Source: Bradyrhizobium prioriisuperbiae
GTDB taxonomy: Bacteria > Pseudomonadota > Alphaproteobacteria > Rhizobiales > Xanthobacteraceae
DNA length: 64,000 nt
Assembly: GCF_032397745.1 (NCBI RefSeq)
Contig: NZ_CP135921.1
Coordinates: forward strand, 2,790,001 to 2,854,000
Reading direction: 5' to 3'
Shown: positions 1-64,000 of the stretch, in pieces
How the letters are laid out: the number at the start of each line of letters is the position of its first letter
Numbering within the stretch: the stretch's first letter is position 1
The notes under the pieces: generated by a model
What the model was told of the DNA's origin: nothing
Database searches by the model: none
The model's input: the letters and a program-made list of their open reading frames with translations, nothing else
Program-made: the position numbers and the translations under genes

Positions 1-532
1 CGGCGATCTTCTCCGGCGCGACGCCCGGATGAAGCCGCGTCATGATCTTGGTGAGCAGCACTGCGCAGGCCCGGCTTTCCTCGAGTTCAAGCGCCCTCAG
101 TTGTTTGTCGGCTTGCGTGGCCGACCAGATGTCGCGCATCACCGGCTCGGCGAGAAAGATCGCGTAATACTGATCGACCAGCCCCGCGAAGGCGGCGAGG
201 AAGCCGTCGAGATCGCGGACACCGGCCAGCGCCTGTTCGATGCATTGCCGGCTCGCCGCACTGATGCGCTCCGCCAGCGCCCGGATGATCGCGCTCTTGT
301 CCGGAAAGTATTGATAGAGCGAGCCGATCGAGATCTTCGCCATCTCGGCGACTTCGCCCATCTTGATCGCATCGCTGCCTTTGGCCGCGATCAGCTCTGA
401 GGCAACCCCCAGAATCCGCTCGAGTCGATCCCGGCTGCGCTGCTGCGCCAGCGTCCGGTGACGGAAGGCCGCGCCGCTGGTCGCCTCGTCGGCCGGATCA
501 GGGGCCGTGCTGGTTGGCGCCACTTTAGCCAT
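1..532 (-). CDS. TetR-family transcriptional regulator (3' end cut by window edge)
   Basis: Read on the minus strand from the ATG at 530-532, the frame stays open to base 1. Residues about 24-70 form a TetR DNA-binding domain: a helix (QRSRDRLERILGVASELIA) is followed by the helix-turn-helix with the family hallmark SIGSLYQYFPDKSAI. The ligand-binding half begins after residue 75 and is incomplete because the gene runs off the left edge. It is divergent from the NmrA/DUF1772 operon, and the 85-bp gap between them holds an imperfect palindrome, so repression of that operon and of itself is the natural inference. The effector is unknown. Longer frames that overlap this stretch lack any family signal and are shadows. 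Confidence 0.85.
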   Translation of the reverse strand, partial: MAKVAPTSTAPDPADEATSGAAFRHRTLAQQRSRDRLERILGVASELIAAKGSDAIKMGEVAEMAKISIGSLYQYFPDKSAIIRALAERISAASRQCIEQALAGVRDLDGFLAAFAGLVDQYYAIFLAEPVMRDIWSATQADKQLRALELEESRACAVLLTKIMTRLHPGVAPEKIA

Positions 533-544
533 GGGATTCCCCGC

Positions 545-600
545 TTGACTTTCAAAACATGAGAGTTTATCACTTTTAATAAGTGAGCATAACTCATGTT
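545..600. promoter_or_regulatory. Probable TetR operator and promoter between divergent genes
   Basis: The gap between the TetR gene and the NmrA-like gene contains nested dyads. AACATGAG (556-563) pairs with CTCATGTT (593-600), and inside it TCACTT (570-575) pairs with AAGTGA (581-586). A possible plus-strand promoter has TTGACT at 545-550 and TATCAC at 568-573 (17-bp spacer), which would put the dyad over the -10 element, a typical repressor arrangement. The dyads are seen directly; the role is inferred from position. Confidence 0.55.
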
Positions 601-617
601 AATAAAGGGAGAGCGAA

Positions 618-1466
618 ATGGCAATTTCAATGTCGGCTAACCAGCGGAATTTGATTTTGGGCGGCACCGGCAAGACCGGCCGCCGGGTGGCGGATTTGAT
701 GCGTCAGGCGGGGCATGAGGTGCGGATCGGGTCCCGCTCCGCCACCCCGGCGTTCGACTGGACCGACCGCGGCACGTGGGAGCCGGTGCTGTCCGGGGTG
801 AAGGCAGCGTATGTTGCGTTCCAGCCGGACCTCGCCGCTGCCGGCGCGCTCGACATTATCAGGCCGTTCTTCGCGACCGCCGCAGGGATGGGCGTCGAGA
901 AGCTGGTGTTGCTGTCCGGCCGCGGTGAGCCGGAAGCGCTGGACGCCGAGCGGGCGCTGCAGGCGACCAACCTCGACTGGACCATCCTGCGCTCGAGCTG
1001 GTTCAGCCAGAATTTCAGCGAGAGTTTTCTGCTCGAGCCGATCCTGGCGGGCGAGGTGGTGCTGCCGAGCGGGCTTGCGGCCGAACCGTTTGTCGATGTC
1101 GATGACATCGCCGAGATCGGCTTCGCGGCGCTGACCACCGATGCCCATTCCCGGCAGCTTTACGAGATCACCGGCCCGCGGGCGCTGACCTTCGCCGACG
1201 CGGTGGCCGAGATCGCGGCCGTGACCGAACGCCACATCGCCTTCATCGAGGTCGCTCCGGAAGATTATCGCGCCGAGCTCAAGCGGCTGGATCTGCCGGC
1301 CGATTATGTCGACCTGATCATGTACCTGTTCACGACCGTGCTCGACGGCCGCAACGTTCCGCTCGGCGATGGCATCCAGCGTGCGCTCGGGCGTAATCCC
1401 GGCAGTTTTTCAGACTATGTGCGCCGCACGGCTGCGACTGGCGTCTGGGGAGGCAACAATGCTTGA
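618..1466 (+). CDS. NmrA-like NAD(P)-binding oxidoreductase
   Basis: A 282-residue single-domain Rossmann protein of the atypical short-chain dehydrogenase/NmrA group. The dinucleotide-binding loop GGTGKTGRRV lies at residues about 15-24, followed by the acidic/basic second strand (VRIGSRS) that would contact NADP. No Tyr-x-x-x-Lys dehydrogenase pair is evident, as usual in NmrA-like proteins, which may act as redox sensors or azoreductase-like enzymes. The ATG at 618 follows GGGAGAG with good spacing. It overlaps the next gene by 8 bp and so forms an operon with it. Control by the divergent TetR regulator is inferred. Substrate unknown. Confidence 0.85.
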   Translation: MAISMSANQRNLILGGTGKTGRRVADLMRQAGHEVRIGSRSATPAFDWTDRGTWEPVLSGVKAAYVAFQPDLAAAGALDIIRPFFATAAGMGVEKLVLLSGRGEPEALDAERALQATNLDWTILRSSWFSQNFSESFLLEPILAGEVVLPSGLAAEPFVDVDDIAEIGFAALTTDAHSRQLYEITGPRALTFADAVAEIAAVTERHIAFIEVAPEDYRAELKRLDLPADYVDLIMYLFTTVLDGRNVPLGDGIQRALGRNPGSFSDYVRRTAATGVWGGNNA

Positions 1467-1944
1467 TCGCTCGATGTTCATTCTGACGTTTGCCGCAGCG
1501 ATCGGCAGCGGCCTGGTCGGCGGCATCTTCTACGCCTTCTCCACCTTCGTGATGGCGGCGCTGGGACGGCTGGCGCCGGAGCAGGGCATCGCGGCGATGA
1601 ATGCGATCAACGTCACCGTGATCAATCCGCTATTCTTCCTGGCGTTCTTCGGCACAGGTTTGGTCTGCCTGGCGCTGATCGCCGGCTCATTCGTCTGGTG
1701 GGGGCACGCGGGCGGCAAGCTCGTGCTGCTTGCCAGCCTGATCTATCTGATCAGCTGCATCGGCGTGACCATGTTTTTCAACGTCCCGCTCAACAACGCA
1801 CTCGCCGCGGTCAAGACCATGACGCTGGAAAGTGCTGCGCTGTGGTCAGGCTATCTGCGCGATTGGACGTTCTGGAATCACGTGCGCACGGTGGGACCGC
1901 TGATCTCGGCGGTCCTGTTCACGCTGGCGCTGATTTTAAAGTAG
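1459..1944 (+). CDS. DUF1772 (anthrone oxygenase-like) membrane protein
   Basis: A 161-residue membrane protein with about four hydrophobic segments (residues about 5-33, 50-75, 82-105 and 140-160), of the DUF1772/anthrone-oxygenase-like family. The sequence FFNVPLNNAL and the later W-x-x-W-N-H-x-R-T block match the conserved loop of that family. The ATG at 1459 is chosen because GGGGAGG lies just upstream and because it gives an 8-bp overlap with the NmrA-like gene; an upstream in-frame start would only add residues read from inside that gene. The function is unproven in most bacteria. The pairing TetR-NmrA-DUF1772 recurs in proteobacteria, suggesting a small redox or detoxification module. 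Confidence 0.82.
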   Translation: MLDRSMFILTFAAAIGSGLVGGIFYAFSTFVMAALGRLAPEQGIAAMNAINVTVINPLFFLAFFGTGLVCLALIAGSFVWWGHAGGKLVLLASLIYLISCIGVTMFFNVPLNNALAAVKTMTLESAALWSGYLRDWTFWNHVRTVGPLISAVLFTLALILK

Positions 1945-1951
1945 CTGGTCT

Positions 1952-2030
1952 GTAGCCCGGATGAGCGAAGCGATATCCGGGGATGGGCCGTCAAGACAAT
2001 CCCGGATGTCGCTTCGCTCATCCGGGCTAC
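1952..2030. repeat. REP-like extragenic hairpin
   Basis: Two 30-nt arms (1952-1981 and 2001-2030) are near-perfect reverse complements, beginning GTAGCCCGGAT and ending ATCCGGGCTAC, with a 19-nt loop. The element lies between the convergent ends of the DUF1772 gene and map, where it could stop transcription from both sides. A second member of the same family is at 55230-55310. Confidence 0.85.
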
Positions 2031-2053
2031 AACAAAAATTCCGAGTGTCGCCC

Positions 2054-2881
2054 TCAAACCACCGTGTACGGCGGCTTGTCCAGCTTGCCCGGCGACAGGG
2101 TGAAGATCTCGACCCCGGTGGCGGTGACGCCGACCGAGTGTTCGAACTGCGCCGACAGCGAACGGTCCCGCGTCACCGCGGTCCAGCCGTCGGACAGGAT
2201 CTTCACATGCGGTTTGCCGAGATTGATCATCGGCTCGATGGTGAACAGCATGCCCGGCTTCAGCAACACGCCTTCGCCGGGACGGCCGACATGGATGATG
2301 TTGGGCTCGTCGTGGAACAGCCGGCCCAGGCCATGGCCGCAGAAATCCCGCACCACGCTCATTTGCTGCGGTTCGACAAAACTCTGGATCGCATGGCCGA
2401 TGTCGCCGGTGGTGGCGCCGGGCTTCACCGCGGCGACGCCGCGCATCAGCGCTTCATAGGTGACGTCGATCAGCCGCTCGGCCTTGCGCGCGATCGGACC
2501 GACCGCATACATCCGGCTGGAATCGCCATACCAGCCGTCCACGATGAGGGTGACGTCGATATTGACGATATCGTTTTCCTTCATCAGCCGGTCGCCCGGC
2601 ATGCCGTGGCAGACCACGTGGTTGATCGAGGTGCAGGTGGAATAGCGGTAGCCGCGATACATCAGCGTCGCCGGATAGGCGCCATGGCTGAAGGCGAACT
2701 CGCGCACGAAATCGTCGATCTTCGAGGTCGGCACCCCCGGCTGCACCAGCGGCACCAGCTCGTCGAGGCACCTGGCGGTCAGCGCACCGGCCTTGCGCAT
2801 GCCGGCAAAGGCGGCAGGGCCGTGCAACTTGATCTGACCGGTCTTGCGCAGCGAGACGTCGGAGGCTTCAACATAATTCAT
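2054..2881 (-). CDS. map: Type I methionine aminopeptidase
   Basis: Removes the initiator methionine from nascent proteins; cytosolic dinuclear-metal enzyme. The 275-residue protein has the full pita-bread fold and all five metal ligands: Asp109 (NIDVT), Asp120 (WYGDSS), His183 (CGHGLG), Glu216 (TIEPM) and Glu247 (QFEHS). The conserved substrate-side histidine lies in INHVVCHG. The ATG at 2879-2881 begins the only long frame; the extra N-terminal residues before the catalytic fold are usual in alphaproteobacteria. The gene stands alone, with a REP hairpin downstream and about 180 bp before sfsA upstream. Essential in most bacteria unless a paralogue exists. Confidence 0.96.
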   Translation of the reverse strand: MNYVEASDVSLRKTGQIKLHGPAAFAGMRKAGALTARCLDELVPLVQPGVPTSKIDDFVREFAFSHGAYPATLMYRGYRYSTCTSINHVVCHGMPGDRLMKENDIVNIDVTLIVDGWYGDSSRMYAVGPIARKAERLIDVTYEALMRGVAAVKPGATTGDIGHAIQSFVEPQQMSVVRDFCGHGLGRLFHDEPNIIHVGRPGEGVLLKPGMLFTIEPMINLGKPHVKILSDGWTAVTRDRSLSAQFEHSVGVTATGVEIFTLSPGKLDKPPYTVV

Positions 2882-3061
2882 GCGGGTGTCTTATTCATGC
2901 AGGGTCTTCGGGACCAGTGGCGTTACGGGCGTGTTGAGGGGGCGAACAGGCTCAAAAGGCCTGAAATCTCCCCCTAATTTAAGCAATACGGCCGGGAGCG
3001 CAAGCGATCAGGCCAGATACCGGTAATGCGGGGCGGTCACGTGACGCGGAGGGATCGCGCC

Positions 3062-3775
3062 TCACCGCTGGATGGGAACCGGCCCAGCCAGCACGATTTC
3101 ATGCTGCCGGAGCGCGCAACGATAGGCCAAAGCCTCCACGCCGGCGTCCCGGGCCCGGTCGAAAGCGCGGCCATAGGCGGGATCGATGTCGCGGGCCAGC
3201 GTAAAGGCGCGGGCCGAGCCCATCTGGATCACAAACAGCATAGCCGCCCGTCCCCCGCCTTTGGCGATGGTGGCCAGTTCGTCCAGGTGCTTGGCGCCGC
3301 GGGCGGTGACCGAATCCGGAAACTCCGCCAGCCCCGGCCGGCGCATCAGATGCACGTTCTTGACCTCCAGATAGCAGGGCGGGCGCTGCGGGTGCTCGAG
3401 CAGGAAGTCGATGCGCGAATTCTGCCCATACTTCACCTCGCGGCGAATGGTGGCGTAGCCGGACAGCTCCGGGATCGCATTCGCGGCCAGTGCCTCGGCA
3501 ACAATGGTGTTGGGGTGCCCGGTGTTGACGCCGATCAGCTCGGGGCCCTCGCCGAAATCCGCCTCGATCAGTTCCCATGAATACGGCAGCTTGCGCGTCT
3601 TGCTGGGTGATTTGGACAGCCACACCCGCGCGCCCGGCTGCTGCAGGCCGGTCATGGCGCCCGGATTGGCCACATGGACTGTTAGTTGGGTGCCGTCGGC
3701 CAGCTCCACGTCGGCGAGAAAACGCTTGTAGCGCCGGATCAGCGTGGCCGGAACGAGTTCGTTCGCGAACAGCAT
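3062..3775 (-). CDS. sfsA: SfsA family protein (sugar fermentation stimulation homologue)
   Basis: A 237-residue SfsA protein. The N-terminal OB-like part carries [11 protein letters not shown] and the family signature [11 protein letters not shown] (residues about 34-44). The C-terminal part has the nuclease-like core: [33 protein letters not shown] and the ILPAYG-equivalent DIDPAYG. Family members bind DNA in Escherichia coli and have a PD-(D/E)XK-like fold, but the physiological role is unsettled. The ATG lies 1 bp after the stop codon of the MscS gene, so the two are probably co-transcribed. Length is normal for the family. Confidence 0.93.
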
Positions 3776-3776
3776 A

Positions 3777-5105
3777 TCAGGTTGGATTCTCGATCACGGC
3801 ATCGACCGGCAGCGGGCCGCGCACGCGGATGTCGCGCACCGGGTAGGGCACGCGGATGCCCTCGCGCTTGAAGGCCTCCCACAGCGCCAGCATCACGTCG
3901 CTGCGCACATTGTCCATGCCGGCATCTGGATCGGCGATCCAGAAGGTGAGCGAGAAGTTCATGCCGTATTCGGCGAATTCCGTGATCAGGCAGCTCGGAG
4001 GCTTCAGCTTGGTGATGCGGGGTGTGGCGGTGGCGACCTCGACAGCAAGCTTGCACACCGCACGCGGATCGGCGTCGTAGTTGGTGCTGAAGCGCACCTT
4101 CACCAGGGTGTTCTTGTCGGTGTAGGTCCAGTTCGTCACTTTTTGAGTGACCAGATCCTCGTTCGGAATCAGGAATTCGCGGCCGTCGCCCGCCGCCACC
4201 GAAATATAGCGGGTGTTCATGGCACTGATGCGCCCGAAATTATCGCCAACGGTGATGAGATCGCCGGGCTTCACCGATTTGTCCGCCAGCAGGATGATGC
4301 CGCTGACGAAATTGGCGACGATCTTCTGCAGGCCGAAACCGACGCCGACGCCGATCGCGCCGGAGAAGATCGCCAGCGACGACAAATTGATGCCGACCGC
4401 CGCCAGCACGATGGCGATGGCCGCCACGATCAGGAGCAAGCGCACCATCTTGATCAGCAGCACCTGCAGCGACGGCGTCAGGTCCCGCGCACTGGTGATC
4501 CGGCTTTCCAGGAATTTGCTGATCACGCTGGACAGCCACAGCGCAACCGCCATCGCGATGGTGGTCTTGATGATCAGCAGCGGCGAGACGCGGATGCCGC
4601 CCAGCACCACGGCCACCGAATCCAGCGCATCGACGGTGGAATCCAGCAGCCCGAGAATGCTCAGCGCCGCGACCGCCCAGGCGGAGACCGACAGCAGGCG
4701 CACCGCGAACTGGTTGCGGATCATGCTGGTGGCGAGGCGGATGATCAGCCAGGCGAAGGCAAGGCTCGCCGCCGTGATCAGCAGATAACTCCGGCTCGGC
4801 CAGGTCAGATGCACCATGACCAGCCGCACGATCAGGGTCACGATGGCGAACACCGCCGTGCTCGAACTCTCGACCAGCACGCGCACCAGGAGGCGCAGCG
4901 GCGTCGGCCAGCCCATGGCCAGCGACGTCATGTCGATCCGCGACCGCAGCGCCGCGGCCACCGCCAGCGCCACGCCGGTCGCGGCCAGGATCAGGCCGAG
5001 CTGGGTGTAGAACCAGGGCGAGGTGACCTCGGCGCCGACAGATCGGAATGCCGCGAGCACCCAGCCATAAAAGGCCTCCAGATCCATCGGCTTGTCGTCA
5101 CCCAC
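3777..5105 (-). CDS. MscS-family mechanosensitive ion channel
   Basis: A 442-residue inner-membrane protein with about five transmembrane segments ahead of an MscS core. The pore-lining helix and following beta domain are seen at residues about 235-300 ([29 protein letters not shown], then [15 protein letters not shown]), which is the family signature. The C-terminal alpha/beta cytoplasmic cage follows. It would open on membrane tension during hypo-osmotic shock. The start is a GTG at 5103-5105 with GGGAGA seven bases upstream; an ATG six codons later is the alternative. Its stop is 1 bp from the sfsA start. Confidence 0.92.
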
Positions 5106-5345
5106 TTGCTGTCTCCCGCGGCCCGCCGGATCTCATGCCATCGCGGTTTGGGCCGTTCGTGAAAATCTGATTCGAAGCAATGCCATATCCGGCATGCGAG
5201 GGCCATCCGTCGGCGCGCGTGCATGAGGCCCAAAAGTGGCTGCAGCGCAGCTGTCGCAAGTGACAGGCAGAAATGAGTTGGCGTTGCAGCACGGCGCCTA
5301 TAAGGATGAAAATCCAGTTATTTCAGCAGGTCGTTCAGGCTGACA

Positions 5346-7148
5346 ATGGCGTCTCTCGACTCGTTCAGCATCGCCATCCTTCTTGGCGCGGTTCTGGTGA
5401 TGGCGGGCATCCTGTCCAGCCTGGTCGCGCTGCGCTTTGGCGCGCCATTGCTGCTCGTGTTCCTTGCACTGGGGATCTTCGCCGGCGAGGCCGGTCCCGG
5501 TGGCATTCCGTTCAATGATGTCGGCACCACCTATCTGGTCGGCTCGGTGGCGCTGGCGCTGATCCTGTTCGACGGCGGCCTGAAGACCAAATTCCAGAGC
5601 ATCCGCACGGTGCTGGCGCCTTCGATGATGCTGGCCACGGTCGGCGTGCTGCTGACGGCGCTGATCACCGCGCCGGTGGCGAAATATGCGCTGGATGTGA
5701 GCTGGACCGAGTCGCTGCTGGTGGGCGCGGTGGTGGCTTCGACGGATGCAGCGGCGGTGTTTCTGCTGGTGCATGCGCAGGGCTTGCGATTGCGGCCGCG
5801 CGTCGGTGCGACGCTGGAGGCGGAATCCGGCACCAACGATCCGTTCGCGGTGTTTCTCACTTTGGTGCTGGTCGAAATTCTCACGATCGGCCACAGCTCG
5901 GTCGGCCAGGTCGCCTGGCAGTTCGCCAAGGAGGCGGTGCTGGGGGGCATCGTCGGCTTGGTGGGCGGCCGGCTGGTGGTGCTGGCGCTGAATCGCGTCG
6001 CCCTGCCGCAGGGGCTGCATGCTCCGTTCGTGACCACCGCGGCGCTGGTGATCTTCGGCCTGGCGCAGATCTCCCACGCCTCCGGCTTTCTGGCGGTGTA
6101 TCTGGCGGGGATCATCATCGGCAACCGGCCGACCCGGGCGCACAATTCCGTGGTGGTGTTTCTGGATGCGGCGACATGGCTTGCCCAGATCGTGATGTTC
6201 GTGCTGCTGGGTCTGTTGGCGTCGCCGCAGCGGCTGATTGGCAGCATGCTGCCGGCGATCGCGGTCGCCGCCATGCTGATGCTGGTGGCGCGTCCTGCCG
6301 CGGTCTTCATCTGTCTCGCGCCGTTCCGCTTCAACTGGCGCGAAAAGGTGTTCATGGCCTGGGTCGGCCTGCGCGGCGCGGTCGCGATCTTCCTCGCCTC
6401 CATTCCGCTGCTGGTCGGCATGCCCAAGGCCTATCTTTATTTCGACGTGGCCTTTGTGGTGGTGGCGATCTCGCTGCTGCTGCAGGGCTGGACGCTGGGG
6501 CCCGCGGCGCGACGGCTCCATGTGGCGCTGCCGCGCACCGCCGATCGCGCGCCGCGACGGGTCGAGCTCGACCTGCCGGGCCAGCTCGAGCAGCAACTGG
6601 TCGGTTATGCGGTGCGTCCCAACAGTCTGTTCCTGCGCCGTGGCATCATCCCGTCCTGGTCGAAACCGACCCTGGTGATCCGCAAGGAAAAAATCCTGTC
6701 GCCGCAGGAAGCCGAGCCGGTGGTCGCCGGCGACTATGTCTATCTGCTGGCGCCGCCGGAAAAAGCCGAGGCGCTCGATCGTTTCTTCAGTGACATGGCG
6801 CTGACCGCGGCACCGGATCCGCACCTGCTCGGCGATTTCATGGTGTCCGGCGAGATCACGTTGGGCGCGCTGTCGGACACCTATGGTGTGATCGTCGCAC
6901 CGAGCGAGTCGGGACTGACACTCGCCGACTATTTCGATGTCCATCTCGATCACGCGCCGAAGGCCGGCGCCACCCTGCCGCTGGACTCCATCGTGCTGGT
7001 GGCGCGCAACATCAGCGGCAATCGCGTCAATGTGGTCGGCCTGCGCCTGCCGGAAGACGAAGACGAGCCCGCGCCTGTGCCGGCGAGCCGCAAAGCCAAA
7101 GTCCGGACCGCGCTGCGCCGCGCCTGGTCGTCGGTGGTCGAGGTTTAA
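5346..7148 (+). CDS. nhaP2: NhaP2-type K+/H+ antiporter with TrkA-C and CorC domains
   Basis: A 600-residue CPA1 cation/proton antiporter. Residues about 1-390 hold 12-13 membrane helices with the CPA1 signatures ILFDGGLKTKF, STDAAAVF and ESGTNDPFAVF; the last contains the Asn-Asp pair of the ion site. A TrkA-C (RCK_C) regulatory domain follows at about 400-480 and a CorC/HlyC-type domain at about 490-570, giving the architecture of NhaP2/CvrA. The likely role is potassium extrusion and turgor or pH control. Its TAA stop overlaps the opposite-strand stop of modC within one TTAA. A weak promoter (TATAAG near 5300) precedes it. Confidence 0.92.
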   Translation: MASLDSFSIAILLGAVLVMAGILSSLVALRFGAPLLLVFLALGIFAGEAGPGGIPFNDVGTTYLVGSVALALILFDGGLKTKFQSIRTVLAPSMMLATVGVLLTALITAPVAKYALDVSWTESLLVGAVVASTDAAAVFLLVHAQGLRLRPRVGATLEAESGTNDPFAVFLTLVLVEILTIGHSSVGQVAWQFAKEAVLGGIVGLVGGRLVVLALNRVALPQGLHAPFVTTAALVIFGLAQISHASGFLAVYLAGIIIGNRPTRAHNSVVVFLDAATWLAQIVMFVLLGLLASPQRLIGSMLPAIAVAAMLMLVARPAAVFICLAPFRFNWREKVFMAWVGLRGAVAIFLASIPLLVGMPKAYLYFDVAFVVVAISLLLQGWTLGPAARRLHVALPRTADRAPRRVELDLPGQLEQQLVGYAVRPNSLFLRRGIIPSWSKPTLVIRKEKILSPQEAEPVVAGDYVYLLAPPEKAEALDRFFSDMALTAAPDPHLLGDFMVSGEITLGALSDTYGVIVAPSESGLTLADYFDVHLDHAPKAGATLPLDSIVLVARNISGNRVNVVGLRLPEDEDEPAPVPASRKAKVRTALRRAWSSVVEV

Positions 7149-7810
7149 CCAGGCAGCACCTCGGCGCCGCCCGAGGCGACGATCCGGCCGCGCTTCAGCA
7201 CCACGATGTGGGACGCGAGCAGCCGCAGTTCGCCGACGTCGTGGCTGACATAGACCATCGGCACGCCGGCTTCGTCGCGCAGCTTCACCAGGTACGGCAG
7301 GATTTCGGCCTTGCGTTCGCCGTCGAGCGAGCCCAGCGGCTCGTCCAGCAGCAGCAGTTTCGGCCGCCCGAGCAGCGCACGGGCGAAGGCAACGCGCTGG
7401 CGCTCGCCGCCGGACAGCGCGCCGGGGCGGCGATCCAGCAGCGCCTCGATGCCGAGCAGATCGACAATGCGCTGCTCGGCGGTCGCGTCATACGCAAATC
7501 CGTTCATCCGCCGTCCGTAGTCGAGATTGCCGCGCACGCTGAGGTGCGGAAACAGCCGCGCGTCCTGGAACACGTAACCGATGCGGCGGCGGTGCGGCGG
7601 CACATGAAGCTTCGCCGCGGCGTCATCCATGATGTCGTCCCCGATCGAGAGCGTGCCGCGGTCAGGCCGCAGCAGGCCCGCGATCATGTTGACCAGCGAG
7701 GTCTTGCCGGCACCCGAGGTGCCGAACAGGCCGGTGACACGACCCTGGCTCTCGAACGCGGTCTCGATCGAGAAGTCGCCCAGTTGCTTGAACACATTGA
7801 CCTGCAGCAT
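7145..7810 (-). CDS. modC: Molybdate ABC transporter ATP-binding protein, short form
   Basis: ATPase of the molybdate importer, peripheral on the cytoplasmic face. Walker A is FGTSGAGKTSL (residues about 29-39), the Q-loop is VFQDARLFPH, the signature is LSGGERQRVAFARAL, Walker B is LLLLDEPLGSLD, and the switch histidine is in YVSHD. At 221 residues it ends shortly after the nucleotide-binding domain and lacks the C-terminal TOBE/Mop molybdate-binding domain of the roughly 350-residue E. coli ModC, so transport would not be regulated through that domain. It lies 3 bp downstream of modB. The assignment as ModC rests on the modAB neighbours. Confidence 0.93.
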   Translation of the reverse strand: MLQVNVFKQLGDFSIETAFESQGRVTGLFGTSGAGKTSLVNMIAGLLRPDRGTLSIGDDIMDDAAAKLHVPPHRRRIGYVFQDARLFPHLSVRGNLDYGRRMNGFAYDATAEQRIVDLLGIEALLDRRPGALSGGERQRVAFARALLGRPKLLLLDEPLGSLDGERKAEILPYLVKLRDEAGVPMVYVSHDVGELRLLASHIVVLKRGRIVASGGAEVLPG

Positions 7811-7813
7811 TGT

Positions 7814-8509
7814 TTACAATCCGTGCAGGCGGCGGGTGGCGCGGCGCGCAAACCACTCCGACGCAATCAATGCCGCCACTGCGATTCCAACCGAGATCAC
7901 CACCAGCCGCAGCGCGGCGCGGTCGCCGTCCGGGGTCTGGATCAGCGCATAGATCGCCGAGGAAATCGTCTGGGTCTCGCCGGGAATGTTGGAGACGAAG
8001 GTGATGGTGGCGCCGAATTCGCCGATCGCCTTGGCGAATCCCAGCACCATGCCGGCCAGGATGCCGGGCAGCGCCAGCGGCAGCGTCACGGTCAGGAACA
8101 CGCGCCATGGCGCGGCACCCAGCATGCTTGCCGCCTGTTCCAATCGCTTGTCCACCGCCTCGATCGACAGCCGGATCGGGCGCACCAGCAGCGGAAACGA
8201 CATCACGCCGCAGGCCAGCGCCGCGCCGGTCCAGCGGAATGAAAACACAATGCCGAGATGGTCGGCGAGCCAGGCGCCGATCAGGCCGCGGCGCCCGAAT
8301 GAGAGCAGCAGCAGATAACCGGTGACCACCGGCGGCAGCACCAGCGGCAGATGCACCACTGCATCGAGCAGGGCGCGGCCCCAGAAATCACGCCGGGCCA
8401 GGAGCCACGCCACGGCGATCCCGATTGGCGTGGCCACGAGCGTCGCGATCACGGCGACCCTGAGCGAGAGCAGGATCGCCGTCCATTCCGTCGGAGAGAT
8501 ATCGAACAC
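7814..8509 (-). CDS. modB: Molybdate ABC transporter permease
   Basis: A 231-residue inner-membrane permease with about five or six helices. The ABC coupling motif is seen as EQAASMLGAAPWRVFLTVTLPLALPGILAG, and the family-typical FAKAIGEFGATITFVSNIPGETQT block follows. It works with ModA and ModC to import molybdate for molybdenum-cofactor enzymes. The reading frame starts with GTG at 8507-8509, seven bases after the modA stop; no strong ribosome-binding site is visible, so translational coupling to modA is likely. A few bases separate it from modC. Confidence 0.95.
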   Translation of the reverse strand: MFDISPTEWTAILLSLRVAVIATLVATPIGIAVAWLLARRDFWGRALLDAVVHLPLVLPPVVTGYLLLLSFGRRGLIGAWLADHLGIVFSFRWTGAALACGVMSFPLLVRPIRLSIEAVDKRLEQAASMLGAAPWRVFLTVTLPLALPGILAGMVLGFAKAIGEFGATITFVSNIPGETQTISSAIYALIQTPDGDRAALRLVVISVGIAVAALIASEWFARRATRRLHGL

Positions 8510-8516
8510 GGAGGTC

Positions 8517-9302
8517 TTAAGTGCTCGGGCGTGTCAGCACCGTGAAGCCGTACTTCTCGAAAATGGTCCGTGCCGCAGACGAGCGGAGGAAGTCGAGGTA
8601 ACCGGCGGTATCGGGCTTGGCGGTGGTGGTCGCTGCCACCGGATAGATGATCGCGGGATGGGAGTCCGCCGGGAAGACGCCGACGATCTTGACGCCGGGA
8701 TCGACCTTGGCGTCAGTCTCATAAACGATGCCCAGCACAGCTTCGTTACGCGACACCAGCGTCAGCGCGGCGCGCACGCTTTCCGCCATGGCGAATTTGG
8801 ACGACGCCTTGTCCCATGCACCAAGCTTCTCCAGTGCCGCCTTGGCATATTTGCCGACCGGCACCGACGCCACATCGCCGGTGGCGATGCGGCCGTCGCC
8901 AGCGAGCTCGGCGAGATTGAAGCCCTGGCCGATCGTGACGTTGGCGATCTTGGAATCCTTCGGGGCGATCAGCACGATCTTGTTGCCGAGCAGGTTGACC
9001 CGTGTGCTCTCGTTGATGACCTTCTTCTGCGTGGCGTAATCCATCCAGTCGGTGTCGGCCGAGAGGAACACGTCCGCCGGCGCGGCCTGTTCGAGCTGCC
9101 GCGCCAGCGCCGAACTTGCGGCATAGCTGGCGTTGATCTTGACGCCGGCCTTGGTGAGGTAAGCGGCGTCGACATCGTCGAGCGCGTTTTTCATGGAGGC
9201 GGCGGCGAAAACCGTCAGGGTTTTCTCCTGGGCCAAAGTGGGGGAGATCGCCGCGCCGCAAAGCAACGCCGCGACGAGAAGGCGGGACACAAGACGAATC
9301 AT
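8517..9302 (-). CDS. modA: Molybdate-binding periplasmic protein
   Basis: Periplasmic solute-binding protein of the molybdate importer, 261 residues. A Sec signal peptide (MIRLVSRLLVAALLCGAA, cleavage near SPTLAQ) precedes the mature start KTLTVFAAASMKNALDD, whose Ala-Ser pair belongs to the oxyanion site. SYAASSALARQLEQAAPADVF and the later GDVASVPVGKYAKAALEK blocks are family signatures. The ATG at 9300-9302 is preferred over an upstream start because it begins the signal peptide and has GGAG upstream. It is the first gene of modABC. A 14-bp palindrome lies 48 bp upstream. Confidence 0.94.
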   Translation of the reverse strand: MIRLVSRLLVAALLCGAAISPTLAQEKTLTVFAAASMKNALDDVDAAYLTKAGVKINASYAASSALARQLEQAAPADVFLSADTDWMDYATQKKVINESTRVNLLGNKIVLIAPKDSKIANVTIGQGFNLAELAGDGRIATGDVASVPVGKYAKAALEKLGAWDKASSKFAMAESVRAALTLVSRNEAVLGIVYETDAKVDPGVKIVGVFPADSHPAIIYPVAATTTAKPDTAGYLDFLRSSAARTIFEKYGFTVLTRPST

Positions 9303-9621
9303 GATGAAAGCGCTCCATCGGCGTGGCGCACCGTGTGCGCCCGCGTACAATTATCCGGATAATGATGCAGGAGCGCCGTCCCGCGATCCCGGCTGGCTTA
9401 CGGCCGACCGGGAGAACGCGCGGAAACTAGCGGGGAATAGCTGCGGGGTCAAAGAGTTATGGCGTCGCACGACGGCTCTTGAAGCGGGCTTCATATCTGC
9501 CGAGCCCGACCGCTTGTGCGGGAGCTGCGAGCGATAGGATCGAATTGGTCGGCCGCGACTGATGGGCATGTAATCGTCACGAAACCTGGTCGGCGCGACG
9601 AAGCGGCTGATGGCCATTCGT
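9303..9621. other. Intergenic region between modA and mepA
   Basis: This gap of 319 bp lies upstream of modA and downstream of mepA on the same strand. Apart from the 14-bp palindrome described separately, it shows no convincing gene. An open frame of 88 codons on the minus strand has no recognisable domain, no ribosome-binding site and an arginine-rich shadow composition. Confidence 0.5.
9350..9363. promoter_or_regulatory. Perfect 14-bp palindrome upstream of modA
   Basis: ATTATCCGGATAAT is its own reverse complement and lies 48 bp upstream of the modA start codon, a good position for an operator. It is AT-rich at the ends like known ModE sites, but it does not match the E. coli ModE consensus closely, so the regulator is not identified. 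The palindrome is seen directly; the function is inferred. Confidence 0.4.
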
Positions 9622-10560
9622 TCAAGGCGCGAGCAGCACCTGTTTGCAGGCCGCCGGCAAGTCCGCCATCGTCAGCGGCGGCTTCGGCTTTGGCGGCGTG
9701 GTCGGCGGCTTGGGATGCAGCACGGCGTCGCTGAACCAGTAGTCGAGCTCGTGGCCGCAGCCGTCGGTGTTTTGCGGCGGCTCCTGCGGGGTGCAGTCGG
9801 CATTGCCCGCCGGGCATTTGATGCGCACATGAAAGTGATAATCGTGGCCGTACATCGGCCGCACCTTGGAGAGCCAGGCGCGGTTGCCGCTGGCCTCGCG
9901 GCACAGCGCCTTCTTGATCGCGGCGTTGACAAAGATGCGCTCCACCTCCGGCTCTTCGGCGGCGGCGCGGATCACCGAGAGGTGTTTCGGCGTCCATGTC
10001 TTCGGATCGACGTCGAGCCGGCTCGACGCCACCATGTTGATCGCCGACATCTCCTCGCGCTCGTTGCGCGACAGCATGCGGTTGGGCATCGGCGTCAGCC
10101 AGATGTCCGCATCGAGGCCGATCTGGTGGCTGGCGTGGCCGGTGAGCATCGGGCCGCCGCGCGGCTGCGACATGTCTCCCATCAGCAGTCCCGGCCAGCC
10201 CGCGACCTTCTGCACCTTGGTGGAGAGTTTCTCCAGCAGCGCAATCAGCTCCGGATTGCCCCAGTTGCGGTTGCGCGACAGCCGCATCACCTGCCAGGTC
10301 TGGCCGTTGATCGGCAGCGCCTGTGCCCCGGCAAGACAGCCCTTGGCGTAAAACCCGATCGATCGCGCCGCCAGCGGCGTCGGCTGCGGTTTGCGGCCGA
10401 ACAGTTCCTTCGCGGCGACGTGCGGATCGTTCGGGTTGGCGAGGGGCGGCAGCGGCTTGGGATCGAGCGTTCCCTTGTCCTGCGCCCATGCGGCGACGGA
10501 CATGGAGGCGGCAACGGCGGCCGGCACCAGAAGACAGAGAATCAGTCGGCGGATCTGCAT
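9622..10560 (-). CDS. mepA: Penicillin-insensitive murein endopeptidase
   Basis: A periplasmic zinc LAS-type peptidase that cuts D-Ala-mDAP cross-links in peptidoglycan. From the ATG at 10558-10560 it is 312 residues, beginning with a signal peptide (MQIRRLILCLLVPAAVAASM, cleaved near AWAQ). The metal and catalytic motifs are HASHQIGLDADIWLTPMP (about residues 140-157) and HDYHFHVRIKCP near residue 245. Several cysteines fit the disulfides of secreted MepA. A proline-rich tail (PKPPTTPPKPKPP) precedes the end. A TTG seven codons upstream is possible but would put residues in front of the signal peptide. It is transcribed alone. Confidence 0.93.
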   Translation of the reverse strand: MQIRRLILCLLVPAAVAASMSVAAWAQDKGTLDPKPLPPLANPNDPHVAAKELFGRKPQPTPLAARSIGFYAKGCLAGAQALPINGQTWQVMRLSRNRNWGNPELIALLEKLSTKVQKVAGWPGLLMGDMSQPRGGPMLTGHASHQIGLDADIWLTPMPNRMLSRNEREEMSAINMVASSRLDVDPKTWTPKHLSVIRAAAEEPEVERIFVNAAIKKALCREASGNRAWLSKVRPMYGHDYHFHVRIKCPAGNADCTPQEPPQNTDGCGHELDYWFSDAVLHPKPPTTPPKPKPPLTMADLPAACKQVLLAP

Positions 10561-10921
10561 GCGGTCCGTCTTATAGCGCAAACCACCGCCGCCGCACGAT
10601 CAGTTCGCCGTAACTGCGCAACACTTTGTTTACCCTGAAGATGAATGGCGCCATTTCGGGCGGCGGCCGAACCACAACATCTCGTGCGCGCGTGACGGCG
10701 CTTCCCAGCCCCGCCGGATGCGCGCGAAATGGAGATATTGTCTTAAAAACCGTCACTTGGCGGTGGCGGTGCAGAAAAACTGCGCGGCAGATGGGCGTCG
10801 TGTCCCGGATGCGGGCCGTGTTTTCCCCGATCCTTCAGCCGCCGATCCGATCCCAAGATACCGTTTTTTCAGAGACTTGGCCGACAACACGTGGTCGCAG
10901 GATGCGAAGTGGGGCGTAGGA
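10561..10921. other. Upstream region of the GGDEF-EAL gene
   Basis: This 361-bp gap separates the divergent mepA and the GGDEF-EAL gene. It contains one perfect 12-bp palindrome, AATGGCGCCATT at 10644-10655, which could be an operator for either gene. The GGDEF-EAL reading frame is open backwards into this gap to 10718, but those codons give no recognisable domain and I leave them out. No RNA gene was recognised. Confidence 0.45.
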
Positions 10922-13132
10922 ATGCCGAAGAAGCGGCCAACGACTGTCGGTAAGAAAAAATTCAGCAAGCCATTTGGCCGTCGTGTTGTACGTCCGCTGC
11001 TGCGGACTGTGCCCCGTCTTGCCGGGCGTGGCCCACACACCAGTGACATTGAGCGCATGCGCGCGGAAGCGGACCATGCGGTGGCCGAAGCCCGCCGGGC
11101 GCACGAGCGGTTGCGCGAAGCCATCGACCTCTTGCCCGAAGGCATTGTGTTCCTGGATTCCGAGGGTCGCTACATCCTCTGGAACAAGAAATATGCAGAC
11201 ATCTATCGGCGCAGCGCCGATCTGTTCAAGCCGGGGGCGCGTCTCGAAGATACGCTGCGGATCGGCGTCGAACGTGGCGATTATGCCGAGGCGCAGGGGC
11301 GCGAGGAAGAATGGCTCGCCGAGCGGCTCGAGAAGCTGCAGCACCCCGATGGGCGTCATGAACAGACCCTCGCCGATGGCCGCTGCATCCTGATCGAGGA
11401 GCGGCTGACCAGCGACGGCGGCGTGATCGGCCTGCGGGTCGACATCACCGAATTGAAGCAGCGCGAGGCGTCGTTCCGCCTGCTGTTCGAGGGCAACCCG
11501 GTGCCGATGATCGTCTGCGATCCGCTGGATGCGCAGATCCTCAGTGTCAACGATGCCGCGATTGCGCATTACGGCTATGGCAAGGTGGATTTCGAAAAAC
11601 TCACCATCCGCCATATTCAGGCGTTCGAGGCCGAACTGCCGTGGATGGGCGATCATACCGAGGACGAGACCACCGCGCGCACCTGGAAACACGTCAAGGC
11701 CGACGGCACCCTGATCGATCTCGCGATCTATTCGCGGCATCTGATCTATGACAACCGTCCGGTGATTCTGCTCGCGCTGATGGACATCACCGAGCGCAAG
11801 CGGGCGGAAGAGCGGCTGACATTCGTCGCGCAGCATGATGGCCTCACCGGCCTGCCCAACCGCAACCTGTTGCGGCAGCGGTTGGATGAGATTCTGTCCC
11901 GCACCCGCCGCTCCGGCGAAAAGGTCGCGCTGCTGTATCTCAACCTCGACAATTTCAAGACCATCAACGACACGCTGGGACACGACATCGGCGACGATCT
12001 GCTGCGCAGCGTTACCAAGCGCCTGCGCTCGTCGTTGCGCGACGAAGACGCGGTGGCGCGTCTTGGCTCCGACGAGTTCGCCATCGTGCAAAGCCAGATC
12101 GGCCGCCCGGAAGACGTCGTGCTGCTGGCCAAGCGCCTGCTCGACGTGGTCAGCCAGCCTTATCTGTTCAGCGGCCATTCGGTGGTGATCGGTGCCAGCA
12201 TCGGCATTGCCTTGGCGCCGGGCGACGGCGACGAATCCGACAAGCTGCTGAAAAGCGCCGACATGGCACTGTCCCGCGCCAAGCGCGAAGCCCGCGGCAA
12301 CTACAGCTTTTTCGAGCCGGGCATGGACGCCAGCGCCCAGGCCCGCCGCCGCATCGAAAGCGATCTGCGCGCGGCCATCGCCGGCGGCGTCCTGCAGCCG
12401 CATTATCAGCCGCTGGTCGATCTCAAGAGCGGGCGCATCACCGGCTTCGAGGCCCTGGTGCGCTGGCCTCATCCCGAACGCGGCATGATTTCTCCGGCCG
12501 AGTTCATTCCGGTGGCGGAGGAGACCGGCTTGATCAATGCGGTCGGCGCCATGGTGCTGCGGCGCGCATGCCTGGATGCGGCGACCTGGCCCGACGACGT
12601 GCGCGTGGCGGTGAACCTGTCGCCGCTGCAGTTTCGTGCCGGCAACCTGTTGTCGGTGGTGATGGACGCGCTCAAGCAGTCGGGCCTGTCGGCCAGGCGG
12701 CTGGAACTGGAGATCACCGAAACCCTGTTGCTGGAAAAGAGCGACGAGGTGATCGCCACCTTGCATGCGCTGCGCGCACTGGGCGTGCGCATCTCGATGG
12801 ACGATTTCGGCACCGGATATTCGTCGCTGAGTTATCTGCGCAGCTTCCCGTTCGACAAGATCAAGATCGACCAGTCGTTTGTGCGCGATCTCGGCAGCAA
12901 CCGCGATGCGCAGGCGATCGTCCGCTCCATCATCAGCCTCGGCAAAGGGCTCGGTGTCACCATCACCGCCGAGGGTGTGGAAACCGAAGCGGAGCTCGGC
13001 TGCCTGCGCACGGAAGGCTGCCACGAGGGGCAGGGGTATCTGTTTAGCAAGGCACGGCCGAACGATGAGATCGTGCAACTGTTGACTGCCCAGCGAACGT
13101 CGCGCGGGGCAGGCCGCATCCTGGTGGCCTGA
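10922..13132 (+). CDS. PAS-GGDEF-EAL cyclic-di-GMP signalling protein
   Basis: 736 residues from ATG 10922, preceded by GTAGGA. The order is a basic N-terminus, a short coiled coil (41-66), a PAS domain (about 66-178), a second PAS (about 185-292), GGDEF (about 295-460) and EAL (about 475-725). The GGDEF signature reads GSDEF (382-386), with the second Gly replaced by Ser, while the RxxD inhibitory site is kept (R373-D376). The EAL half has its catalytic set: E510, N565, E597, D627/D628, K648, E684 and Q704. Phosphodiesterase activity is therefore likely; cyclase activity is uncertain. No membrane helix is seen, so it should be cytosolic. Confidence 0.92.
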   Translation: MPKKRPTTVGKKKFSKPFGRRVVRPLLRTVPRLAGRGPHTSDIERMRAEADHAVAEARRAHERLREAIDLLPEGIVFLDSEGRYILWNKKYADIYRRSADLFKPGARLEDTLRIGVERGDYAEAQGREEEWLAERLEKLQHPDGRHEQTLADGRCILIEERLTSDGGVIGLRVDITELKQREASFRLLFEGNPVPMIVCDPLDAQILSVNDAAIAHYGYGKVDFEKLTIRHIQAFEAELPWMGDHTEDETTARTWKHVKADGTLIDLAIYSRHLIYDNRPVILLALMDITERKRAEERLTFVAQHDGLTGLPNRNLLRQRLDEILSRTRRSGEKVALLYLNLDNFKTINDTLGHDIGDDLLRSVTKRLRSSLRDEDAVARLGSDEFAIVQSQIGRPEDVVLLAKRLLDVVSQPYLFSGHSVVIGASIGIALAPGDGDESDKLLKSADMALSRAKREARGNYSFFEPGMDASAQARRRIESDLRAAIAGGVLQPHYQPLVDLKSGRITGFEALVRWPHPERGMISPAEFIPVAEETGLINAVGAMVLRRACLDAATWPDDVRVAVNLSPLQFRAGNLLSVVMDALKQSGLSARRLELEITETLLLEKSDEVIATLHALRALGVRISMDDFGTGYSSLSYLRSFPFDKIKIDQSFVRDLGSNRDAQAIVRSIISLGKGLGVTITAEGVETEAELGCLRTEGCHEGQGYLFSKARPNDEIVQLLTAQRTSRGAGRILVA

Positions 13133-13171
13133 TCGGGCACGCCCGACGCGCGCCCCGGCGCGAACGTAAAA

Positions 13172-13190
13172 CCCCGGCACCGGGCCGGGG
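13172..13190 (-). terminator. Hairpin terminator at the end of the yegP-like gene
   Basis: CCCCGG (13172-13177) pairs with CCGGGG (13185-13190). Read on the minus strand the stem is followed by TTTT, so it suits termination of the YegP transcript. It also sits just after the GGDEF-EAL stop and may slow transcription from that side. Confidence 0.55.
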
Positions 13191-13218
13191 CTCTGCGTGT
13201 CAGCAAGATATATTCAGC

Positions 13219-13401
13219 TTACTTGGTCTGGTCGTCGACGGCCGCGCCGGGGGCGTTCTTCTTGATGGAGTCGATTGCGCTCAGGGCGGAGGCTTTCTGC
13301 GCATAGCCTTCCGATGCAAACATGTTTTCGCCGTTCGGCGCCTTGAACCGGAAACGAAACTCACCGGCCTTGTCCTTGTAGACCTCGAACTTGTAAGCCA
13401 T
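13219..13401 (-). CDS. YegP/DUF1508 family small protein
   Basis: A 60-residue protein made of one DUF1508 (UPF0339) repeat: it begins AYKFEVYKDKAGEFRFRFKA and continues with NGENMFASEGYAQKASALSAI. Family members are small beta-alpha proteins; many carry two copies of the unit, whereas this one has a single copy. No enzymatic function is established. The ATG at 13399-13401 is preceded by GGAAAGACG. A hairpin with a T run lies about 30 bp beyond the stop codon. It is flanked by genes that do not suggest a role. Confidence 0.85.
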   Translation of the reverse strand: MAYKFEVYKDKAGEFRFRFKAPNGENMFASEGYAQKASALSAIDSIKKNAPGAAVDDQTK

Positions 13402-13556
13402 GAACGTCTTTCCTCTGCCGTTGACTCTGCGGGATCACAGGCGGTGCGATGGTCCGCTGCGGGATACGGAGAGTCAATCGGCGGGGAGGTGAGGTGCTAC
13501 CGCCCATTCTCGGAATTTAGTCCTATGAGGATAGCTCGCCGAGCGGGCGGAAGCTG

Positions 13557-14705
13557 CTACCGGCGAAAGCGCAAGTTCTGCCGTGTGAGCTGGTCGACCG
13601 AGGTGCAGCCCATCAATTTCATGGCGCGCTCGATCTCGATGCGCATCTGCTCCAGCGCGCGTTCGACGCCGGGCTGTCCGGCCGCCGCCAGCGGGAACAG
13701 GTAATAGCGGCCGAGGCCCACAGCCTTGGCGCCAAGCGACAGCGCCTTGAGCACATGGGTGCCGCGCTGCACGCCGCCATCCATCATGACATCGATCTTG
13801 TCGCCGACGGCGTCGACGATTTCGGCCAGCTGGTCGAAGCCGGTGCGCGAGCCGTCGAGCTGGCGGCCGCCGTGATTGGACAGCACGATGCCGGTGCAGC
13901 CGATGTCGACCGCGCGTTTGGCATCCTCCACCGACATGATGCCCTTCAGGCAGAACTGTCCGTTCCAGTGCTTCACCATCTCGGCGACGTCGTCCCAGGT
14001 CATGGACGGGTCCAGCATCTCGGTGAAATATTTGCTGATCGACATCACGCCGCCGCCCATGTCGACATGGGTGTCGAGCTGCGGCAGCTTGAACGACTCA
14101 TGGGTGATGTAGTTGAGCGCCCAAAACGGCTTGATCGCGAACTGGGCGATCCCGGCGAGATTGAGCTTGAAGGGAATGGCGAAGCCGGTGCGCTTGTCGC
14201 GCTCGCGGTTGCCGCCGGTGATGCTGTCCACCGTCAGCATCATCACCTGGATGCCGGCCTGCTTGGCGCGGGCCATCATCTCGCGGTTCAGGCCGCGATC
14301 CTTGTGGAAATAGAACTGGTAGACCTGCGGTCCGCCGCTGAGCTTGCGCGCCTCTTCGAGGCTGACGGTGCCGAGCGAGGAGACGCCGAACATGGTGCCG
14401 TATTTGCCCGCCGCCGCGGCCACCGCGCGTTCGCCCTGATGATGAAACAGCCGCTGCAGCGCGGTCGGCGAGCAGTACACCGGCATCGCCAGCTTCTGGC
14501 CCATCACGGTCACCGACATGTCCACGTCGGCCACGCCGCGCAGCACATTCGGCACCAGGTCGCAGTCGTCGAACGCCGTGGTGTTGCGCCGGAGCGTGAC
14601 TTCGTCGTCGGCCGCGCCGTCGATGTAATTGAAGATCGGTGCCGGCAGGCGCTGCTTGGCGATCCGGCGGAAGTCGTGGAAGTTGTGGCAGCTGCTCAGG
14701 CGCAT
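13557..14705 (-). CDS. lldD: FMN-dependent alpha-hydroxy-acid dehydrogenase (L-lactate dehydrogenase-like)
   Basis: A 382-residue TIM-barrel flavoenzyme of the LldD/glycolate oxidase family, which oxidises L-lactate or a related 2-hydroxy acid. Expected residues are present: Tyr27 in FNYIDGAADDE, the LKG flavin lysine near 254, and the catalytic pair His278/Arg281 in SNHGGRQLDG. DGGVQRGTHVLKAL and GLGRYYLFPLAAAGQPGV bind the FMN phosphate. E. coli LldD has similar length. The gene lies 24 bp before lepA on the same strand, so read-through from lepA is possible. Lactate is the likeliest substrate, but other 2-hydroxy acids cannot be excluded. Confidence 0.9.
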   Translation of the reverse strand: MRLSSCHNFHDFRRIAKQRLPAPIFNYIDGAADDEVTLRRNTTAFDDCDLVPNVLRGVADVDMSVTVMGQKLAMPVYCSPTALQRLFHHQGERAVAAAAGKYGTMFGVSSLGTVSLEEARKLSGGPQVYQFYFHKDRGLNREMMARAKQAGIQVMMLTVDSITGGNRERDKRTGFAIPFKLNLAGIAQFAIKPFWALNYITHESFKLPQLDTHVDMGGGVMSISKYFTEMLDPSMTWDDVAEMVKHWNGQFCLKGIMSVEDAKRAVDIGCTGIVLSNHGGRQLDGSRTGFDQLAEIVDAVGDKIDVMMDGGVQRGTHVLKALSLGAKAVGLGRYYLFPLAAAGQPGVERALEQMRIEIERAMKLMGCTSVDQLTRQNLRFRR

Positions 14706-14729
14706 GTGATCGCTTTCAGGAGGCCTGGA

Positions 14730-16535
<1,806 letters not shown>

Positions 16536-16602
16536 GCGCGCGGGATAGCATTCACGCCCCCGTGCGGCAAGGCTAGTGGCCTGATTCCGGCCAGAATTGG
16601 GG

Positions 16603-16620
16603 CTCCATAACACTATGGAG
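16603..16620. promoter_or_regulatory. 7-bp perfect inverted repeat between lepA and the glycosyltransferase gene
   Basis: CTCCATA and TATGGAG are separated by ACAC, midway between two divergent start codons (lepA at 16535 and the glycosyltransferase gene at 16699). There is no T tract, so an operator is a better guess than a terminator. Confidence 0.35.
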
Positions 16621-16698
16621 AAATAAGACGAATTCGCGTTGCGGGCCGGATTCCATCGCGCCGGGAAAAATGCTTTAGCAACGCCAGAGGAATTTATC

Positions 16699-18300
16699 AT
16701 GGCAAGGGTTCAATCCGCTGCGGCCCGATCGGCTCCGCGCCCCCGGCGCGCGGGTGGCCTACGGTATCTGGCGGCCCGGTTCGCCATGGGCGCCACCGAC
16801 GCCAAGACCGCGCCGGCGTTCGTGCTCTGGTTCGCCCTGCTGCACGCGGTGCTCTGGACCGTCATCCTGACGTCGCTGAAGGCCGCCCAGGACGTCCACA
16901 TGGACGTCGCGGAGGCCTATGGCTGGGGCCAGCAGTTTTTGCTCGGTTATGGCAAGCACCCGCCGCTGTCGGGCTGGCTTGCGGGGCTCTGGTTCAAGCT
17001 GTTCCCGGTCCAGGACTGGTCCACCTATGCGCTGGCGATGGCGACACTCGGTGTTAGCCTTGTGATCTGCTGGCATATCGCGGTGCGGGTGGTCGACCGC
17101 CGGCGTGCCTTCCTCACGGTAGTGATGCTCGCGATCTACCCGATCTTCAATTTCAAGGGCTTCAAATACAACGCCGACCTGCTGCAATTGGTCACCCTGC
17201 CGCTGATCGTGCTGGCCTATCTGCACGCATTCGAGCGGCGCGATGTACGCTCCGGCCTGTGGCTCGGGCTTGCGGCGCTCGCCGGCATGATGACGAAATA
17301 CTGGGCGATCACCGTCATCGGCGGAGTCGGTCTTGCGGCACTGGCGCATCCGGATCGGTTGCGGTTCATCGCCTCACCCGCGCCGTGGGTTGCGCTTGTT
17401 ACCCTGCTGGTCGGCTTCATTCCGCATCTGTGGTGGCTGGTCCAGGTTCACTTCGCGCCGATCGTCTATGCGGGCGACATCTATGAAATCTCCTCCCGGA
17501 CGCTGAGCCTGCAGCTGGCGCTGACCTATATCGGACACAATATCGGTCTGCTGGTCCCGGCGGTGCTGGCGGGACTGCTGGCGCTGGGCTGGATGCCGTT
17601 CCGGCCACGCGCCGCCGTGCCCGCAGGCGCCGGCGTCAATCTCGCGCAGGCGCGCAATGTCTGGATGATCCTGGCCATTGTCGGTTTTGTGCCGCCGATC
17701 GCGGGTGCCATCCTGACCATCCACATCAAGACCGACTGGGGCATTCCGCTGTTTTTCCTGGGGCCGCTGGCGTTCATCGCGCTGCCGCAGCTGCGGGTGC
17801 AGCGGATCGCGCTGATTCGCCTCGCGGCGATCTGGCTGGCGATGACGCTTGTATTCGCGATCCTCTCGCCATGGCTGGCGGCCTATAATCTCAAGCCCAC
17901 AGCCAGTGTCGGCTCGACCAGCATCCCGGCATCGCAGCTTGCGCAGCAACTGACCGAGGCCTGGCATCAGCGGTTTCGTTCGCGATGGCCGGTGGTTGCG
18001 GGGACCATGGAGGTTGCGGCGCCAATGACCTTTTATAGTCCCGATCATCCGGTGACCCTGATGCAGGGTGAAGCGTGGGGATCGGGCCTGACGTCGCTGG
18101 ACGAGGCGAAGCGCGACGGCTTCATCGGCATTTGCGACACCGGCGACAACCGTTTGCCGGCCTGCGAGGAATGGATGGCGACAAACGCACCGAATGCCGA
18201 GCAGCTCAACATGAGCTCGCGCCGCTTCTTCCGCGGCGTCTCCGGTCCGCTGGTGCGCTGGAAAATCTATATCATGCCGCCGGCGGTGCTGGCGAAGTAG
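16699..18300 (+). CDS. ArnT-like membrane glycosyltransferase (GT39/GT83 type)
   Basis: A 533-residue polytopic inner-membrane protein with about 10-12 helices, of the ArnT/Pmt-like (PF13231) glycosyltransferase group. The first periplasmic loop carries [25 protein letters not shown], with the Asp/Glu and His-Pro-Pro residues that act on lipid-linked sugar donors. Enzymes of this fold transfer a sugar from a polyprenyl phosphate carrier to a lipid or protein on the periplasmic side; the acceptor here is unknown. ATG 16699 is chosen because AGAGGA lies seven bases upstream; an earlier in-frame start lacks one. It is monocistronic, and a two-hairpin repeat follows. Confidence 0.85.
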
Positions 18301-18353
18301 GCGCGAGTTGGCAATCGATGTGATCCGTCATCCTGACAGTCTGCTCGACGGAA

Positions 18354-18478
18354 GGTGGCTCACCACATTCAGCGTCATCCGCGGGCTTGACCCGCGGATC
18401 CAGCTTAAGCGCTCAATACGAGCTGTGCCGAAGAAAGCTGGATTGCCGGGTCAAGCCCGGCAATGACGGAGTGGGGAT
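18354..18478. repeat. Two-hairpin extragenic repeat, copy 1
   Basis: About 125 bp between the glycosyltransferase gene and ptsH. It contains two palindromes: CCGCGGG/CCCGCGG around a CTTGA loop, and TTGCCGGG/CCCGGCAA around TCAAG. They are joined by a linker with CTTAAGCGCTCAAT. An almost identical copy in the opposite orientation is at 44020-44148. The repeat lies outside genes in both places. The rest of the gap 18301-18555 shows nothing further. Confidence 0.85.
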
Positions 18479-18555
18479 AATATGCTTCGAAAGCCCTGAC
18501 CGCATTTTCCGGTCAAGCCAGACGATGACACCGAGAGTTGAGAGGCGCCTCGCCC

Positions 18556-18879
18556 TTACTCTTCCTCACCAAACTTGTTGGTGACGAGCTTCGTAATCGC
18601 GTCGAGCGCCGTCTCGGCCTCGCGTCCCTTCGCCGAAATCAAAATCGTGGTGCCGATGCCAGCGGCCAGCATCATCAATCCCATGATCGATGTGCCGCCG
18701 ACCGTCTCGCCATTGCGGGTGACGGAGATCTCGGCGTCGAACTGCTCGACCATCTGCACGAACTTGGCGGAGGCGCGGGCGTGCAGGCCGCGTTTGTTGG
18801 TAATGGGAACTTCGCGCGTATAAACGCCGGGCAAGGACGAGAGGTCGGGCTTGCCCTGGTCGTCCGACATCGCAGTCAT
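18556..18879 (-). CDS. ptsH: Phosphocarrier protein HPr
   Basis: A 107-residue HPr with about 20 extra N-terminal residues compared with the roughly 88-residue enterobacterial protein. The active-site histidine is His33 in KRGLHARASAKF, and the regulatory serine is Ser64 in GGTSIMGLMMLAAG, the site used by HPr kinase. It relays phosphate to the EIIA-Man protein encoded just upstream; its ATG overlaps that gene's stop by 4 bp (ATGA). No sugar permease EIIBC is nearby, so it belongs to the regulatory, incomplete PTS typical of alphaproteobacteria and should receive phosphate from an EI-type enzyme encoded elsewhere. Confidence 0.95.
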   Translation of the reverse strand: MTAMSDDQGKPDLSSLPGVYTREVPITNKRGLHARASAKFVQMVEQFDAEISVTRNGETVGGTSIMGLMMLAAGIGTTILISAKGREAETALDAITKLVTNKFGEEE

Positions 18880-19277
18880 TTGCCGGCGAGAACGCGGCTC
18901 GCGATGGTCACGTATTTGCGGCCGGCTTCCTGCGCGGCGGCAATGGCGTCGGGCAGCGGCAGGTCGTCACGAACCTTGGCGAGCTTCACCAGCATCGGAA
19001 GGTTGATGCCGGCGAGTACCTCTACCTTAGGGCGGCTCATGCACGAGATCGCGAGGTTCGACGGCGTGCCGCCGAACATGTCGGTGAGGATCGCGACGCC
19101 GTTGCCGGTGTCGACGCGCTTCACCGCCTCGATTATGTCGCTGCGACACAGATCGGCGTCATCTTCAGCGCCGATCGTGATCGACTCGATCTGTTTTTGA
19201 GGTCCCATTACGTGTTCAAGCGCCGCGCGAAACTCGTCCGCCAGGCGCCCATGGGTCACTAGAACTAAACCAATCAT
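18876..19277 (-). CDS. PTS EIIA component of the mannose family (regulatory)
   Basis: A 133-residue EIIA-Man domain protein. The phosphorylated histidine is His9 in the N-terminal strand MIGLVLVTHGRLADEF, and DMFGGTPSNLA (residues about 65-75) is the second family signature. There is no fused EIIB domain and no permease gene near it, so a signalling rather than sugar-uptake role is expected; related proteins act with HprK and ChvG/ChvI. The ATG 19275-19277 begins exactly at the domain and has GGAG upstream. An upstream in-frame start adds 19 residues without homology. The gene overlaps ptsH by 4 bp. Confidence 0.93.
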   Translation of the reverse strand: MIGLVLVTHGRLADEFRAALEHVMGPQKQIESITIGAEDDADLCRSDIIEAVKRVDTGNGVAILTDMFGGTPSNLAISCMSRPKVEVLAGINLPMLVKLAKVRDDLPLPDAIAAAQEAGRKYVTIASRVLAGK

Positions 19278-19441
19278 CGAAGACTCCTCGCGGGTGCATT
19301 GGTGCACCGCACGAAAGGGCCACATCTTGACCATCCAGAGCCCCGAGGCAAGGGGGGATGTTGACGCTATCCCGCTCCTGCGAGCTTCCGAAGGAGGCGG
19401 CGGACGTGGTCTATTCGGTGGCGATATTGGGGCTTATATGG

Positions 19442-19987
19442 TTACCAAACTCCTTCCGACAATCCAGGCGAAGGTCGCGGGTCCCTTGCAGAACCGGGCC
19501 CTGTCAGCAGGGCCGCGACCACCAGTGGCAGCGGCTGAAAGCCGCTCCCTACCGGGATTCTCGGTATTTCAATACCTAAAAGGGTGGTTTTGAAGGCCTC
19601 CGGTGGCGGCATCCGCTCGGCATCGTCGGCGGCGAGGTCGATCACGAAACTGAGCTGGGCCTCCGCCGTGAAGTCGCAGCGGCGCAGACCGAGCCCGCGG
19701 ATCTCGATCAGTCCGACCAGCCCGGGGGCGGCGCGGGCGATGATTTTCGAATTCCGCTGTGCGAGATAAATTCTGTCGTCTCCGACTAACGTCGTAGTCG
19801 GAATTTGCCCAGAACGGCCGGCCACGATCAGGTCGAAGGCGAGGCGGGACTTGCCGGACCCCGACGGGCCGCGAATCAGCGCCGCCTGGTTGCCGATCAG
19901 CACAGCCGAGGCGTGGATGCTCGGGTCTTGATTTGGGCTGGTCCCGTCCTGGCTCATGGCGTCCTGATTCAACTCCGCGCGGCTCAT
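19442..19987 (-). CDS. hprK: HPr kinase/phosphorylase, short alphaproteobacterial form
   Basis: A 181-residue HPr kinase/phosphorylase that phosphorylates or dephosphorylates the regulatory serine of HPr. It contains only the C-terminal catalytic domain: Walker A is GPSGSGKS (residues about 40-47), followed by VGDDRIYLAQ and GLIEIRGLG, the family motifs. The N-terminal domain of Gram-positive HprK is missing, as is normal in this class. The ATG 19985-19987 overlaps the chvG stop by 4 bp (ATGA), implying coupling; a second ATG ten codons later is possible. A gap of 164 bp separates it from the EIIA gene. Confidence 0.92.
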   Translation of the reverse strand: MSRAELNQDAMSQDGTSPNQDPSIHASAVLIGNQAALIRGPSGSGKSRLAFDLIVAGRSGQIPTTTLVGDDRIYLAQRNSKIIARAAPGLVGLIEIRGLGLRRCDFTAEAQLSFVIDLAADDAERMPPPEAFKTTLLGIEIPRIPVGSGFQPLPLVVAALLTGPGSARDPRPSPGLSEGVW

Positions 19988-21855
19988 ATCGACGGCAGCC
20001 GGACCACAAACCGTGCGCCTGCGATCGGCGTGTCGCCGGTCGCATCGGTCTTGCCGGCGCGGTTTTCCGCCCAGATCCGCCCGCCATGGGCTTCCACGAT
20101 CTGCTTGGAGATCGACAGGCCCAGGCCGGAGTTCTGTCCGAAGCCTTGTTCCGGCCGGTCGGTATAGAAGCGGTCGAAGATCTTTTCCAGGGCGCCGGGC
20201 CGCACGCCGGGGCCGTCGTCGTCGATCACGATCTCGATCGTTTTGTTTTTCACGCGGCGGCACACCAGGCGCACGGCGCCGTCCATTTTTGAGAACGATT
20301 GCGCGTTCGACAGCAGATTGGCGATCACCTGGCCCAGCCGTGAATCGTGGCCCGGCACCGAGAATGAATCGATCGGATTGCCTTCGAAGCGCGCCTGCAC
20401 CTGGACATTGTTGTTGCTGTGGTTGGTTTCGTTGGCGACCGAGACCAGTGTCAGCAGCAGCCGCCGCATATCGACCGGCGTCGCGTCCTGTCGTTGCAGT
20501 TCGGCGTCGAGGCGGCTGGCGTCGGAAATGTCCGAGATCAGCCGGTCGAGCCGCCGCACGTCATGTTCGATAACCTGGAGCAGGCGGCTGCGGCTGTTGT
20601 CGGTCCGCGCCAGCGGCAGGGTTTCGACCGCGGAGCGCAGCGAGGTCAGCGGGTTCTTCAGTTCGTGCGAAACATCCGCCGCGAACCGCTCGATGCCCTC
20701 GATGCGATTGTAGAGCGCTTCGGTCATGTCGCGTAGCGCGCCGGAGAGATGGCCGATCTCGTCGCGGCGGCCGGTGAAATCGGGAATCTCGACGCGCGTT
20801 TTGATGCGGCGTCGAACGCGCTCGGCGCTGTCGGCAAGCCGGCGCACGGGCCCGGCGATGGTGCTGGCAAGCAGCAGCGACAGCATGATCATCACGGCCG
20901 CGGCGAGGCCGAACACCTTCAGGATGGCGAGGCGTTCCGCGGTCACCATCTGGTCGATGTCGTCGCCCTGGGTCGACAGCATCAGCGCGCCATGCACCGC
21001 GCGGAAACGTTGCACCGGCACCGACACCGACACGATCACTTCGCCGCGCTCGTTGATGCGGACCATGCTGGCCTTCTGGCCATTCAGGGAGTCGGAGACT
21101 TCGGAATAACCGTTGCCGTTCTCCGGGCCGAGTTCGCGATACAGCGGCAGGTCGCCGCGATTGAGCCAGGTGCGCACCGCGATCATCGCACGCTCGGTCA
21201 GGCCGGGTTTGTCGGTCGAGGGCGGCGCCAGATCGAACCGCAGCACGTCGCCGCGGCCATAGAGGCTGCGGCTGTCGAGCACCAGCACGCCGTCGCGGTC
21301 ATAGATCCGCGCCCGTGTCTTGGTCGGCGAGATCAGGCGCCGCAGCACCGGCGCCACGCGCTCGGGATTGATCGGAAAATCCAGACCCGACAGCACGTCT
21401 TCGGACGGGCCGTAGGTCTCGCCCGGCTTCAGGTCCAGCAGTTTGTCGGGATCGACGGTGATGGCGTTGGTTTCGACGGTGGCGGAGGCGGCAATCGCGC
21501 TGGCAATGATTTCCGCCTGCACCAAGAGGCTCTGTGCGCGCGCATCGATCAGGCCGGCGCGGAACTGCGACAGATAGAGAATGCTGGCGACCAGCGCGAT
21601 CAGGCCGGCGAGATTGAGCGAGACGATGCGTCGCGTCAGGCTCGAGAAGCTGAGCGAAAAGAAATATTGCCCGGCGCGGCGCAGCCAGCCCAGCGGGCGC
21701 TTCCAGCCCGGCACGGGTTTCGCCGCGGCAAGCTCGCGCGCATCCGGTTCGCTGTCCGGCGCGAACGACGGGATGTCGTCGTCCGTGTCCGGATCTCGAT
21801 CTAGAGCTGGGCGGTCAAGCAATGACAAAACTGCCTGGGTTGTTTCTCTGGCCAC
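19984..21855 (-). CDS. chvG: Sensor histidine kinase ChvG
   Basis: A 623-residue inner-membrane histidine kinase. A basic cytoplasmic N-terminus is followed by helix 1 (about 78-97), a large periplasmic sensor region (about 98-305), helix 2 (about 306-328), HAMP, the phosphoacceptor box FAADVSHELKNPLTSLRS, and the ATPase domain with N box (NLLSNAQSFS), G1 (DDDGPGV) and G2 (SGLGLSISKQIVEAHGG). Homologues respond to acid or envelope stress through ExoR-like inhibition in rhizobia. The start is GTG (21853-21855). It lies 65 bp after chvI and overlaps hprK by 4 bp, linking the kinase to the phosphorelay proteins. Confidence 0.94.
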   Translation of the reverse strand: MARETTQAVLSLLDRPALDRDPDTDDDIPSFAPDSEPDARELAAAKPVPGWKRPLGWLRRAGQYFFSLSFSSLTRRIVSLNLAGLIALVASILYLSQFRAGLIDARAQSLLVQAEIIASAIAASATVETNAITVDPDKLLDLKPGETYGPSEDVLSGLDFPINPERVAPVLRRLISPTKTRARIYDRDGVLVLDSRSLYGRGDVLRFDLAPPSTDKPGLTERAMIAVRTWLNRGDLPLYRELGPENGNGYSEVSDSLNGQKASMVRINERGEVIVSVSVPVQRFRAVHGALMLSTQGDDIDQMVTAERLAILKVFGLAAAVMIMLSLLLASTIAGPVRRLADSAERVRRRIKTRVEIPDFTGRRDEIGHLSGALRDMTEALYNRIEGIERFAADVSHELKNPLTSLRSAVETLPLARTDNSRSRLLQVIEHDVRRLDRLISDISDASRLDAELQRQDATPVDMRRLLLTLVSVANETNHSNNNVQVQARFEGNPIDSFSVPGHDSRLGQVIANLLSNAQSFSKMDGAVRLVCRRVKNKTIEIVIDDDGPGVRPGALEKIFDRFYTDRPEQGFGQNSGLGLSISKQIVEAHGGRIWAENRAGKTDATGDTPIAGARFVVRLPSI

Positions 21856-21920
21856 GGCCTCAAGTCTATCCCAGTTGCCGTGGCCCGTCAGGTAACAAAC
21901 CGGCTTGAAGCGGCCGTATC

Positions 21921-22622
21921 TCAGGTTTCCTTGAAGCGATAGCCGACGCCGTACAGCGTCTCGATCATCTCGAAGTCGTCGTCGACCACCTTGAACTTCT
22001 TGCGCAGCCGCTTGATGTGGCTGTCGATGGTGCGATCGTCGACATAGACCTGGTCGTCATAGGCGGCATCCATCAGGGCATTGCGGCTCTTGACCACGCC
22101 GGGGCGGGTGGCGAGCGCCTGCAGGATCAGGAATTCGGTAACGGTCAGGGTGACCGCTTCGTTTTTCCAGGTGCAGGTGTGGCGCTCCGGATCCATGCGC
22201 AGCAGGCCGCGCTCCAGCGCCTTGGGGTCGGCTTCCTTGGGAGCGGCCGTCGGATCCTTCGGGATCGCACGGCGAAGCACCGCCTTGACGCGTTCGACCA
22301 GCAGCCGCTGCGAGAACGGTTTGCGGATGAAATCGTCTGCGCCCATCTTGAGGCCGAACAATTCGTCGATCTCCTCGTCCTTGGAGGTGAGGAAGATCAC
22401 CGGCAGATCGGATTTCTGCCGCAGCCGGCGCAATGTCTCCATGCCGTCCATCCGCGGCATCTTGATATCGAGAATGGCGAGATCGGGAGGGCTGGTTCGA
22501 AAACCGTCGAGTGCCGAGGCGCCGTCCGTGTAGGTCATGATACGATAGCCCTCGGCTTCGAGTGCGATCGATACGGACGTCAGAATGTTGCGGTCGTCAT
22601 CGACCAACGCGATTGTGGGCAT
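21921..22622 (-). CDS. chvI: Response regulator ChvI (OmpR family)
   Basis: A 233-residue two-domain regulator. The receiver domain has the acidic pocket (VDDD, residues about 7-10), the phosphorylated Asp52 in [10 protein letters not shown], Thr79 and Lys81 in FLTSKD. The C-terminal OmpR-type winged helix ends with [15 protein letters not shown] and [10 protein letters not shown]. It partners with ChvG directly downstream. In relatives it controls envelope, exopolysaccharide and central-carbon genes, and has been linked to pckA in Agrobacterium; the pckA gene lies 1.3 kb away on the other strand. ATG 22620-22622 begins the receiver domain. Confidence 0.95.
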
Positions 22623-22914
22623 GAGCCTGCTTTCAGAATCAGTTTGGCTAAACGCGAGCGCTTCGTCCCCAAATCCCTCGACTGAAGCTTCGATTGGAAG
22701 CTCGTGATCGAAGACCTTCGGTCCTGGTCCCTCAACCGAAGACGCTCAGACGACTGTGCCGTTCGAAACGGCCAATTCACCCAGGCAGCCAGCAATGCAA
22801 GCTGGGCGCAAATGTGACCGAGTTCCCAGAAACGTCTCAGGCCGCGGACCGTTCCGGCTATATAGTGATATTTCCGGGCGAAAAACCCCTTAGGTTCCCT
22901 AAAGTTGGCCTTTC

Positions 22915-23652
22915 ATGATGACCCCAGACGCTGATTTCGATGCCGGCCGGCTCGCCCGGGACTTGCTGCGCCGCAGCCGCCAGGGCGCCCTGGCCACCCT
23001 GATGACCGTATCAGGCGACCCCTATTGCTCCCTGGTCAATGTGGCGAGCGCCCCGGACGGGGCCCCGATCCTGCTGATTTCCCGCCTCGCGCTGCACACC
23101 CGCAATATCCTGGCCGATGTCAGGGTCTCGTTGATGCTGGACGAACGCCGTGCCGGCGATCCGCTGGAGGGCGCGCGGATCATGGCCGGCGGCGTGGTCG
23201 AGCAGACCCAGGACGAGGCCGCCGTCGCGCTCCTGCGCCGGCGCTATCTGGCGGCCCATCCCAGTGCGGAAGCCTTTGTTAATTTTAAGGATTTCTCGTT
23301 TTTTGTGCTCCGTATAGCGACCGTCCATCTGGTTGCCGGGTTTGGCCGGATCATCGACCTGACCCCGGACCAGGTTTTGACCGACCTGTCGGGGGCCGAA
23401 GCGCTGCTGGACGGGGAGACGGACGTCCTGGCCCACATGAACACCGACCATCGGGACACCATGAGCCTGTATGCTACCCGGCTGCTGGGAGCCGAGGACG
23501 GCGACTGGTTGGCGACCGGCTGCGATCCGGACGGGATGGACCTCACCGACGGCCGGCAGACCCTTCGGCTGGCCTTCCCGCGGCGGATTGTCGCGCTTGA
23601 TGCACTGCGGAAAATCCTCCGGGAACTCGCTGACAGCGCCCGGGCCGCCTGA
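22915..23652 (+). CDS. HugZ-like FMN/heme-binding protein (pyridoxamine oxidase fold plus DUF2470)
   Basis: A 245-residue protein. Residues about 10-150 form a split beta-barrel of the pyridoxamine 5'-phosphate oxidase type (GALATLMTVSGDPYCSLVNVA, then LISRLALHTRNILAD), and residues about 160-240 form a DUF2470 domain (DVLAHMNTDHRDTMSLYATR). The same pair is found in HugZ/HutZ heme-utilisation proteins, so binding of heme or flavin is plausible but not shown. A short inverted repeat, TTAGG/CCTAA, lies about 15-25 bp before the start (22890-22902). Two adjacent ATGs (22915 and 22918) are possible starts. It is divergent from chvI. Confidence 0.85.
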   Translation: MMTPDADFDAGRLARDLLRRSRQGALATLMTVSGDPYCSLVNVASAPDGAPILLISRLALHTRNILADVRVSLMLDERRAGDPLEGARIMAGGVVEQTQDEAAVALLRRRYLAAHPSAEAFVNFKDFSFFVLRIATVHLVAGFGRIIDLTPDQVLTDLSGAEALLDGETDVLAHMNTDHRDTMSLYATRLLGAEDGDWLATGCDPDGMDLTDGRQTLRLAFPRRIVALDALRKILRELADSARAA

Positions 23653-23773
23653 TCGGATCGTGTTGACGGGCGTTCGATCGTCTCTCGCGGTCGCGTGCGA
23701 ATTGCATCGATCCATACCGCAATGCATCAAGTTTACCGCTGTTTGAATAAACCAAAATGTGGGCTGGATCAGC

Positions 23774-23802
23774 TTGGCAATCTGCGCATTGATATCTATT
23801 AG
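23774..23802 (+). promoter_or_regulatory. Predicted sigma-70 promoter of pckA
   Basis: TTGGCA (23774-23779) and TATTAG (23797-23802) are separated by exactly 17 bp and lie about 100 bp before the pckA start codon. They match 5 of 6 and 4 of 6 consensus positions, respectively. The remaining gap of 251 bp after the HugZ-like gene shows no other element. Identification by eye only. Confidence 0.5.
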
Positions 23803-23903
23803 ATCGCCGGATCGACGCCGGGGGTTATCGTTCGGCGACCGCGGCAGACCATGGCGTGAAGCGAAGCTCACGTGATGGACGCGGGTTCAAGGAGGGAAGT
23901 TCT

Positions 23904-25517
<1,614 letters not shown>

Positions 25518-25540
25518 GGCTCAGCAACAGCACCGAATGC

Positions 25541-25572
25541 AAAAGGGGCGGCTCGGTGAGCCGCCCCTTTTT
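25541..25572 (+). terminator. Rho-independent terminator of pckA
   Basis: A perfect 13-bp stem (AAAAGGGGCGGCT with AGCCGCCCCTTTT) encloses a five-base CGGTG loop and runs into a T-rich tract ending near 25578. The flanking A and T runs make it usable in both directions, so it may also stop transcription of the convergent LysR gene. Confidence 0.93.
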
Positions 25573-25623
25573 GTTTTTGCCACGTTGTTGGAGCTCAGGC
25601 GTAATTTTTTGAGGCGAGGCCGC

Positions 25624-26505
25624 CTATCCCCGCCCATCCTTCCCCACCTCACCCACCAGCCAATCCCGGAACGCCAACATCGCCGCCGATTGCCGCTTGC
25701 TGCGCAATGACGTCAGCCAGTAGTCGCCGGTATAGGTCTCGATCTTGAACGGGCGCACCAGCCGTCCCTGTTTCAACTCCTCGCTGAACATGCTGGCGGG
25801 CAGCAGCGCCACGCCGGAGCCGCGCGCGGCGACTTCCGCCATGATGATGGAGGAATCGAACATCGCGCCCTTGATGGTCGGGCTGACCAGGCCGGCGGCG
25901 GCGAACCATTGCGGCCACTCGTCCGGCCGGTAGGAGCGCAGCAATACCTCGCGTTTGAGATCGGTCGGGCGCCGCAGCTTTTTCGCGATCTTCGGTGCGC
26001 ATACCGGCGTCAGCGGCGCGGCGAACAGCTTGATCGCCTCGGTGCCATGCCAGGAGCCATCGCCGAAGCGAATGGCGAAGTCGAGGCCTTCGCCGGCGAT
26101 GTCGACGCGGTTGTTGTTGGTCAGCAGCCGCAAGTCGATGCGCGGAAATGCGTCCTCGAACGCCTTCAGGCGCGGCAGCAGCCACCCGGTCGCAAACGTG
26201 CCCACCACACCGACGGTGATGACGTCGCGAAGATAACCGTCCGCGAAGCGATCGAGGGTGGCGCGGATGCGGTCGAACGAATCCGAGATCGCCGGTAGTA
26301 GCGCCTGTCCCTCGTCGGTCAGCGCCAGGCCGCGCGGCAGCCGGCGGAACAATTGCACGCCGAGAATATCCTCCAGGCTTTTGACCTGGTGGCTGACCGC
26401 GGCCTGCGTCACCCGCAGTTCGAGGCCGGCGCGGGTGAAGGACAGCTGTCGTGCCGAGGCCTCGAAGGCGCGCAGCGCATTCAGGGGCAAATGTGATGAT
26501 CGCAT
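25624..26505 (-). CDS. LysR-family regulator divergent from the beta-lactamase (AmpR/GcvA-like)
   Basis: A 293-residue LysR protein. The winged helix at residues about 1-62 reads LPLNALRAFEASARQLSFTRAGLELRVTQAAVSHQVKSLE, the typical GcvA/AmpR-type start, followed by the linker helix. The effector domain covers about 90-290. It is divergent from a class A beta-lactamase gene 103 bp away, the arrangement of ampR-bla pairs, so control of that gene is likely. A peptidoglycan-fragment effector, as in AmpR, is only inference. ATG 26503-26505 is chosen over an in-frame TTG four codons upstream. Confidence 0.88.
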   Translation of the reverse strand: MRSSHLPLNALRAFEASARQLSFTRAGLELRVTQAAVSHQVKSLEDILGVQLFRRLPRGLALTDEGQALLPAISDSFDRIRATLDRFADGYLRDVITVGVVGTFATGWLLPRLKAFEDAFPRIDLRLLTNNNRVDIAGEGLDFAIRFGDGSWHGTEAIKLFAAPLTPVCAPKIAKKLRRPTDLKREVLLRSYRPDEWPQWFAAAGLVSPTIKGAMFDSSIIMAEVAARGSGVALLPASMFSEELKQGRLVRPFKIETYTGDYWLTSLRSKRQSAAMLAFRDWLVGEVGKDGRG

Positions 26506-26538
26506 GTTTTGACCCAAATTTTTCTAATGTCTCCTCCG

Positions 26539-26557
26539 ACGATTGATCGTTTGTCAA
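26539..26557. promoter_or_regulatory. Candidate LysR operator and -35 element between regulator and beta-lactamase
   Basis: The dyad ACGAT-N2-ATCGT (26539-26550) abuts a perfect minus-strand TTGACA (26552-26557), a possible -35 box of the regulator gene. A regulator bound here could repress its own gene and activate the divergent lactamase. Seen by eye; binding is not shown, and no matching -10 is clear. Confidence 0.4.
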
Positions 26558-26608
26558 GTTCGGCGGTCCCCCACAATTTGCCGCCGGGGCAGACAAGGAC
26601 GAATCGAG

Positions 26609-27493
26609 ATGTTGAATAGACGGGACATTGTGATGGCCGGCGCGGCTCTTGCGGGCAGCGCGCTGATCGGATCGCGCGCTCACGCGGCTACCGCGACCGA
26701 AACATTTGTGGCGGAACTGAAGAAACTGGAAGCCGGCAGCACGGGACGGCTGGGTGTGGCGGTGCTCGATACCGCAACCGGTGCGGTGATCGGGCACCGG
26801 CTCGACGAACGTTTTGCCATGTGCAGCACCTTCAAGCTGCTGGCGGCCGCGGCCGTTCTGGAGCGCGTCGATGCCGGCAAGGAAACACTGGGGCGCCGCA
26901 TCCGCTTCAGTGCCTCGGATCTCGTGCCGTATTCGCCCGTCACCAAGCAACACACCGGTGGAGACGGCTTGTCGGTGGCGGAGTTGTGCGAAGCCGCCGT
27001 CGCGCAGAGCGACAACACCGCGGCCAACCTGCTGGTGGCGAGTCTCGGCGGCCCTCCGCAGGTCACGGCATTTGCCCGCACCCTCGGCGATCTGGTGACG
27101 CGGCTCGATCGTGTCGAGCCCGATCTCAACGAAGGGCAGGAGGACGACGTGCGCGACACCACCACGCCGCAGGCCATGGCGCTCGATCTGCAAGCGTTGA
27201 CACTGGGCAAGGCGTTGTCGCCGGCGTCGCGCGATCAGTTGATCGCCTGGCTGGTCGCCAACACAACCGGCGATACGCGCATCCGCGCCGGCCTGCCCGC
27301 GGGCTGGCGGGTCGGCGACAAGACCGGCAGCGGCGAGAACGGAACGTCCAACGATGTCGCCGTGATCTGGCCGCAGCAGCGGGCGCCGGTCATCATCTCG
27401 GTCTATCTGACCCAGGCAAAAGTGCCGAGCGAGAAGCGCAACGCTACGATTGCCGCTGCCGCGCGGGCGGCTGTTGTTGCCCTCAGCAAGTGA
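26609..27493 (+). CDS. Class A beta-lactamase, Tat-exported
   Basis: A 294-residue serine beta-lactamase that hydrolyses beta-lactams in the periplasm. All class A motifs are present: the active-site serine in CSTFK (Ser73, Lys76), SDN (134-136), the omega-loop RVEPDLNE (Glu170, Asn174) and KTG (238-240). The signal peptide carries a twin-arginine motif (NRRDIVMAG), so export through Tat is likely, as in mycobacterial BlaC. Cys72 precedes the catalytic Ser, as in carbapenemases such as KPC, but the matching cysteine after KTG is missing (KTGSGENG), so that disulfide cannot form. The spectrum cannot be read from the sequence. Start ATG 26609. Confidence 0.93.
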   Translation: MLNRRDIVMAGAALAGSALIGSRAHAATATETFVAELKKLEAGSTGRLGVAVLDTATGAVIGHRLDERFAMCSTFKLLAAAAVLERVDAGKETLGRRIRFSASDLVPYSPVTKQHTGGDGLSVAELCEAAVAQSDNTAANLLVASLGGPPQVTAFARTLGDLVTRLDRVEPDLNEGQEDDVRDTTTPQAMALDLQALTLGKALSPASRDQLIAWLVANTTGDTRIRAGLPAGWRVGDKTGSGENGTSNDVAVIWPQQRAPVIISVYLTQAKVPSEKRNATIAAAARAAVVALSK

Positions 27494-27502
27494 TCGCTGA
27501 AC

Positions 27503-28447
27503 TCAGCGCTGGTGACGCCTGACCGGCCCGCGCTTCCGGGCATCGGGCTTGGCGTCACCCTTCAGCACCAGCCGTGCGGCCAGCAAGTCGATAAAGGCCC
27601 GCACGGCCGGGAGCCGGGCGCGGGAGGCCGGAAACAGCGCGTGCACCACCGACGCGGGGCGTTCGTATTTTTCCAGCACCAGCGTCAGCCGGCCGGCTTT
27701 GACATGGTCGGCGACATACCACAGCGGCGCCCGCACCAGGCCAACGCCGGCGAGCGCTGCGGTGACCACCGCCTCCAGGGTGTTGGCGCGAAACCGGACG
27801 TTGACGCGCACCGCGGTCCTGGCGTTGGCACTGAGTTGATAACGCCAGGTCAGGTCGTTGGGATCGACGGCGAACACCAGGCAGTCATGCTGCCGCAACT
27901 GGTGCGGGGTATCAGGCGATCCATGCCGGCGCAGATAAGTTGGCGCCGCGCAGGTCACGATCCGGATCGTGCCGAGCTTGCGATCGAGCAGCGCCGAATC
28001 ACTGAGCGAGCCGATATGGAGGCCGACATCGATGCCATCCTCGATCCAGTCGGGGTCGCGATCCCGCAGCGTCAGGTCGAGTTGAACTTTTGGGTGGGCC
28101 TTCAGGAAGTCCGGCAGGATCGGCACCAGCAGATGCCGCCCCAGCAGCGATGGCGCCGTGACCCGGATATGGCCGCTGGCCTCCAGCGTGACCGGGCGCA
28201 GCGCGAGCTCGGCGTCACGGATGTCGCCGGCGATCTTGCGTGCACGTTCTTGAAACAGGTGGCCGTGTTCTGTCAGCGCCAGTGAGCGCGTGGAGCGCAC
28301 GAACAGCGCGCATCCCAGATGCGCCTCCAGCGCCGACAGTTCGCGGCTGACGGAGGCCAACGACACCCCGAGCTTGCGCGCCGCCGCGGTCAGGCTGCCG
28401 CCGTCGACCGTGCGCAGAAAAACATTGATCGCGCGCACATAGTCCAT
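27503..28447 (-). CDS. LysR-family transcriptional regulator (CrgA/AaeR-like)
   Basis: A 314-residue LysR protein beginning MDYVRAINVFLRTVDGGSLTAAARKLGVSLASVSRELSALE, which is the winged-helix form of the CrgA/PtxR-like branch; the effector domain follows from about residue 90. A basic tail (ARKRGPVRRHQR) closes the protein. ATG 28445-28447 begins the helix-turn-helix; the frame is open farther upstream, but those residues are not part of any domain. It converges on the beta-lactamase gene 9 bp away and is divergent from a 64-codon open frame, with no recognisable target gene. Confidence 0.87.
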   Translation of the reverse strand: MDYVRAINVFLRTVDGGSLTAAARKLGVSLASVSRELSALEAHLGCALFVRSTRSLALTEHGHLFQERARKIAGDIRDAELALRPVTLEASGHIRVTAPSLLGRHLLVPILPDFLKAHPKVQLDLTLRDRDPDWIEDGIDVGLHIGSLSDSALLDRKLGTIRIVTCAAPTYLRRHGSPDTPHQLRQHDCLVFAVDPNDLTWRYQLSANARTAVRVNVRFRANTLEAVVTAALAGVGLVRAPLWYVADHVKAGRLTLVLEKYERPASVVHALFPASRARLPAVRAFIDLLAARLVLKGDAKPDARKRGPVRRHQR

Positions 28448-28556
28448 GCTCGTCATCCTTGCAGAAAGCGTAACAATAACTTGCATGAATAGCTGATTAT
28501 TTACAACGCGAAACCGCTTCATAACAGCGGCCGATGACATCAGAGGAGATCGTGTC

Positions 28557-28751
28557 ATGGCCTCCGAGAACTGGCAGCCACCCCACGCGCGCGTTCGTGT
28601 GCCCCCGGGAAAAGAGCGCGAACGTACCCTCGCTGAATGGATCGAACGCTGCCGAAGGGCTGCTGCGGACGCGCGAATGACACTGCGCGAGATTTTTCTC
28701 GAACCCCGCCCCGACAGCGGCGAATGGGACAGCGGCGCGCGCGGGCTTTAA
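28557..28751 (+). CDS. Hypothetical small protein, 64 residues
   Basis: Not recognised. A short, charged, soluble protein with a likely helix at residues about 22-48 (ERTLAEWIERCRRAAADARMTLREIF). The ATG is preceded by AGAGGAG about nine bases upstream, a good ribosome-binding site, and the gene is divergent from a LysR gene with a 109-bp gap that could hold a shared operator. Those two points support it as a real gene, possibly controlled by that regulator. No membrane segment, signal peptide or metal motif is seen. Confidence 0.5.
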   Translation: MASENWQPPHARVRVPPGKERERTLAEWIERCRRAAADARMTLREIFLEPRPDSGEWDSGARGL

Positions 28752-28853
28752 GGCATCATGAGAATTGAAGCGGCTGCTCAGCGTCCGGGCTTCACCTCTC
28801 CCCGCGAGCGGGAGCGCGTATCGCTCGCGTATGCGTTGTGCCTTTAGCGGCGA

Positions 28854-31619
28854 TTAAAGAAAATGCGCGAGCGCCGCCTTCAGCGATCCCGCCGCCTTGT
28901 CGTAACTATCCCACGCCTTGCTCTTGCCGAGCAGCGCCGGCACGGTGCGAATGGTGAAGCGTGTGGGATCGAGCCCGGCTTTGACCTGCGCCCAGGTCAC
29001 CGGCATCGACACGGTGGCGCCCTTGCGCGCACGCGGTGACAGGGGGGCGACCGCGGTCGCCATCTTGTCGTTGCGCAAATAGTCGAGGAAGATTTTGCCG
29101 TCGCGCAGCTTCTTCGCCATGTTGATCAGATAGAGGTCGGGGCTGTCGTCGCTCATCTGCCGGCAGACCTCCTGGGCGAAGGCCTTGGCTTCCTGCCAGT
29201 TCACCGCATCGCGTTTGCCGGTCAGCAGCGGCACCACCACGTGCAGACCCTTGCCGCCGGTGGTCTTGCAGAAACTCTCGAGATCGAGTTTTGCCAGCCG
29301 CTGCTTCATCTCCTTGGCGGCATCGATCACAGCCGAAAAATCCACATCGGGGGCGGGGTCGAGATCGAACACCAGCCGGCCCGGCATCTGCGGGTCGCCT
29401 GGTGCGTTGTTCCAGGGATGCAGCTCGAGGCCCCCCGTTTGCGCCACTGCCACAAGCCCCTCGATTTCATCGATCTGCAGATACGGCTGCCGGTCGCCGG
29501 CGACCTTCACCTCGGTGAGATGTTCCGACATGCCCTTCATGGAATGGCGCTGGAAGAACGTCTCGCCGCCGATGCCGTCAGGCGCGCGGACAATGGAGCA
29601 GGGACGCCCGGCGATATGGGGCAGCAGCCAGTCGCCGACGGCGGCCATGTAGTCGGCGAGATCGCGCTTGGTCACCGGCTCGCCGTCATCAGCGTCGGGC
29701 CACAGCGGCTTGTCGGGTTTGGAAATGGTGACGCCCATCACCACGGCATTGTCCTTGGAGGATTTGGTCGCCGGGGCTCGGCGTTGCGCGGGATGTGATT
29801 TGCCGTTCGTGCGTGAAGCCGGTCGCGAAGCAGACTTATCCATCCGCGGCGGCGCCGCCGTCACCGGCTCTTCCGCCACCACCTCGTCCGCGGATTTGTC
29901 CTCGCGCAGTCCCTTGAAGGCGGCCTGTCGGACGTTGCCGCCATCGGTCCAGCCGGCAAACTCGATTTCGGCCACCAGTGTCGGTGTCAGCCAGTGGATA
30001 TCACGCCCGCCTTTCGGGGCATCCTTGCCGCCGAACGGGCTTTTCGAAGCCGCCGCCGCCTTGAGGTGCGGCATCAGTTGCTTGATCGTGTCCTGCCCAT
30101 AACCAGTGCCGACCAGGCCGGTGAAAGCGAGATGCCGATCCCGGCCATGCTCGCGATACACGCCGGCCATCAGCGAGCGGAATTTGCCGGCGGTGGTTTT
30201 CCAGCCGCCGATCACGACTTCATGCCCGATGCGGATTTTCGCCTTGGTCCAGGTGTCGGTGCGGCCAGAGCGATATGGCGCATCGGCGCGCTTGGAGATC
30301 ACGCCCTCCAGGCCGTCCCGGCGCGCCGCCTCCATCATGGATCCGCCATCGATGTCGAAATGCTCGACATAGCCGATGGATTTGCGGGCGGTCGCGGGCA
30401 ACGCATCAATGAGCTGCTGCAAGCGCTCCTTGCGGTCCGTCAGCGGCGACTTACGCAGGTCTTCGCCGTCCGCGAACAGCAGGTCGAATGCCAGAAACAT
30501 CAGCTTGCCGTCGTGGCCCTCGGAGAGCGCGGCCTGCAGTGCGGAGAAGTTCGGTTTGCCGTCCTTCCCCTGCGCCACCACTTCGCCGTCGATGATGGCG
30601 TCGGGTAACTTGGCCGCGTGTTTGGCGATGGTCCCGAATTTGTCGGTCCAGTCGAGGGCTTTGCGGGTCAGCAGCCTGGCGCCGCCGTCTGCGACGCGCA
30701 ATTGCAGGCGATAGCCGTCGAACTTGATCTCGTGCACCCAGCCCTCACTGGAGGGAGCGCTGTCGACCGGGCTGCACAGCTGCGGTTCGATGAAGTCCGG
30801 CATCGGCGCGTGTTTGCCGTTGGCTTGCGCTGTCTTGCTGCGGGAGGCGGTCTTGCTGGACTTTGTCGATGTGGCCCGCGCCTCCGCGGCAAGACCGTGG
30901 TTCGAATCCCACACCGCGTCCGACGCCACCTCGGCTCTTTTCAGCATGAACGGCTTGGGCTTGGGGCCGCCGCCTGCGGCGATCTCCGCGATGGTGCGCC
31001 CGGAGGCGGCAGAGGTGTCCTCGTCCAGAATGCCGTCGGCGTCGCCGACTTTGGAATAGGGGTCGCGGTGCTTGATCAGCAGCCAGTTGGTGCGCTTGCC
31101 GCCGAAGCGGTCGCCCTTCATGCGCACCAGCACCCATTCGCCCTGCAGCCGCTCGCCGGCGAGGGCGAATTTGAGGTCGCCCTTGGCCAACCCCTTGTGC
31201 GGATCGTTGGACAGCCAGTAGCCGCGGTCCCAGATCTGCACGGTGCCGCCACCGTACTGGTTCTTGGGAATGGTGCCTTCGAAGTCGCCATAGTCCAGCG
31301 GATGATCTTCCACCTCCACCGCCAGCCGCTTGTCGTGCGGATCGATCGAGGGGCCACGCGTCACCGCCCAGGACTTGAACACGCCGTCGAGCTCCAGCCG
31401 CAGGTCGTAATGCAGCCGCGTGGCGTCATGTTTCTGGATCACGAATCGCAGTTGCGGCGCGGTCGCAATGCGGGCGTCACCACTGGGTTCGGCGGTCTTG
31501 GTGAAGTCGCGTTTGGCGCGATAGACATCGAGATTCTTGCGCGCCGTCGTCCTGGCCGCCACTGTCTTGCCGGCCGGCTTCCCGGGAGATTTTTTGGCGG
31601 ATGGTTTCTTGGCAGCCAA
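28854..31619 (-). CDS. ligD: ATP-dependent DNA ligase D (NHEJ), PE-LIG-POL
   Basis: A 921-residue three-domain end-joining enzyme. A lysine-rich start is followed by the 3'-phosphoesterase domain (about 45-200: [39 protein letters not shown]). The ligase domain follows (about 280-590), with nucleotidyl-lysine motif [10 protein letters not shown] and LDGEV-like IIDGEVVAQ. The primase-polymerase domain is last (about 640-920), with metal aspartates in LDPAPDVDF and the conserved FLDYLRN. It repairs double-strand breaks together with Ku, but no ku gene is in this window. The frame starts with TTG (31617-31619), with GAGGA nine bases upstream; no better ATG exists nearby. Confidence 0.95.
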
Positions 31620-31779
31620 GGCACGTCCTCGCTCTCGCCGATCGCGGTCCGAAACGAAAACGCGGGATGGCCATTGCCGTTCCGGAACCGGAATTCAACA
31701 ATGGCGGTCTGTGCCAGATGGTGCAAGGCATGCAGCCGGAAAGCTTGCGGTAGCGTGTCGGCTGACGGGCGGCAGGCCC

Positions 31780-32469
31780 CTATCGCCTTGGGCTGCCGAA
31801 CATCTCGTCGAACTTGTCCGAACCGCGGCGGCTGAAGCTGACCACGCGAGAATCCTTTTCCCGCCGGGCCCACTTCAAATCATAGAAGCGGTTGAGCAAA
31901 GCGGCGCCGAACGCGCCGGCGAGGTGGTTGCGCCGCACGCTCCAGTCGAGGCAGGCCTTGCACAAGGGACGGCGCGAGGCCCCGATGGTGGTGAGATCGA
32001 TGCCGAAATCCTCGGCAAAACGGCGGCCCTTCGTTGTCAGCGCCAGCAGCGCGTCGTCGAACGAGATCAGGCCGCGCCGGGTCAAATGGTCGAACATCTG
32101 CACGCCGCGATCGCCGGCGAGATGGTCGTAGCAGACCCGGGCCTGGCGCATCGCCGGGTCCTTCGGCCCGGTGCGAACGCGGTTGTGGCCGGCATAGGCC
32201 GCCAGTCCCATCAGCGCTTCCAGCGCATCGGCCACTTCTTCGCCGCTGATGCGGAAATAGCGATGGCGGCCCTGCTTCTCCGGCGTGAGCAGGCCGCCGC
32301 TTTCGAGCTTCGCCAGGTGCGAGCTCGCGGTCTGCGGCGTGATGCCGGCTTCCTGCGCCAGTTCTGTTGCGGTCAGTGCCTTGCCGCCCATCAACGCGGT
32401 GAGCATGTTGGCGCGCGCCGGATCGCCGATCAGGGAGCCGAGCAGCGCAATGTCGGGACCTGTTTTCAT
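31780..32469 (-). CDS. ArsR-family winged-helix regulator
   Basis: A 229-residue regulator. The N-terminal ArsR-type winged helix (about 5-85) reads LLGSLIGDPARANMLTALMGGKALTATELAQEAGITPQTASSHLAKLESGGLL, then RHRYFRI. The C-terminal half is longer than in metal sensors and has Cys and Arg motifs (RRPLCKACLDWSVRRNHLAGAFG) seen in a widespread group of stand-alone ArsR-like proteins; no CxC or DxH metal site is seen in the helix-turn-helix. Target and ligand are unknown. It precedes ligD by 160 bp on the same strand. A repeat containing a dyad lies about 50 bp upstream of its ATG. Confidence 0.87.
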   Translation of the reverse strand: MKTGPDIALLGSLIGDPARANMLTALMGGKALTATELAQEAGITPQTASSHLAKLESGGLLTPEKQGRHRYFRISGEEVADALEALMGLAAYAGHNRVRTGPKDPAMRQARVCYDHLAGDRGVQMFDHLTRRGLISFDDALLALTTKGRRFAEDFGIDLTTIGASRRPLCKACLDWSVRRNHLAGAFGAALLNRFYDLKWARREKDSRVVSFSRRGSDKFDEMFGSPRR

Positions 32470-32799
32470 GGCGCGATCTTAACGCGGGCCGGGCCGCCCG
32501 GCCATCGCTCAATGTCCCGGATACTTCGATATCGGTCGAAGTATCGTGACCCCGGATAAAGCTCGCCGGAGTCTTCGACTGAAGGCGCAGCCATAGCCTG
32601 AGCTGGACGAACGCGAGGTTTGTTGGTGGTCAGCGCGAGCGCCACCGGCGGCGATAATCTCTTGCATCATCAGGTTCGGCAGGATAACTATCCATCGTGG
32701 GAATGTTTCCCACTCATATTGGGCAGTGAAACTGGCGAGGCAAGTGGGGTGTCTGAGATATCGCAGGACGTAGCCAGGCCAAATTTCGCCGTGCTGGAA
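32470..32799. other. Intergenic region between the ArsR-like and IalB-like genes
   Basis: A 330-bp divergent gap. It holds repeat copy A (32521-32569). The frame of the IalB-like gene is open back to an ATG at 32620, but the added residues (32620-32799) look unlike a protein domain. No promoter could be assigned with confidence. Confidence 0.4.
32521..32569. repeat. Dyad-containing direct repeat, copy A
   Basis: Contains the 9-bp inverted repeat ATACTTCGA/TCGAAGTAT (32521-32544), followed by ATCGTGACC and GCTCGCCG. It matches copy B at 33653-33705 in the same orientation with a few substitutions and a 6-bp length difference. It lies about 50 bp upstream of the ArsR-like gene and upstream of the IalB-like gene. 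The role is unknown; it may be an operator or a small mobile repeat. Confidence 0.7.
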
Positions 32800-33564
32800 A
32801 TGGAGCGACAAAACACGCCGAAAGCTGACCCGATCCAAGGCATTGGATTTCGCAATTTATCTGACGCGGCTGGAGCGAACTCAGTACGGCGTTATTTCGG
32901 CGTCGTTGTCGCTCTCTTCCTCGTTGCTGATATCTGTGCAGTGAAAGCCGCTCGAACCCCGGACCTCTCCAATGAGTCGGAAATCGCGGCAGGTGCGGTT
33001 TCCGCTCCGCCGTCGTACGGCGTGACGCCCGTCGGACGCCCTCAAAACATCGAGTCAAACGGTCCGGCGCAAGTGCAGGGCCGGACGCCGGTCTCGGAAG
33101 GTGTGGTGCCGGCCGCACAGCTTCCCAATGGGGCTTCCTCGATCATCGAGACTTACGGTGATTGGATTGTCAGATGCGTGCTCGACAACGGTGTGAAGCT
33201 CTGCACCCTCAGTCAGACGCAAAACGCCAAGGAAACCGGCCAACGTATCTTCGCCATCGAACTCCTTCCCAGGAATGGAAAGACCGAAGGCAACATTCTG
33301 ATGCCATTTGGGCTCGAGCTGAACGCCGGTGCCACCCTCAAGCTCGATGGCAAGGATTTGGAGCAGGAGCGTTTTTCCACGTGCGCGCCGCAAGGCTGCT
33401 TGCTGCCGGTGTCCTTTCCCCCGGTCGTTACCGACGCCATGAGCAGGGCCAAGACGCTGACCGTCGCCGCGCAGAACGTCAATGGTGGTCAAGCCGTCAT
33501 CTTCAATGCCTCCCTCAACGGTTTTGCCGCGGCCCTCGATCGGACCGTTCAACTCGGAAGCTGA
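32800..33564 (+). CDS. IalB (invasion-associated locus B)-like periplasmic protein
   Basis: A 254-residue protein. A hydrophobic segment (RYFGVVVALFLVADICAVKA, residues about 30-50) acts as signal peptide or anchor, followed by a low-complexity linker (about 55-125). The IalB domain fills about 125-250: YGDWIVRC, LCTLSQTQ, NILMPFGLELNAGATLKLD, and the paired cysteines STCAPQGCLLPV. Family members are exported and named after a Bartonella invasion gene, but the molecular role in free-living bacteria is unknown. The start is uncertain: ATG 32800 is used here, and ATG 32620 in frame would add 60 residues. Repeats lie on both sides. Confidence 0.78.
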   Translation: MERQNTPKADPIQGIGFRNLSDAAGANSVRRYFGVVVALFLVADICAVKAARTPDLSNESEIAAGAVSAPPSYGVTPVGRPQNIESNGPAQVQGRTPVSEGVVPAAQLPNGASSIIETYGDWIVRCVLDNGVKLCTLSQTQNAKETGQRIFAIELLPRNGKTEGNILMPFGLELNAGATLKLDGKDLEQERFSTCAPQGCLLPVSFPPVVTDAMSRAKTLTVAAQNVNGGQAVIFNASLNGFAAALDRTVQLGS

Positions 33565-33576
33565 CCACCTGGTCTC

Positions 33577-33602
33577 AAAGGGATAAACCAAAGGGATAAA
33601 CC
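33577..33602 (+). repeat. Two tandem 13-bp units
   Basis: AAAGGGATAAACC occurs twice in immediate succession (33577-33589 and 33590-33602), just beyond the stop codon of the IalB-like gene. It may be a replication-slippage duplication. No function is evident. Confidence 0.8.
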
Positions 33603-33652
33603 AGGGGTCGACTTGTGCTGGGAGAGCCGACCGGATTCCTTCGACGCTTCGA

Positions 33653-33705
33653 ATACTTCGACATGGGCCGAAGCATCGTGACCCGGCCGCGGGATAGGCT
33701 CGCCG
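33653..33705. repeat. Dyad-containing direct repeat, copy B
   Basis: A diverged copy of the element at 32521-32569 in the same orientation: ATACTTCGAC...CCGAAGCATCGTGACCC, then GATAGGCTCGCCG. The dyad arms have diverged compared with copy A. It lies about 30 bp upstream of the NIPSNAP gene, so both copies sit near the 5' end of a gene. Confidence 0.7.
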
Positions 33706-33732
33706 CGATTTCCATCGTGCAGCGAGGCCGCC

Positions 33733-34062
33733 ATGACCATCACCGTGTTCATCCGCTACCGCATCGATCCGTTCAAGCGGGCGGCGTTCGAAGCCTATGC
33801 ACGCCGCTGGCTTCAGATCATTCCGGCCTGCGGCGGCGATCTGATCGGCTACTGGATGCCGCACGAAGGCACCAACAATATCGCCTATGGGCTGATCTCG
33901 TTCGACTCGCTCGCGAGCTATGAGGCCTATCGCGCGCGGCTGCGCGCGGATCCCGAGGGGCAGGCGAACTTCAACGCCGCCGAGCAGGAGCGCCTGATCC
34001 TCGGTGAGGAGCGCTCGTTCCTGCGGCAGGTCGAGCCGGCACTCCGCGACAGCGCCGATTGA
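33733..34062 (+). CDS. NIPSNAP-family protein
   Basis: A 109-residue dimeric alpha/beta-barrel (ferredoxin-like) protein of the NIPSNAP family: [26 protein letters not shown] at the start, the glycine turn [13 protein letters not shown] near the middle, and the [19 protein letters not shown] block. Bacterial members have no firmly known activity. ATG 33733 is preceded by GCGAGG; other frames over this stretch lack the family signature. A hairpin lies between this gene and the following TPR gene 66 bp downstream. Confidence 0.85.
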
Positions 34063-34096
34063 GTTGTGCCGGAATTCGTCGCGTCGTCCGTTTAAC

Positions 34097-34114
34097 CCCC
34101 GTTCAGGAACGGGG
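34097..34114. promoter_or_regulatory. 8-bp hairpin in the leader of the TPR-glycosyltransferase gene
   Basis: CCCCGTTC and GAACGGGG flank an AG, 15 bp before the ATG at 34129. With no T tract it may be a weak terminator for the NIPSNAP gene or a structure limiting translation of the next gene. Confidence 0.4.
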
Positions 34115-34128
34115 ATCGGGACGACGGA

Positions 34129-36438
34129 ATGAGCGATGCCGGCAATCGGGCTTTGAGAGAAGCCATCACGCATTTCGAGTCGGGCCGGACGGCCGAGGCC
34201 GGCGCGTTGTGCGGCAGCTTCCTGCTAGCGAATCCCGATCATGTGCAGGCCCTGCATCTTGCCGCTGTCATCGCCTTTGTCACGGACCGGGCGGCGGAGG
34301 GCGCCGTCCTGCTGAACCGGGTGTTCAATCTCGATCCTGACAATGCGCAGGCCTTTGCGACGCTGGGCGATGCGCTCGCGGTGAAGGGGGAGCGCGAGGG
34401 CGCGGCAGTGGCCTTCCAGCGCAGCGTGACGCTGCGTCCGGACGACGCCGGCCTTTGGGTCAAGCTCGGCGTGTCGCTGAGCGATCTCGCGCGGTTCGAT
34501 GAAGCCGAGGTGGCCTATCGTCGGGCCATCGCGCTCGCCCCCGATCTGCTTCGGGCGTATTTCAATCTGGCGATCGCCCTGGCCGGGCAGGACCGGCGCG
34601 ACGAGGCGGCTGGCGTCTATCGCGATATCGTGGCGCGTGATCCGTCCGCCCGCGACGCCCTGCTCAATCTGGGCAATGTCCTGATGGACCTGGGCGAGCT
34701 CGATGACGCGATCGATGCCTACCGGCGCACCGTGGAGCTGCAACCGGCGTTCGCGGCCGGTCATCGCAATCTCGCGCTGGCGCTCTGCCGGGCCAGCCGG
34801 CCAGACGAGGCGCTGGCGGCGGGCTTGCGGGCGGTCTCGCTGCAGCCGGCCGAGGTCGACGGCCATGTCGTTCTGGGCCAGGTGCTGCTCGCCCTCGACC
34901 GGATCGACGATGCCGTCGCGGCCTATCGGCATGCCCTCACGCTGCGCCCGCAGGATCCCGATCTCCACTGCAAGCTGGGAGCGGCATTTTATCACAAGGA
35001 CGAGCTCGTGGAGGCCGTCGAACTCTACCGCCGCGCGACGGCGCTGGCGCCGGATCATGTCGAGGCGCTCAAGCTCACGGGCCTGGTCCTGCATGAGCTG
35101 GGACAGCTCGATGAGGCGCTGCGAACGTATCGGCGGATCTGCGCGCTGCAGCCGGACGATCCGGTGATCCTCAACAATCTCGGTGCCTGCCTGAATCAAT
35201 TCAACCAGTTCGAGGACGCGATCACGGCCTGCCAGCTCGCCATTGCGCTCGATCCGAATTACGCGCCCGCGCACACCAATCTCGGCATCGCCCTGGAAGC
35301 CCGGAATGATTTCGAGGCGGTTGCTGCCGCCCATCGCCGCGCCATCGCCGCCGATCCCGCTTATTCCAAGGGCTATGCCAACCTCGCGGTCGCCCTGCGC
35401 AATCTTGGCCGGATCGATGACGCGCTGGCGGCGGCGCGTCGCTCCGTCGAGCTCAGTCCGGACGATCCGCTCACCCACTACAACTATGCGCATTTCCTGC
35501 TAATGACCGGCGATCTGCCCGGTGGGTTCCAGGAGTACGAGTGGCGCAGCCGGTCCAAGGCCCTGTCCGACGGCGACGCCACGTTCGAGCAGCCGCAGTG
35601 GCAGGGTGAGGCCCTGGCCGGCCGCACGTTGCTGCTGCACGCCGAATACGGACTTGGCGACGCCCTGCAGTTTGTGCGCTATGTCCCGGCTGTTGCCGCG
35701 ATGGGCGGTTCGGTCGTGCTGCAGGTCCAGCCCGCGATCGCCTCCCTGTTGCGCAACGCGTTGAGCATTGCGGTGGTGGCCCGCGGCGAACCGTTGCCGC
35801 CGTTCGATCTGCACTTGCCGTTGATGAGCCTGCCGCGCGTGCTCGGCACCACGCTGGACACCATTCCAGCGAATGTTCCCTATCTCCATCCCGATCCGGC
35901 CAGGCTCCTGGTCTGGCAGCGGGCCATCGGCGCGGCGCCCCTGAACGTCGGGGTGGTGTGGGCGGGCAATCCCAGGCACAAGGGAGATCGGCAGCGCTCG
36001 CTGTCGGCGCAGGAGGTGCTGCCGCGACTCATGCTCCCCGGCGTGCGGCTCCACAGCCTGCAGAAGGAGCCGCGCCCGGCGGATGGTCCGGTGCTGGCGC
36101 GGTTTGGGAGCGCCATCACCGATCTTGCGTCTGCGCTCGGTGATTTTTCCGACACGGCTGCAGTGATCGGTGCGCTCGATCTGGTGATCACGGTGGATAC
36201 GTCGGTCGCCCATCTTGCCGGCGCGCTCGGCCGTCCGGTCTGGGTGATGCTGCCGTATGCGTTGGACTGGCGCTGGCTGTGCGATCGGGAGGATAGCCCG
36301 TGGTACCCGACCATGCGGCTGTTCCGTCAGGCCAGGCCCCATGCATGGGACACCGTTCTCGACCGGCTGCCCGCCGAACTCGCGCGCGTTGTCGGCGGTG
36401 AACGTCAGCGGTTGTGGCCGCCCGCGGTGGAACGCTGA
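34129..36438 (+). CDS. TPR-repeat protein with C-terminal GT9-like glycosyltransferase domain
   Basis: 769 residues. About twelve tetratricopeptide units of 34 residues fill positions 5-470 (for example AEVAYRRAIALAPDLLRAYFNLAIAL and DDAIDAYRRTVELQPAFAAGHRNLALAL). The C-terminal part (about 500-760) resembles ADP-heptose-type GT9 transferases: LLLHAEYGLGDALQFVRYVP, VGVVWAGNPRHKGD, VITVDTSVAHLAGALGRPVWVMLP and DWRWLCDREDSPWYPTMRLFRQ. The combination occurs in proteins annotated as TPR or O-GlcNAc-transferase-like; a protein or surface glycan acceptor is possible, but the substrate is unknown. No signal peptide is seen. Start ATG 34129 follows GACGGA. It stands alone. Confidence 0.88.
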   Translation: MSDAGNRALREAITHFESGRTAEAGALCGSFLLANPDHVQALHLAAVIAFVTDRAAEGAVLLNRVFNLDPDNAQAFATLGDALAVKGEREGAAVAFQRSVTLRPDDAGLWVKLGVSLSDLARFDEAEVAYRRAIALAPDLLRAYFNLAIALAGQDRRDEAAGVYRDIVARDPSARDALLNLGNVLMDLGELDDAIDAYRRTVELQPAFAAGHRNLALALCRASRPDEALAAGLRAVSLQPAEVDGHVVLGQVLLALDRIDDAVAAYRHALTLRPQDPDLHCKLGAAFYHKDELVEAVELYRRATALAPDHVEALKLTGLVLHELGQLDEALRTYRRICALQPDDPVILNNLGACLNQFNQFEDAITACQLAIALDPNYAPAHTNLGIALEARNDFEAVAAAHRRAIAADPAYSKGYANLAVALRNLGRIDDALAAARRSVELSPDDPLTHYNYAHFLLMTGDLPGGFQEYEWRSRSKALSDGDATFEQPQWQGEALAGRTLLLHAEYGLGDALQFVRYVPAVAAMGGSVVLQVQPAIASLLRNALSIAVVARGEPLPPFDLHLPLMSLPRVLGTTLDTIPANVPYLHPDPARLLVWQRAIGAAPLNVGVVWAGNPRHKGDRQRSLSAQEVLPRLMLPGVRLHSLQKEPRPADGPVLARFGSAITDLASALGDFSDTAAVIGALDLVITVDTSVAHLAGALGRPVWVMLPYALDWRWLCDREDSPWYPTMRLFRQARPHAWDTVLDRLPAELARVVGGERQRLWPPAVER

Positions 36439-36518
36439 TCGCGGCTATCGGCTTGCGATCAGGGATATCGGCGTCACGCGTGTCGCGGCGCGATCCGATC
36501 CAGAGACTCGATCAACAA

Positions 36519-37292
36519 TCAATCGATATCCGCGCGCTTCTGTTTCGACGCCGGCGTCTTCGGCACGACATTGGTCGGGGCCGGCGCTGCGGGTGCGGTG
36601 TCCGGCGCCGCGGTCGGGTCGATCACGTCGGCACTCACCGGCGCGACCTTCATTTCGCCGAGCTTGGCGCGGACGTTCGCGGTCAATCCCGGATAGTCGG
36701 CGACCGGCGTGAACTCCGGCGCCTGGTTGATGCCGAGCCGGATGCCGGAATAGGCGAACAGGCCATCGGAGGTCGCGACCACGTCACCGGCCTTCAAGGT
36801 CGTATCCAGTGACACATCGACCGGTGCGAGCCCGGTCGGGTCGCGGCCGTTGCAGGTGCAGTCGGCCTTCAGCGCCTTGCGATAGGCGAACGCATTGTCG
36901 CTGTCGGCATAACGCTCGCCATTGGCGGCCACCGCGCCGTCGATGTTGCTGCCGAAGAACACTTTGGTTGGGCTCGCGGGACAGAACGCCTGGCACATCT
37001 GTGCCGGCGTCGAGCCGCCGCGCCCCTGCACCGGGAAATAACGCCCGTCGCAGCTGCGCACGCAGTAGCCGCTGCTGCCGCCGCGACCGGCATCGGCGCG
37101 TGGCGCGGGTGCAGCCGGCGGCGGGGTGTTGAGGCCGAACGGATCGAAGGTGTTGGACTGCGGCGCGCGACGGTTGTCGCCGCCATTGAACAGGAAATCG
37201 AAAAATCCGGCCGATGCGGAATCGAACGCGATGCCGGCGAGAACCATCGCCACCGCACCGATCAGCGCCATCCGGCGCCCAAACCCTGACAT
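36519..37292 (-). CDS. DUF2865 exported protein
   Basis: A 257-residue secreted protein. The signal peptide (RRMALIGAVAMVLAGIAFDSASAG) precedes a short Asn/Pro-rich linker and a cysteine-containing core (SGYCVRSCDGRYFPV, QMCQAFCPAS, KVFFGSNIDGAV, LKADCTCNG), the DUF2865 signature found in alphaproteobacteria. A Pro/Ala-rich tail ends in KQKRADID. The function is unknown; the paired cysteines suggest disulfides in the periplasm. ATG 37290-37292 is used; a GTG seven codons upstream is in frame. It converges with the TPR-glycosyltransferase gene. Confidence 0.83.
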   Translation of the reverse strand: MSGFGRRMALIGAVAMVLAGIAFDSASAGFFDFLFNGGDNRRAPQSNTFDPFGLNTPPPAAPAPRADAGRGGSSGYCVRSCDGRYFPVQGRGGSTPAQMCQAFCPASPTKVFFGSNIDGAVAANGERYADSDNAFAYRKALKADCTCNGRDPTGLAPVDVSLDTTLKAGDVVATSDGLFAYSGIRLGINQAPEFTPVADYPGLTANVRAKLGEMKVAPVSADVIDPTAAPDTAPAAPAPTNVVPKTPASKQKRADID

Positions 37293-37412
37293 CACACGTC
37301 CCACCAGCGTCACCCATCCACGCGCCGGATATGTGGCCCGGCGCGGCGACGCTATCGCAAGATGGTAAACGAGCGGTGAGCAGGCGGTGTCATGGAGCCG
37401 ACATCAAGACGC

Positions 37413-38747
37413 TCAGAAGTAACGCCACCAGAGATAAACGTGGCTGATCGCGACCGACAGCAGCATCATCGGGAACGCATACAAAGTGTAGGTCAGGAAC
37501 CTGAACGGCACGCCGTTGCGATCACCAAGGCCGGCGACGGTGAGATTGGCCGATGCGCCGATCAGCGTGCCGTTGCCGCCGAGGCAGGCGCCGAGCGACA
37601 GGCACCACCACAGCGGCTGGATCTGATCCGCGCCGCCGAAGGCCGGCGCCATGGTCTTGATCAGCGGGATCATGGTGGCGACGAACGGGATGTTGTCGAC
37701 CAGCGCCGACAGCACCGCGGACGCCCACAGGATGGCATAGCCCGCAGTCGACATCTGCCCGCCGGTCGCCGCCACCAGCTTGGTGGCGAACAGCGTCAGC
37801 AGGCCACCAACCTCGACGCCATGCACCACGATGAACAAGCCGATGAAAAAGAAGATCGTGATCCATTCCACATCGCTGAAGGTCTGGTGGATATTCTGCG
37901 CCGCCTTCTCCGAGTGGTGCGTCCAGTTGTCGAGCAGCATCAGCACCGCGGCGCCGAGCATGGCGATGGTCGCGGGCTCGAGGTGCAATTGGCGGGCGAA
38001 CACGAAGCCCAGCATGACGACGGTCAGTACGACCAACGCCTGCTTGAGCAGCCGCCAGTCCTCGATGCTGTCGTTGGCCGTCATGGCCATCACGCGGGCT
38101 TCGGCCTCGGGCGCGGCATGCATGCGCCGGCCCCACAGCAGGTGGATGATCAGGGTTTGCACCGCCATCACCACGAGGATGACGGGGGCCAGATGGACGA
38201 CGAAGTCGTTGAAGGCGAGGCCGGCCTGCGAGCCGATCAGGATGTTCGGCGGATCGCCGATCAGCGTCGCCGTGCCGCCGATGTTGGAGGCGAAGATTTC
38301 CGCGAACAGGAACGGGTAGGGCGGCACGTCGAGCTGCCGCGCGATCGCAAGCGTCACCGGCACCACCAGCAGCACGGTGGTGACGTTGTCGAGCAGCGCC
38401 GACAGCACCGCGGTGGTGATCTGCAGCAGCAGCAGGATGCCGGCGGGATGGGCCCGGGCCAGCTGGGCCGCCCTGACCGCGACATACTGGAACATGCCGG
38501 ACCGGCGCGAGATCGAGACCAGGATCATCATGCCCGTGAGCAGGCCGAGTGTATTCCAGTCGACGCCCTTCAAGGCTTCGTTCTGGTCGAACACGCCGAC
38601 AATCACCATCAGGCCGGCGCCGAGCAGCGCCACGATCGCGCGATTGACCTTTTCGGTCATGATCAGCGCGTAGGTGATCAGCAGGATGCAGGTCGAGACC
38701 CACATCGGATTGAGTCCGAAATAGATCTGTGATGCGGCGTGAGTCAT
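37413..38747 (-). CDS. ArsB/NhaD-superfamily ion permease
   Basis: A 444-residue inner-membrane transporter with about 10-12 helices. The two halves carry the mirror-image signatures of the ion-transporter superfamily: SALLDNVTTVLLVVPV plus NIGGTATLIGDPPNILIG in the first half, and SALVDNIPFVATMIPLI plus LGGNGTLIGASANL in the second. The closest recognisable relatives are the P-protein/arsenite-permease (SLC13-like) group; a Na+/H+ or anion substrate cannot be chosen from sequence. Another member of the superfamily is encoded 54 bp upstream on the same strand, so they are probably co-transcribed. Confidence 0.86.
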   Translation of the reverse strand: MTHAASQIYFGLNPMWVSTCILLITYALIMTEKVNRAIVALLGAGLMVIVGVFDQNEALKGVDWNTLGLLTGMMILVSISRRSGMFQYVAVRAAQLARAHPAGILLLLQITTAVLSALLDNVTTVLLVVPVTLAIARQLDVPPYPFLFAEIFASNIGGTATLIGDPPNILIGSQAGLAFNDFVVHLAPVILVVMAVQTLIIHLLWGRRMHAAPEAEARVMAMTANDSIEDWRLLKQALVVLTVVMLGFVFARQLHLEPATIAMLGAAVLMLLDNWTHHSEKAAQNIHQTFSDVEWITIFFFIGLFIVVHGVEVGGLLTLFATKLVAATGGQMSTAGYAILWASAVLSALVDNIPFVATMIPLIKTMAPAFGGADQIQPLWWCLSLGACLGGNGTLIGASANLTVAGLGDRNGVPFRFLTYTLYAFPMMLLSVAISHVYLWWRYF

Positions 38748-38801
38748 GCGAGAAGCCCCCGCCGCAAGGTCGCCAATCGGGCGATTGAAGTCAAACGCGG
38801 G

Positions 38802-40196
38802 CTACACGCCGAGCAGCGACAGGACCACGAACACCGGGCCCAGGATCACCACCGACCAGACGATGTAGCCGAAGAAGCCGGGCATCGGCACGCCGCGTTC
38901 GGTGGCGATGGCATACACCATGAAGTTGGGCGCATTGCCGATATAGGTCAGCGCGCCCATGTAGACCGCGCCCATCGAGATCGCCGCGAGCGTCGGCGCC
39001 AGCGTGGTCATCAGGCGCTCGGCATCGCCGCCGGCGAGGCCGAAAAACACCAGATAGGTCGGCGCGTTGTCGAGGAAGCCGGACAGCGCGCCGGTCAGCC
39101 AGAAATACATGACGTTGCGCGGCTGGCCGTCCGGTGTGGTCACCGCCGCCAAAAGGCTTGCGAACGGGCCGTCCGGGCCGGCCTGCAGCATCGCCAGCAC
39201 CGGGATGATACAGACGAAGATTGCGGCGAACAGGATCGCCACCTCGCGGATCGGCTCGAAGCTGAAGCCGTTGGCCTCGCGGTGCTCGTCAGGCGTCAGC
39301 CACAGCGACAGCAGCGCGATCAGCACCAGCACGCCGTCGCGCAGCAGGTTCTGCAGTTCCACGTCGGTGCCGTAGATGTCGAACACGATCCCGGGCTTCC
39401 AGATCGCGGATCCCAGGATCGCGGCGATGATCAGCGCGATCAGCAACAGGTTGATCAGGCCGTGCACCTGCAGATTGATATCGGCGCCGTTGCCGGCCGC
39501 GCCCTCGCGCCGCGACAGCACCACGTCGAAGGCGACGAAGATGGCGAGCACGGCGACGCTGACCGCAAGGGTCTGGCCCCACAGGTGCTGTGTGGTCCAG
39601 AAAAAATCGACCCCGCGCAGGAAGCCGATGAACAGCGGGGGGTCGCCGAGCGGCGACAGCGCGCCGCCGATGTTGCAGACCAGGAAGATGAAGAACACCA
39701 CCACATGGGCGTTCGATGGCCGGTGCTCGTTGGCGCGCAGCAGCGGCCGGATCAGGATCATCGCGGCGCCGGTGGTGCCGACCACGCTGGCGATCAACGT
39801 GCCGAACGCCAGCAGCACGGTGTTGACCAGCGGCGTGCCGCGCAGATTTCCGGTGACCAGAATCCCGCCGGCCACCACATAGAGCGCGAACAGCAGCACG
39901 ATGAAGCTGAGATATTCGGCGAGCGCCGCATGGATGAATGCCGCCGCCGCCGCGGGCCATCCATGCCACAGCGCCAGCGGCAGCAGCGTCGCCGCGCCCC
40001 AGGCGAGCGCGAACTTGCCGTAATGATGATGCCAGATCCGCTTGAACAGCAGCGGCCCCGTCGCGATGGTCAGGAGGATGCCGGCGAACGGCAGCGCCCA
40101 TGGCCACGCCAGCCGCGCGCCGTCGAGTTCGGCGGCCGCTGCCGGACGGCACAGCAAGAGCAATACGAGGAGGGCGGCGGTCAGCCGTTGCGGCAT
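38802..40196 (-). CDS. NhaD-type sodium:proton antiporter-like permease
   Basis: A 464-residue membrane protein. An N-terminal signal-like helix (MPQRLTAALLVLLLLCRPAAAAE) is followed by about 11-12 helices with LVCNIGGALSPLGDPPLFIGFLRGVDFFW in the middle and SGFLDNAPTYLVFF plus TYIGNAPNFMVYAIA near the end, the repeated motifs of the NhaD/ArsB fold. It differs clearly from its neighbour at 37413-38747, so it is not a recent duplicate. ATG 40194-40196 is used; the open frame extends 31 codons farther without homology. Probable role: Na+ or H+-linked transport. Confidence 0.86.
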   Translation of the reverse strand: MPQRLTAALLVLLLLCRPAAAAELDGARLAWPWALPFAGILLTIATGPLLFKRIWHHHYGKFALAWGAATLLPLALWHGWPAAAAAFIHAALAEYLSFIVLLFALYVVAGGILVTGNLRGTPLVNTVLLAFGTLIASVVGTTGAAMILIRPLLRANEHRPSNAHVVVFFIFLVCNIGGALSPLGDPPLFIGFLRGVDFFWTTQHLWGQTLAVSVAVLAIFVAFDVVLSRREGAAGNGADINLQVHGLINLLLIALIIAAILGSAIWKPGIVFDIYGTDVELQNLLRDGVLVLIALLSLWLTPDEHREANGFSFEPIREVAILFAAIFVCIIPVLAMLQAGPDGPFASLLAAVTTPDGQPRNVMYFWLTGALSGFLDNAPTYLVFFGLAGGDAERLMTTLAPTLAAISMGAVYMGALTYIGNAPNFMVYAIATERGVPMPGFFGYIVWSVVILGPVFVVLSLLGV

Positions 40197-40298
40197 GATG
40201 GTGATCCCGTGGAGATTCAGCCCCCTAGCAAAGATGTTGACGGATCGCAAAGCACGTCCCGGCGAGCGTGACCACGCGCCGCAGCACATCGCGCCGTC

Positions 40299-40862
40299 TC
40301 AACCCTTGAGGAACTCGCTGGCCTTGTAGAGCGAACGGAAGGGAATGCCGGCGTCCCGGAAGGTGTCGGTGGCGCCTTCTTCGCGGTCGACCATGGTGAT
40401 CACCAGGGCAATGATGCCGCCGGCATCGCGCACGGCCTCCGCCGCCTTGATGGCGGAACCGCCGGTGGTGGTGACGTCTTCCACGATCACCACCCGCTTG
40501 CCTTCCAGGCTCTCGCCCTTGGCCAGCCCCTCGACGCCGAGCTTGGCGCCGTGTTCCTTCGGCTTCTTGCGCACGAAGAAGGCGGCGATCGGATGTCCGC
40601 GCATCCAGGAGAGCTGGGCGATGGCGCCGGCCAGCGGCACCGCGCCCATTTCCAGGCCGCCGACATAGTCCAGCTCGTCGTCCTTGAGCGCTTCGAAGGT
40701 CAGTTCCGCCAGCAGCGACGCGCCCTCGGGATCGAGCATCGTCGGCTTCAGGTTGAAGTAGAAGTCGCTCTTGCGGCCGGAAGCCAGGGTGATCTCGCCG
40801 CGCCCGAACGAGCGTTTGGCGATGATGTCGGCGAGGCGAGCGCGGGCGGCGGACTTGGACAC
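40299..40862 (-). CDS. pyrE: Orotate phosphoribosyltransferase
   Basis: A 187-residue type I phosphoribosyltransferase that makes orotidine 5'-monophosphate from orotate and PRPP in pyrimidine synthesis. The PRPP-binding motif is [21 protein letters not shown] (residues about 115-135), with [10 protein letters not shown] and [15 protein letters not shown] ahead of it. The start is GTG (40860-40862), with GGAG on the leader. It lies about 100 bp after the NhaD-like permease gene and is transcribed on the same strand. The length fits the short prokaryotic form. Confidence 0.95.
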
Positions 40863-40979
40863 GGAGCGACTCCAGGATTTTGGGAGTCTTACCGGGGCCG
40901 GCCGGGTAATTCCAGAGCTTCCGCACCCCCGTCAACAGTCGAAGGAGGCCGAAATCCCAGCGATTTCAGGGATTCGGTG

Positions 40980-41510
40980 TCAGGAAAGCCCGATTCCGCT
41001 CAATCCGATCAGGGCGCCGCCCGCCAGCACCCACAGCGGATGGATGCGGGTGGTGAGCGTGACCAGCGCGCCGGCGGCGGTGATCGCGACCAGGATCCAT
41101 TCATGGTCGGAGGCTTCCGCGATCAGCAGGGCGCTGGCGGCCACCAGGCCCACCGTCATCGGCACCAGGCCCGCCTGCACGATCCGGCGCCAGGGATGAT
41201 CCTTGAAGCGTTCCCACACCTGCATCACGATTCCGGTGAGGATGGAACTCGGGCCGAACTTCGCCAGCGATGTCACCAGCACGCCGGGCCATCCCGCCAC
41301 ATGCCAGCCCACCAGCGTCACCACCATCATGTTGGGGCCGGGCGCGGCCTGGGCCAGCGCGAACATCGCGGAGAAGTCACGGGCCGACATCCAGTGATGC
41401 ACGTCCACCACCTGGCGCTGCATTTCCGGCAGGATGGTGTTGCCGCCGCCGAACGCGAGCAGCGACAGCTGCGCGAAGATGATGGCCAGCGAGACAAGAG
41501 CCGCGGTCAT
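40980..41510 (-). CDS. Chromate transporter, single-domain subunit 2
   Basis: A 176-residue membrane protein holding one CHR domain (about six helices): FAQLSLLAFGGGNTILPEMQRQVV, then MFALAQAAPGPNMMVVTLVGW, the signatures of ChrA halves. Short ChrA proteins work in pairs of opposite topology, and the other half is encoded by the overlapping upstream gene. The ATG at 41508-41510 overlaps that gene's stop as ATGA, so they are translationally coupled. The pair exports chromate or a related oxyanion. A separate long ChrA is at 56844-58061. Confidence 0.88.
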   Translation of the reverse strand: MTAALVSLAIIFAQLSLLAFGGGNTILPEMQRQVVDVHHWMSARDFSAMFALAQAAPGPNMMVVTLVGWHVAGWPGVLVTSLAKFGPSSILTGIVMQVWERFKDHPWRRIVQAGLVPMTVGLVAASALLIAEASDHEWILVAITAAGALVTLTTRIHPLWVLAGGALIGLSGIGLS

Positions 41511-42076
41511 GTTTCCAGCCTCCAGGTGGCGAAGATGCTCAGCACCGCGAGCGTCACCATGGTCGGCAGCAGCGGCAGGCGGAATACGGCAACGGCGATG
41601 AAGCACAGCGTCGCCATCACGATGGCGACGGGGCGCTTGCGGATCGGCAGCGCGATCTTGATCGCCGTCGCAACCAGCAGCCCGGCGGCGGCGGCCGCGA
41701 GGCCGGCGAACAGATGCTGGAGGCGCGGATCGTTCTGGAAACGGTCATAGACCATGCCGAGCATGATCACGATCATCGTCGGCGCCGCGATCAATCCCAC
41801 CAGCGCTGCGAGTGCGCCGGCGAGGCCACGGAAGCGCAGCCCGATTGCCACCGAGAGATTGATGATATTGCCGCCGGGGAGAAACTGGCAGAGACCAAGC
41901 AGCTCGGTGAACTCGGCGCCGGTCAGCCAGCGCCTGTCCTCCACGATCATGCGCCGCGCCATCGGCAGCACGCCGCCGAAGCCCATCAGGCCGAGGCCTA
42001 GGAAGCCCGTGAACAGCGCGCCGACTGTCGGCGGCTCCGCTGTCGCGGTGACGGGGGTGGTGGTGGTTGCGTCCAT
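41507..42076 (-). CDS. Chromate transporter, single-domain subunit 1
   Basis: A 189-residue membrane protein with one CHR domain: LFTGFLGLGLMGFGGVLPMARRMIVEDRRWLTGAEFTELLGLCQFLPGGNIINLSVAIG. It pairs with the following 176-residue half. ATG 42074-42076 is chosen for the GGAG seven bases upstream. In proteobacteria such chr3N/chr3C pairs form one antiparallel transporter. The substrate is presumably chromate, and sulfate is a possible alternative. Confidence 0.88.
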   Translation of the reverse strand: MDATTTTPVTATAEPPTVGALFTGFLGLGLMGFGGVLPMARRMIVEDRRWLTGAEFTELLGLCQFLPGGNIINLSVAIGLRFRGLAGALAALVGLIAAPTMIVIMLGMVYDRFQNDPRLQHLFAGLAAAAAGLLVATAIKIALPIRKRPVAIVMATLCFIAVAVFRLPLLPTMVTLAVLSIFATWRLET

Positions 42077-42196
42077 GCTGTGCTCCGCCGGCCCATGATA
42101 TCGGGCGGCTGACAAATTGGTACGCCAGGCCTCAGCCTATGTCTAATATATGGATCAGACGATATTCATATCGGATGGATATGTTTGAAAGCCGCG

Positions 42197-42832
42197 TTAT
42201 GCGCGGCGGGCCTCGAACGCCATCCGCACCGCCAGCGCCGCAAGCACGGTGCCCATCACCCAGCGCTGCAGCTTCAGCCAGGTCGGCCGCGATCCGAAAA
42301 ACAATGCGATGGAGCCGGCGGCGAGCGCAATCATGGCGTTGACGCTGACACTGACCGTGATCTGGATCAGGCCGAACATGATCGACTGGATCAGCACGCT
42401 GCCGTGCGCCGGTTCGATGAACTGCGGCAGCAGCGCCAGATACAGCATGGCGATCTTCGGATTGAGCAGGCTGGTGAGGAAACCCATGCTGAACAGTTTG
42501 CGCGGGCTGTCGATGTTGAGCTTGGTCACCTGCAGCGGCGAGCGGCCGTTCGGCTTCAGCGCTTGCCAGGCGAGATACAGCAGATACGCAGCACCGGCGA
42601 GCCGCAGCGCGTCATAGGCATAAGGCACCGCCATCATGAAGGCGGTGATGCCGAATGCGGCACTGAGCATGTAGACCACGAAGCCCAGCGTGACGCCGCC
42701 CAGCGACACCAGCCCGGCCATCGGGCCCTGGGTGATGGAGCGCGACAGCAGGTAGATCATGTTCGGGCCCGGCGTCAGCACCATGGCCAGCGCAACCAGC
42801 GAGAATGTCAGAAGGGCGGTAGGGGTGGGCAT
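42197..42832 (-). CDS. LysE/RhtB-family amino-acid exporter
   Basis: A 211-residue membrane protein with about six helices. The family signature is at the start (TPTALLTFSLVALAMVLTPGPNMIYLLSRSITQG), and SMGFLTSLLNPKIAMLYLALLPQFI follows near residue 120. Members export amino acids such as threonine, homoserine, lysine or related metabolites. The ATG 42830-42832 begins the signature. Its substrate cannot be told from sequence. It is divergent from argC, 225 bp away, which might hint at an arginine-related or other basic amino-acid substrate but does not prove it. Confidence 0.9.
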   Translation of the reverse strand: MPTPTALLTFSLVALAMVLTPGPNMIYLLSRSITQGPMAGLVSLGGVTLGFVVYMLSAAFGITAFMMAVPYAYDALRLAGAAYLLYLAWQALKPNGRSPLQVTKLNIDSPRKLFSMGFLTSLLNPKIAMLYLALLPQFIEPAHGSVLIQSIMFGLIQITVSVSVNAMIALAAGSIALFFGSRPTWLKLQRWVMGTVLAALAVRMAFEARRA

Positions 42833-43057
42833 CGATAAGTCCTGCGAGCTGCGGGCAATCCTACTGAATCCATAGCGGTTTCAGGTGGTCTCAGGCAGGG
42901 GGCCGGGCGGGACACTGGCATGCGGCACGGCCACGAATCCGAGCGGTATTTCCGTGGCGTCTGCGCCCTGTCATGAAGCCTGCGATATAGTGGTGGCGAA
43001 CCGGCGCAGTACGTATTATTTCACCCCTGCGTTCACTCCCTGGCCGAGGCGAAACAC

Positions 43058-43999
43058 ATGGTCGCAAAGATCTTCATCGATGGCGAAGCCGGCACCACCG
43101 GGCTGCAGATCCGCGAGCGGCTGGCCGGCCGGCGCGATATCGAGCTGCTCACCATCTCGCCCGACAAGCGCAAGGACACCGATGAGCGCAAGCGCCTGCT
43201 CAATGCGGCTGATGTCGCCATTCTCTGCCTGCCGGATGAGGCGGCGAAGGAGAGTGTGCGCCTGATCGAGAACGACACCACGCGGGTGATCGACGCCTCG
43301 ACCGCCTATCGTGTTGCCGAGGGCTGGACCTACGGTTTTGCCGAGATGGACAAGTCGCAGTCGCACGCCATCGCCACCGCCAAGCGCGTCGCCAATCCCG
43401 GCTGCTGGCCGCAGGGCGCCATCGCCACGCTGCGGCCGCTGGTCGAAGGCGGGCTGATCCCGGCGGATTTTCCGGTCACCGTGCACGGCATCTCCGGTTA
43501 TTCCGGCGGCGGTCGCACCATGATCGAGGACTACGAAAGCAAGGGCGAGGATGCCAACGAGTATCTGCCCTATGGCCTGACGCTGAAGCACAAGCACCTG
43601 CCCGAGTTGCAGGCCTATGCGAAGCTCGGCCGCGCGCCGCTGTTCACGCCTGCGGTCGGCAATTTCGCCCAGGGCATGATCGTCAGCGTGCCGCTGCAAC
43701 TGGGGCATCTCGCCCGCGTGCCGACCAGCGCGCAGTTGCATGCCGCCATCGCCGATCATCACGTTGCCATCGCCGACAGTTTTGTCGAGGTCGCGCCGCT
43801 CGGCGATCCCGCTCCGATCAATCCCGAGGCGTACAACAACACCAACCGCATGCGCCTGCATGTCTACGCCAACGACCAGACGGCCCAGGCCGTGCTGATC
43901 GCGGCCTACGACAATCTCGGCAAGGGCGCCTCGGGGGCGGCGGTGCAGAACCTCAATTTGATGCTGGGCGTGGCTGCGGATACGTCGCTCGCGGCGTGA
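43058..43999 (+). CDS. argC: N-acetyl-gamma-glutamyl-phosphate reductase, type 2
   Basis: A 313-residue NADPH-dependent reductase of the third step of arginine synthesis. The N-terminal Rossmann motif is IDGEAGTTGLQIRERL, typical of the shorter type 2 ArgC; the catalytic cysteine is Cys116 in VANPGCWPQGA. GISGYSGGGRTMIEDYE and PAVGNFAQGMIV are further signatures. The ATG at 43058 follows GAGGCGAA. It lies alone, followed by the repeat at 44020-44148, and does not form an arg operon here. Confidence 0.95.
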   Translation: MVAKIFIDGEAGTTGLQIRERLAGRRDIELLTISPDKRKDTDERKRLLNAADVAILCLPDEAAKESVRLIENDTTRVIDASTAYRVAEGWTYGFAEMDKSQSHAIATAKRVANPGCWPQGAIATLRPLVEGGLIPADFPVTVHGISGYSGGGRTMIEDYESKGEDANEYLPYGLTLKHKHLPELQAYAKLGRAPLFTPAVGNFAQGMIVSVPLQLGHLARVPTSAQLHAAIADHHVAIADSFVEVAPLGDPAPINPEAYNNTNRMRLHVYANDQTAQAVLIAAYDNLGKGASGAAVQNLNLMLGVAADTSLAA

Positions 44000-44019
44000 G
44001 TTAGTTTGCCCAGCGTATC

Positions 44020-44148
44020 ATCCCCACTCCGTCATTGCCGGGCTTGACCCGGCAATCCAGCTTTCTTCGACAGGCCCAACACGAATTGAGCGCTTAAGCT
44101 GGATCCGCGGGTCAAGCCCGCGGATGACGCTGAATGTAATGAGCCGCC
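44020..44148. repeat. Two-hairpin extragenic repeat, copy 2 (inverted)
   Basis: Same element as 18354-18478 but in the opposite orientation. The outer boundaries and both palindromes (TTGCCGGG/CCCGGCAA and CCGCGGG/CCCGCGG) are kept; only the linker after CTTTCTTCG and a few edge bases differ. It lies between the 3' ends of argC and a LysR gene, where it may serve as a terminator. Confidence 0.85.
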
Positions 44149-44199
44149 ATCTATCATCCAGAGTGATACTCTCAGGACGGGCGTCGGTCCGATCCCACC

Positions 44200-45102
44200 T
44201 CACCCCGTCGGCAGCCTTGCAATATCCTCACTCAGCCTTCGCACCAGTTGCCGGGCCGGCGCGCTGAGCGGACGTGCCGTTGCCGTCAGCAGGCCGATCT
44301 TCACGGTGTTGATCGCCTCGGAGGCGAAGGCGCGCCAGACCAGTTCGCCGCTTTCGATTTCCTCGAGATAGCCGAGCCGGGTGAAGAAGGCGATGCCCAT
44401 GCCGAGCCGGATGCCGCGCTTGATCATCTGGATGGAATTGGACGTGATCCGCGGCACCAGCCGGGCCCGGAACGCGGTGAACTCCGGATCGACATTGGCG
44501 GCGCGCGGCAATGGCCCGGCGGGCGTCAGCAGAGGATAGGCGGCGGCCTCCTCGAACGTGATGCTGCGCTTGCCTGCGAGCGGATGGTCGGCCGGCATGA
44601 TGACACCGATCGGGGCCGCGATTTCAGCTACGAATTGCACGGAGCGCGCGGTCCGCTCGACGAACGTAAAACCCATATCGGCGCTGCCGTCCGCCACCAG
44701 CCCTTGCACGTCCGTCGGCGAGACCGCCGAGATCGTGAAAGTGACGGCCGGAAAATCGGTGCGGAAGCGGTCGATGGTCCGTGGCAGGAAATCAACCAGC
44801 AAGGAGTCCACCGCGACGATGGCGACATGGCCGGAGCGCGCCTCCTTGAGGTCGTCGATCTCGGTCCGCACCCGATCGTAATCGTGGAACGTCGCCGTCA
44901 CATGGCGCAGCAGGAGTTCCCCCGCCGCGGTCAGGCGCATGCCACCGGGCAGGCGGTCGAACAGCGGCGTTCCCAGCTCTTCTTCCAGTTTCAGGATTTG
45001 CCGGTTGAGGGCGCTTGCCGCAACGTTCAGATGGGCTGCTGCCTTGCGGATCGATCCCAGTCGCGCCGTCTCGCGGAAATAGGCGAGGGCTGCGGCGTGC
45101 AT
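44200..45102 (-). CDS. LysR-family regulator at the end of a catabolic operon
   Basis: A 300-residue LysR protein. The winged helix covers about 1-62 (ALAYFRETARLGSIRKAAAHLNVAASALNRQILKLEEELG, then RLPGGMRLT); the effector domain runs from about 90 to 295. It is the last gene of a cluster that starts with an ABC transporter: the ferredoxin stop lies 4 bp upstream of its ATG. Being co-transcribed with its likely targets is unusual for LysR proteins, which are mostly divergent. Control of the operon at 45107-51434 and of the divergent hydrolases is the best inference. Confidence 0.88.
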   Translation of the reverse strand: MHAAALAYFRETARLGSIRKAAAHLNVAASALNRQILKLEEELGTPLFDRLPGGMRLTAAGELLLRHVTATFHDYDRVRTEIDDLKEARSGHVAIVAVDSLLVDFLPRTIDRFRTDFPAVTFTISAVSPTDVQGLVADGSADMGFTFVERTARSVQFVAEIAAPIGVIMPADHPLAGKRSITFEEAAAYPLLTPAGPLPRAANVDPEFTAFRARLVPRITSNSIQMIKRGIRLGMGIAFFTRLGYLEEIESGELVWRAFASEAINTVKIGLLTATARPLSAPARQLVRRLSEDIARLPTG

Positions 45103-45106
45103 GCCG

Positions 45107-45439
45107 TCAACCGCCTCGTACAGGCTGGGCCGCCACCAGCGGGTGATCGATCGTCCGGGTGGTCCGCGTGTCGGCGCCGCGCGGCGAGCCCAGCGCGCTC
45201 ACCGTCTCGCCGAAATAATCCCGGTTCACCGCGATCCACATCACCAGGTCCTCGGGCAGCCGGTCGTCGGCATGGATCGCCGCGACCGGACAGACGGTCT
45301 CGCACAGACCGCAGTCGATACACTCGTCGGGGTGAATGTAGAGCGTGCGCGCGCCCTCGTAAATGCAGTCCACCGGGCAGGCCGGGAGGCAGGACTTGTC
45401 CTTCACATCGATGCAGGTATCGGTGATGACATAGGGCAT
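45107..45439 (-). CDS. Seven-iron ferredoxin (FdxA type)
   Basis: A 110-residue ferredoxin with cysteines Cys9, 17, 21, 25, 40, 43, 46 and 50. Their spacing matches Azotobacter ferredoxin I: Cys9, 17 and 50 for a [3Fe-4S] cluster, and Cys21, 40, 43 and 46 for a [4Fe-4S] cluster. The motif CPVDCIYEG and the tail (DYFGETVSALGSPRGAD) are typical of FdxA proteins. It probably transfers electrons for the flavoprotein or another oxidoreductase in the same operon, which would explain its placement. It begins 3 bp after the enoyl-CoA hydratase gene. Confidence 0.93.
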   Translation of the reverse strand: MPYVITDTCIDVKDKSCLPACPVDCIYEGARTLYIHPDECIDCGLCETVCPVAAIHADDRLPEDLVMWIAVNRDYFGETVSALGSPRGADTRTTRTIDHPLVAAQPVRGG

Positions 45440-45442
45440 GGT

Positions 45443-46219
45443 TTAGCGCCCTTGCCACACCGGCTTGCGCTTTTCGACAAAGGCCCGCACGCCTTCTGTC
45501 GAATCCACCGAGTTCAGGGCTTCTACCAGGGCCGGCAGCCGCTGGGCCTGGGCTTCGGCGGCGGTCAATTGCGCGGTGCGGCGGGCGACCTGCTTGATGG
45601 CCCGGAGCGACAGCGGCGCGCAGGCCAGCACTTCTCCCAGCCAGCGATCGACCGCCGCGTCGAGGCCGGCTGACGGCACCACCTCGTTGATCAGGTCGAA
45701 GCGCAGCGCTTCGTCGGCCTTGATGCGGCGGCCGGTGAGCAGCATTCCCATCGCCGCGCGATGCGGAATCTGTCGCTGCAGCAACACCATGCCGCCGTCC
45801 AACGGCAAGCGCCCGACGCGCGCTTCCGGCAACCCGAAGGTGGCGTGATCGGCGGCCACCACCAGGTCGCAACCCAGCATTATCTCAAGTCCGCCGCCGA
45901 GTGCATGCCCGTTCACCCGCGCAATCACCGGCACGTCGAGGGTGTCGCGCAAGGCGATGCCGCCGAAGCCGCCCGGCCGCGGCATCGCCCAGTACTCCAG
46001 GCCCGATGCGCCGCTGCCGCCCTTCATGTCGGCGCCGGTGCAGAAGGCGCGCTCGCCGGCGCCGGTCAGAACGACAGCGCGGACATCGCGATTTTGCTCG
46101 ATCTCCGACCAGATCGTCTGCAATTCCCTTTCGGTCGCCTGGTCGACGGCATTCATCACCTCCGGGCGGTCGATCGTCACCCGTGCGACGTGATCGGCGA
46201 TATGGACATGAACCGGCAT
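45443..46219 (-). CDS. Enoyl-CoA hydratase/isomerase family protein
   Basis: A 258-residue crotonase-fold protein. The two oxyanion segments are FCTGADMKGGSG (residues about 59-70) and HALGGGLEIMLGCD (about 105-118). Glutamates at positions 112 and 132 (FGLPEARVG) match the two catalytic glutamates of hydratases, so genuine enoyl-CoA hydratase chemistry is possible. Its ATG overlaps the CoA-transferase stop by 1 bp (TAATG on the coding strand). Role by context: hydration of the unsaturated CoA ester formed by the transferase and flavoprotein steps. The substrate is not known. Confidence 0.92.
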   Translation of the reverse strand: MPVHVHIADHVARVTIDRPEVMNAVDQATERELQTIWSEIEQNRDVRAVVLTGAGERAFCTGADMKGGSGASGLEYWAMPRPGGFGGIALRDTLDVPVIARVNGHALGGGLEIMLGCDLVVAADHATFGLPEARVGRLPLDGGMVLLQRQIPHRAAMGMLLTGRRIKADEALRFDLINEVVPSAGLDAAVDRWLGEVLACAPLSLRAIKQVARRTAQLTAAEAQAQRLPALVEALNSVDSTEGVRAFVEKRKPVWQGR

Positions 46220-47385
46220 TATTCGGCTGCCTGGCTGGCCGCACGTCCCAGCTCGGCGCGGACCGCATCGGTGTCGCGGCCGAGCGAGGGCGGGGCGGTG
46301 CGGATTGTCACCGGCGCGTCCGACATATGGATCGGCGAGCCGATCACCTTGATACGTTCGATGTCGCCGTCGGCCTCGATGATCATCTCGTTGATGGCGG
46401 TCTGCTCGTCGGCCAGCGCTTCGGCGAGGGAGCGCACCGGCGCGCACAGCAAATCCTGTTCTTCCAGCCGCGCCAGCCAGTGCGCCATGGTGCCGGACTT
46501 GAAACGCTCCTTGAAGATCGCCTGCAGGGCCGGCTTGTTCGCCACCTGATTTTCGAAGCTGGCAAAGCGCGGGTCCTTGCCGAGATGATCGAGACCCAGC
46601 GCCTTGGAGATGTCGCCGAGCGGATCGGCCTTGAAGGCGCCGACCATCACCAGCGCGCCGTCCGAGGTCGGGAACACGCCGGACAGCGGCATCGCGCCCC
46701 AGTTCACCTCGCGCCCGCGCATCAGGTGCGCAGCCGCCTCCTGGGTCTGCGCTGCCAGCATGGAATCCAGCAGCGACACCGCGATGCGCTGGCCGCGTCC
46801 GGTTTTCTCCCGCTGCAGAATCGCCAGCAGCACGCCCTGCACCATGTGCATGCCCGCGGAGTAGTCGGCGAAGGTGGTTGCCAGCACCGCGAGCGGATCG
46901 CTCTCGTTGGAGCGCCGGTACAGCACGCCACTCATCGCCTGCGCCAGCACGTCCTGGCCGCCCTTGTGGCTGTTGGGGCCGGTGAGGCCGAAGCCGGTGC
47001 CGACCGCATAGATGAGCCGTGGATTGATCTTGATAAGATCTTCGTAGCCGAAGCCGAGCCGTTCCATCACACCGGAGCGGAAATTGTTGACCACCACGTC
47101 GGAGCGCCGCACCAGGCCGAGCACCACCTCGCGGTCGTCCGGTTTGCGCAGGTCGAGCACGATCGAGCGCTTGTTGCGATTGAGCGAACAGAACACCGGG
47201 CCGAGCAGGCCGGCCGGATCGTTCGGGAACGCGGTGCGCGACAGGTCGCCGGTGCCGGGCTTCTCGATCTTGATCACGTCGGCGCCGTAGTCCGCCAGCA
47301 TCTGGGTGGCCACGGGCCCCATCATCACCTGGGTGAAATCGATGACCCGAATGCCGGCAAGCGGCAGGGTTGTGGTCTCGGTCAC
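46219..47385 (-). CDS. Family III CoA-transferase (CaiB/BaiF)
   Basis: A 388-residue CoA-transferase of the CaiB/BaiF type, which moves CoA between carboxylic acids. The N-terminal Rossmann segment is GIRVIDFTQVMMGPVATQMLADYGADVIKIEKPG, and the catalytic aspartate is Asp174 in TFADYSAGMHM. SGVFPTSDGALVMVGAF and the C-terminal CAPVRSLAEALAD segment are further signatures. The start is GTG (47383-47385), overlapping the flavoprotein stop as GTGA; residues upstream in the same frame lack homology. By context it activates the acid product of the operon's pathway. Confidence 0.93.
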   Translation of the reverse strand: MTETTTLPLAGIRVIDFTQVMMGPVATQMLADYGADVIKIEKPGTGDLSRTAFPNDPAGLLGPVFCSLNRNKRSIVLDLRKPDDREVVLGLVRRSDVVVNNFRSGVMERLGFGYEDLIKINPRLIYAVGTGFGLTGPNSHKGGQDVLAQAMSGVLYRRSNESDPLAVLATTFADYSAGMHMVQGVLLAILQREKTGRGQRIAVSLLDSMLAAQTQEAAAHLMRGREVNWGAMPLSGVFPTSDGALVMVGAFKADPLGDISKALGLDHLGKDPRFASFENQVANKPALQAIFKERFKSGTMAHWLARLEEQDLLCAPVRSLAEALADEQTAINEMIIEADGDIERIKVIGSPIHMSDAPVTIRTAPPSLGRDTDAVRAELGRAASQAAE

Positions 47386-48743
47386 GCGGCATTCTCCATG
47401 ATTTTGGCATTGGCGGACGGGCGGTCTCCGGGATCGCCGCCCTGGGCCCGAACTTTGGCGCAGATGGCCGCGGGCGAGACCGCGCGCGGGGAAATGTTGG
47501 ACGCGACCGCGAGCGCGGCCGCGACGCCGGCGGATTGCCCCATCGACATGCACGGTGGAATCTCGCGCGACATTTTTTGCGCCGACTCCGTCGCGGAGTA
47601 GTGTCGGCCGGCCACCACCATGCCCTCGATCGCCTTCGGCAGCATGGACCGGTAGGGCGTGTAATAGTCGCGCCCGCGCGCCACCGTATCGGGGAAATGC
47701 ACGCGGTCCTGCACGTCGTCCTTGGTGACGACATAGTCGCCGTCGAGCAGCCGGGTCTGGCGCACGCCGAGCTGCGGTGCGACATCGATGACAAAGCAAG
47801 ATTCGAAGCCCGGCATGTTGGCACGGACATAATCGACCAGCGCATAGATGCGCTTGCGTCCCTCGAAATCGGCCTTGGTGATGTCCTCGACCGACAGGCC
47901 ATCGAGGCCGGTCATGTGCGGGCAGTTGCACCAGACCACGCCGGGCAGCGGCGTCTTCAGCCACCACAGGTCCCAGGAGCCGCCCATCACCCGCTTTGCC
48001 TGCCGATCGAGCAGCGCGTATTTTTCCGGCTCCTCAAATCGAAACCGCTCGGCCGCTTCGGTGTCGACGCCGCCCAGGCGAAACACGGTCGTGAGGATGT
48101 AGGAGCCGTGGATGAAGGATGAGCCTGCGGCGGCGGCAACGTCGAGATCGCCGGTCGCATCGATGATCACGTCGCCCAAAATCGCCTGGCGGCCGGCCTT
48201 GGTTTCGCAGACCACACCGGTGATGCGGTTGCCGTCCATCACCGCGCGCGAGAACCAGGAGTGCAGCCGCACGTCGACGCCGGCCTCCGCGATCATGTCG
48301 TTGGAGACCCGTTTCCAGCCGTCCGGATCGAACGCTGCCGCCATCACGATCGGTGCCGGCTTGCTCTGCGCGCGGAAGTCGAATGCGCCCCAGCGCGCCC
48401 ATTTGCGAAACAGCTCCCAGCTCTGTCCGCGCTCGTCCGGCGGCGGGTAGACGCAGGCACCAATGGCGGCCATCCGGTCGATCATCTCGGTGCAGATGCC
48501 GGTGGTGGTGACTTCCTGGCCGTTGTGCATGTCGTCGAGCACCAGCACCATGCCGCCTGAGGCGAGGCCCCCGAGATAGGGGTAACGCTCGATCAGCGTG
48601 ACGGACGCGCCTTCGCGCCGCGCGGCGACTGCCGCCGAAAATCCGGCCGGCCCGCCGCCGACCACCACCACGTCGGATCGGGCGACTACCGTCGCTTCGT
48701 CCGGCTTGTCCATGATGCGCGTGGGTGTCTTGTCTCTTAACAT
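47382..48743 (-). CDS. FAD-dependent oxidoreductase (FAD_oxidored type)
   Basis: A 453-residue flavoprotein. The dinucleotide-binding motif is SDVVVVGGGPAGFSAAVAARREG, with Gly29, 31 and 34 and the ribose-binding Glu52 in LIERYPYLGG; the C-terminal FAD segment MVVAGRHYSATESAQKMSREIPPCMSMGQSAGVAAALAV is the signature of the FAD-dependent oxidoreductase group PF12831, whose members often act on unusual small molecules. Its electron acceptor may be the ferredoxin of the operon. ATG 48741-48743 follows GGGAG; an upstream frame extension is not part of the fold. The permease gene ends 20 bp before it. Confidence 0.88.
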   Translation of the reverse strand: MLRDKTPTRIMDKPDEATVVARSDVVVVGGGPAGFSAAVAARREGASVTLIERYPYLGGLASGGMVLVLDDMHNGQEVTTTGICTEMIDRMAAIGACVYPPPDERGQSWELFRKWARWGAFDFRAQSKPAPIVMAAAFDPDGWKRVSNDMIAEAGVDVRLHSWFSRAVMDGNRITGVVCETKAGRQAILGDVIIDATGDLDVAAAAGSSFIHGSYILTTVFRLGGVDTEAAERFRFEEPEKYALLDRQAKRVMGGSWDLWWLKTPLPGVVWCNCPHMTGLDGLSVEDITKADFEGRKRIYALVDYVRANMPGFESCFVIDVAPQLGVRQTRLLDGDYVVTKDDVQDRVHFPDTVARGRDYYTPYRSMLPKAIEGMVVAGRHYSATESAQKMSREIPPCMSMGQSAGVAAALAVASNISPRAVSPAAICAKVRAQGGDPGDRPSANAKIMENAA

Positions 48744-48763
48744 GGGTCGCTCCCGGGAATTTC

Positions 48764-49594
48764 CTAGTGAGAGTTGGCCGGCTGCCAGCGCACGACCAGA
48801 CGTTCGATGGTGGCGATGGTGACGAAGAACAGCACGGAGAATGCCGAACCCATCAGCACGGTGGCGTAGAGCATCGCCGAATCGAAATTGTAGGTGGACT
48901 GGATGATCAGCGCGCCGATGCCGGTGGTGGAGCCGATCCATTCGCCGACAATGGCGCCGATCACGGCGGTGGAGGCCGCGATCTTCAGCGCCGAGAACAG
49001 ATACGGCAGCGAGTTGCGCAGCCGCAGCTTGAAGAACACCTCGCGCTTGCTGGCCGACAGCACCCGCATCAGCTCCATCGCCTGCGGGTTCACCGATTCC
49101 AGTCCCCGCACCATGTTGACCAATGTTGGGAAGAAGCAGATCAGGGCCGCGATCGCGATCTTCGGCTCCATGCCGTTGCCGAGCAGCAGCACCAGGATCG
49201 GGGCCTTGGCCACCACGGGAATGGTATTGACCACCACCACCACCGGGAAGAACGCCTCTTCCATCGCCTTGCTGTGCACGAACACGGTGGCGATCACGAT
49301 CGCGGTGAGGTTGCCGAGCAGAAAGCCGGAGAACGCCTCGATCGCGGTCGGCAGCAGGTTTGCCAGCAGCACGTCGAACCGGCTCATCAGGGTCGACAGC
49401 ACCAGTTGTGGCGAGGGCGCGACATACACCGGCACATTGAAGATTTTGATCACAAGGGCCCAGAGCAGCAGCGCCGAGGCGATGCCGATCACCGGCAGCA
49501 GCCGCCGGCGCCAGATCAGGCGTTGCCGCTGGGCGCGATGCGCCTCTTCAGCTGCGGCGAGGCCATGGTCGAAGTTAAGATCGACTGTTGTCAT
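48764..49594 (-). CDS. ABC transporter permease (nitrate/taurine/NMT1 type)
   Basis: A 276-residue inner-membrane permease with about six helices. It has the SsuC/TauC-like domain: helix GIASALLLWALVIKIF near the start, IPVVAKAPILVLLLGNGMEPKIAIAALICFFPTLVNMV, the coupling motif ELMRVLSASKREVFFKLRLRNSLPYLFSALKIAA and AVIGAIVGEWIG. Its ATG overlaps the ATPase stop by 4 bp (ATGA). It forms the importer with the next two upstream genes. Confidence 0.93.
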   Translation of the reverse strand: MTTVDLNFDHGLAAAEEAHRAQRQRLIWRRRLLPVIGIASALLLWALVIKIFNVPVYVAPSPQLVLSTLMSRFDVLLANLLPTAIEAFSGFLLGNLTAIVIATVFVHSKAMEEAFFPVVVVVNTIPVVAKAPILVLLLGNGMEPKIAIAALICFFPTLVNMVRGLESVNPQAMELMRVLSASKREVFFKLRLRNSLPYLFSALKIAASTAVIGAIVGEWIGSTTGIGALIIQSTYNFDSAMLYATVLMGSAFSVLFFVTIATIERLVVRWQPANSH

Positions 49595-50370
49595 TGGCCC
49601 CTCCCCAAAGCGTCGCGCAGACGGCCGGCCATGGCGACGAACTCGCTGCTCTCGCGAATCTTCAGGGTGCGGTCGCGCGGCAGGTCGACCCGCGCCAGTT
49701 CCGCCACCCGGCCGGGATTGGCTGCGAGCACCAGCACCTGCTCGCCGAGATAGAGCGCCTCGTAGACCGAGTGGGTGACGAACATGATGGTGGTCGCCGT
49801 CTCCTGCCAGATCCGGCGCAGCTCCTCGTTGAGACGGTCGCGGGTGATCTCGTCGAGCGCGCCGAACGGCTCGTCCATCAGCAGCAGGCGAGGGCCACCG
49901 AGCAGGGCGCGGGCGATCGAGACCCGCTGGCGCATGCCGCCAGAGAGTTCATGCGGAAAGCTGTTTTCCCAGCCGGCAAGGCCGACCAGCTTCAGAAGTT
50001 CGCGCGGCGTCGGCGAATTGGCCGGAAGCCCACGCCGGCCGCCGACCTCGAGCGGCAGTTCGACATTCTGCAGCGCGGTGCGCCACGGCAGCAGCGCCGC
50101 ATCCTGGAATACAAAGCCGAAGCTGCGCGCCGAGCGCGCCTCCTCCGGGCTCATCCCGAACACCGAGACATGGCCCGAGGACGGCGCGATCAGATCGGCG
50201 ACCACCCGCAGCAGCGTGGATTTTCCACAGCCGGAGGGGCCGAGCAGGCTGAGGAAACCACCGGGCGTCAGATCGAAGGAGACGTTCTGCAAGGCGGTGA
50301 CGGTTCGTCGTTCGGTGACGAAGCGGACCGTGACATCCTGGCAGGTCACTGCGTTCGAGGGAGGGCGCAT
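49591..50370 (-). CDS. ABC transporter ATP-binding protein (SsuB/TauB type)
   Basis: A 259-residue ABC ATPase. Walker A is LLGPSGCGKSTLL (residues about 43-55), the Q-loop FVFQDAALLPW, the signature ELSGGMRQRVSIARAL, Walker B LLLMDEPFGALDEI, and the switch histidine is in FVTHSVYEALYL. The protein belongs to the subfamily serving nitrate, sulfonate, taurine and pyrimidine-precursor importers. It lies between the binding-protein gene (56 bp upstream) and the permease gene (4-bp overlap). Confidence 0.94.
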   Translation of the reverse strand: MRPPSNAVTCQDVTVRFVTERRTVTALQNVSFDLTPGGFLSLLGPSGCGKSTLLRVVADLIAPSSGHVSVFGMSPEEARSARSFGFVFQDAALLPWRTALQNVELPLEVGGRRGLPANSPTPRELLKLVGLAGWENSFPHELSGGMRQRVSIARALLGGPRLLLMDEPFGALDEITRDRLNEELRRIWQETATTIMFVTHSVYEALYLGEQVLVLAANPGRVAELARVDLPRDRTLKIRESSEFVAMAGRLRDALGRGQ

Positions 50371-50426
50371 GGGCGCAAACCTTTGTGGACGAAGCGGTTA
50401 TCAACGATGACGAGGGGCGCGGGCGA

Positions 50427-51434
50427 TCAGCCGATCTTCACGCGCTGCTCGGCGGTCTGTTTGAGGATGTCGAGGCTCATCACCTCGTCGAGCTTCGGCG
50501 TCTTGCGCGTGAACTGGCCGAGCTGCGCATAGAGATCGATCTGCTCCTGCCAGATTTGCGGATCCATCGTGCCCCAGCCTTCGGCCTTGGTGCGGTCGGA
50601 GAATGCATAATCGAGCATGACATCGAGCGCGACGCGTTCGTCCGCTTTGACCAGATTGGGGAATTCCTTCACCAGCAGGTCGACCGCGGTTTCGCGGTTG
50701 GCGTGGGCATAGGCCCAGCCCTTGGAGCTCGCGCGCAGGAATTTCGCCAGCAGGTCGCCCTTCTTCTGGACGGTGTCCGCGGTCGCATAATAGGGCAGGG
50801 CATAGAGGCGCACGCCGGCATCCCACAGCCGCAGATCCACGCGATCTGGCCCCAGCACCTTCAGCGCGGTGGTGTTGGTCAGCCAGCCGGTGACGACATC
50901 GACCTGGCCGGTGAGCAGCGGCGCCATGTCGGCGCCAATGGTGACGACCTGCACCTCGCGCTCGGGGATCTTGTTTTTGGCGAGCAGCGCGCGCAACAGG
51001 ATGACGCCGGTCGCCTGGATGCCGACCTTCTTGCCGATGAAATCGGCCGGTTTCGTCACCGGGTTCTTCTTCAGCGAAAAGAATGTGTAGGGATGCATCT
51101 GCGCGCCGGCGGCGAAGCAGCGTACGGGAATGTCCTGCGATGCGGCGAGCATCAATGAGGGGCTCGACGTCGCTTGCCCGAGCTCGAAACGGCCCGAGGC
51201 CACCACCGCGACGCCGTCGATATTGGGGCCGCCGGCCTGCAGCTTCAGTTCGATGCCTTCGGCCTCGTAATAGCCAAGGTGCTTGGCGCAAATCTCGCCG
51301 ATCTGGTTGCCGGACGGCAGCCAGCCGATCTGCAGGTTCAGCACTGGCCGGCCCTGTGCATGGGCGCCGGTGATCCCGATGCAGGTGCCTGCCGCAGCCG
51401 ACGTTATCAGGAAACGTCTGCGATCAATCATCAT
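50427..51434 (-). CDS. ABC transporter substrate-binding protein (NMT1/THI5-like), Tat signal
   Basis: A 335-residue periplasmic binding protein of the NMT1/SsuA-like family. The signal carries a twin-arginine motif, DRRRFLITSAAAG, and is followed by the mature strand LNLQIGWLPSGNQIGEICAKHLGYYEAEGIELKLQAG. ATGVILLRALLAKNKIPEREVQVV and the QVDVVTGWLTNTTAL blocks are typical. Relatives bind sulfonates, nitrate, riboflavin precursors, or pyrimidines such as the thiamine precursor HMP; the ligand here is unknown. ATG 51432-51434 follows AGGAG; a second ATG comes directly after. It is the first gene of the operon. Confidence 0.92.
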   Translation of the reverse strand: MMIDRRRFLITSAAAGTCIGITGAHAQGRPVLNLQIGWLPSGNQIGEICAKHLGYYEAEGIELKLQAGGPNIDGVAVVASGRFELGQATSSPSLMLAASQDIPVRCFAAGAQMHPYTFFSLKKNPVTKPADFIGKKVGIQATGVILLRALLAKNKIPEREVQVVTIGADMAPLLTGQVDVVTGWLTNTTALKVLGPDRVDLRLWDAGVRLYALPYYATADTVQKKGDLLAKFLRASSKGWAYAHANRETAVDLLVKEFPNLVKADERVALDVMLDYAFSDRTKAEGWGTMDPQIWQEQIDLYAQLGQFTRKTPKLDEVMSLDILKQTAEQRVKIG

Positions 51435-51468
51435 GCCGCGCTCCTTTTGTTTTGCGCTGGACGAAAAT

Positions 51469-51592
51469 TTCCCGGCAGGGACCGCTATAAGGCCACGACA
51501 ACGCAGTGCCGGGAAGATCAAAGAATCGACGAGGGCGTACGAAAAAACAGCACGCCTGAATCGGGTCGGGAATGGCTTCACTTCCAGCCATT
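51469..51592. promoter_or_regulatory. Two inverted repeats in the divergent promoter region
   Basis: The 205-bp gap between the binding-protein gene and the amidohydrolase gene holds two dyads. TTCCCGGCA (51469-51477) pairs with TGCCGGGAA (51507-51515) over 29 bp. AATGGCT (51571-51577) pairs with AGCCATT (51586-51592) over 8 bp. Both are candidates for the LysR regulator encoded at 44200-45102 or another factor. The dyads are seen directly; their roles are inferred from the divergent position. Confidence 0.5.
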
Positions 51593-51639
51593 GACGGAGC
51601 CATGCCCGCGATGATCGGGCGCACACTGGAGGTTGCATC

Positions 51640-52872
51640 ATGGCTGTTGTGCTTACTCACGCGACGATCGCGACCGTCGATGTCGACGACCGCGTGCTGA
51701 CCGACAGCGATATTCGCATCGAGGGATCGTCGATCACAGCGATCGGCGCCGGCGGCACGCTGGCGGCGCTGGCGGATACGATCATCGACTGTACCAGCGG
51801 ATTGGTGCTGCCCGGTTTCGTCAACACTCACACCCACGCAACATTGGCGCTGTTCCGCGGTCTTGCCGACGACCGTATCAGGGCGTTCTGGCCGGAGGGC
51901 GGCTATCGCGTGCCCGGCCAGGAGCGTTTCACGACGGATGACTACCGCCGCTCGCTGACATCAGCGTGTTCGGAATTCCTGCTTAATGGCGTGACCACGA
52001 TTGCCGATCGCGTCGGCGACATGGACCTCTATGCACCGATCATCGAGGCGAGCGGGCTGCGCGCCACCGTCGGGTCCACTATCGTTGACCTAGGTGGCCC
52101 GGCCGACTGGGGACCGACCGAGCGGTTGATCGAACGCTACGGCGTCGATCCCTCGCGCTCGCGCATTGTTGCCGGCATTGCACCCCATGCGCTGGATACA
52201 TGCTCCGACGCATTGCTGGCCGAATGCGCCAAGCGCGCCCGCCGGATCGGGGCGCGGGTCTATCTGCATGTGGCGCAGTGCGAGGCGGAGATTGTTGCGA
52301 TCCGCAAGCGCGGCCATGCGGGCGCGCTCGCCTGCCTGCGCTGCGCCGGATTGACCGGGCCAGACGTGATCGCAGCTCATGCAATCTATCTCGACGCGGA
52401 CGAGCGCGACGGCTGGTGCGCCGACGGCACCGCCATCTGTCATTGTCCCGCCAGCAACCTGAAGATCGAGGCGCGGACGTTGCCGCTCGCTCGCTTTCAT
52501 GGGCGCACGCCGGTCGGACTCGGTACCGACTGGACCGCGTCGGACAACAGCATGGACATGTTCTGGGCGATGCGGCTTGCGGCGCTGGTCGGCAAGATGA
52601 CCGCCGATGATCCGACTGTGCTGACCACGCGCCAGATGCTGCGGCTCGCCACCATCGACGGCGCCCGCGTGCTCGGCATCGATCACCTTGTCGGCAGCAT
52701 CGAAGTCGGCAAGCGCGCCGACCTCATGGTGCTCGATCTCACCCAGCCCGAGATGCAGCCGCTGCACGATCCGATCTCCAACATCGTCTATTCGGCATCG
52801 CCCCGCAGCGTGCGCGATGTGCTGGTCGACGGCGTGGTCCGCGTCCGTGGCCGGAAATTGAGCGCGGGATAA
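51640..52872 (+). CDS. Amidohydrolase of the ATZ/TRZ (deaminase) family
   Basis: A 410-residue metal-dependent hydrolase. The HxH metal site is His64/His66 in NTHTHATL, further ligands are His210 (YLHVAQ), His247 (AAHAIYL) and Asp297 (GLGTDWTASDN). A family-typical N-terminal and C-terminal beta-sandwich flank the barrel; IEVGKRADLMVLDL marks the C-terminus. The residue three after His210, usually the catalytic Glu of deaminases, is Gln213, with Glu215 two residues on. The family includes chlorohydrolases and S-adenosylhomocysteine, guanine and cytosine deaminases. The next gene's ATG overlaps the stop in TAATG. Start ATG 51640 has GGAGG upstream. Confidence 0.9.
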   Translation: MAVVLTHATIATVDVDDRVLTDSDIRIEGSSITAIGAGGTLAALADTIIDCTSGLVLPGFVNTHTHATLALFRGLADDRIRAFWPEGGYRVPGQERFTTDDYRRSLTSACSEFLLNGVTTIADRVGDMDLYAPIIEASGLRATVGSTIVDLGGPADWGPTERLIERYGVDPSRSRIVAGIAPHALDTCSDALLAECAKRARRIGARVYLHVAQCEAEIVAIRKRGHAGALACLRCAGLTGPDVIAAHAIYLDADERDGWCADGTAICHCPASNLKIEARTLPLARFHGRTPVGLGTDWTASDNSMDMFWAMRLAALVGKMTADDPTVLTTRQMLRLATIDGARVLGIDHLVGSIEVGKRADLMVLDLTQPEMQPLHDPISNIVYSASPRSVRDVLVDGVVRVRGRKLSAG

Positions 52873-52976
52873 TGCGCCATGTCTTGCCCGACAAATGGGC
52901 TGGTTGCCTCTTGCCGGCTTCGGCCAAAGCGCCGACACTTTATGGGATAAGATGCGCCTCACATGGAAATCCCGCC

Positions 52977-54269
52977 TTGTCCTTTGACCTGATCATCCGC
53001 AACGCCACGCTGCCCGACGGTCGCACCGGGATCGATCTGGCTGTTACGTCCGGCCGCATCGCCGCGGTTGAGCCCGGCATCGCGGCCGAAGCCGCGATGG
53101 TGATCGACGCCGGTGGACACCTGGTGTCGCCGCCCTTCGTCGATTGTCATTTCCACATGGACGCGACCCTGTCGCTCGGATTGCCGCGGCTCAACCGCTC
53201 CGGCACGCTGCTGGAAGGCATCGCCTTGTGGGGCGAGCTCAAGCCGCTGTTGACCGCGGAAGCGGTGATCGCGCGTGCCTTGCGTTATTGCGATCTCGCG
53301 GTGGCGCAGGGGTTGCTCGCCGTCCGCAGCCATGTGGACATCTGCGACGACCGGCTGCTGGCGGTCGATGCGCTGCTTGAGGTCAAGCGCAGGGTCGCGC
53401 CCTATCTGCACCTCGAACTCGTGGCATTCCCCCAGGATGGATACTACCGCTCACCGAGCGCGGTCGAAAACCTCAGGCGCGCGCTGGACAGGGGTGTCGA
53501 GGTCGTCGGCGGCATCCCGCATTTCGAGCGCAGCATGGGCGATGGCGCGGCCTCGGTGCGCGCGCTGTGCGAACTCGCCGCTGCCCGCGGCCTGCGCGTG
53601 GATATGCACTGCGACGAGACCGACGACCCGCTGTCCCGTCACATCGAGACGCTGGCGTACGAGACGCAGCGGCTTGGACTGGCCGGCCGCGTCGCCGGCT
53701 CGCATCTCACCTCCATGCATTCCATGGACAATTATTATGTCTCCAAGCTGCTGCCGCTAATGGTGGAGGCCGGCGTTGCGGCAATAGCCAATCCGCTGAT
53801 CAACATTGTCCTTCAGGGGCGCCACGACACCTATCCCAAGCGCCGCGGCATGACCCGCGTCGCCGAGATGCGGGCCATGGGCATCGATGTCGCGTTCGGC
53901 CAGGACTGCACCATGGACCCGTGGTATTCGCTGGGGTCCGCCGACATGCTGGATGTGGCACACATGGGCCTGCATGTGGGGCAGCTCACCTCGCGCGACG
54001 CCATGCGCTGGTGTTTCGAGGCGGTTACCACGATTCCGGCGCGCATCATGGGGCTCGACGGCTATGGCCTGGAGGTCGGCTGCCATGCCGATCTCGTGGT
54101 GCTGCAGGCCGCTGATCCGATCGAAGCGGTTCGGCTGCGCGCCGCACGGCTTTGTGTGATCCGCCGCGGCCGCGTCATTGCCGAGAGCGAACCGCGCCGC
54201 ACCACGCTGGCCATCGAAGGCCGTCCGGCCGTCGTCGATGCCTCGTCCTACGCGCCGCCGGTGGGGTGA
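52977..54269 (+). CDS. Cytosine deaminase-like amidohydrolase
   Basis: A 430-residue hydrolase closely like CodA. Motifs are the metal pair His58/His60 (VDCHFHMDAT), the catalytic block MHCDETDDPLSRHIE, SHLTSMHSMDNYYVSKLL, NPLINIVLQGRHDTYPKRRGMTRV and the Asp site FGQDCTMDPWYSLG; the last reads GHD in E. coli CodA. The enzyme should remove ammonia from a pyrimidine or related ring; the exact substrate is uncertain. The start is given as TTG 52977, because it begins the conserved MSFDLIIRNATL and has GGAAA upstream. An ATG at 52872, overlapping the preceding stop as TAATG, would add 35 non-homologous residues. Confidence 0.88.
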   Translation: MSFDLIIRNATLPDGRTGIDLAVTSGRIAAVEPGIAAEAAMVIDAGGHLVSPPFVDCHFHMDATLSLGLPRLNRSGTLLEGIALWGELKPLLTAEAVIARALRYCDLAVAQGLLAVRSHVDICDDRLLAVDALLEVKRRVAPYLHLELVAFPQDGYYRSPSAVENLRRALDRGVEVVGGIPHFERSMGDGAASVRALCELAAARGLRVDMHCDETDDPLSRHIETLAYETQRLGLAGRVAGSHLTSMHSMDNYYVSKLLPLMVEAGVAAIANPLINIVLQGRHDTYPKRRGMTRVAEMRAMGIDVAFGQDCTMDPWYSLGSADMLDVAHMGLHVGQLTSRDAMRWCFEAVTTIPARIMGLDGYGLEVGCHADLVVLQAADPIEAVRLRAARLCVIRRGRVIAESEPRRTTLAIEGRPAVVDASSYAPPVG

Positions 54270-54270
54270 G

Positions 54271-55215
54271 CTATCGTCCCGGCAGATACGCCTTGGCCAG
54301 TACGCAATGCACGCCCTTGTTGTCGTCGACCATTTGCGTGACGCGCAGGTCGGCGACCAGTGAGCACAGCGTGTAGGCATCCTGGGCGGAGAGGCCGGAT
54401 GCGTCCGTGATCAGCCTGATCATGTCGCGCAGGGCCTGCTTGGCGGCATCGTCGAGATCCTGATTGAAGCCCATGGTGATCCAGGCCTCCGGCGTCTCCG
54501 CCCGCGGTGTGGTCAGGCTCATGTCCTTGCGCAGATGGAATTCGAACGTGCCGGTGAGCGCGGTCTCGATCGCGGTGAGGCACACCTCGCCGTCGCCTTG
54601 CAGGCCATGGCCGTCGCCGGCGGAAAACAGCGCGCCGGGAACGAACACCGGGAAATAGGTGGTGGTGCCGACGCCGAGCTCCTTGTTGTCCATATTGCCG
54701 CCGAATACGCGCGGCTGCACTGATGACAGCCGCCCCCACTGGCGCGCCGGTGCGACGCCAAAATTGCCGAAGAAGGGTTTCAGCGCCAGGTCCTGACCCC
54801 ACGGCAGCCGCGCGATCATCCTGTCGCGGTCGAGCGGAAAATGGATTCGCCGCAGCTCCGGAAAGTCCTCGGGCAGCGTGCCGAGAAACGGCGCCTGCAG
54901 GTTCCAGCCCCAATCCGCGCGCAAGACGATGTCGAGACATCGCACCTCCAGCACATCCCCGGGCTCGGCGCCTTCGACATGGATCGGGCCGGTGAGGAAA
55001 TGCGGACCCGGCCCACGCGGCGTCGCGGCGAACACGTCTTGTTGTCCCGGCACGAGAGCGAAACCGGAAGCCAGGCCGGGCATGTCTTCCGGCTCTCCGG
55101 ACAACGTCTCGATGGTGACACGGTCGCCCGACGCGATCCGCAGCACGGGTGAAAGCGAGCCGTCCCACAGCCCCCATTGCACGTTGCCCGGCGTGGAGGC
55201 GAGATGGTGATGCAT
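54271..55215 (-). CDS. Acetamidase/formamidase family protein
   Basis: A 314-residue amidase of the FmdA/AmdA family, which hydrolyses formamide, acetamide or similar small amides to ammonia and an acid. Signatures are GDRVTIETLSGE, the GPIHVEGAEPGDVLEVRCLDI block and GGNMDNKELGVGTTTYFPVFVPGALFSAGDGHGLQGDGEVC. It converges with the cytosine-deaminase-like gene, with one base between the stops. The context (nucleobase permease and deaminase) suggests it works on an amide freed by ring opening. Start ATG 55213-55215. Confidence 0.92.
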   Translation of the reverse strand: MHHHLASTPGNVQWGLWDGSLSPVLRIASGDRVTIETLSGEPEDMPGLASGFALVPGQQDVFAATPRGPGPHFLTGPIHVEGAEPGDVLEVRCLDIVLRADWGWNLQAPFLGTLPEDFPELRRIHFPLDRDRMIARLPWGQDLALKPFFGNFGVAPARQWGRLSSVQPRVFGGNMDNKELGVGTTTYFPVFVPGALFSAGDGHGLQGDGEVCLTAIETALTGTFEFHLRKDMSLTTPRAETPEAWITMGFNQDLDDAAKQALRDMIRLITDASGLSAQDAYTLCSLVADLRVTQMVDDNKGVHCVLAKAYLPGR

Positions 55216-55229
55216 GGCTATTCCCGGAA

Positions 55230-55310
55230 TGTAGCCCGGATCAGCGCAGCGACATCCGGGACCGAATTGACGTGCCTGACCCGGGTATCGCTGCGCTCAC
55301 CCGGGCTACA
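55230..55310. repeat. REP-like extragenic hairpin, second copy
   Basis: Two arms, the left starting TGTAGCCCGGAT and the right ending CACCCGGGCTACA, pair over about 30 nt with an internal loop. The arms match the element at 1952-2030 in arrangement, with several compensatory changes that keep pairing. It lies between the formamidase and NCS1 permease genes. Confidence 0.8.
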
Positions 55311-55328
55311 GGCTGTCTACGAGTTCTC

Positions 55329-56738
55329 TCACCCCTTGCTCACCGCCACCGGCGCGGTCACCGCGCTGCGGCTGAGCACGAGGTACAGTCCGCCCGCGAC
55401 CACGATGCCGGCGAGCCAGCTCAGGTCAGCGCCGCCGAGCAGTCCGGTCGAGATCGGCCCCTGCAGCGCGGGCACGAGGCCGTCCTCGAACAGCCAGCCG
55501 GCGACGAGGCCGGCCAGGAACGCGATGATCCCGCTCCAGTTGATGTCGCCATAGGCGCTGACGTCGGGCGCCTTGTAGAGTTCGGCGACGTCGATCTGGC
55601 CCTGCCGCTTGATATAGAAGTCGGCCAGCACCACGCCGGCCCACGGGCTCATCCACAGCAGCAGGCTGATCAGCCAGTTGTCGAACGCCTTGGCGAACGA
55701 CGGCGCGAAGATGAAGTAGATGGTGACGATGTAGCCGGCGATGCCGACGATGGTTGCGAGGGCCACCCGTGAGAGGCGGAGCTCCATGCTCAGCGCGGCC
55801 AGCGCCGCCGAATAGACGTTCAGAATATTGGTCGCGATCGGGCCGTGCAGCACCAGCAGCAAGACCAGAATGCTGGTGGCGCCGCCGAACACCGAGGAGA
55901 CCATCTTGGCCGGGTCGGTGTCCAGCGTGACGCTGGCGATGGTGGCGCCGAGGATGGCGAGCCAGACTGTCGGCACGAACATGCCGACATAGCTGTACCA
56001 GAACACGTGCTTTGACGGCACGCTGCGCGGCACGAAGCGCGAATAGTCCGAAGCCCAGGTGACCCAGGAGATGCCCCAGCCGACGCCGATCGCGGTCATC
56101 AGCAGCGTCAGCATCGCCAGATGCGCACCGGGCGGCAGTGTGCTGGTGAGGCTCCAGTTGACCACCCCGGGACGGGTCCAGGCCAGCACGCTCATCAGCA
56201 CCATGATCACCACCGTCACCGGCACGGTGTATTTCTCGAAGGTGCGGATGGCATAGAAGCCGTAGATGCCGATGCCGACCTGCAGGGCCATCACCAGGGT
56301 GATGACCACGAGGTTGGCGAACCAGGTGTCGGAAATCCCGAACTGGCCGAGAATGGCCATTGAGATCTTGACCGGGAAATACGTGTTCACGCCGATCCAG
56401 CCCAGCGTCATCAGGAACATCAGCGCGCTCGGCAGGTAAGCACCCCGCCGCCCGAAGGCGGAGCGGCTCAGCACCATTTGATTGACGCCGGTCTTGTGGC
56501 CCATCACCGTGAAGGCGGCGAAGATCCCGCAGCCGACCAGGTTGCCCAGCACGATCACCGCGATGGTCTCCCACAGGCCGAGCTTGAGCACGATGCCGAG
56601 CGCGCCCAGCGCCCAGTTCACCGGCGCGATGTTGGCGCCCGCCCAGATCCACATCTGCTGCGGCCCGGTGGAATCCCGTCCCGAATCGGGGATCGGCTGA
56701 ATGTCGTGATCGTCGGCTCTGACTTCTGGAGTGCTCAT
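55329..56738 (-). CDS. NCS1-family nucleobase permease (CodB-like)
   Basis: A 469-residue inner-membrane transporter with about 12 helices, of the nucleobase:cation symporter-1 family. The N-terminal signature is PQQMWIWAGANIAPVNWALGALGI, and TWASDYSRFVPRSVPS and a later LLLWMSPWAGVVLADFYIKRQG are typical. It probably imports cytosine, allantoin, hydantoin or a related ring, matching the cytosine-deaminase-like enzyme and formamidase next to it. ATG 56736-56738 is used because the family begins just before the signature; the open frame continues upstream without homology. A ribosome-binding sequence GGGGG precedes it. Confidence 0.9.
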   Translation of the reverse strand: MSTPEVRADDHDIQPIPDSGRDSTGPQQMWIWAGANIAPVNWALGALGIVLKLGLWETIAVIVLGNLVGCGIFAAFTVMGHKTGVNQMVLSRSAFGRRGAYLPSALMFLMTLGWIGVNTYFPVKISMAILGQFGISDTWFANLVVITLVMALQVGIGIYGFYAIRTFEKYTVPVTVVIMVLMSVLAWTRPGVVNWSLTSTLPPGAHLAMLTLLMTAIGVGWGISWVTWASDYSRFVPRSVPSKHVFWYSYVGMFVPTVWLAILGATIASVTLDTDPAKMVSSVFGGATSILVLLLVLHGPIATNILNVYSAALAALSMELRLSRVALATIVGIAGYIVTIYFIFAPSFAKAFDNWLISLLLWMSPWAGVVLADFYIKRQGQIDVAELYKAPDVSAYGDINWSGIIAFLAGLVAGWLFEDGLVPALQGPISTGLLGGADLSWLAGIVVAGGLYLVLSRSAVTAPVAVSKG

Positions 56739-56843
56739 GATCGCCCCCGCTTCGTTGCATCGTCGCCCGCGCCTGTCTGCGTGGCAGGAGCGAAGCAAGA
56801 ACCGTGCCCGAGGGGCGGGAGATCATGCGGCCAACGGGCTTCC

Positions 56844-58061
56844 TCAGAGCAGTTTCACCACCGCACCGGCAGCGGCCAGCACCACCACCACGATCCAGGG
56901 CGGCGCCTTCCACACCGTGAGCAGCAGGAAACCCGCAAGCACCAGCACGAAGTCGCGCGGCGAAAGCACGGCGCTGGTCCACACCGGGCTGTAGAGCGCC
57001 GCACTGAGAATGCCGACCACGGCCGCATTGGTGCCGCGCATCGCCGCCTGCGCTGAGGGGCGCAGCCGCAGCGCATCCCAGAACGGCAGCGTGCCGTACA
57101 CCAGCAGCAGGCCTGGCAGGAAAATCGCGACCAGCGCAATCGCAGCACCGATGAGGCCATTCGGCGCAGGTCCCATCACCGCGCCGAGATAAGCCGCGAA
57201 TGTAAACAGGGGTCCCGGCACCGCCTGCGCCAGGCCGTAGCCGGCGAGAAACGCTTCGCTGCCCACCCATCCCGGCGTCACCACCTCGGCCTGCAGCAGC
57301 GGCAGCACCACATGGCCGCCGCCGAACACCAGCGCGCCCGCGCGGTAAAAGGCGTTGAACAGCGTGATAGTCTGATAACCCGTTGCCTGCCCGATCAGGG
57401 GCGGAACCACGAACAAGGTTGCGACCAGTGCCAGCGCCCATGCGCCACGGCGGCGCGAGACCGGAAAGCTCAGGTGACCGACAGGCGCCGTCGTTTGTGT
57501 CCGACACAGCCAGAGGCCAGCAACGGCACCAAGCGCGATTGCGCCGATCTGACCGAGTGATCCACCGGCGAATGTCACCATCGCCACTGCCGCCAGCGCA
57601 ATCCCGGCGCGTTCGCGGTCAGGCGTGAGGCTTTTCGCCATGCCCCAGATCGCCTGCGCCACCACTGCAACCGCGACGAGCTTCAGCCCATGCAGGGCGC
57701 CTTCCGCGATCGGGCCGGTGAAGGCGGCCGCCCCCAGTGCGAATGCAACCAGGATGATGGCCGACGGCAGGGTGAAGGCGGTCCATGCGGCGAGGCCGCC
57801 AAGCAGGCCATTGCCGCGAAGCACCCCCAGCGCGAAGCCGGTCTGGCTGGACGCCGGTCCGGGCAGGAACTGGCACAGCGCCACCAGATCGCCATAAGCG
57901 GCCTCGTCGATCCAGCACCGCCGCGTCACCAGTTCGTCACGGAAATAGCCGAGATGGGCGATCGGCCCGCCGAACGACGTCAGGCCGAGCTTGAGGAAAG
58001 TCACAAAGACCTCAGTGGCACTGCCTGCCGGCTTGTCTGGTGTTGCGTGCTCTGACCCCAT
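56844..58061 (-). CDS. chrA: Chromate transporter, long (two-domain) ChrA
   Basis: A 405-residue membrane protein with two CHR halves. Half one has FLKLGLTSFGGPIAHLGYFRDELVTRRCWIDEAAYGDLVALCQFLPGPASSQTGFALG; half two has NAFYRAGALVFGGGHVVLPLLQAEVV and GYGLAQAVPGPLFTFAAYLG. It should export chromate. The single-domain pair at 40980-42076 is separate, so two chromate systems exist in the window. ATG 58059-58061 is chosen; a GTG ten codons upstream is possible. The IS element begins about 67 bp upstream of its start, so the native promoter may have been displaced. Confidence 0.93.
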   Translation of the reverse strand: MGSEHATPDKPAGSATEVFVTFLKLGLTSFGGPIAHLGYFRDELVTRRCWIDEAAYGDLVALCQFLPGPASSQTGFALGVLRGNGLLGGLAAWTAFTLPSAIILVAFALGAAAFTGPIAEGALHGLKLVAVAVVAQAIWGMAKSLTPDRERAGIALAAVAMVTFAGGSLGQIGAIALGAVAGLWLCRTQTTAPVGHLSFPVSRRRGAWALALVATLFVVPPLIGQATGYQTITLFNAFYRAGALVFGGGHVVLPLLQAEVVTPGWVGSEAFLAGYGLAQAVPGPLFTFAAYLGAVMGPAPNGLIGAAIALVAIFLPGLLLVYGTLPFWDALRLRPSAQAAMRGTNAAVVGILSAALYSPVWTSAVLSPRDFVLVLAGFLLLTVWKAPPWIVVVVLAAAGAVVKLL

Positions 58062-58128
58062 GATCGCCGACCGATATCGGGAAACGATCACAGAGCCAAG
58101 CGCGACGGTGTGGGATGCAGCCTGATCT

Positions 58129-58151
58129 TAGCCCGTCTTCGCGGATTGGCG
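58129..58151 (+). repeat. Left terminal inverted repeat of the IS
   Basis: The sequence begins TAGCCCG and shares TTCGCGGATT with the complement of 60130-60152; mismatches are at positions 3, 8, 9 and 20 of the alignment. It lies 37 bp beyond the transposase stop codon. Confidence 0.7.
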
Positions 58152-58176
58152 GGTTTTTGAAGGGTCGACATCAGCC

Positions 58177-58213
58177 AGATCAATGGCTTAGCTCGAAAGG
58201 TCTTCACTACAGC
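58177..58213 (+). repeat. Left subterminal repeats of the IS
   Basis: Two motifs recur near the right end. AGATCAATGGCTTAGCTCG (58177-58195) resembles 60081-60099, and AGGTCTTCACTACAGC (58198-58213) is identical to 60030-60045. Both are in direct orientation but in swapped order. They overlap the last codons of the transposase and may be transposase-binding sites. Confidence 0.65.
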
Positions 58214-59984
58214 GGCTGGCTTGGTTGACGGCGGCTGTGGTGATCCTGGGCGGCGGTTGCGGTGGCAGCCGGAGCTTCAGCCGATCAATCAGGAGCTGCA
58301 GTTCCGGTTCGGGATGGGTGTAGCGGGTGAGCAGGATCTCGCGCCCATCTGTGGTCGGCAGATGGACGTCGATCATCTGGATGGCGGCGAACTTTTCGAG
58401 CGCGCGACGTGCGGTCAAGCCCGATGCGAGGGCATGAAGCCGGCGCGTCAGCGTGACCTGCATGCAGTAGGCCAGGAAGGCGATGAAGATGTGGGCCTCG
58501 ATCCGGACCTCGTCTTGATGGAACACCGGACGAATCGCCAGGTCGCCCTTGAGATTGCGGAACGCTTCTTCGACGGCAACGAGTTGGACGTAGTATTGCC
58601 AGAGCTGGGCGGGGTCATTGTCGGCGAGGTTGGTGCGCAGCAGATAACGGCCTTCGCGACGTCGGGTCTTTCTCAATCTGTTTCGATTGAGTGCGAAGCT
58701 GAAGCTCGGGCGCTGCTTGTCGATCTCGATATCGACCAGACGCCAGGCCGCCGGCGCTTTGGATCGCGCGCCGCCAAGCTTCATCAGCAATTCTTCGCGC
58801 GTGATCTCCATCGCATCGATTTGCCTGAGCCGTTTCCACAACCACTTCAGCTGCCGCCGGCGCATCGCGCGTTCCTTACTGATCCGATCGGCGCTTTGAG
58901 CGAAGACGTAGAGCTCACCGTCCTCGGACAACAATTTGACCTGCACGCCCTCCCGCGCGTCCTGCCAGGGCTTGTCCAGCAGATGCTTCTCCAGCCGGTT
59001 CAGGCGTCCCTTCGGCGTACCGACCAGATATTGCACTGGCGGATCGCTGTGGCGCATTTCGGCCAGCACGGCCTCGGTCGGCACGCCACGATCCATCACC
59101 CAGACCCGGCGCGCCTTGCCGTATTGCTGCTCGATCTTGGCAAGGAACATCCGCAGTGTCTTGTTGTCAGCGGTGTTGCCGGGCAGCACCTCGTAAGCCA
59201 ACGGCAAGCCATCGGGCGTCACCACCAGCGCGATTACCACTTGCGGGCAATCCGGCCGCTTGTCGCGGCTGTAGCCGTGGCGGCGCTTGCTGCCTTCCGG
59301 CAAGTCCGATGCGTTGACCTCGAAGTAGCTGCTGGTCAGATCGTACAGCAGCACGTCGAAGTCGGCATTGAACAAATCGCGCCAACGCCCGACCAGATGC
59401 GAGAATAGCGCCTCCTTATGCGCGAGCAGCAGATCGTGGCAGGCATAGAGTTTGTGCTCTTCCGCGAGGCCGAAGTCTGCTCCCAGAAGATCGGCCATTG
59501 CGCTCTGACCGAACCATTGCCGATGCAGCCGCCACTCGCTGCCCGGCGCGATCAGCCGGTAGGTTGCCAGCACCTGCAGGATCTGGTCCCACCTCGTCTT
59601 CTTGCGGCTTGGCGGCAGCCGCTCTGCCCAGAACCAATCGAGCTGAAGCTCCTGCCACAACTGTCCGGCCAGCCAGCAGGCGCCCCATTGCCGCGGACGT
59701 CGAAGCTGCATCTCGGACAGGCGTAGCTGGACGATCGACGCATCGCCCGCGATCGCCTCGCATCGATCTTCCGGAAACAGCGACAACGTTCGCGCATGTC
59801 CGGCGTCTTCGTCGAGCACGTCGATCGCCTTGCGCCACGCCGCTGCCTGCGAGGAATTGATCTCACCGAGATACAGCACATGCCGCTGCACCACTCGCCC
59901 GTTATCGAGACGCTTGTTCTCGACAACGTTCCAGTAGCTGTGCGTCTTGCCGTTCTTCTTTCGCTCGGTGCGTCGCAGGAACAT
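58188..59984 (-). CDS. IS1634-family DDE transposase
   Basis: A 598-residue transposase of the IS1634/IS4 superfamily. A typical N-terminal FLRRTERKKNGKTHSYWNVVENKR is followed by a catalytic RNase H-like core: first Asp in LLYDLTSSYFEV (near 217), second Asp in VWVMDRGVPTE, and Glu in QLVAVEEAFRNLKGDLAIRPVFH. No frameshift or internal stop is seen, so it is likely functional. It fills almost the whole IS; its stop lies 37 bp inside the left terminal repeat. ATG 59982-59984. Confidence 0.94.
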   Translation of the reverse strand: MFLRRTERKKNGKTHSYWNVVENKRLDNGRVVQRHVLYLGEINSSQAAAWRKAIDVLDEDAGHARTLSLFPEDRCEAIAGDASIVQLRLSEMQLRRPRQWGACWLAGQLWQELQLDWFWAERLPPSRKKTRWDQILQVLATYRLIAPGSEWRLHRQWFGQSAMADLLGADFGLAEEHKLYACHDLLLAHKEALFSHLVGRWRDLFNADFDVLLYDLTSSYFEVNASDLPEGSKRRHGYSRDKRPDCPQVVIALVVTPDGLPLAYEVLPGNTADNKTLRMFLAKIEQQYGKARRVWVMDRGVPTEAVLAEMRHSDPPVQYLVGTPKGRLNRLEKHLLDKPWQDAREGVQVKLLSEDGELYVFAQSADRISKERAMRRRQLKWLWKRLRQIDAMEITREELLMKLGGARSKAPAAWRLVDIEIDKQRPSFSFALNRNRLRKTRRREGRYLLRTNLADNDPAQLWQYYVQLVAVEEAFRNLKGDLAIRPVFHQDEVRIEAHIFIAFLAYCMQVTLTRRLHALASGLTARRALEKFAAIQMIDVHLPTTDGREILLTRYTHPEPELQLLIDRLKLRLPPQPPPRITTAAVNQASRCSEDLSS

Positions 59985-60029
59985 GGCGCTGCGAATCTAT
60001 CCGCACCGTCACGTCATTGGGAATCCGGT

Positions 60030-60099
60030 AGGTCTTCACTACAGCCGTTTTCGGCCGATTCCGGACACCTCACCCTTTGCAGATCAAAGACTTAGCTCG
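60030..60099 (+). repeat. Right subterminal repeats of the IS
   Basis: Contains AGGTCTTCACTACAGC (60030-60045) and AGATCAAAGACTTAGCTCG (60081-60099), partners of the left-end motifs. A perfect 14-bp palindrome, AAAATCGCGATTTT, lies just outside at 60112-60125. Confidence 0.65.
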
Positions 60100-60129
60100 C
60101 CAAAAAATCGCAAAATCGCGATTTTCCAG

Positions 60130-60152
60130 CGCGAATCCGCGAACTCGGGTTA
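60130..60152 (-). repeat. Right terminal inverted repeat of the IS
   Basis: The complement begins TAACCCG and shares TTCGCGGATT with the left end. Its outer three bases are also the TAA stop codon of the metQ gene, so the insertion lies exactly at the end of that reading frame. Confidence 0.7.
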
Positions 60153-60950
60153 GCTGCCAAACCCCGCCGGAATGAATGCCGGCAGCTTGTCCTGGATGAA
60201 TTGCTTCACCTCCGGTGACTTGAACACCGCGATGAAGGCCTTCAGCCGGGGATCGTCTTTCTTGTCCTCGCGCGCGGTGAAGCGCAGCACCAGTTCGTCG
60301 TCGATGGTGCTGTCGAGCACCAGCGCGGATTTGGGATCGCCGCCGGCGGGGATCAAATAAGTGACATTGACCAGTGCCAGCGAGACGTCGTCGAGCGAGC
60401 GATAAGTCTGTGCCGGATCGAGTTCGACGATCTTCAAGTTCTTCGGATTATCGATGATGTCGAACTTGCTCACCGAAAAGCCCTTGCCCGGGGCGAGCTT
60501 GATCAAGCCGGCCCGCTCCAGCAGGATCAGCCCGCGTGCACCGTTCAGTGGCTCGTTGGGGATCGCGACGCTGTCGCCCGACTTGATCTCGTCCAGCTTC
60601 TTGATCTTCTTCGAAAACAGCCCCACCGGTGCGATCACGCCCACCTTGTCGACCTGCACCAGGTTGAAGCCGCGCGTCTTGTTCTGCACGGCGAGATAAG
60701 CGCCGTGCTGGAACAGGTTCGCGTCGGCGGCCTTGCTGCTGACGGCCTCGTTGATGGCGATCCAGTCGGTCAGTTCGGTCACCTTGACGTCGATGCCCTT
60801 CTCCTGGGCGAGCTTGGCGGCGAAGCCGGCCAACTGCCCGATCGGCCCCGCGCTGGTCGTGATCTTCAGCGGCTCGTCGGCGGCGGCCGCGGTCGTCAGA
60901 GCCAGCAGCACGCCGGCGGTGCGCGCGAGTCGAAGCAGTGTCGTTGTCAT
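60150..60950 (-). CDS. metQ: MetQ/NlpA-family substrate-binding protein, orphan
   Basis: A 266-residue periplasmic binding protein of the methionine (MetQ/NlpA) family. The signal peptide MTTTLLRLARTAGVLLALTTAAA is followed by the mature start EPLKITTSAGPIGQLAGFAAKLAQEKGIDVKVTELTDW; ANLFQHGAYL and VAIPNEPLNGARGLILLERAGLIKL are family signatures. No lipobox cysteine is seen, so it is probably soluble rather than a lipoprotein. metN and metI are not next to it in this window; the IS occupies the downstream side where they might have stood. The stop codon overlaps the IS end. D-methionine or another amino acid may be the ligand. Confidence 0.9.
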   Translation of the reverse strand: MTTTLLRLARTAGVLLALTTAAAADEPLKITTSAGPIGQLAGFAAKLAQEKGIDVKVTELTDWIAINEAVSSKAADANLFQHGAYLAVQNKTRGFNLVQVDKVGVIAPVGLFSKKIKKLDEIKSGDSVAIPNEPLNGARGLILLERAGLIKLAPGKGFSVSKFDIIDNPKNLKIVELDPAQTYRSLDDVSLALVNVTYLIPAGGDPKSALVLDSTIDDELVLRFTAREDKKDDPRLKAFIAVFKSPEVKQFIQDKLPAFIPAGFGS

Positions 60951-61187
60951 GGTCGATCCATCTCTCCGGAAAATATCGACGAAGTATAGAGGAGACGATC
61001 GCGGGAATAACGAGATCGATATTTTTTTAGCGCTCGCCGTCTTGAACGAAACCGTGCGGTGACGGGCGCGGAGGGAGATTGAAACGACCGGTGGAGAGAT
61101 TTCATCTGCGGCAGGACGTCGGCGCGAGATTTCATTCTCGGCGAGAGGTGATCACCTCAGCGCATTCCGTGTCATGTCGAGGGTCGG

Positions 61188-61855
61188 ATGATGGAGCGCC
61201 TCGCACCCGGACGGCACGCTTATTGGAGTGTCGGCCGCAAGGTCGAGGTCCGTCGTTTCGACCTGCGGCCGCAGCCGGTGGAGATCACCGCGCAGGAGAT
61301 GCTCACGAAGGATCGCATCGCGCTGCGCGTGACGCTGACCGCATTCCGCCGGATCGTTGATCCGGAGCGTGTGGTGGCGTCGGTGCCGGATGTCGATGCG
61401 TGGCTCTATCGCCTGACGCAGTTCGCGATCCGTGAGGCCGTGGCCGGCCGCACCCTCGATGAGGTGCTCTCGGCCAAGGCCGCGCTCGATGCGGAGCTCC
61501 GCTCCTATGTCGAGGCAAGGGTTGCGGACAGCGGCATCGAAGTCACGGAGCTCGGCGTCAAGGACGTGATCCTGCCCGGCGAGATCCGTGAGCTGGTCAA
61601 CAAGGTGGTGGAGGCGGAGCGGGTCGCGAAGGCGAACCTGATCCGCCGCCAGGAAGAGACCGCGGCGACGCGATCGCTCCTGAACACCGCCAAGCTGATG
61701 GAGGAGAACCCGTTGCTTCTGCGCTCAAGGAACTGGAGTCGCTGGAGCGCGTGGTCGAGAAGGTTGGCCGGATCGATCTCCATGCCAGCCAGGGCCACGG
61801 CCTCGACGCCCTGCTTACCGGGCTCGTTCGCCTGAAGGTGCCGGAGAGTGCGTGA
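61188..61855 (+). pseudogene. Slipin (SPFH/band 7) gene remnant, 5' truncated and frameshifted
   Basis: The frame from 61188 gives a band 7/SPFH core: RLAPGRHAYWSVGRKVEVRRFDLRPQ, TFRR-like LTAFRRIVDPERVVASV, GRTLDEVLSAK and GIEVTELGVKDVILPGEIRE, then NTAKLMEENPLLLR. At about 61723 one base is missing: the next codons read in another frame as LKELESLERVVEKVGRIDLH and on to the stop at 61853-61855, restoring the family tail. The N-terminal membrane segment and upstream part of slipins are absent. It could still make a shortened protein, but decay is more likely. A terminator follows. Confidence 0.8.
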
Positions 61856-61876
61856 GACCGGTGCATGACGAACCAG

Positions 61877-61900
61877 AGGGCCGCCCATGGGCGGCCCTTT
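61877..61900 (+). terminator. Rho-independent terminator after the slipin remnant
   Basis: AGGGCCGCCC (61877-61886) and GGGCGGCCCT (61889-61898) form a 10-bp stem, realistically closing on a CCATGG loop, followed by a short TTT run. It lies 21 bp after the restored slipin stop. Confidence 0.8.
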
Positions 61901-62172
61901 CCGCTCATGCAAGCCGCAAGTCCGCTGCTCGTTCATAAATCCGTCGCGTGAAATGAGAGGCGCAAGCCGGCATGTCCGCCAGGGGTCGGCGCCAGCCGCG
62001 CGCCGCCCTTCCTCCCGTGCGGCCCGTCGTATATGAGACATTGACCACCGGAATCTGCCGATGATTCCCTGAATCAAATATCCGGCATCACCGGCATCAT
62101 CGGTGGCGGCAGTTTGTTAATTCAATAATTGCAACCTGACACATGATCGACGCATTCCAACCAGGGTATCGC

Positions 62173-63828
62173 ATGGCTAATCGACTGATGACGGCGCAAT
62201 CCAGGGTGGCGATGCGGTCTTGGGGGCTTCCGGGCCTTGTGATGCTGGCGGCGATGGCCGCACTCCCGGCGCTGACCGTCGACGCCGCGGCGAAACAGGG
62301 CCGCCGTGCACAGGTCACCGAGGCGACGGCGCCGCGCGAGGCTGGTGATCCGATCATGGCGATCGTGTCGATCAAGAGCCAGCAGGTCACGATCTACGAT
62401 GCCGACGGCTGGATCAAGCGCGCGCCGGTGTCGACCGGGGTCAAGGGCCGCGAAACGCCGGCCGGCGTCTTCGCCGTCATCGAGAAGGACAAGGACCACC
62501 ATTCGACCCTCTATGACGATGCCTGGATGCCGAACATGCAGCGCATTACCTGGAACGGTGTCGCCCTGCACGGCGGGCCGCTGCCCGGCTATGCCGCCTC
62601 GCACGGCTGCGTGCGGATGCCCTACGAGGTCGCGGAAAACCTGTTCGACAAGACGTGGATCGGGATGCGGGTGATCATTTCGCCCGAAGACGCCGCGCCC
62701 GTCGATTTTTCCCACCCGGCGCTGTTCGTGCCGAATGCGCAGGCCGTCGCCGCGGCTCCGGAGCGCGCCCGGACGCTCGCCCGGGAGTCGGAGGAGGCCA
62801 GCAGGATTGCAGGCGAGGCGAAGAAGGCCTCCGCTGCGGCGTCGCGCGAGGCCGCGCCGTTCACCGCGGCGTCGCTGCGCAAGCTGGAGCAGGCCAAGAC
62901 CCGTGCCGACGCCGAGCTCGCGTCTGCCGACAGGGTGCTTGCCGCCGCCAAGGCGGAGCAAGCCAAGTCGGATCAAGCCAGGACGGATCAGGCTGGAACT
63001 GACCCGGCCAGGATCGACAAAGCCAGGACCGAGAAAGCCACGCGGGCCGAAGACGCGAAGCAAAAGGCTGCCACGAAGGCCGCGGATGCGACGACACGGT
63101 TCGAGACCGCCAGGGCCGACAGCACCTCGAAGCTCGACGCCGCCGCAGCCGCCAAGGACGCCGCCAAGGCGGCGGAGACCAGGAAGGCCGACACCGCCAA
63201 GGCGGCGACCGAGGCGAAGCTCGCGATCGAGCCGGCCTCCGTCTACATCAGCCGCGCCACGCAGAAGCTCTACGTGCGCCGCAACACCCACAAGCCGTGG
63301 CCCGATGGCGGCGAAGTGTTCGATTTCTCCATCGAGGTCCCCGTCACCATCCGCGATCCCGATCAGCCGATCGGCACCCATGTGTTCACGGCCATGGCGC
63401 GCAACGATGCCGGCCTGCGCTGGAGCGTGGTCACCATCGACAACGGCGACACCGCCAGAAACGCGCTCGACCGCATCACCATCCCGCAGGATGTGCTCGA
63501 TCGCATCGGGCCGACCGTCTTGCCACGCTCCTCGATCATCGTCTCGGACGAGCCGCTGAGCAGCGAGACCAATTATCGCACCGAGTTCGTCGCGGTGCTG
63601 AACAACCAGCCCCAGGGCGGCTTCATCACGCGCAAGCCGACAGTCAACAATGTGCCGATGGCGAGCCGGGACGACGACGGCTTTGGTTTTTTTGCCCCTG
63701 GCTGGGGCCCCCAACCGGGCTATTCGCGCCGGCGCGGCGGCCAGTATGGTGGTCAATACGGCGACCCGTACGGCAACCAGTATGGCCGCCAGGATTTCTT
63801 CCCTCAGGCGCAGCAGGGCTCGTGGTAA
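62173..63828 (+). CDS. L,D-transpeptidase (YkuD) with long coiled linker and second degenerate domain
   Basis: A 551-residue exported protein. A signal peptide (RSWGLPGLVMLAAMAALPALTVDAAA) precedes a YkuD domain at about 60-185, with the catalytic motif ALHGGPLPGYAASHGCVRMP (His, Ser, His, Cys all kept). It cross-links peptidoglycan by 3-3 bonds or attaches proteins. Residues about 190-355 are an Ala/Lys/Glu-rich coiled linker with degenerate repeats. A second YkuD-like segment (VYISRATQKLYVRRN, then IEVPVTIRDPDQPIGTHVF, about 360-450) lacks the Ser-His-Gly-Cys motif. The tail has GGQYGGQYGDPYGNQYG repeats. ATG 62173 follows AGGG; ATG 62143 is an alternative. Confidence 0.88.
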   Translation: MANRLMTAQSRVAMRSWGLPGLVMLAAMAALPALTVDAAAKQGRRAQVTEATAPREAGDPIMAIVSIKSQQVTIYDADGWIKRAPVSTGVKGRETPAGVFAVIEKDKDHHSTLYDDAWMPNMQRITWNGVALHGGPLPGYAASHGCVRMPYEVAENLFDKTWIGMRVIISPEDAAPVDFSHPALFVPNAQAVAAAPERARTLARESEEASRIAGEAKKASAAASREAAPFTAASLRKLEQAKTRADAELASADRVLAAAKAEQAKSDQARTDQAGTDPARIDKARTEKATRAEDAKQKAATKAADATTRFETARADSTSKLDAAAAAKDAAKAAETRKADTAKAATEAKLAIEPASVYISRATQKLYVRRNTHKPWPDGGEVFDFSIEVPVTIRDPDQPIGTHVFTAMARNDAGLRWSVVTIDNGDTARNALDRITIPQDVLDRIGPTVLPRSSIIVSDEPLSSETNYRTEFVAVLNNQPQGGFITRKPTVNNVPMASRDDDGFGFFAPGWGPQPGYSRRRGGQYGGQYGDPYGNQYGRQDFFPQAQQGSW

Positions 63829-63952
63829 GGCGCGGCCCGCCCCGCGCCCTGCGACTGGTGGATTGCCGAAGCCTCCGCCCGGGGTAAAATTGATTTTGTT
63901 GCGGCTGATCGTCGACCCGGACGGTTGTCATCCGACGTCGATAATCAGGACA

Positions 63953-63981
63953 CGAGATATCCGGCACCCGAGATATCCGGC
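63953..63981 (+). repeat. Two spaced copies of CGAGATATCCGGC near the window end
   Basis: CGAGATATCCGGC occurs at 63953-63965 and 63969-63981, a 16-bp period. The core ATATCCGGC also occurs at 62078-62086, upstream of the transpeptidase gene. The gap beyond 63828 shows no gene before the window ends. Function unknown. Confidence 0.55.
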
Positions 63982-64000
63982 CGAGTCTGACCGGTCAAGT

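What the first reader, a model, noticed from the sequence alone, without database searches (positions are those of the whole stretch)
44200..51434. Uncharacterised import-and-degradation operon with ABC importer, flavoprotein, CoA-transferase, crotonase and 7Fe ferredoxin
Eight genes on one strand are spaced by 56 bp or less, several with overlapping start and stop codons. The order is binding protein, ATPase, permease, FAD oxidoreductase, CoA-transferase, enoyl-CoA hydratase, ferredoxin, LysR. This combines uptake, redox chemistry and CoA-ester chemistry in one unit. It does not match a pathway I recognise. The binding-protein family takes small organic anions or heterocycles, so the substrate may be a cyclic nitrogen or sulfur compound.
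Basis: partly seen in the sequence, partly recalled or inferred. Interest (0 to 1): 0.72.

Follow-up and report, generated by a model that had tools for sequence, protein, structure and literature searches.

The report
Conserved operon degrading unknown pyrimidine-like acid
A tightly packed set of bacterial genes for importing and breaking down one small molecule, kept in the same order across many soil and water bacteria and often paired with one of several interchangeable deaminases, appears to be an undescribed pathway for a nitrogen-ring compound whose identity is still unknown.

Summary
Confirmed. Eight intact minus-strand genes at 44200-51434 (NMT1 binding protein, ATPase, permease, PF12831 flavoprotein, CaiB/BaiF CoA-transferase, crotonase, FdxA-type ferredoxin, LysR) lie -4 to 56 bp apart. 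In 71 of 80 related genome loci the first six keep order and strand; 8 of the other 9 are cut by contig ends. Four actinobacterial loci keep flavoprotein, transferase and crotonase but carry an MFS transporter in place of the ABC importer, tying import to the enzymes.

New: the operon is often flanked by one deaminase-type enzyme, of the CDA fold or of three amidohydrolase subfamilies, never by two of these classes (one in 53 of 98 loci, none in 45; one in 17 of 18 further loci). In the window the partner is the divergent gene at 51640-52872. The binding protein's best named relatives bind thiamine-type pyrimidines, and 6 of 116 loci have Rut or dihydropyrimidine genes nearby. Best reading: CoA-dependent catabolism of a carboxylated, often amino-substituted, pyrimidine-like heterocycle; substrate and step order are inferred. 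Against a simple feed into uracil catabolism, the window's own genome has no RutA or PreA match. No assigned pathway turned up in ten literature searches.

The parts
50427..51434 (-). Solute-binding protein, NMT1/THI5-like (PF09084), first gene of the operon
   Evidence: Pfam 154 bits; ortholog profile best hits 4nmy (ligand not named, 103 bits) and 3ix1 (FAMP-binding protein, 85 bits); THI5 (44 and 43 bits) level with a taurine-binding protein (43 bits)
49591..50370 (-). ABC transporter ATPase
   Evidence: PF00005; nearest NCBIfam SaoA 199.6 and taurine 194.5 bits, both below cut-off
48764..49594 (-). ABC transporter permease (BPD_transp_1)
   Evidence: PF00528
47382..48743 (-). FAD-dependent oxidoreductase, PF12831 (FAD_oxidored), a well-bounded ortholog group
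46219..47385 (-). CaiB/BaiF (type III) CoA-transferase, GTG start, SLLDSM motif with the presumed catalytic Asp
   Evidence: PF02515 370 bits; motif; catalytic role of the Asp recalled
45443..46219 (-). Crotonase/enoyl-CoA hydratase family enzyme with both usual catalytic glutamates (GGGLE, GLPEAR)
   Evidence: PF00378 202 bits; motifs, roles recalled; nearest NCBIfam DpgD 282.8 vs cut-off 400
45107..45439 (-). 7Fe ferredoxin, FdxA type
   Evidence: NCBIfam FdxA_Actino 141.5 vs cut-off 125; cysteine spacing
44200..45102 (-). LysR-type regulator, last gene of the operon
   Evidence: PF00126 and PF03466; in many relatives it is instead divergent from the SBP gene
51534..51556 (-). Candidate LysR operator (imperfect palindrome, read GGCGTGCTGTTTTTTCGTACGCC on the minus strand) in the gap between SBP and Amh1
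   Evidence: Position; relatives carry YGHTGCC-N5-GGCADCR before the SBP gene in 31 of 74 upstream regions against 0.08% of random pieces (pattern drawn from these same regions); the window copy is a weak variant and does not match that pattern
51640..52872 (+). Divergent TRZ/ATZ-type amidohydrolase (Amh1), predicted deaminase partner of the operon
   Evidence: PF01979; orthologs at 59-81% next to the operon in 12 other loci and at 52-81% in 3 of 18 further loci
52872..54269 (+). Cytosine-deaminase-like amidohydrolase (Amh2), overlapping Amh1; window-specific companion
   Evidence: NCBIfam PRK07572 795 bits vs cut-off 438; at 40% identity or more within 9 kb found in 1 of 98 loci, the window itself

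Best explanation
The operon is a complete catabolic unit for one small carboxylated, pyrimidine-like N-heterocycle, often bearing an exocyclic amine. Shown: one conserved gene set whose proteins diverge in step; an operator-like site before it in many relatives (weak in the window); often one deaminase-type enzyme beside it; a transporter that can be exchanged for an MFS protein. Inferred, in likely order: (1) the NMT1/THI5-like binding protein and ABC importer take up the compound; (2) the partner deaminase (Amh1 in the window; a CDA-fold deaminase or another amidohydrolase elsewhere) removes the ring amine; (3) the type III CoA-transferase makes the CoA thioester of the carboxyl group; (4) the PF12831 flavoprotein, with the 7Fe ferredoxin as likely electron partner, oxidises or reduces the ring or side chain; (5) the crotonase, which keeps both catalytic glutamates, adds or removes water so that the ring opens or the side chain is shortened; (6) where present, a DHDPS-family aldolase/dehydratase and an alpha-ketoglutarate-semialdehyde-like aldehyde dehydrogenase finish the carbon chain. 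The LysR protein is the likely substrate-responsive regulator. Step-by-step confidence: single unit 0.97; small-molecule catabolism 0.9; deamination step 0.75; pyrimidine-like substrate about 0.42; exact order of steps 3-5 under 0.3.
For: Unit: 71 of 80 loci keep SBP-ATPase-permease-FAD-CoAT-ECH in order and strand with median gaps of 45 bp or less; identities of the six proteins to the window copies co-vary over 71 loci, r 0.74-0.91. Transporter exchange: L090, L091, L104, L105 carry an MFS gene directly before FAD-CoAT-ECH; the L090 one is nearest to the metabolite/H+ symporter model, 284 bits, below its 443-bit cut-off. Deaminase: 53 of 98 loci hold exactly one of four deaminase classes and none holds two; among 70 loci with full flanks 40 hold one, none two, permutation mean 6.9 and 0 of 20000 as low; CDA-fold against amidohydrolase overlap 0 with 8.6 expected over 88 loci; 17 of 18 further loci hold one class. 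Zinc motifs HAE and PCxxC in all 15 CDA rows and HVAQ in all 13 Amh1 rows shown. Pyrimidine link: the SBP profile ranks 4nmy (ligand unnamed) and 3ix1 (FAMP-binding) well above the rest; RutA-D beside L100, RutC-RutD beside L071, a RutB piece and a dihydropyrimidinase beside L076; dihydropyrimidinase beside L195 and L199, PreA in L199 and a PreA end in L040; cytosine-deaminase-type gene and NCS1 permease in the window. Of 6 class-sample genomes with both cluster and PreA, 2 have them within about 15 kb, 0.04 expected. Operator. Accessory DHDPS in 23 and aldehyde dehydrogenase in 18 of 98 loci, both in 16, best dehydrogenase models alpha-KG semialdehyde/2,5-dioxovalerate dehydrogenase, below cut-off.
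Against: The window's own genome has no RutA and no PreA match at E 1e-80, so free uracil is not obviously passed on there. RutA occurs in 0 of 14 cluster-bearing class genomes, and PreA enrichment is modest (6 of 14 vs 57 of 370, p 0.016, relatedness ignored). 30 of 70 full-flank loci have no recognised deaminase nearby, the four actinobacterial loci among them. Ferredoxin is not found within 9 kb in 19 of 98 loci, some of them cut contigs. Pyrimidine-degradation genes lie beside only 6 (7 with the partial hydantoinase of L010, below cut-off) of 116 loci. In the profile search THI5 stands level with a taurine-binding protein (44.3, 42.5 vs 43.2 bits), and with the single window sequence taurine stands above THI5 (30.5 vs 20.3 bits); on rechecking this I lowered the pyrimidine odds and the overall confidence from 0.45 to 0.42. 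Loci are related, so the exclusion statistics overstate independence. Of the eight operon proteins only the ferredoxin passes an NCBIfam cut-off. NMT1 proteins are very diverse: 55 matches in this genome.
Confidence: 0.42

Rival explanations
1. Catabolism of a different amino-substituted N-heterocyclic acid (for example a pteridine, imidazole, pyridine or triazine carboxylate) by the same logic: import, deamination, CoA thioester, flavin/ferredoxin redox, crotonase ring opening.
For: The deaminase pairing fits any aromatic amine; solved relatives of Amh1 and Amh3 include SAH, 8-oxoguanine and guanine deaminases and triazine hydrolases.
Against: Does not explain the FAMP-binding protein as best named relative of the SBP or the Rut and dihydropyrimidine neighbours in several loci.
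Confidence: 0.29
2. Carnitine/betaine-like pathway: the CoA-transferase and crotonase act on a hydroxy or unsaturated short-chain acid as CaiB and CaiD do, with flavoprotein and ferredoxin in the role of FixC/FixX.
Confidence: 0.13
3. Degradation of the pyrimidine half of thiamine (HMP or its carboxylate): import by a ThiY-like system, deamination of the 4-amino group, oxidation to the 5-carboxylate and CoA-dependent ring opening.
For: Binding protein's best named relative is the FAMP-binding protein; a 4-aminopyrimidine suits the deaminases; SDR and aldehyde dehydrogenase in some clusters; the window's NCS1 permease has CytX, a putative HMP transporter, as second model hit, below cut-off.
Against: HMP has no carboxyl group and most clusters have no recognised SDR (6 of 98) or aldehyde dehydrogenase (18 of 98) nearby to make one; a 2-methylpyrimidine could not feed Rut or Pre enzymes (recalled chemistry); no thiamine-salvage gene was recognised among the recurrent neighbours (not searched for with models).
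Confidence: 0.1
4. Mixed neighbourhood: an ABC importer and an enzyme set for different substrates that merely sit side by side.
For: NMT1 importers are numerous in this genome (55 domain matches); L067 has the parts split.
Against: Order kept in 71 of 80 loci, co-varying identities, conserved operator before the whole unit in many relatives, transporter exchange in Actinomycetota.
Confidence: 0.03

Closest known systems
ThiXYZ-type HMP/FAMP importers (NMT1/THI5-like SBP)
   Same: Binding-protein family, three-part importer; best solved relatives are 4nmy (ligand unnamed) and the FAMP-binding protein 3ix1
   Different: Coupled to CoA-ester enzymes instead of thiamine salvage; ligand not known
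Carnitine cai/fix system (CaiB, CaiD, FixC, FixX)
   Same: Type III CoA-transferase plus crotonase, with a flavoprotein and a ferredoxin
   Different: Transferase and crotonase fall far below the Cai cut-offs; flavoprotein is PF12831; deaminase partner added
Rut and reductive (Pre/Pyd) pyrimidine degradation
   Same: Found beside the operon in L100, L071, L076, L195, L199, L040
   Different: Not part of the operon; RutA and PreA both without a match in the window's own genome
Furoate (Hmf) and benzoyl-CoA (Bad) ring degradation, recalled
   Same: CoA-thioester activation of a ring acid followed by crotonase-family hydration or ring opening
   Different: Different activating enzyme; no molybdenum hydroxylase or benzoyl-CoA reductase among the eight operon genes; comparison from memory

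Membership tests
NMT1/THI5-type ABC importer | NMT1 domain in the binding protein | tested here: met
   PF09084 154.4 bits vs 20.5
NMT1/THI5-type ABC importer | Adjacent ATPase and BPD permease | tested here: met
   PF00005 and PF00528
HMP/FAMP (ThiY) importer proper | Pyrimidine-binding residues and measured ligand | not testable with these tools
   Sequence similarity only; pocket residues not checked
SsuA sulfonate / TauA taurine importer | NCBIfam TIGR01728 or TIGR01729 cut-off | tested here: not met
   46.5 vs 163.5 and 32.8 vs 304.25 bits
Carnitine cai system | L-carnitine CoA-transferase PRK03525 cut-off | tested here: not met
   106.4 vs 413 bits
Carnitine cai system | Crotonobetainyl-CoA hydratase PRK03580 cut-off | tested here: not met
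   181.7 vs 500 bits
FixC/ETF-QO-like flavoprotein | Same fold and clear standing above other flavoproteins | tested here: inconclusive
FdxA 7Fe ferredoxin | NCBIfam cut-off and 7Fe cysteine spacing | tested here: met
   FdxA_Actino 141.5 vs 125; cysteines; FdxA_Protbact 95.4 vs 135 not met
Rut pyrimidine pathway | RutA in the genome | tested here: not met
   No match at E 1e-80 in G000
Reductive pyrimidine pathway | PreA in the genome | tested here: not met
   No match at E 1e-80 in G000
TRZ/ATZ deaminase (Amh1) | Amidohydrolase fold with HxH, His, Asp metal motifs | tested here: met
   PF01979; motifs HTH, HVAQ, AAH, GTD in the window protein
TRZ/ATZ deaminase (Amh1) | Passing the cut-off of a named NCBIfam deaminase (best 25 models shown) | tested here: not met
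   Best PRK06038 282 vs 609
Cytosine deaminase (Amh2) | NCBIfam PRK07572 subfamily cut-off | tested here: met
   795.3 vs 438 bits

The most novel reading that the evidence does not exclude
A CoA-thioester-based route for pyrimidine derivatives. The substrate would be a pyrimidinyl acid such as a nucleoside 5'-carboxylate: interchangeable deaminases turn the cytosine-type base (or an adenine-type one) into its oxo form, the CoA-transferase activates the pentose carboxyl group, flavoprotein and crotonase eliminate water and the base, and the five-carbon remnant leaves as alpha-ketoglutarate semialdehyde through the DHDPS-family enzyme and aldehyde dehydrogenase, while the freed base goes to Rut, Pre/Pyd or salvage. 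It would give the main accessory genes a role, but no step has been shown.
Probability: 0.08. Interest if true: 0.85.

Novelty: new variant of a known kind. Interest (0 to 1): 0.52.

Why it matters
A well-bounded flavoprotein family with a fixed operon and a rotating set of deaminases points to an undescribed degradation route for a compound common enough to be used by soil, freshwater and marine bacteria. The swap between fold-unrelated deaminases is a strong functional clue that makes the substrate class testable. If the substrate is a pyrimidine derivative, this would add CoA-thioester chemistry to pyrimidine catabolism, known so far (recalled) as reductive, oxidative and Rut routes.

Tried and rejected
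Sulfonate/taurine import: family cut-offs not met. Identifying the substrate through the flavoprotein fold: only generic flavoprotein matches. Identifying it through nearest paralogs of the binding protein in the same genome: contexts look mixed by eye (luciferase-like monooxygenase, xanthine-dehydrogenase-like, hydantoinase-like), no clear answer. Literature: ten searches; six gave no paper, the others listed 4, 1, 10 of 287, and 4 papers, none of which describes the cluster by title or abstract start. I saw search listings only, plus one passage of PMC4149787, which is about a different pRL11 gene. The library lacks most subscription papers, so this is no proof of absence. The sigma-70 promoter scan found 0 sites (1.1 expected by shuffling), and 7 terminator-like sites stood against 4.4 +/- 2.1 expected. 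Homarine, thiamine and ectoine routes were considered; homarine and ectoine have no exocyclic amine (recalled). The first clustering counted frames F8 and F14, which lie antisense to core genes, as families; I dropped them. L065 and L072 were left out of alignment A3 after one search found a stop in one of my references.
Full report
Observation. Pfam and NCBIfam confirm NMT1 binding protein, ABC ATPase, BPD permease, FAD_oxidored flavoprotein, CoA-transferase family III, crotonase, FdxA-type ferredoxin and LysR. A divergent plus-strand pair follows: a TRZ/ATZ-type amidohydrolase at 51640-52872 and an overlapping cytosine-deaminase-like gene at 52872-54269; beyond them lie an FmdA-like gene and an NCS1 permease.

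Is it one unit? The flavoprotein was used to fetch 80 genome loci, the best of 344 relatives. In 71 of 80 the genes SBP-ATPase-permease-FAD-CoAT-ECH stand in this order on one strand. Eight of the other nine (L013, L030, L052, L055, L068, L070, L083, L085) are cut by a contig end, and L067 is a real exception with a split cluster. Median gaps are 45 bp or less, and identities to the window proteins co-vary across 71 loci (r 0.74 to 0.91). Over 98 loci (80 genome loci, 17 plasmid loci, the window) ferredoxin lies within 9 kb in 79 and LysR in 85. In an even listing of 60 of 122 plasmid records the flavoprotein drops from about 60% to 33% or less identity, so it looks like a well-bounded ortholog group (62 records not listed). 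In four actinobacterial plasmid loci (L090, L091, L104, L105) the same flavoprotein, transferase and crotonase follow an MFS transporter in place of the ABC importer; the L090 protein is nearest to the metabolite/H+ symporter model, below its cut-off. This exchange links import to these enzymes.

Distribution. Orthologs are sparse: 12 of 396 other genomes of the order, 14 of 384 other genomes of the class, both at E 1e-150, 1 of 397 other genomes of the phylum at E 1e-100, and none of the 18 other genomes of the window's own family listed. Bradyrhizobium manausense (67%) and a Tardiphaga MAG (78%) carry it. This patchiness, with plasmid copies, suggests horizontal transfer (inference).

The deaminase partner. 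Clustering of neighbours and a targeted search within 9 kb found four deaminase-type classes beside the core: a CDA-fold deaminase (19 of 98 loci), Amh1 (13), Amh3 (11) and AmhRhiz (10). Exactly one class is present in 53 of 98 loci and two classes in none; 45 have none. Among 70 loci with at least 6.5 kb on both sides, 40 hold one and 30 none; permutation expects 6.9 loci with two or more, and 0 of 20000 reached 0. The three amidohydrolase classes are 23-33% identical to one another, so the strict test is CDA fold against amidohydrolase: 0 overlaps in 98 loci. As a second sample, 26 loci were taken from order and class sampling; 8 proved duplicates. Of 18 new ones 17 carry exactly one class (7 CDA, 10 amidohydrolase), and L198 none; L188 also has a 32% Amh3-like hit further away, below the threshold used. 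Pooled over 88 loci, 8.6 overlaps would be expected and none is seen. Relatedness of loci is not corrected for. The zinc motifs are present in all 15 CDA rows and the HVAQ motif in all 13 Amh1 rows shown; my patterns matched Amh3 and AmhRhiz only in part. The simplest reading is that deamination of an aromatic amine is a common, not universal, step.

Regulation. The region before the SBP gene carries a T-N11-A palindrome YGHTGCC-N5-GGCADCR in 31 of 74 loci, against 0.08% of 7137 random pieces of the same loci; the pattern was drawn from these same regions. Several others carry weaker variants. The window has only an imperfect palindrome at 51534-51556. The link to the LysR protein is inferred from the T-N11-A form (recalled).

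Substrate clues. A profile of 23 binding-protein orthologs hits 4nmy (103 bits, named only as a solute-binding protein) and the FAMP-binding protein 3ix1 (85 bits) best; THI5 (44 and 43 bits) is level with a taurine-binding protein (43 bits), followed by THI13 (38 bits) and a putative exported protein (37 bits). With the single window sequence taurine (30.5 bits) stands above THI5 (20.3 bits). Pyrimidine catabolism genes lie beside several loci: RutA, B, C, D over cut-off in L100 (AmhRhiz type); RutC and RutD over cut-off in L071 (Amh1 type); a RutB-like frame with an internal stop and a dihydropyrimidinase over cut-off in L076 (Amh3 type); dihydropyrimidinase over cut-off in L195 (Amh1) and L199 (AmhRhiz), PreA over cut-off in L199; a 168-residue PreA match at the end of L040 (Amh3) with a second NMT1 binding protein 70% identical to one in L195. 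That is 6 of 116 loci, or 7 with a partial hydantoinase in L010. PreA also lies about 11 kb from the flavoprotein in the genome of L195. Of 6 class-sample genomes holding both cluster and PreA, 2 have them within about 15 kb (0.04 expected).

Against this, the window's own genome has neither RutA nor PreA at E 1e-80, RutA is in 0 of 14 cluster-bearing class genomes, and PreA enrichment is modest (6 of 14 vs 57 of 370, p 0.016). So the pathway does not depend on these routes.

Verdict. It should be extended to the divergent deaminase and placed among N-heterocycle, most likely pyrimidine-like, degradation systems. Substrate, step order and electron partner remain open.

Noticed in passing
window 54271-56738: FmdA-like acetamidase/formamidase and an NCS1 permease in tandem next to the cytosine-deaminase-like gene; none of the three was found within 9 kb in the other 97 loci at 40% identity.
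   Followed up: partly
window 58188-59984: Transposase with a DDE_Tnp_1 domain about 4 kb beyond the amidohydrolase pair, a possible mobility mark.
   Followed up: no
window 56844-58091: Chromate-transporter-family gene (PF02417); the frames at 40980-42115 look like two halves of a similar gene (not checked with a model).
   Followed up: no
window 43058-43999: Semialdehyde-dehydrogenase-family gene (ArgC-like) just beyond the LysR end of the operon on the other strand.
   Followed up: no
L067: Only clear rearrangement among the 80 loci: flavoprotein, transferase and ferredoxin apart from an importer set with a second CoA-transferase, an SDR and a DHDPS-family gene.
   Followed up: no
L029, L034, L039: Two binding-protein matches of the same family in one cluster.
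   Followed up: no
L076:15538-16212: RutB-like frame following Amh3, broken by one in-frame stop in this MAG.
   Followed up: partly
G000 whole genome: 55 NMT1-domain matches in one genome.
   Followed up: partly
L151:2230-6608: In the window's own genome another NMT1 binding protein stands with what looks by eye like a hydantoinase-type amidohydrolase, an SDR and a LysR gene, a possible sister system.
   Followed up: no
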